Virus record (IMG/VR): IMGVR_UViG_3300009159_000203
Location: 1-31,703 of that record
Reading direction: 5' to 3' (one strand)
DNA length: 31,703 nt
Source of the DNA: a virus
Both the position numbers and the translations under genes were made by a program. Under the pieces are notes generated by a model. The model ran no database searches. It was not told the origin of the DNA and was given only the letters and a program-made list of their open reading frames with translations. Shown one piece after another: positions 1 to 31,703 of the stretch. Positions within the stretch are counted from its first letter, which is position 1; the number at the start of each line of letters is the position of its first letter.

Positions 1-16
1 AGGAGGGTGCGCTAAG

Positions 17-928
17 ATGCCCAATACAGTTATTATTCAACCTTCTGGCCGCAAGCAGAAGTATCTAAACAATAAAGATTTACTCGCGGAAATACATAAA
101 AGTAAAGCAACATTCAGTAGCTATACCAGTAAAGATTATGTACAACATGACATTATTTTGCCATCTTTGGACAAAATAAACATTCGTACACTAGCAGATG
201 CTAAACGTAGCCGCGCTAAACGCATGGGATTACTTGCATTTGCAACTGCTAGACTAGCTGGAGATAAGAAAGTTAAACTAGCAGAAGTTACTCCAGACTA
301 TAAAACAATTAAAAAGACCGATCTAGTTATTAGGATAATGACGTTCGAACATATTCCGCTTGCGCCAGGCCGTAAGAAAACTACTAAAACTACTGCGGAC
401 GCACATGAAAAGGTAAACTTTCCTCCTTATCAACATTGGAAGTTTGACGAAAACGATAATTTAGAATGTGTTGGTAAAAGTCATTGGAAAGGCGGGATTA
501 AAACTGGTAAGTTTAGTAAAGACCACGGACGCATTACTGAAAACTTAGGTAAGATGTACATTAAATTATCAGAACGATATGCACAAAGATCTAACTGGCG
601 TGGTTATACCTATATCGATGAAATGAAAGGGCAAGCTATCCTACAATTAAGTCAAATTGGACTACAATTTGATGAAAGTAAATCAGAGAATCCGTTTGCT
701 TATTATACTGCCGCAGTAACAAACAGTTTTACTAGAATTTTAAATCTAGAAAAGAAAATGCAAAACATTCGTGATGACATGTTAGAAGAAGCCGGTTTAA
801 CCCCGTCAATGACACGTCAAGGTAAGCAAGAATTTGCAGAAGAAACCGCTCGACAAGCAGAGTTATACAAAAAGATGCGTATGCCAAAGAGTGAAGAAGT
901 AGTTGAAGATGGAGAAGAAGAGGCTTGA
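17..928 (+). CDS. 55: late-transcription sigma factor, gp55-like
   Basis: A 303-residue protein resembling gp55, the T4-type alternative sigma factor that binds host RNA polymerase and recognises the minimal late promoter TATAAATA. The C-terminal half carries the family core: a segment with R-S-N-W-R-G-Y-T-Y-I-D-E-M (about residues 193-205), then a stretch with NPFAYYTAAVTNSFTRILN (about 222-240). This looks like the sigma region-2-like helices of cyanophage gp55. The N-terminal ~130 residues are an extension compared with T4 gp55 (185 aa), rich in K and R and containing the phrase AKRSRAKRMG. The tail after residue 285 is acidic (EEVVEDGEEEA). The start is chosen because an AGGAGG ribosome site sits at 1-6. 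The gene lies just ahead of gp47/gp46, a common arrangement in T4-like phages. Late promoters of the matching form occur at 5856, 7920 (minus) and 20791, so the factor and its targets are both in this window. Confidence 0.88.
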   Translation: MPNTVIIQPSGRKQKYLNNKDLLAEIHKSKATFSSYTSKDYVQHDIILPSLDKINIRTLADAKRSRAKRMGLLAFATARLAGDKKVKLAEVTPDYKTIKKTDLVIRIMTFEHIPLAPGRKKTTKTTADAHEKVNFPPYQHWKFDENDNLECVGKSHWKGGIKTGKFSKDHGRITENLGKMYIKLSERYAQRSNWRGYTYIDEMKGQAILQLSQIGLQFDESKSENPFAYYTAAVTNSFTRILNLEKKMQNIRDDMLEEAGLTPSMTRQGKQEFAEETARQAELYKKMRMPKSEEVVEDGEEEA

Positions 929-972
929 TTTCTCCCAACGACTAGTGTAAACTAACTATTAGGAGAATATTA

Positions 973-1989
973 ATGACGAACCTCTTTAAGAAGGTAGCGT
1001 GTTTTACCGATATACATTTTGGATTAAAGTCCAACTCAACAACTCATAATCAAGATTGCGAGGATTTTGTAGATTGGTTTATTGAAGAAGCCAAAAAAGA
1101 AGGTGCAGAAACTTGCATTTTCTTAGGCGACTGGCACCATAACCGCAATAGTATCAACTTAATTACTCTAAACACCAGCTTACGGTGTTTGGAAAAGTTA
1201 GGTGCGGCTTTTGAACAGTTCTTTTGGTTTCCTGGTAATCACGATTTGTTCTATAAAGACAAGCGTGACGTTCATAGCTCAATGTTTGGTCGACATATTC
1301 CCGGTGTAACCGTTGTGGATAATGTAACTACAGTTGGCGATGTTACGCTTGTTCCTTGGTTAGTAGGCGACGAGTGGAAGAAAATGAAGGAACTAAAGAG
1401 CCGATATGTATTTGGTCACTTTGAGCTTCCTAGTTTTTATATGAACGCCATGGTACAAATGCCAGATCACGGCGAGCTTCAACGCACAGACCTGTCTAGT
1501 CCTGAATATGTATTCTCAGGTCACTTTCACAAACGTCAACATACTGGCAACGTTGTGTATATTGGAAATGCTTTCCCTCATAACTTTGCAGATGTATGGG
1601 ACGATGATCGCGGAATGATGTATATGGATTGGGGCGGCAAGCCAGAATATAAAAATTGGCCCGAGGCTCCCAAGTTCCGTAATATTAAACTATCCACACT
1701 GATTGATCAAAAAGATGATATCATGAAGTCTAAGATGTACTTGAAAGTAAATCTTGACATTGATATTAGCTACGAAGAAGCAAACTTTCTAAAAGAAACA
1801 TTTATTGGCGAGTTTGACATTCGTGAAATTAGCTTAATTCAAGAAAAGAACAATATAGAAGGCGTAGTAGACGATAACCCAGATGCTGAATTTGAATCTG
1901 TGGATCAAATTGTAACAGAACAATTAGTAGCGATCGAATCTGATTCGTTTGATAAGAAAATGCTGTTGGACATTTACCATAACCTATGA
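973..1989 (+). CDS. 47: recombination endonuclease subunit gp47 (SbcD/Mre11-like)
   Basis: A 338-residue metallophosphoesterase, the nuclease subunit of the gp46/gp47 complex (bacterial SbcCD, Mre11/Rad50). It resects DNA ends for recombination-dependent replication. The metal-binding motifs are all visible: D-I-H-F-G at residues 13-17, G-D-W-H-H-N-R at 52-58, G-N-H-D at 88-91 and S-G-H-F-H near 182-186. The length matches T4 gp47 (339 aa). The start ATG follows an AGGAG at 961-965. The stop overlaps the start of gp46 as ATGA, which fits translational coupling of two subunits of one complex. The acidic region near residues 285-310 is probably the capping/linker part that contacts gp46. The identification rests on motif content and gene order. 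Confidence 0.95.
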   Translation: MTNLFKKVACFTDIHFGLKSNSTTHNQDCEDFVDWFIEEAKKEGAETCIFLGDWHHNRNSINLITLNTSLRCLEKLGAAFEQFFWFPGNHDLFYKDKRDVHSSMFGRHIPGVTVVDNVTTVGDVTLVPWLVGDEWKKMKELKSRYVFGHFELPSFYMNAMVQMPDHGELQRTDLSSPEYVFSGHFHKRQHTGNVVYIGNAFPHNFADVWDDDRGMMYMDWGGKPEYKNWPEAPKFRNIKLSTLIDQKDDIMKSKMYLKVNLDIDISYEEANFLKETFIGEFDIREISLIQEKNNIEGVVDDNPDAEFESVDQIVTEQLVAIESDSFDKKMLLDIYHNL

Positions 1990-3776
1990 CATTTAAAATA
2001 AAAGCAATAACCGTTAAGAATTTTCTTAGCGTAGGTAATCAAACACAAGCCGTAGACTTTGATAAAGAACATCTAACCCTTGTACTAGGTGAAAACTTAG
2101 ACTTAGGCGGAGATGACAGCGGATCACGTAATGGTACGGGCAAGACTACTATGATCAATGCGTTAAGTTATGCATTGTACGGTCAAGCACTTACTAATAT
2201 CCGTAAAGAGAATTTGATTAACAAGACAAATGCCAAGGCAATGTTGGTTACAGTAGAATTTGAAGTTAACGGCACGGCATATCGTATTGAGCGTGGGCGT
2301 AAGCCTAACGTACTCAAGTTTTATGTAAACAATGAAGTACAGAAAGCATCAGACGAAAAAGACGATGATGCACAAGGTGATAGCAGAGAAACACAAAAGG
2401 CCATTGAACATTTGTTAGGTATGAGTCATACTATGTTCAAACATTTGGTTGCTCTAAACACGTACACAGAACCTTTCTTAAGCATGAAGGCCGCTGATCA
2501 GCGAGAAGTAATTGAACAGTTGTTAGGCATTACTGTATTATCTGAAAAGGCAGAAGCATTAAAACTTTTGATGAAAATTGTTAAGGATAATATCCAAGCA
2601 GAAACATTTAAGATTGACGGCATTAAAGCCGCAAACGAAAACGTTCAAAAGAGCATTGACAGTTTAGGTATTAAGAGTTCTGCTTGGGAAACCAAGAAAG
2701 ATACTGACTTAGAAAGCCTAGGCAAAGCTATCATGCAGTTAGATAGTGTTGATATTGAGGCAGAATTGGCCTCACATACAGCATTAAAGACGTGGAATGA
2801 GACCAATAACAAGCTGAAAGACCTCAATAAACAAAAAGCTACACTAGAGTCAGCAAGCGGTCAAGCACAAAAGACCCGAGATCGGTATATTAAAGAATTA
2901 GAAAGTCTTGCAAATAAGACATGTCATGCTTGCGAACAAGCATTACACGATCACAAGCATGAAGAAATGACCGCTACTGCTAATACCCACTTGGCCGACG
3001 CACAAACATATTTTGATAAAGTTGCCGCGGACCTTGCAAAAGTGTTAAAAGACATTGAAGCAGTTGATGCTTTACCCAGACCGCCAGCTACATTTTATGA
3101 AACTGAAGCAGAAGCACTGGGCCATAAAAACAATCTTGCTAACTTAGAAAAGAGTTTAGAAGATAAAGCAGTTGAATCTAATCCTTACAACGAGCAAATT
3201 GAAGAACTTAAGAAGACCGCACTCCAAGAAATTTCTTGGGATACCGTAAACGAACTGACGAAAGTCAAAGAGCATCAAGAATTCCTACACAAGTTGCTGA
3301 CAAACAAAGATAGTTTTATCCGTAAAAAGATTATTGATCAAAACTTGAGCTATCTAAACAAACGCTTGAGCTATTACATTGACAAAATGGGATTGCCGCA
3401 TCGTGTTGTATTCTTAAACGATCTTAATGTTGAGATTACACAGTTAGGACAGGACTTGGACTTTGATAATCTAAGTCGCGGGGAACGTAATCGCTTGATC
3501 TTATCGTTGAGCTTTGCCTTCCGTGACGTTTGGGAAAACTTATATCAGCATATCAACTTGTTGTTTGTTGACGAACTTATCGATGCCGGTATGGATGCCG
3601 CAGGCGTTGAGGCAGGACTAGCAGTTCTTAAGAAGATGGCCCGTGAACGTAGCAAAAATATTTTCTTAATCTCGCACAAAGATGAATTAATAGGACGGGT
3701 TAATACTGTACTCCGTGTAGTTAAAGAAAACGGTTTTACCAGTTACGATACAAATCCAGAATATGTAGAGGCCTGA
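1986..3776 (+). CDS. 46: recombination endonuclease subunit gp46 (SbcC/Rad50-like ATPase)
   Basis: A 596-residue SMC-like ATPase, partner of gp47. Walker A is the G-S-R-N-G-T-G-K-T-T segment near residues 45-54. Long coiled-coil arms rich in K, E, A and L flank a zinc hook C-H-A-C near residue 313, where two molecules dimerise. The ABC signature L-S-R-G-E-R-N-R-L lies near 496, Walker B L-L-F-V-D-E-L near 525, and the switch histidine in I-S-H-K-D-E-L near 562. The length is close to T4 gp46 (560 aa). The start overlaps the stop of gp47 (ATGA), and the stop shares one base with the next start (TGATG). All catalytic elements look intact, so this should be an active end-processing motor. Confidence 0.95.
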   Translation: MTFKIKAITVKNFLSVGNQTQAVDFDKEHLTLVLGENLDLGGDDSGSRNGTGKTTMINALSYALYGQALTNIRKENLINKTNAKAMLVTVEFEVNGTAYRIERGRKPNVLKFYVNNEVQKASDEKDDDAQGDSRETQKAIEHLLGMSHTMFKHLVALNTYTEPFLSMKAADQREVIEQLLGITVLSEKAEALKLLMKIVKDNIQAETFKIDGIKAANENVQKSIDSLGIKSSAWETKKDTDLESLGKAIMQLDSVDIEAELASHTALKTWNETNNKLKDLNKQKATLESASGQAQKTRDRYIKELESLANKTCHACEQALHDHKHEEMTATANTHLADAQTYFDKVAADLAKVLKDIEAVDALPRPPATFYETEAEALGHKNNLANLEKSLEDKAVESNPYNEQIEELKKTALQEISWDTVNELTKVKEHQEFLHKLLTNKDSFIRKKIIDQNLSYLNKRLSYYIDKMGLPHRVVFLNDLNVEITQLGQDLDFDNLSRGERNRLILSLSFAFRDVWENLYQHINLLFVDELIDAGMDAAGVEAGLAVLKKMARERSKNIFLISHKDELIGRVNTVLRVVKENGFTSYDTNPEYVEA

Positions 3777-4027
3777 TGTCGGATCTTATAAACAAGTATA
3801 TTGAACAGCACGACGAATTTATTGCCTTGCTAGTCAAATATTATACCTTGCATGAGGACTTTCTTGAAAGACAAAGCCCTAGACGTACAGGAGACTTACG
3901 CAAAGTCTACAAAGACATGCGTATTGCATTAAGAAATATGGAAATTACTGCTCAAGAGCGTATGAAAGAACGCAGAATTGAGTGGGGGAAAGTTAATCGA
4001 ATTAAAAAGGATGACATCGATGAGTAA
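3776..4027 (+). CDS. small helical protein of unknown function
   Basis: An 83-residue, highly charged, predicted all-helical protein with no motif I recognise. It has many K, R, E and D residues and few hydrophobic clusters, such as FIALLVKYYTLHEDFL at residues 16-31, and ends in KKDDIDE. The start overlaps the gp46 stop by one base (TGATG) and the stop overlaps the most likely start of the next gene (ATGAGTAA). It is therefore translated as part of the gp47-gp46 operon. Context suggests an accessory role in DNA metabolism, but nothing in the residues shows it. The tight coupling on both sides argues that it is a real gene and not a chance frame. Confidence 0.7.
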   Translation: MSDLINKYIEQHDEFIALLVKYYTLHEDFLERQSPRRTGDLRKVYKDMRIALRNMEITAQERMKERRIEWGKVNRIKKDDIDE

Positions 4028-4214
4028 CACAACAACACAAATTAATGAGGCAGTAGCCGCATTTCTCGCAGAAGATACAAAATTTACATCAGGTAACAGC
4101 GCCGCTGGTACCCGTGCTCGTAAAGCTCTAGCAGAGTTAGGCAAGTTAGTTAAAGCTCGCCGTAACGAAATTACAGCAGAAAAAAATGCCCGTAAGGAAG
4201 CTAAGGCCGCTTAA
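4020..4214 (+). CDS. small basic histone-H1-like (Hc1-type) DNA-binding protein, putative
   Basis: A 64-residue protein starting MSNTTTQINEAV. The frame stays open upstream to an ATG at 3978. I prefer the ATG at 4020 because it overlaps the previous stop in the ATGAGTAA arrangement used throughout this operon. The C-terminal half, from GNSAAGTRARKAL onward, is a lysine/arginine/alanine-rich helix with A-E-L-G-K-L-V-K-A-R-R spacing. It resembles the histone H1-like Hc1 family (G-N-x-A-A-x-R-x-R-x-x-x-x-x-L-x-K). Such proteins bind and condense DNA. The resemblance is from memory of the family and the protein is very short, so the function is tentative. It lies between recombination genes and a methyltransferase and overlaps the next gene as TAATG. 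Confidence 0.55.
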   Translation: MSNTTTQINEAVAAFLAEDTKFTSGNSAAGTRARKALAELGKLVKARRNEITAEKNARKEAKAA

Positions 4215-4954
4215 TGAGCGTTAGCGTTTCAAACCCGTATCAAGGACTCCGTTGCAAAATTTGTGACGGAGGTACTTCTATACTTGGTGTTAAAGATTTC
4301 AATCGAAGTTGCGAAGAAGAAAAAGGACGTCAAGTATTTCCTCCAATCGGACACGCAATCTACTATCACAAGTGTAACAGTTGCGGATTTATTTTTACTA
4401 AAGATTTGGATGCATGGACCGTAGACGATTATGTTAAAAACATCTACAATGAAGACTACATTAAAGTAGATCCAGATTACTCGGGTAAGCGATCAAAAGA
4501 TTTTGTTAATTGGATGAGCCCTATGCTAAATGGGGATAAGTCAATAACGCTTTTAGATTACGGCGCTGGCAACGATACGTTTAGTACAGAACTTAAAAAG
4601 CAAGGCTACAATGCAGTCGGTTGGGATCCTATGTGGCAAACTGAACCAACATTTGCAAAAGACAGCACATTTGATGTTGTCACAGCTTTTGAAGTACTCG
4701 AACATACTCCTACTCCTTTAGAAACTCTTAAAGAACTTATTAGTTTTGTTAAACCAGAGACAGGACAAATTGTATTCAGCACACTAGTAAATGATATTAT
4801 TAGTAATGCTGGATCAGAATATTGGTATCTATCACCACGCAACGGACATGTATGTATGCACTCTCAGAAGAGTCTAAGCATCATGTTTGATAAGTTAGGA
4901 ATGGAAGTACAAAGTTTCAGTCCTAGCCAACATGTTGCAAGCTGGAAAGAATGA
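4214..4954 (+). CDS. class I SAM-dependent methyltransferase with N-terminal zinc ribbon
   Basis: A 246-residue protein. Residues 14-57 hold two CxxC pairs (C14/C17 and C54/C57), a zinc-ribbon-like module seen in C-methyltransferase-type enzymes. The SAM-binding Rossmann fold follows: motif I L-L-D-Y-G-A-G-N-D at 113-121, the acidic residue of strand 2 in G-W-D-P at 136-139, and post-I/motif IV D-V-V-T-A-F-E-V-L-E-H at 154-164. The substrate cannot be read from the sequence. Sugars, small metabolites, protein or modified nucleotides all fit the family. The start overlaps the previous stop (TAATG) and the stop overlaps the next start (ATGA), so it is cotranslated with DNA-processing genes. A DNA-base methyltransferase is less likely because no DPPY- or PC-type motif is seen. 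Confidence 0.82.
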   Translation: MSVSVSNPYQGLRCKICDGGTSILGVKDFNRSCEEEKGRQVFPPIGHAIYYHKCNSCGFIFTKDLDAWTVDDYVKNIYNEDYIKVDPDYSGKRSKDFVNWMSPMLNGDKSITLLDYGAGNDTFSTELKKQGYNAVGWDPMWQTEPTFAKDSTFDVVTAFEVLEHTPTPLETLKELISFVKPETGQIVFSTLVNDIISNAGSEYWYLSPRNGHVCMHSQKSLSIMFDKLGMEVQSFSPSQHVASWKE

Positions 4955-5379
4955 CTTGGACGCATCAAGGAGTTCTCGTAGAAACATTACCCGAAGACTG
5001 TGTAGGGTTTGTATACGTCATTACGAATATAACAAATAATAAAAAATATATAGGCAAAAAACTAGCAAAGTTTAGTAAAACGACCTACAAGACTGTAAAG
5101 TTAAAGAACGGCACAAAGAAGAAAAAGAAAATTAGAAGTAAGATTGACAGCGACTGGCAAGAATATTACGGTAGCAGTCCTAACTTACAAAAAGACATAG
5201 ACACTTTAGGCAAAGATAAATTCACCCGCGAGATTTTGTATTACTGTTCAAGTAAAGCAGAAACTTCGTACATTGAGGCCCGCGAACAATTCGACCGCAA
5301 AGTATTAGAATCAGATGATTATTATAACGGACACATACAAGTCCGTGTACATGGCTCTCACATTAAGAAACTCCCTTAG
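4951..5379 (+). CDS. GIY-YIG-type endonuclease, putative
   Basis: A 142-residue protein with a GIY-YIG nuclease-like N-terminus: G-F-V-Y-V-I-T-N at 19-26 (in place of the G-I-Y strand) and K-Y-I-G-K-K at 32-37 (the YIG strand). A lysine-rich insert with KNGTKKKKK follows. Then comes D-W-Q-E-Y-Y-G-S-S, and a helix with E-A-R-E-Q-F plus a downstream Y-Y-N-G, which would supply the catalytic glutamate and the family asparagine. The canonical arginine is not obvious. The family includes homing endonucleases (Seg, I-TevI) and repair nucleases. The ATG overlaps the methyltransferase stop (ATGA). The gene is the last of the operon and lies directly before a structured gene-free stretch. No interrupted host gene flanks it, so homing of an intron is not shown. 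Confidence 0.7.
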   Translation: MTWTHQGVLVETLPEDCVGFVYVITNITNNKKYIGKKLAKFSKTTYKTVKLKNGTKKKKKIRSKIDSDWQEYYGSSPNLQKDIDTLGKDKFTREILYYCSSKAETSYIEAREQFDRKVLESDDYYNGHIQVRVHGSHIKKLP

Positions 5380-5855
5380 GCTCAGTTAATTCAGTTATAG
5401 CTTCCACCGGCTAATATCGGGTGGCGAACAGTAGAAACCTGGCCTTCGTGTGCGCAGGAATCCGAAGACTCACCGCTGAAGTGAGCACTCAATCAGTATC
5501 CTTAACAGGACCACGATCGCAAATTGCCGCGGTTTGATTGTTTGAATAGAGTGAAATAGAGCTAAAAGAGGGGACAGTGAAGCCCCGGATTAATGCGTAT
5601 GTTAGCGTATGTGCATTAATTACCGTCATAACAAGACGTAGCTAGGGGTACAGGATGACCGCCTCAGTAATGCTACAACGCTAAGTGACTTGCGTACTCA
5701 GATAATGCCAAGTTTTCTTAACCCGGTTACCTGGGTTAAGTGTGACCATTGTATCTAGATAATACTTAAACTACTTCGTAGTTATCATGTGTTTTAAATA
5801 AGAAAATGCGTTGAGCGATAGCGATAACGCAAATGAGCGTTAGCTCATTTAAACA
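5380..5855 (+). ncRNA. gene-free, strongly structured segment; candidate noncoding RNA
   Basis: No coding frame is supported here. The stretch is instead packed with self-complementary segments. The perfect stems found are: CCACC 5404-5408 with GGTGG 5420-5424; CTCAC 5469-5473 with GTGAG 5481-5485; GGGG 5570-5573 with CCCC 5583-5586; ATTAATGC 5589-5596 with GCATTAAT 5613-5620; CTTAACCC 5717-5724 with GGGTTAAG 5733-5740; AACTAC 5769-5774 with GTAGTT 5778-5783; and AAATGAGC 5831-5838 with GCTCATTT 5843-5850. The loop of the fourth hairpin (TTAGCGT, 5602-5608) is perfectly complementary to ACGCTAA at 5678-5684, a 7-bp pseudoknot. No TpsiC-like or anticodon arm of a tRNA and no RNase P or tmRNA signature was recognised. 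Strand is assumed from the neighbours. Exact ends are unknown. Confidence 0.55.
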
Positions 5856-5878
5856 TATAAATAAAACTATCGCTTTTT
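5808..5878 (+). terminator. terminator-like or pseudoknot element enclosing the late promoter
   Basis: AGCGATAG (5814-5821) is perfectly complementary to CTATCGCT (5867-5874), and five T follow (5874-5878), as in an intrinsic terminator. The 45-base loop contains the 8-bp hairpin 5831-5850 and the late promoter at 5856. AGCGATAG also lies in the loop of a smaller stem, GCGTT 5808-5812 with AACGC 5826-5830, so an H-type pseudoknot is possible. Upstream transcripts would contain both arms. Transcripts from the inner promoter would contain only the right arm. Confidence 0.45.
5856..5863 (+). promoter_or_regulatory. T4-type late promoter TATAAATA
   Basis: An exact match to the gp55-dependent late promoter of T4-like phages, 29 bases before the ATG of the 294-residue gene. 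Transcription is expected to start about 6 bases after the box, leaving a short leader that includes TTTTTAGGAAAG. Confidence 0.75.
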
Positions 5879-5892
5879 AGGAAAGTATTAAA

Positions 5893-6777
5893 ATGAAAAT
5901 ATCCCAAGTTCTAGAATCACAACAGCAGTTAGATGAATTAAACTTAGCTCAAGCAGGGCAAGCTGTAGGTGGTGCTGTAGGTAAAACAGCTAATGCAATA
6001 GGTGGCATTGCAGGTGGAGTTAAAGGTGCATGGGATGCCGCAAAATCTGGCTTCCAAGCAGGTAAAGACTTTGTAGGTGGTCAAAAAGTTGGTGCTACTG
6101 ATGCTAAATCAATTAATCAACAAGGACCCGCAGGTACTGCACCAGCACAAAACATTCAAGGTTCTGCAGGAACAGCAATGGGCAACATGGGTAAAGCAAT
6201 GGCTGGACAAAAACCAGCTCAAGCAGGCGCTACATTATACGCTCAAGTTAAAAGTCAAATTAACAAACTAGATCCTCAAAGCAAACAAAAACTATTAACA
6301 CTGGTTCAAAAATCAGTTCAACAAAAACAACCCAAGCAAGGCGGACAACAGTCAGGTGCTATGGGACAAATGGCAAATGCCCTAACAGGTGGCGGACAAC
6401 AAGCACCTGCTCAACCAAACACAATGGCTAATGCTCCTGTTAGTGCAACTAACACAGCAAAGCCAGGTAATCCAAACGCACAACAAACAACTACTCCTCC
6501 TGAAGAACAACCGGCAGCTCCCGCTCAGCAAACAGCGGCTCCAGCAGAACAACCAGCACAACAAAAGATGGACCCTAATAAAGCCGCGGAGCTTAAAGGT
6601 CGTTTAAAAGCTGGACAAGGTGTTGGACAAACAGCAGGTGGTGGATTTAAGAACTATGTTGCAGGTAGCCAGGAGAAGTTCCAGGGTGCTGATGCAAGTG
6701 GTGCTCCTGTATTCAAGAAACTACAGCGTGAAGGTGCTTACGGATTTGAAAGTAAGTTCTTTGGCGGCCTAATTTAA
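5893..6777 (+). CDS. Q/A/G-rich virion or internal head protein, putative
   Basis: A 294-residue low-complexity protein rich in Q, A, G and P, with a repetitive centre (residues ~130-235) such as AAPAEQPAQQ. Its only ordered-looking parts are the two ends. The N-terminus MKISQVLESQQQLDELN looks like the capsid-targeting sequences of T4 internal proteins (for example MKTYQEFIAE). It contains L-D-E, which matches the gp21 protease rule (L/I-x-E, cut after E), at residue 15. The C-terminus carries GAYGFESKFFGGLI. It is transcribed from the TATAAATA box at 5856, as expected for a late virion gene. Start: ATG preceded by AGGAAAG. Its stop codon overlaps the stop of the converging minus-strand frame. 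Function is inferred only from these features; a packaged internal protein or head-core component is my best guess. Confidence 0.6.
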   Translation: MKISQVLESQQQLDELNLAQAGQAVGGAVGKTANAIGGIAGGVKGAWDAAKSGFQAGKDFVGGQKVGATDAKSINQQGPAGTAPAQNIQGSAGTAMGNMGKAMAGQKPAQAGATLYAQVKSQINKLDPQSKQKLLTLVQKSVQQKQPKQGGQQSGAMGQMANALTGGGQQAPAQPNTMANAPVSATNTAKPGNPNAQQTTTPPEEQPAAPAQQTAAPAEQPAQQKMDPNKAAELKGRLKAGQGVGQTAGGGFKNYVAGSQEKFQGADASGAPVFKKLQREGAYGFESKFFGGLI

Positions 6778-7870
6778 AAGAACGGCAAGCCTGACTTTTT
6801 AGTTGTTTCTAGATTCTCTTCAATTATTTTAAAGATAATAGCGCGGTCCTCATTATCTAATTGCCACGCTTCTTCGATGGTAACACTTCCTCTCATGTAC
6901 CAGCATAGCTTGAAGAGGCTTTCTTTAAATTCTTTAGATTGTGTTTCGTAGCTCTTAACCAGCTCTTCAATCTGGCTATTATCTAGTGTTAAGAGCTTCG
7001 ACCGAAAAAATCTGAATTATCTAACCCTATAGGAACTTCATAAGTCTCTGGAGCACCTAACTCGCGATGTTCATCGCTAGAAGTCATTACTAACGGTTGT
7101 AAGCCTGTAATTTTTTTCATCCTAGCAATGTGGTCATTGATCTTTTTGTACAGATCTGCATCAGCATTTTTTAAAAATTCTTTAATGTACGCAGGTTCTT
7201 TAACTAGTGTGTCCGGCGTTTGGATAGCTTGTACGGTATCAGCAACTAGATCAACTGTGATATCAGTCATTTTACTAAAACTTTGATTAAAGACTTCTAA
7301 TTTCTTTTCATCAGATATATCATCGTCATTAACGGCCTGCATTAGTCGCTGTGTTTCAAACGCTTTCATGCTGGTCATAGTAACGTGTTTGTAAGTCAAT
7401 GGACGAACAAAGCAGGTTAGTTGTTCATTAATTTCAACTGCATCTTCCCAACGGTTAACACTTAACTGATCAAGCATTATTCGTAAATCTATTTGATGTT
7501 CTACTACTTCGTTAATGTTTGGAACCACATGACTGATTTCCATCATTTCACCGTAAGTAGCAATACGAATAGCAACTAGTATTAGATCTAAATCGATGTT
7601 AGGAGTTTTCCAAGCATCTTTAATATTCGGAATACAACTTTGAATAACATCAACTACGGCTTGCCCGTTCATTAATGCGTCTGGAGTCTTGAATACTAAC
7701 TCATCTTTAGCAGTCATTGAATAAACTGGAAATTGACCATTTTCCGGAACTTGAATAGCATTTTGCGGCCAATATGCTCCGCCGCTAGGAAGCGAAATGT
7801 AGATCTTAGGCTGTCGCATAAACCCGGCTAACGGGTTTGATTTTTTAGGCATTGCTTGAATCTCTGGCAT
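6774..7870 (-). CDS. gp26-gp51-like fusion made by -1 ribosomal frameshift (predicted)
   Basis: Directly after the gp26-like frame, the -1 frame runs open from before the 0-frame stop to a TAA at 6776-6774. It encodes 76 residues after the slip, beginning RSKLLTLDNSQ and containing the conserved-looking core L-C-W-Y-M-R-G-S-V-T-I-E-E-A and the end K-K-S-G-L-P-F-F. No ATG, GTG or TTG precedes that core; the only ATG lies inside it. A slip at T-TTT-TTC (7010-7004) would join 289 residues of the gp26-like protein to these 76, giving 365 residues. This copies the G/GT logic of tail assembly chaperones in lambda-like phages. In T4, gene 51 directly follows gene 26, so the extension probably replaces gp51, although I cannot align it here. 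A sequencing error is the alternative. Confidence 0.7.
6950..7010 (-). promoter_or_regulatory. programmed -1 frameshift signal: slippery heptamer plus stem-loop
   Basis: On the minus strand the heptamer T-TTT-TTC occupies 7010-7004 in exactly the required phase, since zero-frame codons are TTT at 7009-7007 and TTC at 7006-7004. After a 6-base spacer (7003-6998), a perfect 10-bp stem follows: AGCTCTTAAC 6997-6988 with GTTAAGAGCT 6959-6950. The loop is 28 bases. Beyond one A/A mismatch the stem gains two more pairs. The zero-frame stop (6991-6989) lies inside the stem. Confidence 0.78.
6989..7870 (-). CDS. 26: baseplate hub/assembly protein, gp26-like
   Basis: A 293-residue protein resembling the T4 gp26 family of baseplate proteins. 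The recognisable part is the N-terminal I-Y-I-S-L-P-S-G-G-A-Y-W, followed by a helical body with D-L-D-L-I-L-V-A-I-R and a cysteine-containing T-C-F-V-R-P-L. The frame also opens at a GTG at 7894. The ATG at 7870 is chosen because GGAG lies about 10 bases before it and the protein then starts MPEIQAM. A late promoter TATAAATA is at 7920-7913 on this strand. Near the 3' end a slippery T-TTT-TTC precedes a strong stem, so this is probably only the shorter of two products. The gene is on the opposite strand from all its neighbours. Assignment is by residue pattern and by the gp51-like frame that follows, as in T4 (26 then 51). Confidence 0.72.
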   Translation of the reverse strand: MPEIQAMPKKSNPLAGFMRQPKIYISLPSGGAYWPQNAIQVPENGQFPVYSMTAKDELVFKTPDALMNGQAVVDVIQSCIPNIKDAWKTPNIDLDLILVAIRIATYGEMMEISHVVPNINEVVEHQIDLRIMLDQLSVNRWEDAVEINEQLTCFVRPLTYKHVTMTSMKAFETQRLMQAVNDDDISDEKKLEVFNQSFSKMTDITVDLVADTVQAIQTPDTLVKEPAYIKEFLKNADADLYKKINDHIARMKKITGLQPLVMTSSDEHRELGAPETYEVPIGLDNSDFFGRSS

Positions 7871-7882
7871 GGTTTTATCTCC

Positions 7883-7890
7883 AATAAATA
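7883..7890 (+). promoter_or_regulatory. possible late promoter AATAAATA for the tape measure operon
   Basis: One mismatch from TATAAATA, 54 bases before the tape measure start. It faces the minus-strand promoter at 7920-7913, so the two would transcribe through each other. A weak call based on the box alone. Confidence 0.35.
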
Positions 7891-7912
7891 ACACTAGTAG
7901 AATACTGTCTAT

Positions 7913-7920
7913 TATTTATA
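7913..7920 (-). promoter_or_regulatory. T4-type late promoter TATAAATA, minus strand
   Basis: The plus strand reads TATTTATA here, so the minus strand has an exact TATAAATA. It lies 42 bases upstream of the ATG of the gp26-like gene and is followed by GGAG before that start. Confidence 0.72.
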
Positions 7921-7944
7921 TACGCATAAAACCACCGGAAAATT

Positions 7945-10467
7945 ATGAGCGGCGCATCCGAAGCAACCTTACAAGAACTATTACAAGTTAATCGCGACAT
8001 GGCTTCTGCTATCTCTAAACTAGCAGGCGCTAGTGGGGGATCGGGCGGAGGTGGCGGGGGTGGCGGCGCCGCAAACAAAGCTAGCGGCTTATTAGGTAAA
8101 TCATTTGAAACCTTAGGTAAAGGCGCCGGTATGGTCTCTGGCGTATTCAGCACAATGATGAAGCCTGCCATGATGGCGGCTACGGCTGGATTTGGATTAT
8201 TAGTATCAAGCGGTAAAACTTTATTTGCTAATCAAATGGCGCTAGCAGATGGCGCCATTGCAGGTACAAACAGTTTAGCTAGTATGACTGCTGGCTTAGA
8301 ACAGCTTCCGGGTATTTTAGGTTTTGCAATGAAAGCCTACAATTTTCAAATTAAGAAAATGGAAGCTAACATTAAGACTTACGATCAAATTAGTACAGTT
8401 GGTGCAAGATTCGGTGGTAGCTTAGAAGAAATGCGAGCTGGTGCTAAAAGTTCATATCTAAGTTTAGATGAATTTGCACAAGTGATGAAACAAGCAGGAC
8501 CTCAGTTAAGGTTTATGGGGTCTAGTTCAGAAGAAGGCGCACGAAACTTAGTTAAGTTTAACAGTACAATGATAAAGGGCGAAGTAGGTAAAGGCCTACT
8601 TGGCATGGGATATAGTCTAACTGAAGCTAACTCTATGATAGCTACTTACTCAGAATCTGTAGGTGGATTAAAAGCTAGCCAGATGAAAGACCAAAAAGAA
8701 ATGGAAAAAAGTGTTAAGTTTTTTGCAGAAGAACTCGATGCGGCGGCTCAGCTAGAAGGTAAGACTCGTCAACAGAAAGAAGAAGAAATGAAACAAGCTA
8801 GCCAACAAGCGGCTGTTCGTGCAAAACTTTCTGAGATGGGTCCAGAGGAACAAAAGAAATATCTTGCGGCATATAATGCGGCATTGCGTGTTGGTGGTAA
8901 AGGTGCGGCAGAAGCACTACAAAGTCAGTTGTTAGGATTACCCCCAATGACTAAAGCGGCACAACAATTTACAGCAGTTAATGGAGAAGCGGCCGCCACA
9001 GTTAAACAATTAGGTGATACTGTTACTGACGGCTCAAAAGCAGTTGATGCTAGGTCAAAAATTGACAAGCTGGCTAACCAAGGTGTTGCTCAGAGTGCTA
9101 AGATGTACAAAGATTTAGGAGTTACCGGTGCGGCCCTATCAATGAGTCAAAGTGGACTAGCTGACACAGTTAATGCTGGTGCAAAAAACATGGCCGACAT
9201 GAATAATCTAGAAGCACAGTCGGCTGAAGATTTAGATAAACGTACTGCAAAAATTCGTGCAGAACAAGACACAGCACAAAAGAGTAATATAGGAGCAATA
9301 AAACAACAGCAAGGTGCTGCCAAGTATGCAGGTGAAGCAATGATGGATTTATACTATAAAGCATTAAAACCATTAATTGATATCATATTAAAGTTGAATG
9401 AGAAATTCTTAGAAGTGTTGCCCGCTATTGCACAATTTACAGCTGATGTAATTAACAAAGGTCTAGCGGTGTTGACTAGTATCTTTAAAGCTATTGACTG
9501 GAGCGCAGTTAAAACAAGTTTTATGGGAGCATGGAAAATGCTAACAGAAACTTTTGGAAATATTTACGATGCTGTTGGCAAAGCTGTAGGAGGCAGTGGT
9601 GGCATCGGTGGACTACTGTCAAAGGGTATGACCGTGTTCTTTGACACTATGAAAAGCATAATTGAAGTAGTTGGCGTTATCGTAGTTAAATTTGTACAGA
9701 GCAATTTATTTCAAACATTAAAAACTTTTATGTTAAGTATGTGGGACTTGATCAAAGTCCTTGTTGATGCTGTTGTTGAAATAGTTAAGAGTCCAGTTGG
9801 GATGTTTGTTATTGATGTTATCTTTGACACATTTGACATATTGTTTACAATCGTTAATAAATTGATCGAGGGAGTTAAAGCGGCTGTTACTCTTATTGTT
9901 CAAGTGGTAAAATCTGTTACTACTGATTTTTCAGAATCGTGGAAAAAGATCAAAGATTATGTAATGAATTTAATCAATACTGTTAGTGATTGGTTTAAAT
10001 CAATACCTAAAAAGATTAATGATTTCTTTGGAGAAGGGAACTTACTTGAACAAGTATTCGACGCACTAAAAGGAATCATTGGAGGTATAGTAGATGGTAT
10101 CAAAGCTATTGGTTCTAAAATTGTAAACTTCTTCAAGAGCAGTGATGCGGCTCCTACGGCTCCTACGGCACCACAAACAGCAAGTGCTCCTAATGGTAGT
10201 AATATGCCGCCCATGACAGAAACGGCACGAAAAATGGCAGAAGAAAATGCCAAAAAGAACGCACCTACTGTTACAGCTAACAATAATGGCAATGTGCCTG
10301 TGGTACAACCAAAATCAAATGATCCTACAGAAATTTTACGTGCTGAGATACAAACGTTAAATAACATTACGTCAGAAATGTTAAAAGCTATAAGAGATAC
10401 TCGTGACTATTCTAAGTCAACAGCTAATACTCTAGCTTCAAATGGCAATCTGTTTAAACGAGGATAA
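7945..10467 (+). CDS. tail tape measure protein (gp29-like position)
   Basis: An 840-residue protein with tape measure composition. It has a short helical N-terminus, a run of eight glycines near residues 34-41, then long alpha-helical A/K/Q/E-rich stretches. Hydrophobic segments cluster at about residues 470-735 (for example PLIDIILKLNEKFLEVLPAI and FVIDVIFDTFDILFTIVNKL). A flexible A/P/T/N-rich piece (about 735-790) and a helical end follow. Tape measures set tail tube length at roughly 0.15 nm per residue, so a tube of at most about 126 nm would be expected, longer than that of T4, whose gp29 has 590 residues. The hydrophobic segments are typical of parts ejected into the host membrane. 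The start follows only a weak GGAAAA. It lies directly upstream of the portal gene, not the usual T4 place for gp29, so I leave the symbol empty. Confidence 0.78.
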   Translation: MSGASEATLQELLQVNRDMASAISKLAGASGGSGGGGGGGGAANKASGLLGKSFETLGKGAGMVSGVFSTMMKPAMMAATAGFGLLVSSGKTLFANQMALADGAIAGTNSLASMTAGLEQLPGILGFAMKAYNFQIKKMEANIKTYDQISTVGARFGGSLEEMRAGAKSSYLSLDEFAQVMKQAGPQLRFMGSSSEEGARNLVKFNSTMIKGEVGKGLLGMGYSLTEANSMIATYSESVGGLKASQMKDQKEMEKSVKFFAEELDAAAQLEGKTRQQKEEEMKQASQQAAVRAKLSEMGPEEQKKYLAAYNAALRVGGKGAAEALQSQLLGLPPMTKAAQQFTAVNGEAAATVKQLGDTVTDGSKAVDARSKIDKLANQGVAQSAKMYKDLGVTGAALSMSQSGLADTVNAGAKNMADMNNLEAQSAEDLDKRTAKIRAEQDTAQKSNIGAIKQQQGAAKYAGEAMMDLYYKALKPLIDIILKLNEKFLEVLPAIAQFTADVINKGLAVLTSIFKAIDWSAVKTSFMGAWKMLTETFGNIYDAVGKAVGGSGGIGGLLSKGMTVFFDTMKSIIEVVGVIVVKFVQSNLFQTLKTFMLSMWDLIKVLVDAVVEIVKSPVGMFVIDVIFDTFDILFTIVNKLIEGVKAAVTLIVQVVKSVTTDFSESWKKIKDYVMNLINTVSDWFKSIPKKINDFFGEGNLLEQVFDALKGIIGGIVDGIKAIGSKIVNFFKSSDAAPTAPTAPQTASAPNGSNMPPMTETARKMAEENAKKNAPTVTANNNGNVPVVQPKSNDPTEILRAEIQTLNNITSEMLKAIRDTRDYSKSTANTLASNGNLFKRG

Positions 10468-10478
10468 GGACTAAAATC

Positions 10479-12194
10479 TTGAGTTGGAAAAAATACTTTA
10501 CACCTGTTAATACACAAGGCACAATGAGTCCTATCAGCGGCGGTTCTAATAGCCGTGCTAATCCTACTCGTACAAATTATTCATCATATTTGCCAGATGT
10601 TTACTCTGGACACCCAAATCGTTTAGAGCGTTATCAGCAATATGATACAATGGACAGCGACTCGGAAGTTAATGCCGCGCTAGATATTTTAGCAGAGTTT
10701 TGCTCACAACCTAACGAAAGTAACGGCACACCTTTTGAATTATTTTTTAAAGAAGGCGCCACTAGTACTGAAGTAAAAGTGCTTCGTAAGTACTTACAGC
10801 AGTGGACTAGACTAAACAAATTCAACAATAGAATCTTTAAAATTGTACGCAATGCGTTCAAATATGGAGACTGTTTCTTTGTTCGCGATCCGGAAACACA
10901 ACAGTGGTTATACATCGATCCAAGCAAAATTGACAAAATTATTGTTAACGAAAGCGAAGGCAAAACGCCCGAGCAATATGTTATTCGTGACTTAAACATC
11001 AATTTACAAAATTTAAGTGTAACACAGATTGCACCTAACAATGTAACAGGCACACCTGGCGGAACAAACTACATGACCGCAGGCGCACAGCAACGCGGTA
11101 TGGTTGGAAGTGTTCCACAAACATCAGGAAGCCGCTTTAGTCTTAATCAAAATCAACACGCAATTGACGCTAAACATGTAATTCACTTGAGTTTGAGTGA
11201 AGGCTTAGACAACAACTTTCCTTTTGGAAATAGCCTTTTAGAATCAATTTTTAAAGTCTACAAGCAGAAAGAACTGCTTGAAGACGCTATTATTATCTAT
11301 CGTGTACAACGTGCTCCAGAGCGAAGAGTGTTCTATATTGACGTGGGTAATATGCCAAGTCACTTGGCAATGGGCTTTGTAGAACGTGTTAAAAATGAAG
11401 TTAACCAGCGTCGTATTCCAAGCACAACGGGCGGTGGCTCTAGTGTAATTGATGCTAGTTACAACCCCTTGAGTATTAATGAAGATTACTTTTTCCCACA
11501 GACAGCAGAAGGTCGCGGTTCTAAAGTTGAACTGCTACCAGGCGGTACAAACTTAGGAGAAATTGATGATTTACGATATTTTACTAATAAGTTGTTTAGG
11601 GCTCTTCGTATTCCTTCCAGTTACTTGCCTACTGGTCCAGACGATGGCGGAAGTAGTTTCAACGATGGTCGAGTGGGAACAGCCTACATTCAAGAACTTA
11701 GATTCAACAAGTATTGCGAAAGGCTCCAAGGACTCTTAAACGAGCATTTTAACAATGAATTCAAAGCATATCTATATAACAAAGGCGTTAATGTAGATCC
11801 AGGAATCTTTGATGTTAAGTTTAATCCTCCACAAAACTTTGCCAGCTATCGCCAAGCAGAAATGGATACAGCCCGTGTAAACACATACGTATCTTTAGCA
11901 GAAGTTCCTTATTTGAGCAAGCGTTTTGCCATGAAACGCTTCTTAGGATTGACACAAGAAGAGGTTACAGAAAACGAAACCTTGTGGAAAGAAGAGAACT
12001 TAGAAGACTTTGATAACTCAGAATCGGCGGCAGCAGAGTTACGTAGTGCTGGTGTTACAAGCGGCGGAGCCGCAGAAGATATGGGTGCAATGGAAGAAGC
12101 AGGAGCGCCTCCAGAAGGCATGGAAGGTGCAGAAGGAATGCCGGGTGCAGACGCAATGCCCGCGGCTGGCGGCCAGCCAGCACCTGCGGTATAA
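10479..12194 (+). CDS. 20: portal vertex protein gp20
   Basis: A 571-residue portal protein of the T4 gp20 family, the dodecamer at the special vertex that starts head assembly and forms the DNA channel. Supporting pieces are M-D-S-D-S-E-V-N-A-A-L-D near residue 57 and N-A-F-K-Y-G-D-C-F-F-V near 125. K-H-V-I-H-L-S-L-S-E-G near 230, R-A-P-E-R-R-V-F-Y-I-D-V-G-N near 280 and R-A-L-R-I-P-S-S-Y-L near 373 complete the pattern. The length is close to T4 gp20 (524 aa). The C-terminal ~50 residues are acidic and A/G/P-rich. The start is a TTG at 10479, chosen because AAGGA ends 8 bases before it and the protein then opens MSWKKYFTP. The first ATG is at 10524 and would drop 15 residues. The gene heads the canonical order portal, core, protease, scaffold, capsid. 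Confidence 0.93.
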   Translation: MSWKKYFTPVNTQGTMSPISGGSNSRANPTRTNYSSYLPDVYSGHPNRLERYQQYDTMDSDSEVNAALDILAEFCSQPNESNGTPFELFFKEGATSTEVKVLRKYLQQWTRLNKFNNRIFKIVRNAFKYGDCFFVRDPETQQWLYIDPSKIDKIIVNESEGKTPEQYVIRDLNINLQNLSVTQIAPNNVTGTPGGTNYMTAGAQQRGMVGSVPQTSGSRFSLNQNQHAIDAKHVIHLSLSEGLDNNFPFGNSLLESIFKVYKQKELLEDAIIIYRVQRAPERRVFYIDVGNMPSHLAMGFVERVKNEVNQRRIPSTTGGGSSVIDASYNPLSINEDYFFPQTAEGRGSKVELLPGGTNLGEIDDLRYFTNKLFRALRIPSSYLPTGPDDGGSSFNDGRVGTAYIQELRFNKYCERLQGLLNEHFNNEFKAYLYNKGVNVDPGIFDVKFNPPQNFASYRQAEMDTARVNTYVSLAEVPYLSKRFAMKRFLGLTQEEVTENETLWKEENLEDFDNSESAAAELRSAGVTSGGAAEDMGAMEEAGAPPEGMEGAEGMPGADAMPAAGGQPAPAV

Positions 12195-12210
12195 TTTGGT
12201 AAATACTAGT

Positions 12211-12456
12211 ATGCTACTACGTGAATTTGTTTATTTTACTGATACTGATGCCGAGCAACAAGACAACAAACGCTATGATCCCACAGATGATACAAGCGTT
12301 TTAAGTGTTAAAGATACTCGCAAAACTCGGTTGACTTTAAAAATGTTAAACAAACTTCGCCTTGCAGGTGAAGCACGTGAGCAAGAGACTATGGAAGATC
12401 TAACTTTAGTCAGGAAGATGTACGCACAACCTGCACCTGAAGCGGCTCCTGCATAA
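12211..12456 (+). CDS. small conserved-looking protein between portal and core genes
   Basis: An 81-residue protein starting MLLREFVYFTDTDAEQ, with a charged helical middle (S-V-K-D-T-R-K-T-R-L-T-L) and an A/P-rich end. The frame is open further upstream into the portal gene, but the overlapped part reads as noise, so I start at the ATG at 12211, 16 bases after the portal stop. The ribosome site is weak (TTTGGT). Similar small frames sit behind the portal gene in T4-like cyanophages as I remember them. In T4 the slot is held by gp67, but this protein is not strongly acidic like gp67, which is a better match to the next gene. A prohead role is a guess from position. A terminator follows it. 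Confidence 0.65.
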   Translation: MLLREFVYFTDTDAEQQDNKRYDPTDDTSVLSVKDTRKTRLTLKMLNKLRLAGEAREQETMEDLTLVRKMYAQPAPEAAPA

Positions 12457-12469
12457 TCTCATACTTTAA

Positions 12470-12498
12470 AATATTACCGTCGATCGGTAAATATTTTT
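12470..12498 (+). terminator. intrinsic terminator after the portal unit
   Basis: AATATTACCG (12470-12479) pairs with CGGTAAATATT (12485-12495), with one bulged A and a TCGAT loop, followed by five T (12494-12498). Confidence 0.65.
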
Positions 12499-12617
12499 GT
12501 CAATTTGACCGCCTCTCGCGCCAAAATCTTCAATTTTTGGCCTATTTCCCTTAAATAATTAACTCGGTATGTAAATATACTCGACAGCCTTGCCAACTAT
12601 AAAGGAGAACAACAATT
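12499..12617 (+). promoter_or_regulatory. leader and possible late promoter of the core/capsid operon
   Basis: This gap separates the terminator from the gp67-like start. It contains TGTAAATA at 12570-12577, one mismatch from the late consensus, and CTTAAATA at 12550-12557 (two mismatches). A strong AAGGAG at 12602-12607 serves the ATG at 12618. TGTAAATA is the better promoter candidate for the core, protease, scaffold and capsid genes. No other structure was seen. Confidence 0.4.
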
Positions 12618-13655
12618 ATGTCTAGCAAGTTCGAACAACTATTAGACTATCTCGTAAACGAAGAACACGATAAAGCCGATGCGCTTTTTCATGAGATCGT
12701 TGTAGAGAAGTCACGCGAAATTTATGAAAACCTCATCGCTGAGGAAGAAGAAGTAGAAGAAGACGACATGGAAGAAGCAACTGAAGAAGATGCTGATGCT
12801 ATGGAAGAAGAAACTGAAGAAGCAGATGACGCTGTAGAAGAATCTACAGAAGAAACTGTTGAATCTATGTTTGGCGAAGAGGAAGAAGAAGAATTCCCAG
12901 TTCAAGACCAAACTGATGACGCAGAAGATGATATGACCGACCATGAATTTGGCGGTGATGCAGGTGATGAAGGTGATTCTTCAGCTCCAGCTGACAAAGG
13001 CGACATTCAAGATCTTGAAGATGCATTAGAAGAGCTAAAAGCTGAATTTGAAGCTTTAATGGCTGCTGAAAGAAATGAAGAAGAAAACGAGCCAGGTGTT
13101 CATGACGACGAAGAGGGTGACAGCCCACTAGACGGCGCTGACAGCGAAGAAGGCGACGAGGAAGAAGACGAAGAAGAAGCTAAAGGTAACCCTTTTGCTG
13201 AAACTAAAGTAGCTCGTACACAAGGCGAAAAAATGCGCGAATACATTGAGAAAGTAAGTGTATCAATGGTAGACGGTGGTGGTGTTGGTTCTGGTACAGG
13301 CGATAAAGCTGGCCAAACAGGACACGATGCTGGCAAGAGCCCAATCAGCTCTGGTTCAGGCAAGCCAACAAGCGGCGCAAATGCTAAGAATGTAGCACAA
13401 GCTGGTACAGGTTCTAACGAAGACGGTACTTCACCTAAGGGTAAAGTAGGCGGCCTAGTTAAGACTGGTGGTCAGTTTACAGGTGCTGGAACAAAGAACG
13501 TTGCGGCTAGTGCAAACACTAAAAAGCCAGACGGTTCAAAATTAACTGGTGTAAGTAAGCCAGGAAACGCAGAAGGTAAGCCAGTAGGTGCTGGTACAGG
13601 CCAAAACAATGTAACTGGTGCTACAAACACCCGTAGCATTGAGTCAGGCAAGTAA
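12618..13655 (+). CDS. 67: prohead core protein, gp67-like, with long acidic and G/N/T-rich extensions
   Basis: A 345-residue protein in three parts. Residues 1-42 are helical: F-E-Q-L-L-D-Y-L-V-N, then A-L-F-H-E-I-V-V-E-K-S-R-E-I-Y-E. This is the pattern of the T4 gp67 head piece, in which a short helix pair is followed by acid runs. Residues ~43-195 are extremely acidic, with long E/D runs interrupted by a helix D-L-E-D-A-L-E-E-L-K. Residues ~225-345 are G/S/T/N/K-rich with degenerate copies of A-K-N-V-A-Q-A-G-T-G and T-K-N-V-A-A-S-A-N-T. T4 gp67 has only 80 residues, so the protein is greatly extended. Core proteins are cut by gp21 and lost or kept as peptides; I-A-E near residue 41 fits the protease rule. 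Position directly before gp21, gp22 and gp23 supports the call. A strong AAGGAG precedes the start. Confidence 0.65.
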   Translation: MSSKFEQLLDYLVNEEHDKADALFHEIVVEKSREIYENLIAEEEEVEEDDMEEATEEDADAMEEETEEADDAVEESTEETVESMFGEEEEEEFPVQDQTDDAEDDMTDHEFGGDAGDEGDSSAPADKGDIQDLEDALEELKAEFEALMAAERNEEENEPGVHDDEEGDSPLDGADSEEGDEEEDEEEAKGNPFAETKVARTQGEKMREYIEKVSVSMVDGGGVGSGTGDKAGQTGHDAGKSPISSGSGKPTSGANAKNVAQAGTGSNEDGTSPKGKVGGLVKTGGQFTGAGTKNVAASANTKKPDGSKLTGVSKPGNAEGKPVGAGTGQNNVTGATNTRSIESGK

Positions 13656-13668
13656 TTAGGACACCAGG

Positions 13669-14307
13669 ATGACATCCTACCTAAGAGAACATTTAAGTTT
13701 TGATCAGGCTCGTGTTACTTTAGAAGAAGCCGACGACCAGAATGGAAAAAAGAACCTTTATCTAAAAGGTATCGCCATTCAGGGTGGTATACGCAACGCT
13801 AACCAGCGTGTGTATCCGGTCTCCGAAATAGGCAACGCTGTCAAGACTCTTAACGACCAGATTCAAAACGGTTATTCAGTTCTTGGAGAAGTTGATCATC
13901 CAGATGACTTAAAAGTAAATTTAGATCGCGTCAGCCACATGATCACAGATATGTGGATGGACGGTCCAAACGGATACGGCAAGTTTAAAATCTTGCCTAC
14001 TCCAATGGGTAACCTAATCAAGACTATGCTCGAAAGCGGTGTAAAACTTGGCGTAAGCAGTCGCGGTAGCGGAAACGTTAACGAGTCTACTGGCGAAGTA
14101 GCAGATTTTGAGATTATCACAGTTGACATTGTAGCCCAGCCAAGCGCACCTGGTGCATATCCTACTCCAGTTTATGAGCATCTCATGAACAACAAAGGTG
14201 GATTTGCGGCATGGCGTACGGCACAAGAAGTAAAACAAGATCCAAAGGCCCAGCAGTACATTAAGGAATCAATTCTTAATGTAATCAAAGGTCTGAAATC
14301 AGCCTAA
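13669..14307 (+). CDS. 21: prohead core protease gp21
   Basis: A 212-residue serine protease of the T4 gp21 (herpesvirus assemblin-like) family that matures the prohead by cutting after L/I-x-E. Visible family features are the N-R-V-Y-P-like phrase NANQRVYP near residue 43, G-E-V-D-H-P-D-D with the catalytic histidine near 76, and G-V-S-S-R-G-S-G with the catalytic serine near 130. The length equals T4 gp21 (212 aa). AGGA lies just before the ATG, and the gap after the upstream core gene is only 13 bases. Likely substrates in this window are gp22, gp23, the gp67-like protein and possibly the 294-residue protein. Confidence 0.95.
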   Translation: MTSYLREHLSFDQARVTLEEADDQNGKKNLYLKGIAIQGGIRNANQRVYPVSEIGNAVKTLNDQIQNGYSVLGEVDHPDDLKVNLDRVSHMITDMWMDGPNGYGKFKILPTPMGNLIKTMLESGVKLGVSSRGSGNVNESTGEVADFEIITVDIVAQPSAPGAYPTPVYEHLMNNKGGFAAWRTAQEVKQDPKAQQYIKESILNVIKGLKSA

Positions 14308-14318
14308 GGAGAAACTAG

Positions 14319-15413
14319 ATGTTGGACGCATTCAAACAATTAGTCGAAAGTGGTGTTATGTCAGAGCAAATTCGCGCTGAAGTAGAAACCGCATTCGCAA
14401 CTAAGATTCAAGAGAATCGCGACCAAGTCACCGCAGAACTTCGCGAAGAATTTGCAACAAGATACGAACACGATAAAGGTGTTATGATTGAAGCAATCGA
14501 CAAGATGTTAGGCGAAAGATTGGCCGCAGAAATGGCCGAACTAGCTGAAGATAAAAAAGCACTTGCTGAAACTCGTGCCAAGTATGTCGAGAAGATGACA
14601 TCAGACGTAAGTATGATGGAATCTTTTATTAGTAAGCAGTTGGCCAAAGAGATGGTAGAATTCCAGAACGATCGTAAGACTGTTTCTGAGAATTTCCAAA
14701 AGTTAGAACAGTTCGTCGTTGGCGCACTGGCTAAAGAAATTGCAGAGTTCGCTGAAGACAAACGCGATCTAGCTGAAACGAAAGTTAAGTTAGTAGCGGG
14801 CGCCAAGGTAAAATTTGCAGAAGTAAAAGCACAATTCATTAATCGTGCTTCTAAAGCTGTACAAGAAACAGTGGACAAGACATTACGTGGTGAGATTAGT
14901 CAGCTACGTGAAGATATCGAATCTGCTAGAACTAACAGTTTTGGTCGCAGAATTTTTGAAGCGTTTGCACAAGAGTTTCAACACTCACATCTTAACGAAA
15001 AATCCTCAACTGCAAAGTTGTTAAAGATTGTAGATAAGAAAGAGCAAGAAATTGCTGAAGCTCAAGCTGCCTTAACAAAAGTACAATCAGTTATGGAATC
15101 TAAAGAACGCCAAATCCGCGTTCAGAAGGACCTAATGGAACGTGCTCAAGTAATGGGCGAACTGTTAGCACCTTTAAGTGCTGATAAGAAAGGCATCATG
15201 TCTGAACTATTAGAGTCTGTAAAGACCGAACGTTTAGCATTTGCTTTTGACAAATACCTACCCGCAGTCATGGAAGGCGAAACAAGAAAAACTAAGCAAG
15301 TAATAGCTGAATCAGCTAAACCTGCTGAAGTAACCGGTGATCGTGAAGTAAGAAAGTCTGAGGTAGGCTTAGACAATATTGTAGATATCCGCAAACTAGC
15401 GGGTCTAAAATAA
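14319..15413 (+). CDS. 22: prohead core scaffold protein gp22
   Basis: A 364-residue, almost entirely alpha-helical, charged protein. It opens MLDAFKQLVESGVMSEQIR and contains repeated A-E-x-x-E-D-K-x-x-L-A-E-T phrases (L-A-E-D-K-K-A-L-A-E-T near residue 75, F-A-E-D-K-R-D-L-A-E-T near 148). This is the composition of the T4 gp22 scaffold, which fills the prohead and is degraded by gp21. The C-terminal region includes I-M-S-E-L-L-E-S-V-K and ends I-R-K-L-A-G-L-K. It is longer than T4 gp22 (269 aa) because of the internal repeats. AAGGAG precedes the start; it lies 11 bases after gp21 and 16 before gp23, one transcription unit. Confidence 0.9.
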   Translation: MLDAFKQLVESGVMSEQIRAEVETAFATKIQENRDQVTAELREEFATRYEHDKGVMIEAIDKMLGERLAAEMAELAEDKKALAETRAKYVEKMTSDVSMMESFISKQLAKEMVEFQNDRKTVSENFQKLEQFVVGALAKEIAEFAEDKRDLAETKVKLVAGAKVKFAEVKAQFINRASKAVQETVDKTLRGEISQLREDIESARTNSFGRRIFEAFAQEFQHSHLNEKSSTAKLLKIVDKKEQEIAEAQAALTKVQSVMESKERQIRVQKDLMERAQVMGELLAPLSADKKGIMSELLESVKTERLAFAFDKYLPAVMEGETRKTKQVIAESAKPAEVTGDREVRKSEVGLDNIVDIRKLAGLK

Positions 15414-15429
15414 TTTCAAGGAGACATAA

Positions 15430-16605
15430 ATGTCACAACTATTAAATGAAAGATGGTCAGAGACCAAAGAAGCTCTACTTGAAGGCCTATCAGGTACCCG
15501 TAAAGCTTCTATGAGCGTTTGTTTAGAAAACACACGCCGCCACTTGGCAGAATCTGCTTCCGCAGGCGCTACTAGTGCTGGTAATATCGCGACTTTAAAC
15601 CGCGTTATTCTTCCAGTTATTCGTCGTGTAATGCCAACTGTTATTGCTAACGAAATCGTTGGCGTACAACCTATGACTGGCCCAGTTGCCCAGATCCACA
15701 CTCTACGTGTTCGTTATGCAGATGACGGTACAAACGTAGTAGCTGGTGAAGAAGCACTAAGCCCATTCAAGATTGCCGCTGGTTACTCAGGTAACGATAG
15801 CGACAGCGCACCAAAAGCAACTTCAACTGCACAGTTAGAAGGCGCTCCAGGTCGTCGTATGTCCATTCAAATCTTGAAGGCACCAGTAGAAGCCAAGTCA
15901 CGCAAGCTATCAGCTCGTTGGACTTTTGAAGCCGCTCAAGATGCACAAGCCCAACAAGGTATTGACATCGAAGCTGAAATCATGGCTGCTTTGGCACAAG
16001 AAATTACAACTGAAATCGATCAAGAGATCCTAGCATCTCTACGTGCATTGGCTACAGTTGAAGAAACATATGACCAGTCACTAGTTTCTGGTACAGCTAC
16101 ATTCGTGGGTGATGAACACGCGGCTTTAGCTATTCAGATCAACCGTGTTGCTAACAAGATTGCTCAACGCACTCGTCGTGGCGCAGGTAACTGGGCTGTT
16201 GTTTCTAACCAAGCATTGACAATTCTACAATCTGCTACTACAAGCGCATTTGCTCGTACAACAGAAGGTACATTCGAAGCTCCTACAAACACCAAGTTTG
16301 TTGGTACATTGAATGGCGCTATGCGTGTTTACGTTGACGCTTATCGTCCAGATAGCGATGATGACAATCAAGTATTGATTGGTTACAAAGGCTCTTCAGA
16401 AGCTGATGCGGCTGCATTCTACTGCCCATACATTCCGTTGATGTCTTCTGGTGTTGTTCTTGACCCAACAACATTCGAACCAGTAGTTGGCTTCTTAACA
16501 CGTTATGGTTATGTCGAGCTAACAAATACTGCATCTTCACTAGGTAATGCGGCTGACTACTTAGGCAAAGTATCTATTACTTCTGCTAACGTATCATTCA
16601 AGTAA
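15430..16605 (+). CDS. 23: major capsid protein gp23
   Basis: A 391-residue HK97-fold capsid protein of the T4 gp23 family. It has a helical propeptide, then L-A-E at residues 39-41, the expected gp21 cut, leaving a mature chain of about 350 residues. The mature part opens with ATLNRVILPVIRRVMP and continues V-G-V-Q-P-M-T-G-P-V near residue 78, where T4 capsid proteins carry the same phrase. A-R-W-T-F-E-A-A-Q-D lies near 158 and V-V-S-N-Q-A near 257, and it ends near G-F-L-T-R-Y-G. T4 gp23 has 521 residues and cyanophage forms about 470, so this is a short version. It probably lacks most of the insertion domain. Strong AAGGAG at 15418-15423; a terminator follows at 16634. Confidence 0.94.
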   Translation: MSQLLNERWSETKEALLEGLSGTRKASMSVCLENTRRHLAESASAGATSAGNIATLNRVILPVIRRVMPTVIANEIVGVQPMTGPVAQIHTLRVRYADDGTNVVAGEEALSPFKIAAGYSGNDSDSAPKATSTAQLEGAPGRRMSIQILKAPVEAKSRKLSARWTFEAAQDAQAQQGIDIEAEIMAALAQEITTEIDQEILASLRALATVEETYDQSLVSGTATFVGDEHAALAIQINRVANKIAQRTRRGAGNWAVVSNQALTILQSATTSAFARTTEGTFEAPTNTKFVGTLNGAMRVYVDAYRPDSDDDNQVLIGYKGSSEADAAAFYCPYIPLMSSGVVLDPTTFEPVVGFLTRYGYVELTNTASSLGNAADYLGKVSITSANVSFK

Positions 16606-16633
16606 TCCAAGAAAGATTCGGAAACAAAACAAG

Positions 16634-16655
16634 AGCCCACGCAAGTGGGCTTTTT
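16634..16655 (+). terminator. strong intrinsic terminator after gp23
   Basis: AGCCCAC (16634-16640), GCAA tetraloop, GTGGGCT (16645-16651) and five T to 16655. Flanking A-rich and T-rich sequence can lengthen the stem. It closes the head gene unit. Confidence 0.92.
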
Positions 16656-16675
16656 GTTGACTATTGTATCAGTAC

Positions 16676-16773
16676 ACTAAATATAAAGGTACGACTTGCA
16701 TGGTGCAAGTTTTATGCGGAAATCTAACCGCGTACGGCCTAGAACGCCGTGATATTCTTTAAGGAGAAATAAA
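16676..16773 (+). promoter_or_regulatory. possible late promoter and hairpin-rich leader
   Basis: ACTAAATA at 16676-16683 matches the late box at six of eight bases. The leader that follows holds three perfect hairpins: ACTTGCA 16694-16700 with TGCAAGT 16704-16710; GCGG 16716-16719 with CCGC 16728-16731; ACGGC 16734-16738 with GCCGT 16746-16750. AAGGAG (16761-16766) lies clear of them before the ATG at 16774. Confidence 0.42.
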
Positions 16774-17724
16774 ATGGGACGTCCGATTAAATCGAAATTT
16801 TTTGGTAATAGAAATTATCCATACGACAACGCAAACACTGGCGGAACAACCGGTGTTGGTGGTGAAGGTGTAGCAAGTGTTACCTTTTCAAATAGTGGTA
16901 CACTATACTCACAAGGTACAACAGTAACTTTTGGTGCTCCAAACGTGTCCGGTGGTGTCCGTGCAACGGGTACTCCAGTAATTGATGCCGCAGGTTTGCT
17001 ACGTAGTGTTACAATTACTACAACAGGTACTGGTTATACTAGTGCTCCAACACTAACTGTAACTACAGCTAGTTCAGTAGTAAAAGCAAGTACAGGAACT
17101 ATTGCACAGAGCGTAATTTATCCAGCAACTACAACAGGTATTTCTGTTGGTATGAAAGTTATTGGTACAGGTATCAATGCTGGTGCAACTTATGTTTTAA
17201 GTGTTGTAGGATCTGCTGTTAATTTATCAGCGGCAAACGCTGGCGCAGTTACTACAGCTTCATCTATCACTTTTGTTGATGCAGGTTCAAGTCAAGCTAA
17301 CTCAGTTACATTGTTTGCTAACACAACAACACAAGACTCTCTTGCAATTACATCTTATCTAACAACTGGTAGTTCAGCTGTTAGCGGCGGTGATATTATC
17401 AAACAAGAAAGCTCACGTCGTTACCTAGTGCGTAACAGCCAAGGTATTGGTCAAGTTAAATTGAGTGCTGGTGATGGCCCGACTCATACATTGACAGCAG
17501 GCAACATGCACATAGTTGCCACTGACGGTGGTGGCGCAACATACTATGTTATGAAACTAACAGCCCACAAAGCAACTGTTGTAAATAGAACTTCAACATC
17601 TACAGCATTAATTACTACAGGTACTTTTGTTATCGGCGGTGTTTCATACACCGGCGGTGACTGCGGCTGGACATTAGGTGCGGCTACCGGTACTAACCAA
17701 GTGTCTCTTGGTAAGAACGCTTAA
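16774..17724 (+). CDS. virion surface/decoration-type structural protein, putative
   Basis: A 316-residue G/T/S/V/A-rich beta protein opening MGRPIKSKFFGNRNY. Similar openings (MGRPxNKKYFGNRN) are known to me from structural proteins of T4-like cyanophages. The body has repeated short beta phrases, such as GVASVTFSNSGTLYSQGTTV and TTTGTGYTSAPTLTVTT, which look like tandem small beta domains. The second half has E-S-S-R-R-Y-L-V-R-N and a C-terminal part with Y-Y-V-M-K-L-T-A-H-K-A. No transmembrane or enzymatic motif is visible. Its place directly after gp23, in its own unit with a strong AAGGAG, suggests an abundant head or tail surface component. The exact location on the virion is not shown. 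Confidence 0.7.
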   Translation: MGRPIKSKFFGNRNYPYDNANTGGTTGVGGEGVASVTFSNSGTLYSQGTTVTFGAPNVSGGVRATGTPVIDAAGLLRSVTITTTGTGYTSAPTLTVTTASSVVKASTGTIAQSVIYPATTTGISVGMKVIGTGINAGATYVLSVVGSAVNLSAANAGAVTTASSITFVDAGSSQANSVTLFANTTTQDSLAITSYLTTGSSAVSGGDIIKQESSRRYLVRNSQGIGQVKLSAGDGPTHTLTAGNMHIVATDGGGATYYVMKLTAHKATVVNRTSTSTALITTGTFVIGGVSYTGGDCGWTLGAATGTNQVSLGKNA

Positions 17725-17736
17725 TAGTTAAATTGT

Positions 17737-17766
17737 GAGGGGAGCGGAAACGTTCTCCTCCTTTTT
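17737..17766 (+). terminator. intrinsic terminator abutting the next start codon
   Basis: A 10-bp stem (17737-17746 with 17751-17760, two G-T wobbles) capped by a GAAA tetraloop and followed by C and five T. The T run ends at 17766 and the next ATG is at 17767. Confidence 0.82.
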
Positions 17767-18036
17767 ATGTTAGAAATTAAAAATAGTTTAGATTGGCCAA
17801 AAGTAGAAACTGAGATCCGTAAACTTAAAAATACGGTACCAATGTTTGAAGCTGACATTAAACGAGTTAGCAATTACATAGGCGGATTGGTAACTGAATT
17901 AAGTCAATTAGAAGTAAAAGCTAGAAGTACTCGATCGCGTTCTGTTACAGAAGATTGCAGTAAAAAAGTTTCAAAAATAAATGAAGAATTAAAACAAATA
18001 CAGAAATACCATCTAATGGCTGTATTGAGTAGATAA
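17767..18036 (+). CDS. small coiled-coil protein of unknown function
   Basis: An 89-residue helical protein, MLEIKNSLDWPKVETEIRKL onward, with K/E-rich heptad-like spacing at residues 10-60 and 65-85, and an R-S-T-R-S-R-S-V patch near residue 56. No family recognised. The ATG follows the T run of a terminator directly. Instead of a ribosome site it is preceded by the pyrimidine-rich TCTCCTCC. No other start codon exists in frame upstream as far as the preceding TAG, and the next ATG is codon 26. The stop overlaps the next start as TAATG, which supports a real gene coupled to the structural gene behind it. A chaperone or small virion protein is possible but not shown. Confidence 0.6.
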   Translation: MLEIKNSLDWPKVETEIRKLKNTVPMFEADIKRVSNYIGGLVTELSQLEVKARSTRSRSVTEDCSKKVSKINEELKQIQKYHLMAVLSR

Positions 18037-18566
18037 TGGCAAATAGATATTCACCCTCCGAAGTTTTAGGTCTCCAATTTGGCGAAAACGAAATTGGTTG
18101 GAGAGGTGTCTCTAGCGTAGAGCTAGGTGATATTATGGGACGCCGCTGGTCTACAGAAGGACTCTTGTTTCATAGATCAAACCCTGCTTGCGGTGATTTA
18201 GTAAACAAAACACAAGCATTGTTGTTTAAGTTTAATATAACAAATGCTCCTGATATTATATCAGGTTTAGAATTACGTGTAGTTGCTCAAAGGAACGGCC
18301 GTGCAACTGACGAACAAATACAATTAAGTTATCAAAATCAAGCAATCGGTGCTAATAATTTTAATTACATAACCGACGAAGAAGGTCGTATATCCTTGCA
18401 TAACGATACAACATACGGTGGCCCTACAGATACTTGGGGTACAACATTAACTCCGCAAATAGTACAAGATCCAAGTTTTGGAGTACTTTTAAAGTTTCAA
18501 GGGCACCCTTATTACCCGCACAGTTCTAATATGTACTTAGATCGTGTATCGCTAACAGTCTTTTAA
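18036..18566 (+). CDS. virion structural protein, beta-sandwich type, putative
   Basis: A 176-residue protein opening MANRYSPSEVLGLQFGENEI, with an aromatic and glycine-rich beta composition and an end containing D-P-S-F-G-V-L-L-K-F-Q-G-H-P, Y-P-H-S-S-N-M and L-D-R-V-S-L-T-V-F. The C-terminal phrase recalls small structural proteins next to fibre genes in T4-like cyanophages, from memory. It has no enzymatic motif. It overlaps the previous stop as TAATG and sits among fibre-like genes. Probably a tail or fibre accessory or decoration protein. Confidence 0.62.
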   Translation: MANRYSPSEVLGLQFGENEIGWRGVSSVELGDIMGRRWSTEGLLFHRSNPACGDLVNKTQALLFKFNITNAPDIISGLELRVVAQRNGRATDEQIQLSYQNQAIGANNFNYITDEEGRISLHNDTTYGGPTDTWGTTLTPQIVQDPSFGVLLKFQGHPYYPHSSNMYLDRVSLTVF

Positions 18567-18567
18567 G

Positions 18568-18575
18568 AATAAATA
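18568..18575 (+). promoter_or_regulatory. possible late promoter AATAAATA
   Basis: One mismatch from TATAAATA, 18 bases before the ATG at 18594. Only a very short leader would remain, just enough for the AAAGGAA ribosome site. Weak call. Confidence 0.35.
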
Positions 18576-18593
18576 GATAACAAAGGAACGAAC

Positions 18594-19706
18594 ATGACAG
18601 TTGATGTTTTAAGATTACCCGGCGATTATAAAATCATAACTCAAACCACATCGAGCGGTGGTAGCACGGGCGGAAACATCACATTAGATGTAGGTTCTAG
18701 AAGCGGCGGCTCTGTAGGTACTGTTTATGTTAACGGTAACCTTGTAGTCTACGGCACACAAACAAACTTAGTAACAACTGATTCAAACGTTACTGATCGT
18801 ACAATTACTTTAAACTCTGGTGAAACAAGCAATGCACTAAACGGTGGCATTACTGGTAGCTCGGGTAATCAAACTAGCGGTTTAAAAATCTCTAGAGGTA
18901 AATTAGGTCAAGACTTAGATCAATTCGCGGCATTTTTTGAATGGAATGATGCAGGCAGATGGCAAGGTACTGGTGCTATTTCAAATGTGCCAGGCATTTG
19001 GGAATTCCGTGTTGGTCGTGTTAATCCAAGATACAGCGGTATTAAAATTAACGCTATTCGTATTGATGAAAATTCTGCTTCTACAAATGGTTCTGGGGTA
19101 GGACAAGGCGCACGATTAAGCGTATTTGGTAGCGATAACCCAACAGCGGTTATTTCAGTATCTGGAACAAACAACTACGAAAGTCGCGTTACAGACGATG
19201 ACGATATCCCAAATAAAAAATATGTTGATAATTTGTTATTATCAGCTAGCTACGTTACTGACAAAATTGTTGTTGGGAACAGTTATGTTACATTAAAAGA
19301 TGAATACAATGATGGAGTTGTTAGCGAAGTAGTTGCAGTACTAAACGGCGACCCTGGGGAAAGATTGAATATTACTACAGGTACTGTAGTAATGCGATTA
19401 ACACCAGACACCGCACAATTTCAAGGTGTCCAGTTTTCAGACAATCAAATTAACTCAGTTGGACCGGATCAAGATTTATATCTAACAGCTAACGGAGTTG
19501 GTCAAATTAAATTACAACGTCCCCTAGTACTTTCAAATGTTGGAACACCTACACCCGGCATCGGTGAAACAGGCTTATATATTGGAGCTCCAGCTGGGGG
19601 TGGGACTGGAGTTTATTACAAATCAAAAGATGTACTTGGGCAAGTAACAGGCGATGAATTTATGAGTCGCAAACGAGCTCTCGTTTACAGTATTATATTC
19701 GGATAA
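18594..19706 (+). CDS. tail fibre-like structural protein
   Basis: A 370-residue beta-rich protein with fibre-type phrases: V-Y-V-N-G-N-L-V-V-Y-G-T-Q-T-N near residue 45, D-R-T-I-T-L-N-S-G-E near 68, and I-P-N-K-K-Y-V-D-N near 205. The last is the typical stem/neck phrase of phage fibre proteins (x-x-K-x-Y-V-D). Near 295 it has L-Y-L-T-A-N-G-V-G-Q-I-K-L. The end has G-L-Y-I-G, Y-K-S-K-D and a C-terminal S-R-K-R-A-L-V-Y-S-I-I-F-G, which I associate with T4-like cyanophage virion proteins. AAAGGAA precedes the start. It is followed after 9 bases by a small structural gene and is probably part of one fibre or baseplate-periphery unit. Confidence 0.7.
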   Translation: MTVDVLRLPGDYKIITQTTSSGGSTGGNITLDVGSRSGGSVGTVYVNGNLVVYGTQTNLVTTDSNVTDRTITLNSGETSNALNGGITGSSGNQTSGLKISRGKLGQDLDQFAAFFEWNDAGRWQGTGAISNVPGIWEFRVGRVNPRYSGIKINAIRIDENSASTNGSGVGQGARLSVFGSDNPTAVISVSGTNNYESRVTDDDDIPNKKYVDNLLLSASYVTDKIVVGNSYVTLKDEYNDGVVSEVVAVLNGDPGERLNITTGTVVMRLTPDTAQFQGVQFSDNQINSVGPDQDLYLTANGVGQIKLQRPLVLSNVGTPTPGIGETGLYIGAPAGGGTGVYYKSKDVLGQVTGDEFMSRKRALVYSIIFG

Positions 19707-19715
19707 GGATTTTTT

Positions 19716-20027
19716 ATGGCAATAGTTAACACACAAGTACAAGCAATACCGACACAGGTATTCTTGGCAGCTGGACAACAAGCAGTTACTACCATTGTTG
19801 CGTGTAATGCATCTACAGTAACATGTACATTAAGCATGTTTGCAGTACCGTACGGTGGAAACCCAGGGCCGAGTACACAAATAATAAGCAATATTGTATT
19901 GCCAGGCGGCGAAACATTTGCGTTTGATAAAGAACGTTTTGTATTAGAAGATAATGATGCGTTTTATGCACAAGCAAGCGGATCCAATTTAATTACAATA
20001 ACAATTAGCTCAGTGGCAACAACATAA
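19716..20027 (+). CDS. small beta-rich virion protein, putative
   Basis: A 103-residue protein with a compact beta pattern: T-Q-V-F-L-A-A-G-Q-Q-A near residue 14, I-V-A-C-N-A-S, L-S-M-F-A-V-P-Y-G-G, then D-K-E-R-F-V-L-E-D-N-D-A-F-Y-A-Q-A-S and a threonine-rich last strand. The layout (N-A-S near residue 30, F-A-V-P-x-G-G, then a V-L-E-D-N-D-A-F-Y-A strand) resembles small proteins found beside fibre genes in T4-like cyanophages. It has a good ribosome site (AAGGA) 10 bases before the ATG. The stop overlaps the next start (TAATG), so it is coupled to the following fibre-type protein. Function is inferred from company only. Confidence 0.6.
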   Translation: MAIVNTQVQAIPTQVFLAAGQQAVTTIVACNASTVTCTLSMFAVPYGGNPGPSTQIISNIVLPGGETFAFDKERFVLEDNDAFYAQASGSNLITITISSVATT

Positions 20028-20764
20028 TGAAGTTTTATAAAAGAGAAAATATTAGTCCAATAAACCCAATGGACAATAAGTTGGCTGTAGAAGCCGATGG
20101 CCGTATTGTCACTGATACTTCTGCAAGTTTACAGTTGCCTGTCGGTAATAACGAACAACGACCAACAGTTTTAAGAAACGGGGAAATTCGCTATAACACC
20201 GAAACAGGTACTGGTGAAATTGAAGCATTCATTAATGGTACTTGGCAACGCATTAAAACAAACCGCCAACAAAGTATTTCACAACAGACGTTCACAAACG
20301 GCAATTACGCAAACACTATCTTTGGTCCTCTAACTTGGGATGTCGATCCTACTAAACCGCAAAATGTAATGGTCTATGTAGACAACGTTTATCAAATACC
20401 AACAACAAACTATACATTAGTAAGAAGTACAAACGGTCAGCCGTTAACTAGTTCGACATTAGTTTCTTCGTCTGTATCATTTGGTGCTACTCTTATTCCT
20501 TTAGATTCAGTTATTGACTTTAATCCAGGACAAAGAATTGACGGTACAAATTTATCAGCTAACACTATTGTTTCTGTAGATAGTACAAACAGTACAATTA
20601 CTATTACTCCGGGAGCATTGGGTAATATAAGTCCGGGCGGGCTAGCTATTACTTTCTTTAGTACAGGAACATTTGTGGTATTCAACCCCGACTCTGTTCC
20701 AGTTCCTACAAAACCAATTACAACATTACTTGGCTTTGACGGGTATACTCCTCCATTCCCTTAA
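20027..20764 (+). CDS. fibre-type structural protein with N-terminal virion-attachment motif
   Basis: A 245-residue protein. The first 90 residues contain L-Q-L-P-V-G-N-N-E-Q-R-P and G-E-I-R-Y-N-T-E-T-G-T-G-E-I-E-A-F, then G-T-W-Q-R-I. This is the common phage fibre phrase in which L-P-x-G-x-x-x-Q-R-P and I-R-Y-N-T-x-x-x-x-x-E-x-F-x-x-x-x-W lead into a stem. Further on, P-Q-N-V-M-V-Y-V-D-N-V-Y-Q-I-P near residue 108 and a T/S-rich beta domain follow. It ends in proline-rich PPFP. It overlaps the previous gene by one base. It is probably a short fibre or collar-type component that joins a larger fibre, perhaps the giant protein encoded next, to the virion. Confidence 0.66.
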   Translation: MKFYKRENISPINPMDNKLAVEADGRIVTDTSASLQLPVGNNEQRPTVLRNGEIRYNTETGTGEIEAFINGTWQRIKTNRQQSISQQTFTNGNYANTIFGPLTWDVDPTKPQNVMVYVDNVYQIPTTNYTLVRSTNGQPLTSSTLVSSSVSFGATLIPLDSVIDFNPGQRIDGTNLSANTIVSVDSTNSTITITPGALGNISPGGLAITFFSTGTFVVFNPDSVPVPTKPITTLLGFDGYTPPFP

Positions 20765-20790
20765 CTAAGTATTGGGTTTTTACCAATCGG

Positions 20791-20798
20791 TATAAATA
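20791..20798 (+). promoter_or_regulatory. T4-type late promoter TATAAATA for the giant gene
   Basis: An exact late-promoter box, 98 bases ahead of the giant reading frame. It gives that gene its own late promoter and a leader of roughly 85 bases. Confidence 0.8.
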
Positions 20799-20888
20799 GT
20801 ACTGATGCCGGTGTTCGGCAGAAAATACTGTGGTAAACCCGCAATGTAAGGTGGTTATCCGTGTAACACGGTGTCTTGAGGAGCTAGT
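20799..20888 (+). promoter_or_regulatory. hairpin-rich leader of the giant gene
   Basis: Two perfect hairpins, TGCCG 20806-20810 with CGGCA 20816-20820 and CCGTG 20859-20863 with CACGG 20867-20871, followed by a clear GAGGAG at 20878-20883 and the ATG at 20889. AGTA and TACT around the first hairpin can extend it across internal loops. Confidence 0.45.
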
Positions 20889-23800
20889 ATGGCCGTAGGT
20901 CGCATAACGGGTCCGCTGTTAGCGAAGAATTTACTTCGTGATGGTGTAGACTTAGCATTTGAAACAGATTTATTATACCTCGACGTTAATACAGGTCGCA
21001 TCGGCATCAAGACAGCCAATCCGCAGTATACGTTAGACGTTAATGGCGATACTAACGTTCTTTCGTTAAGAGTAGCAACTACTTCTACATTAGGCAATTT
21101 ACTTGTCTATCCTAATAACAGTACAACATACGTAACAAACACAGTTGGCGATTTAATAATTGGCGCTCCGCTCGAGCAAAGAGTTGTTATCAGTAGTGAC
21201 GCATTAGTTCAAGGTAATTTACACGCTACAGGAAATATTTCAGCACAAGGTAGTGTCCAAATTGGTAACATTACTGGTTCGGACACATTAAGTCTATATG
21301 CTGATATTGTTTCAAATATTACACCACAAACTAGTTCAACATATGATCTAGGAGCACCTGGCCTAAGCTGGGGCAATGCCTATGTTGATACATTAATTGC
21401 TCAGACGCTTACTGGTCCGTTAGGCAAAGAAATTAATATTACCCCAGATATTAACCAATTGGTTAACATTAAAGGTAATGTTCGTATCTATGGAAATAAT
21501 CCTTTAGGTACCGGTGCTGTTACACAAAATACATTGTATGTTAACATGGACGGAAGCGACACCAATGACGGTGGCGCTATTGATGCTAGTCGTGCTTGTC
21601 GAACAATCGGCGGCGCATTAAAGAGCCCGTTATACAAAGCTGGAACAAGTATTAAAGTTGCATCAGGTCGCTACTTAGAAAATAATCCTTTAAGATTAAA
21701 ACCTTTTACCAGCGTTATCGGTTCTGACCTTCGTACAACGGTTGTTGAACCAATTAATAAAACACAAGATTTATTCTGGGTAGATAGCGGATGCTATATA
21801 GCACAGATGTTGATGGCCAATGGTCAATCTGGTCTGCTACCCGGTACTGGTTATACTGCGGGAACTAACCGAGGTGCTTATGCTACAGCGTTCCCTCCAA
21901 ACTACGGCGGCGAAAAGATCTACGTAACGCACTCACCCTACATTCAAAACTGTACTAATCAATCTGGCCCGTGGCTAAATGACGGTACGCTATTCCAACC
22001 TAACCAAACAATTCAAATTCCAGAAGCTATCGGCACAGCTACTTGGGTTGCAAATACAACAACCCTGATGGTGACTATTGAAGAAGGTGCTCTAACGATT
22101 GGACAAAGTATTAATTCTGGACCTACAAAACCTGGTTACATAAATGCTCGAACATTGTTGTTGGCAAATAAATCATTCTTACAAGAACAAGTTATTGCTT
22201 ACATTGATGACATATATTCTTATTTTGGATATGATGAAACTAAATGCGTTCGTGACACAGGATTAATTGTTGATAGTTTAGTAACTGACTTATTATTCCC
22301 AGCTAACGGATATACACAAAGTAATTTTTCTGGTTTGCAATACTGGAATCAGGACGGATACACCGGTATAATTAATACAGAAATTACAACAACTACAAAT
22401 GCTATTAACTACGTCAATAGTCTAGCACAAAAGATTGTTCAAAATATCACAACCGGTACTCGTTATAATAGTACAGTTACACAAGTATTAGGTACTGGTG
22501 CTACACCTACCCAAGCCGCAGAAATTGCAACTGAGTTTGACTTAATTGTTCAAATTATTAATTCAGGCACTAGCGGTGTAACAGACCTTGTTAATCCAAA
22601 CGGTACTGATGTGCTATCAGCTAACGCACAAAATGCCGCAGATTTATTGCAGGCAAATAGAACATACCTACAGGCAGAAGCGGTTGCGTATGTTGAATCA
22701 ACTAAGACTCCCGGCTTTGCATACGACCCAGTTAAGTGTTATCGTGATGTGGGCTATATGGTTGATTCTGTTACCTTTGATATACTATACGGCGGCAATA
22801 GACAAGCTATTCAGTCTGGTGTTTATTATTACGGATTCTCAAATACACAAAGCGCAATCCCAGGAGAAATCCCACAGACAACTGCCGCTTATTTTAGAAT
22901 TAGAGAAATTGTTGGACAAATTATTACTAACGAAGCAGTAACAAAATCTCCAGGTAACGGAAGTGTTCAGGTAACAAATTTACCAACAGCTACAGAATCT
23001 GAAACAGTTTTATTAAGAGAGATGGTTGATCTAATCACTGATATTATTGGTGCAGGTCCTGACGCCGCTCAAACTCCGTCGCCTATTGGCTTAGTTCGTT
23101 CATCTGATGCAGATGTTCTTAAAGCAGTAAACTTATTAAAAGCTAATAAGTCTTTTATTATCAGTGAAGTTATTAGTTTTATTGATTCTAGATACAATAC
23201 TGGTTTTGCTTATAATAATGTTAAATGTGCCCGCGACACAGGATTAATTGTTGATAGTATTGCAACAGACTTATTATATGTAGGCGACACACAATCAACA
23301 TTTGCTGGATTACAATATTGGAATCAAGCAGATTACACCGGTGAGATTAAGACAGAAGTTACTGCAACCGTTGCGGCGATTAATTATGTAAGTTCATTAG
23401 CGGCACAAGTTATTTTAGGTAATACTGGAACAAGATATCAAAGTACTGCTACACAAATATTCAGCACAACTGCTACACTTAATGAATCATTGTTTGTTGT
23501 AGAAGAATTTGGAATTATAGCTAACATTATTAAAAATGGTACTAGTGGAGTAACTGATTTAATTATACCAAATGGAGCAACGTCAACTGCTACTGCTTTT
23601 GTCAACGCTTTTAATATTTTACAAACAAACAAATCTTACATTCAATCAGAAGCAGTTGCGTTTGTTAATAGTCAAAATAAAATATTTGATACTGTAAAGT
23701 GTGCTCGTGATACAGGATTAATTGTTGATGCTATCGCACAAGATTTATTGTTTACAACATCTAGCCAAGCGACATTTGCTGGACTACAATATTGGAACCA

Positions 23801-26800
23801 ACAAGGCTATACAGGTTCTATTGCTAGCGAGATTACTACAACTACTGCGGCAATTTCTTACGTTAAAGATTTAGCTAAGAAGATTGTAGAGAATAATGTT
23901 ACTGGAACTCGTTACTCTACTGGTACACAGATAACTGCTCTTCCTGCCGCAACAACAGTTGAAGCAAATATTATCGGTATAGATTTTGATGTAATCTTAA
24001 CTATTCTTAATACAGGTACTGCTGGGGTAACTGATATTATTGTTCCTAACGGATTAGAATTTAGTCCTGATCCAAACAAAATCAAAGCCTATAATTTATT
24101 ACAGGCTAACAAGACTTATATAAGTCAAGAAGCTGTTGCATTTGTTGAAGTTACTAAAACAGGCGGCTTTACATATGATGCAGTTAAATGTGCAAGAGAC
24201 ATTGGATATATTGTTGACTCTGTAAGTTTTGACTTAGCATATAGCGGTAACCGTCAAGCAATACAGTCGGCTGTTTATTATTACGGATTCTCTGGTCAAA
24301 CAGCAATCCCAGGTGAGATATCTAATACTACACTAGCCTACAACAAACTAAGAGAATTATTACCATATGTAATTAGAGGATCATCATATCCGTTCCCTTT
24401 ACAAACTTCTGTAAGTCAAGTAGTTAGTGCAAGTACAGGAACATTAGCCGAAGCAAACTCAGCACAGGCAAGTGTTGACCTAATAACAAATATTATTAAC
24501 AACGGCCCGAGTATTGTTCCTGTTAAACTTCCAATGAGTTTGACACCTTCTGGTAATACTCGAGTAGTTAACGCCGCTTCTTTAATTGAAGCAAACCGTT
24601 CATTCTTAGTAGCCGAAGTTCTAGAATATATTAGCAACCCTGTAGACTTTACATACGATTCAGCCAAGTGCTATCGTGATGTAGGATATATGATCGACTG
24701 TGTAAGTTTTGATTTACTGCACAGCGGCAATCGTCAGGCAGTTACTGCTGGTGTTTACTATTATAATTTTGATGCAGGATTTAGTGCGATTGTAGATCAA
24801 ATTCCTCAAACAACTGCGGCCTACAAACATATTAGAAATATTGTTGGTAAGATTGTAACTAATACACCCGTAACTCCAACTGCTGGAAATACAGCAACAC
24901 AAGTTACTCTTGCAAATACCGCAACCACAGTTGAAATTCAATCATTATATTCTAAACTTGATATAATCACTGACATTATTACTAGTGGACCGAGCGTTGC
25001 GGCTGCGCCACAACCTATTAGTTTAACAGCATCAACCTCAACTACGGTGACTTATGCTTACAATCTATTGCAAGCTAACAGATCATTTATACAGCAAGAA
25101 GTTATTGCATTTATCGATCAATTCCAACCTGGTTTTGTTTACAACCGAGCCAAGTGCCGTCGTGATATTGGTATTGTTGTAGAGAACATTGCTTACGATA
25201 TTGCCTTCGGCGGAAATGAAAAATCAAGAGAATCGGGCCTTGCTTACTGGAATGGCGTGACAAGTGTAATCTCAGGACAGATCTCACAATCTGTTGATGC
25301 ATTTACATATTTAGGTACACTAGCTCAAGCAGTAGTTACAAACACCACTGCAACAAATATATTAAACACTTATCAAACAGCTCCGCAGGTGTTTAACGCT
25401 AATCTAACTGACGGGGATCTTGCATCTAGTTTATTACCTAGACTAGTTGGTATTATTACAAATATTATTGCCAACGGCCCAGACTCGGCTCCTGTAAGAC
25501 AATCAGGAAACGGTCCAGATTGGGGCTCTGTATCAGCTGAAGTATTATTACAAACTAACAAATCATTTATTCAGAACGAAGTTCTAAACTGGATTAATAA
25601 CACATATCCATACTTAGAGTATAGAGAAGATAAATGTTACCGTGATACAGGATTAATTATCGATGCTGTTACACAAGACATTATTCTAAATGCCAACGCT
25701 AAGAGTATTGAAGCCGGTGTATCATACTGGACTGGAAACAAAAACATAATTGCAAATGCAACCTATGGACAAGTAGATCAAACAGTTGAAACTGTTGCGG
25801 CTATTAACCATGCCAGAGATGTTGCTCTACAAGTTATTAACAATACAACAGTAACTAATGTAGGGTTTAATTTTAGTTCTATAAAATGTTACAGAGATAC
25901 TGGATTAATTATTGACGGACTGGCACAAGATTTATTATTTGGTGGCAACAGCCAATCAACATTTGCTGGTATACAATATTGGAACCATGGAAATTACACA
26001 GGTAATATTCCTCAAGAAATTACTACAACTACTGCGGCAATTACCTATATTAGAGACTTGGCCAAGAAGATTGTTCAAACTAATACATCTGGTGTTAGAT
26101 ATCAAAGTACTGTTACGCAAAATACATTATTGCCAACTGCAACACTTTCCGAAGCTAATACTATTGGAACTAAATTTGATACTATTTTAAATATTTTAAA
26201 CAACGGTGTGACCGGTGTAACAGATACTATTGTTCCTAACAGCATAACCCCAAGCGGCAACGTTAATATTCAAAAGGCCTACGATTTATTACAGGCTAAT
26301 ATTGAATACATGAAAGCAGAAGCTATTGGATTTGTAGAAGCAAGTAAGAGTTTTAGATATGATAAAACTAAGTGCGCCCGTGATACTGGCTTAATTGTTG
26401 ACAGTATTGTTATTGACTTAGCATATCCAACACAGTATCTAAGCCAATCAACATTTGCTGGACTACAGTACTGGGACCAAGGCGCATATACTGGTATAAT
26501 TGCCACAGAAATAACAACTACTACTAACGCTATTGATTATCTAAGTTATCTTGCACAAGAAATTGTTCAAAATATTCCAAACGGTACGCGATATCAGGGC
26601 GATATTACACAACAGCTATTGCCTACTTCCGGTGATGTTGACCAAATTAATTATATTAGTGACGAATTTAATTTAATTAAAAATATTATTCTTACTGGAA
26701 CAAACGGAATCACCGATGTAGTAGAATCAAACTTAGTTGATCCGTCTAGTGATACTATTACTCAAGCGGCATACAATCTATTGCAACTCAACAGAGAGTA

Positions 26801-29800
26801 TATGATTGCGGAAGTTATTGCGTTTGTTGAAGCAACTAAGACTCCTGGATTTGTTTATGATGCAACTCTGTGTGCTCGTGATACAGGCTATATGATTGAC
26901 TCAGTGAGCTTTGACTTGTTACACGGTGGTAACCGTCAAGCAATTCAATCAGGTGTTTATTATTATAGCTTTAATGAGACATCAAGTGCTATACCCAACG
27001 AACAACCACAAACTATTGCGGCTTTCCAATTTGTTAAAACATTGTGTTCTAGACTAGCTCAAAACTTGCCAATTACTCCGTTACAAACAGCAATTGATCC
27101 TGTGTTAACGCCAATTGAAGATGCCGCAAGTATTAGTGTTGAGCCCAAGGTCTTTAGTCCAGTTGAGAAAATAATTAGAATTATTAAAAACGGTCCCGGT
27201 GTTGTTGGCTACAAAACTCCAGTATCATTAACTCCAACTTACGACATAGACAAATACCGTGCCGCTAAGATTTTAGAAGAAAATAAAGAATTTATTAAAG
27301 CAGAAACAATCGCATTTATTGATCAGCAGTTGTCTTTCCAATACGATCCGGTAACCTGCGCTCGAGATGTAGGATATATTGTTAATTCAGTGAGCTTTGA
27401 TCTGTTATACGGCGGCAATCGTCAAAGTATCCAGTCAGGCGTTTATTATTGGGGTTATACTCAGAATAGTACAGCATTGCCAAAAGAGCGTGTGGCAACT
27501 ACTCTTGCATATGAATATATGAAAGAACTAGTTGATCAAATTGTTGTTGGGACTCCGATTGCAACTACCTATCAAAATACAGTTACTCAGAACATAAGCT
27601 ATCCGGCCGCTACTGATATTGAAATTTCTACATTAGATACCAGCATCGATTTAATTACAAAAATTATTAACGAAGGACCTAGTGTAGTAAAAGCTAAGAC
27701 ACCGATTGGTCAAGTTGCAAGTGACAATCAGTTTGTAAGAAACGCTGTTAATTCATTAATTGCTAACAGACAATTTATCCAGGCAGAGGTTGTATCATTT
27801 GTTGCACAAACTCTAGTTGGTAACCCGCAAGTTATTTTACCTTTCTACGACGAAGGTGCTAACGCAACATTAGCAGTAATTAGAAACTTTGACTTAATTG
27901 CTAACATTGTTGCTAACGGTCCGGGTGTTGCACCAATCAAATCAGATGGTAACGGAATATTCATCTCAATGGGATTAACAGTTGACGATGTTAAAGTTGC
28001 TCCAATCATTACAAACATTACTCCACTAGGAGGAAACAGCTATCAAGTTGATATCAATCAAAGCACAATTGGATACGGTGATGACCAACCATTATATTTT
28101 GGTCAAACACTAGTATTTCCGTTACAAGATAAAGATGTTCCAGATCGCTGGCAACAACGTAGAGTTAACCCGATTGGATCAATGGGCGGCTCGCTAGTTG
28201 ACGGCGGTGTTGTTTCAGATCGATCACAGATTAATTCTTTTGTTTATGATGCATTTACACAAGTTAACCAAGGCGGTGTCGGAGTGCGTATTACAAACAA
28301 TGGATACGCACAGCTAGTTTCGGTGTTCACGATCTTCTGTTCACAATCTGTTGTTGCAGAAAACGGCGGACTATGCTCTATTACTAACTCTAACGCTAAC
28401 TTTGGCGACTTATGTCTAGTTGCTAAGGGTTACGGCAAGCGTGATTTTTCTGGATATGTAAGGAACCAACCAGTTCTTCCATATTATCCAAACGGTGTCT
28501 ATCCACAGAACGGTCAAGTACAGATTTATATTGCTGATCCTGATCTTCGTCCACACATTTCTTTGGTAATGGAAGTTCAACCTCCTGTAGGATTTACTAA
28601 CAACCAAGGTTTACCAGGCTTCTTGTCAGGTAATACAAGTATTGACGTACTAACAACTGGAACTATTGACATTGTTGGAGTTGATACTACCGGATTTATT
28701 ATTGGCCAATCGTTCTATATTATTGATCAATATGGTAGAAAAGTTGACAGTAACAATCAACCTTATGTAAAAGCAGGTACTATTGTTGCAGATGTTAACT
28801 ATCAAACAATTACATTAAACTTCCCACTTAACTCCGGTGGTGGCGAAGTTGGAAACAACAATTATTTTAATTTGTACGCTTGCGGCAATGCATACTATAC
28901 AGTTTTATCAAGTGCGCTTGCTCCAGACCCAATTACTCCAGGAACAAGCCTACTACCAAATAATCAAAACGTTGAAGAGGCGATATCATTAGATTATATT
29001 AATACACTAAGTCAGGCTATTGTTGCTAATATTCCTTACAGTGGATTAACAACTTCAACCCAGGTGTTTGATTCAAGTCTACTTGGTGGTGCAGGTGCTA
29101 ACTCGTTTATTACAAATAGACTAGGAACAATTCAAACTATTCTTGAGAATGGTCCATCGTATGCTCCGTTAATTACAAAATCAGGCACATTGCCAACTGG
29201 CGCAGGTTCTGCAGCCAGCTTGTTAACTAAGAACAGAAGTTATATTCAAGACGAAGTGATTGCGTATGTTGATTCAACATTCTTTAACTTTGATTACGAT
29301 CAAGTTAAATGTGCTCGTGACACCGGACTAATTGTTGACTCAATCGCACAAGATTTATTGTTTAGAACTAATAGTCAATCAACTTTTGCTGGAATCCAAT
29401 ACTGGAACCAAACTGAGTACACTGGTGCTATCGGTAGTGAAATTACAACTACTACTGCGGCAATTTCTTATGTTAAAGGGCTATCACAAGAGATTGTACA
29501 AGGGTTAAGTGGTACACGATACACAACAGGAACACAGATTACAAACTTAACTTTAGCAACTCCAGCTGAAGCTTCAGCAATTGGCACAGACTTTAATGTA
29601 ATTTTAGGTATTCTTAATGGCGGCACCGCAGGCGTTACTGATAATGTTATTCCTAACAGTATAACATCTAGTACTAATATTAATATTGTACGTGCTTACA
29701 ACTTATTACAAGCCAACAAGACATATATCCAACAAGAAGCAGTTGCATTTGTTGAAGCTACAAAACAGCCAGGCTTTGAATATGACCAAACATTATGTTA

Positions 29801-31703
29801 TCGAGATGTAGGATTTATGGTCGACTCTGTAAGTTTTGATTTATTGTACGGCGGCAATCGCCAAGCAATACAATCAGGCGTTTACTATTATGGATATAGT
29901 TCAACATCAACTTCTATTGTTGGAGAAATTCCACAAACGGTTGATGCTTATAATCATATTTCATCGTTAACACAGAAAATTATTCTTGGCCAACCAATTA
30001 CTCCATTACAAACAGCAATACCACAGGTTACAAATGTAACTACAAGTACAATAAACGAAGTAGTATCTGTAAAAGAACTTGTTAATAATATTACTAATAT
30101 TGTTACAAATGGACCCGAAACTACTATTAGTGTGTCATCGTTACCTACAACAGTTAGCCCTGATGCTAATGCTGTTAACTCTGCTAAGATGTTAGCAAGT
30201 AACCGTGCGTTTATTGTTGCAGAAGCGATTGCATTTGTTAATCAAACATTCCCAGCTCTGAGCTACAACGCAACTAAGTGTGCTCGTGATATGGGATTAA
30301 TTGTTGATTCAGTTGCACAAGATTTAATGTTTGACAGTTACAGTCAATCTATATTCAGTGGTGTTCAATATTGGAATCACGGAAGCTACGTTGGTGGTAT
30401 TGCAGGAGAGTTGACAACTACAACCAATGCAATTAACTATGTTAAAACTCTTGCACAAAAAATTGTTCTAAGAGATCGAACAGGAACACGATATCAGTCA
30501 GCAGTATCTCAAAATATTGCAGGTACGGGCGCAACAGGTGCTGAAACAGCGGCTATTGCTGCCGACTTTACTGTTATTACAGATATCTTATCAGGCGTTC
30601 AATCAATTAATACTGTAACAGATATTATTGTTTCTAATAGTTTAGTGGCAAGCACAAGTACTAATGTACAAAATGCTTATGCATTGCTATTAGCTAACAG
30701 AACATATATCCAAGCAGAAGCAGTTGCCTATGTAGAGTCAACTAAGACAGCAGGCTTTACATATAATCAAGATAAATGTTATCGTGACGTTGGTTATATG
30801 CTTGATTCAGTTGCAATTGATTTGTTATATGGTGGTAACCGCCAGGCTGTTCAATCAGGTGTATACTATTATAGCTTTAATAAATCATCAACTGCATTGC
30901 CAGGCGAACAAACACAATCTGTTGAAACATATAATTATATTAGAAGTATTTTATCTAGTATTATCTTAGGAGACACGATAAGTTCTCCAAGACAAGTTGT
31001 CGTAGCTCAGGTTACAGGTGGAACTCTTGGTAATATTGAACAGGCAACTCTTGCACAATCTAAGATAGATATTATTAATAATATTATTGTTGGTGGCCCA
31101 ATAGTTTCTTCAACTAAGAGACCAATTAGTTTACATCGTAGCAGTGAGACAAATGTAATTAACGCGGCAAAAGCAATTGAAGCTAATCGTGCATTTATTG
31201 TTGCAGAAGTCATTGCATATATAAACAGCAAATATGTTTCGTACAACAAAGCAAAATGCCGCCGTGACGTTGGATTAATTGTTGATGCATTGACATACGA
31301 TTTAGAAAACGGCGGAAATTACAATGCGGTAGTTGCAGGCAAGAGCTATTATGCTCAAGAAGGCACCTTCCATATTGTACAATTAGAAGAAAACGTAACT
31401 GATCCTGCACTATTCCCAGATGATGCAATAGTCACATTCTATCAACGTTCATACATGTCAGCTTCTGGCTACTTGTTTGAGTACGTGGGTGCTGGTACAA
31501 ACTATGGTGCTTTACCACAGCGCGGTGTTAAAGATCCAGTACAAAGCAAGGAAACAGTTCAATTAAATAATGGTAAGGTGTTCTTTACATCAACTGACCA
31601 AAACGGTGACTTCCGTATTGGTACAGGACTTGTAATTAGTCAGGCAACTGGTGTGTTATCAGGAAGAACGTTCACTAAGTCATTATTTGCAAACTTAACG
31701 CCA
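20889..31703 (+). CDS. giant repeat-containing tail fibre/virion structural protein (3' end outside window)
   Basis: One frame runs from the ATG at 20889 (GAGGAG before it) to the window edge, 3605 codons, with no stop; the same frame is kept at all 17 repeat motifs I checked. Residues 1-210 are fibre-like: RITGPLLAKNLLRDGVDLAF, then I-G-I-K-T-A-N-P-Q-Y-T-L-D-V-N-G near 38. Residues ~213-380 look like the first part of a pectin-lyase-type beta-helix (A-F-P-P-N-Y-G-G, S-P-Y-I-Q-N-C-T). A first repeat array fills ~418-2320. The second beta-helix part (G-G-S-L-V-D-G-G-V-V-S-D-R-S, Y-D-A-F-T-Q-V-N-Q-G-G, C-S-I-T-N-S-N-A-N-F-G-D) is at ~2420-2525. A second array is at ~2685-3485, and F-E-Y-V-G-A-G-T-N-Y-G-A and D-Q-N-G-D-F-R-I-G follow near the end. 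These non-repeat pieces match phrases in T4-like cyanophage structural proteins as I recall them. Likely role: host-contact fibre. Confidence 0.85.
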   Translation, partial: MAVGRITGPLLAKNLLRDGVDLAFETDLLYLDVNTGRIGIKTANPQYTLDVNGDTNVLSLRVATTSTLGNLLVYPNNSTTYVTNTVGDLIIGAPLEQRVVISSDALVQGNLHATGNISAQGSVQIGNITGSDTLSLYADIVSNITPQTSSTYDLGAPGLSWGNAYVDTLIAQTLTGPLGKEINITPDINQLVNIKGNVRIYGNNPLGTGAVTQNTLYVNMDGSDTNDGGAIDASRACRTIGGALKSPLYKAGTSIKVASGRYLENNPLRLKPFTSVIGSDLRTTVVEPINKTQDLFWVDSGCYIAQMLMANGQSGLLPGTGYTAGTNRGAYATAFPPNYGGEKIYVTHSPYIQNCTNQSGPWLNDGTLFQPNQTIQIPEAIGTATWVANTTTLMVTIEEGALTIGQSINSGPTKPGYINARTLLLANKSFLQEQVIAYIDDIYSYFGYDETKCVRDTGLIVDSLVTDLLFPANGYTQSNFSGLQYWNQDGYTGIINTEITTTTNAINYVNSLAQKIVQNITTGTRYNSTVTQVLGTGATPTQAAEIATEFDLIVQIINSGTSGVTDLVNPNGTDVLSANAQNAADLLQANRTYLQAEAVAYVESTKTPGFAYDPVKCYRDVGYMVDSVTFDILYGGNRQAIQSGVYYYGFSNTQSAIPGEIPQTTAAYFRIREIVGQIITNEAVTKSPGNGSVQVTNLPTATESETVLLREMVDLITDIIGAGPDAAQTPSPIGLVRSSDADVLKAVNLLKANKSFIISEVISFIDSRYNTGFAYNNVKCARDTGLIVDSIATDLLYVGDTQSTFAGLQYWNQADYTGEIKTEVTATVAAINYVSSLAAQVILGNTGTRYQSTATQIFSTTATLNESLFVVEEFGIIANIIKNGTSGVTDLIIPNGATSTATAFVNAFNILQTNKSYIQSEAVAFVNSQNKIFDTVKCARDTGLIVDAIAQDLLFTTSSQATFAGLQYWNQQGYTGSIASEITTTTAAISYVKDLAKKIVENNVTGTRYSTGTQITALPAATTVEANIIGIDFDVILTILNTGTAGVTDIIVPNGLEFSPDPNKIKAYNLLQANKTYISQEAVAFVEVTKTGGFTYDAVKCARDIGYIVDSVSFDLAYSGNRQAIQSAVYYYGFSGQTAIPGEISNTTLAYNKLRELLPYVIRGSSYPFPLQTSVSQVVSASTGTLAEANSAQASVDLITNIINNGPSIVPVKLPMSLTPSGNTRVVNAASLIEANRSFLVAEVLEYISNPVDFTYDSAKCYRDVGYMIDCVSFDLLHSGNRQAVTAGVYYYNFDAGFSAIVDQIPQTTAAYKHIRNIVGKIVTNTPVTPTAGNTATQVTLANTATTVEIQSLYSKLDIITDIITSGPSVAAAPQPISLTASTSTTVTYAYNLLQANRSFIQQEVIAFIDQFQPGFVYNRAKCRRDIGIVVENIAYDIAFGGNEKSRESGLAYWNGVTSVISGQISQSVDAFTYLGTLAQAVVTNTTATNILNTYQTAPQVFNANLTDGDLASSLLPRLVGIITNIIANGPDSAPVRQSGNGPDWGSVSAEVLLQTNKSFIQNEVLNWINNTYPYLEYREDKCYRDTGLIIDAVTQDIILNANAKSIEAGVSYWTGNKNIIANATYGQVDQTVETVAAINHARDVALQVINNTTVTNVGFNFSSIKCYRDTGLIIDGLAQDLLFGGNSQSTFAGIQYWNHGNYTGNIPQEITTTTAAITYIRDLAKKIVQTNTSGVRYQSTVTQNTLLPTATLSEANTIGTKFDTILNILNNGVTGVTDTIVPNSITPSGNVNIQKAYDLLQANIEYMKAEAIGFVEASKSFRYDKTKCARDTGLIVDSIVIDLAYPTQYLSQSTFAGLQYWDQGAYTGIIATEITTTTNAIDYLSYLAQEIVQNIPNGTRYQGDITQQLLPTSGDVDQINYISDEFNLIKNIILTGTNGITDVVESNLVDPSSDTITQAAYNLLQLNREYMIAEVIAFVEATKTPGFVYDATLCARDTGYMIDSVSFDLLHGGNRQAIQSGVYYYSFNETSSAIPNEQPQTIAAFQFVKTLCSRLAQNLPITPLQTAIDPVLTPIEDAASISVEPKVFSPVEKIIRIIKNGPGVVGYKTPVSLTPTYDIDKYRAAKILEENKEFIKAETIAFIDQQLSFQYDPVTCARDVGYIVNSVSFDLLYGGNRQSIQSGVYYWGYTQNSTALPKERVATTLAYEYMKELVDQIVVGTPIATTYQNTVTQNISYPAATDIEISTLDTSIDLITKIINEGPSVVKAKTPIGQVASDNQFVRNAVNSLIANRQFIQAEVVSFVAQTLVGNPQVILPFYDEGANATLAVIRNFDLIANIVANGPGVAPIKSDGNGIFISMGLTVDDVKVAPIITNITPLGGNSYQVDINQSTIGYGDDQPLYFGQTLVFPLQDKDVPDRWQQRRVNPIGSMGGSLVDGGVVSDRSQINSFVYDAFTQVNQGGVGVRITNNGYAQLVSVFTIFCSQSVVAENGGLCSITNSNANFGDLCLVAKGYGKRDFSGYVRNQPVLPYYPNGVYPQNGQVQIYIADPDLRPHISLVMEVQPPVGFTNNQGLPGFLSGNTSIDVLTTGTIDIVGVDTTGFIIGQSFYIIDQYGRKVDSNNQPYVKAGTIVADVNYQTITLNFPLNSGGGEVGNNNYFNLYACGNAYYTVLSSALAPDPITPGTSLLPNNQNVEEAISLDYINTLSQAIVANIPYSGLTTSTQVFDSSLLGGAGANSFITNRLGTIQTILENGPSYAPLITKSGTLPTGAGSAASLLTKNRSYIQDEVIAYVDSTFFNFDYDQVKCARDTGLIVDSIAQDLLFRTNSQSTFAGIQYWNQTEYTGAIGSEITTTTAAISYVKGLSQEIVQGLSGTRYTTGTQITNLTLATPAEASAIGTDFNVILGILNGGTAGVTDNVIPNSITSSTNINIVRAYNLLQANKTYIQQEAVAFVEATKQPGFEYDQTLCYRDVGFMVDSVSFDLLYGGNRQAIQSGVYYYGYSSTSTSIVGEIPQTVDAYNHISSLTQKIILGQPITPLQTAIPQVTNVTTSTINEVVSVKELVNNITNIVTNGPETTISVSSLPTTVSPDANAVNSAKMLASNRAFIVAEAIAFVNQTFPALSYNATKCARDMGLIVDSVAQDLMFDSYSQSIFSGVQYWNHGSYVGGIAGELTTTTNAINYVKTLAQKIVLRDRTGTRYQSAVSQNIAGTGATGAETAAIAADFTVITDILSGVQSINTVTDIIVSNSLVASTSTNVQNAYALLLANRTYIQAEAVAYVESTKTAGFTYNQDKCYRDVGYMLDSVAIDLLYGGNRQAVQSGVYYYSFNKSSTALPGEQTQSVETYNYIRSILSSIILGDTISSPRQVVVAQVTGGTLGNIEQATLAQSKIDIINNIIVGGPIVSSTKRPISLHRSSETNVINAAKAIEANRAFIVAEVIAYINSKYVSYNKAKCRRDVGLIVDALTYDLENGGNYNAVVAGKSYYAQEGTFHIVQLEENVTDPALFPDDAIVTFYQRSYMSASGYLFEYVGAGTNYGALPQRGVKDPVQSKETVQLNNGKVFFTSTDQNGDFRIGTGLVISQATGVLSGRTFTKSLFANLTP
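22140..27840 (+). repeat. first array of ~162-residue coding repeats (12 copies)
   Basis: Each copy begins around K-C-x-R-D-x-G and ends in L-L-x-A-N-(K/R)-x-(F/Y)-I-x-x-E. The K-C codon pairs start at 22242, 22734, 23223, 23697, 24186, 24666, 25152, 25632, 25884, 26370, 26868 and 27354 (K is L or T in the last two). Spacing is 474-498 bases except 252 between 25632 and 25884. Two types: A (L-I-V-D-S-I-A-x-D-L-L, F-A-G-L-Q-Y-W-N-Q) at 22242, 23223, 23697, 25884 and 26370; B (V-D-S-V-S-F-D-L-L-Y-G-G-N-R-Q-A, G-V-Y-Y-Y) at 22734, 24186, 24666, 26868 and 27354. Copies at 25152 and 25632 are divergent. Confidence 0.88.
28940..31350 (+). repeat. second array of the same coding repeat (5 copies)
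   Basis: Motifs start at 29307 (A), 29793 (B, with L in place of K), 30276 (A), 30774 (B) and 31254 (divergent, with Y-D-L-E-N-G-G-N). Here A and B alternate strictly, giving a double repeat of about 969 bases. A repeat-type second half (S-L-L-T-K-N-R-S-Y-I-Q-D-E) at about 29220-29260 precedes the first motif, so the array begins with a half unit. Confidence 0.87.

Follow-up and report, generated by a model that had tools for sequence, protein, structure and literature searches.

In phage lambda, a -1 slip shortly before the first frame ends yields the overlapping short and long products gpG and gpGT, and gene G lies upstream of the tape measure gene on the same strand. Such G-T frameshifting was described in a 2016 review as widespread and conserved in long-tailed phages 'except T4'. 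For T4-like phages, the tail assembly chaperones were identified by Vladimirov, Gautam and Davidson (2022), in work that other papers cite for a short-gene-plus-fusion-gene arrangement and for poly-T slip signals in T4-like TAC-N genes. A conserved -1 frameshift at a poly-T motif has also been found in a TAC gene of a contractile-tailed phage, at the Pakpunavirus locus of phage Adele (PMC12846349). In cyanophages, gp51 was reported to be about 20% of its full length, with the first ~200 residues missing, and Aeh1 was recorded as lacking gp51 (Sullivan et al. 2010, PMC3037559).

We analyzed a stretch of 31,703 nucleotides from an uncultured virus (IMG/VR record IMGVR_UViG_3300009159_000203), referred to here as the window, whose minus strand carries a junction of this kind. 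As in lambda, short and long products are predicted to overlap, with a -1 slip late in the first frame and a tape measure neighbor; however, the window gene is divergent from the tape measure gene, and the slippery heptamer of lambda G/GT differs from the TTTTTTC of the window. Like the T4-like chaperones gp26 (TAC-N) and gp51 (TAC-NC), the window gene belongs to PF12322 and would have short and long forms. It differs from them in representing an uncultured aquatic branch, in having a C-terminal domain of the group common to jumbo phages, and in the covarying downstream stem of its nearest relatives. Cyanophages share the TTTTTTC architecture, their short 'gp51' being the -1 frame, but their C-terminal domain is recognizably T4 gp51-like whereas that of the window is not. 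The Pakpunavirus motif is GTTTTT, in another phage lineage. Frameshifting in the -1 direction reportedly occurs in several T4-like groups, the T4 group having 26 and 51 as individual genes. Because chaperone frameshifting in some T4-like groups had been reported in 2022, the phenomenon was known, and the T4-lineage version of the trick suggested in a preliminary description of this DNA is not a new one.

A gp26-like gene with an overlapping -1 frame

At 7870 the zero frame starts with an ATG that has a GGAG-like ribosome site upstream, and its product ends in ...NSDFFGRSS*, encoded by GAT TTT TTC GGT CGA AGC TCT TAA (Table 1). The two arms downstream of the heptamer pair perfectly over 10 bp and enclose a loop of 28 nt. 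The -1 frame continues for 76 residues past FF to a TAA at 6776-6774, and a search of this frame of the window, beginning at its upstream stop and extending 90 nt beyond the zero-frame stop, found no ATG, GTG or TTG. The preliminary description had given the heptamer at 7010-7004, a 6-base spacer, a 10-bp stem, a 28-base loop and a stop codon inside the stem, and all of its coordinates are correct; its claim that the usable part of the -1 frame is start-less was also borne out.

Table 1. Features of the minus-strand junction and its surroundings, in window positions
Feature	Positions	Strand	Details
Zero-frame gp26-like ORF, putative short form (TAC-N)	6989..7870	-	293 aa
Slippery heptamer T_TTT_TTC	7004..7010	-	zero-frame phase, codons TTT TTC
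6-nt spacer GGTCGA	6998..7003	-	
Predicted stimulatory stem, 5' arm AGCTCTTAAC	6988..6997	-	fold energy; covariation
Predicted stimulatory stem, 3' arm GTTAAGAGCT	6950..6959	-	fold energy; covariation
Zero-frame stop TAA	6989..6991	-	within stem (5' arm)
-1 frame, C-terminal domain of putative long form (TAC-C)	6774..7010	-	78 codons, FFRSKLL...CWYMRG...LPFF
Tape measure-like protein, divergent neighbor	7945..10467	+	phrog_58 tail length tape measure, E 2e-15
Polynucleobacter-1 RNA	5399-5543	+	RF01718, 81 bits
freshwater-2 cis-regulatory RNA	16694-16776	+	RF02980, 77.5 bits
Repeat-containing ORF	20889-31703	+	at least 3605 aa; runs off window end

The zero-frame product passes the cut-off of PF12322 (T4_baseplate; 41.0 bits versus 24.5, E 2.3e-10) and matches the baseplate hub family phrog_150 (E 4.5e-13). 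Its AlphaFold model matches a viral 'Baseplate hub assembly protein, bacteriophage T4-like' (E 9.5e-22); Gp26 of Aeromonas phage 25 is a weaker match (E 9.2e-4), and, among solved structures, the HK97 tail assembly chaperone 2OB9 aligned over 101 of 107 residues with a Z of 5.6, a score tied with those of unrelated entries. The gp26-like label given to this frame earlier is upheld by the family and structural matches. Compared with the single sequences of T4 gp26 and gp51, the alignment profile of the zero frame gave no significant match, despite their common membership in PF12322. The gene lies about 75 bp from the tape measure-like gene, on the opposite strand, so that the two are divergent and the chaperone gene is not upstream. 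A divergent tape measure-like neighbor is also annotated in RaK2.

Elsewhere in the window we identified a Polynucleobacter-1 RNA in the intergenic region after a gene for a SegE-like GIY-YIG endonuclease, inside a T4-like phage genome. A freshwater-2 cis-regulatory RNA immediately precedes the next ORF after the gp23 capsid gene. The long ORF at the end of the window contains degenerate repeats of approximately YxxxKCxRDxGxxVDSxxxDL, and its first 1370 aa gave no Pfam match.

By itself the heptamer carries little weight, as it is a common sequence and occurs 7 times in the window versus 13.7 expected. The predicted fold of the stem region has an energy of -18.0 kcal/mol (z = -3.4), and a perfect stem of at least 9 bp at that spacing arose in 27 of 20,000 shuffles. 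Just one other of the 107 slippery-type heptamers in the window, counted in any phase, has such a stem. The cassette is not a chance arrangement, and the deciding evidence is its comparative conservation.

Conservation of the slip site and the downstream stem

A scan of viral contigs yielded 80 related loci, 77 of which reach the junction at 35-100% identity; one relative is identical to the window within the gene. A second scan, with gp26 of cyanophage S-CAM1 as the query, yielded 80 further loci of cyanophage type. In 77 of 77 relatives and in 80 of 80 cyanophage-type loci, TTTTTTC keeps the phase seen in the window and is followed by a -1 ORF. The distance from the heptamer to the zero-frame stop ranges from 3 to 144 nt among the 77 relatives. 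At two loci, L019 and L032 (junctions at 3364 and 3334), 108 and 144 nt separate the heptamer from the stop, versus 3-24 nt otherwise; the short form is thus lengthened there by a tail of 36-48 residues, and the -1 ORF is retained.

The codon before TTT TTC ends in T at all 127 unique junctions while the residue it encodes varies (N, S, D, A, R or G); elsewhere in the same genes T occupies 35-41% of third positions. No other in-phase TTTTTTC was found in about 31,500 codons of these genes. The variable residue, the fixed T and the lack of further in-phase copies indicate a constraint on the nucleotides, not on the protein.

The heptamer was also found in 13 isolate genomes (Atu_ph07, Phosso, MIJ3, RaK2, 121Q, CBB, S-CAM1, P-SSM7, Aeromonas 65.2, AS-zj, Vibrio 6E35-1b, Yut2 and OLIVR6), and variant slip sites occur in XacN1 (T_TTT_TTT) and phiM9 (T_TTT_TTG). 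Homopolymers are error-prone, and a misread or misassembled T run could split one continuous gene into two frames. The same T6C and frame break recur, however, in 77 plus 80 contig loci and in the isolates, making an artefact of this kind next to impossible. We rejected both the error and a single continuous gene because the frame break is conserved. A sequencing error in the T run had been named in the preliminary description as a danger to the cassette, and recurrence of the break across 157 contig loci and 13 isolates speaks against such an error.

The stem was analyzed in a gap-free alignment of 27 unique loci of at least 46% identity, picked by protein identity and not by the stem. Across this alignment 80% of the cells pair. 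Double changes affect 7 of the 10 stem pairs, in 22 cells compared with 8.6 in shuffles, and none of 500 shuffles reached as high a count. Compensated pairs include GGCTC/GAGCC, GGATC/GATCC and GGGTT/AACCC, and sliding the partner arm lowers every whole-structure measure, the best value being at slide 0. Among more distant relatives the stem at this position is lost, which suggests a clade-specific stimulator rather than a universal part. Of the parts whose joint variation among homologues had been proposed as a check, the heptamer is kept throughout (77/77 and 80/80), and the stem covaries in the nearest relatives and is lost in distant ones.

The stem also bears on whether RNA polymerase, rather than the ribosome, joins the two frames by slipping on the T6 run. 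A six-T homopolymer is indeed present at all loci of the frameshift type, and XacN1 has seven. Polymerase slippage would nevertheless require no codon phase, whereas the run is always an in-phase X_XXY_YYZ, with T6 then C, at 157 of 157 contig loci. A run of six T is short for efficient polymerase slippage, and the covariation of a downstream RNA stem also argues against it. We consider slippage by the polymerase very unlikely.

TTTTTTC is absent at the junctions of the Ackermannviridae (SFP10, HMGUkp5 and VP-1) and of Cygsa01, where the overlapping -1 domain is kept and is gp51-tail-like in all four. VP-1 and Cygsa01 have a TAATG overlap at the junction; SFP10 and HMGUkp5 show no obvious start there. 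These two TAATG junctions without a heptamer would fit a second frame that is a separate gene, translated by internal initiation or by reinitiation past the zero-frame stop, and GenBank draws phiM9 gp51, the Vibrio 6E35 hub assembly catalyst and 121Q 595 in this way. For the heptamer-bearing loci we regard such a gene as extremely improbable: no start codon lies in the usable part of the -1 frame of the window or of several relatives, start positions are scattered in other relatives, and the invariance of the heptamer would be left without a reason. Homologues with an ordinary start for the second frame, named in the preliminary description as a refutation, thus occur in some distant lineages, but no start was found in the window or in several close relatives.

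The -1 frame as a protein and its relation to gp51

The -1 ORF evolves as a protein. In the clade of the window its dN/dS is 0.11 (17 independent pairs), and the remaining two frames have dN/dS above 1 and contain stops; the cyanophage-type -1 frame has a dN/dS of 0.10. The domain has an invariant core of FFR, W, RG and N, and its AlphaFold model is helical (pLDDT 88). Its profile matches the corresponding frames of Phosso (6e-21), Atu_ph07 (1.9e-20), XacN1 (2.7e-7), MIJ3 (1e-6), 121Q (1.2e-6), RaK2 (1.8e-6) and CBB (3.8e-6), which places it, as judged from these profile matches, in the same family as the -1 frames of T4-like jumbo phages.

No match was found between the window domain and phrog_634, and hhalign against gp51 gave a probability of 4.5% in an off-register alignment. 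Compared with the cyanophage group, the best relative reached E 0.028 after one iteration, which is not significant, and aligning the profile of the window domain with that of the cyanophage -1 domains gave no significant match either. Foldseek searches of the 78-aa domain against the PDB and viral models gave nothing meaningful, nor did a sequence search of solved structures. The -1 frame of S-CAM1, on the other hand, matches phrog_634 'baseplate hub assembly catalyst' (E 1.4e-28), and the cyanophage domain profile finds gp51 of T4 (9.1e-5) and of Acinetobacter phage 133 (1.3e-5), with the best decoy at 0.31. By sequence similarity, the cyanophage -1 frame corresponds to the C-terminal part of gp51. 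The gp51-like label proposed earlier for the second frame thus holds in sequence for the cyanophage frames; it fits the window domain by position only, as that domain has no significant match to gp51.

One doubtful reading of this difference is that the C-terminal chaperone domains of T4-like phages are of two kinds, unrelated or exchanged long ago, behind the same invariant U_UUU_UUC site. A gp51-like domain would be found in cyanophages, Aeromonas and Vibrio T4-like phages and T4, and an LCWYMRGG-type domain in the window branch and jumbo phages. If so, the slip site would be the constant part and the domain that follows could be exchanged, perhaps to suit different tube proteins.

The short length of cyanophage 'gp51' is explained by the frameshift, since the annotated protein is the -1 frame. 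In Aeromonas phage AS-zj (Emmerichvirinae) the heptamer and the -1 frame are present. Aeh1 presumably belongs to the same group, and frameshifting probably explains why gp51 was listed as missing there.

T4 itself has two genes, which are divergent and on opposite strands (gene 26 on the minus and gene 51 on the plus strand). Both products are listed as hub assembly chaperones and match PF12322 (gp26, E 8.8e-64; gp51, E 3.9e-52); gp51 (249 aa) is paralogous to gp26 and bears an additional tail at its C terminus. Given their common family and the resemblance of the gp51 tail to the cyanophage -1 frame, T4 gp26 and gp51 look like short and long chaperones, and T4 appears to encode as two genes the forms that its relatives obtain from one gene plus a frameshift. 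The earlier view of 26 and 51 as separate neighbors was right about two genes; they lie on opposite strands, however, and gp51 is a paralogue rather than a separate downstream domain. With T4 gp26 as the query, the viral contigs yielded six loci, mostly near-identical to T4. An internal start is annotated within T4 gene 26 as well; it gives 26' (95 aa), which adds a third product to this chaperone gene.

Proposed mechanism and significance

The conservation of the heptamer, the dN/dS of the -1 frame and the compensatory changes in the stem indicate that -1 programmed frameshifting almost certainly gives rise to two tail assembly chaperones here, one short (TAC-N) and one long (TAC-NC). What is shown directly is the anatomy of the sequence together with its conservation, the protein-level selection on the -1 frame and the covariation in the stem. 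The cassette and the comparison with lambda G/GT, both put forward in the preliminary description, are supported.

We infer the shifting itself as well as its frequency, the pair of products and the partners of these products, as follows. Most ribosomes would end at the zero-frame stop and release the gp26-like short form of 293 aa. A minority would slip back one base on U_UUU_UUC, where tRNA-Phe could re-pair from UUU/UUC to UUU/UUU, and in the clade of the window the downstream stem would aid slipping. Slipped ribosomes would produce the long form, with its predicted helical C-terminal domain of 76 residues. A chaperone function is assigned to the gene by analogy: as for lambda G/GT, both forms may coat the product of the adjacent gene, the tape measure protein, and recruitment of the tail tube protein would fall to the C-terminal domain.

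Public records usually name the gene 'baseplate hub' and place a separate small gene behind it, or omit the second frame. The window extends the known chaperones by a representative of an uncultured aquatic branch, together with a stem that covaries and another group of C-terminal domains. The phrase 'except T4' bears revisiting, as the frameshift is found in most of the T4-type groups sampled and T4 has two genes instead.
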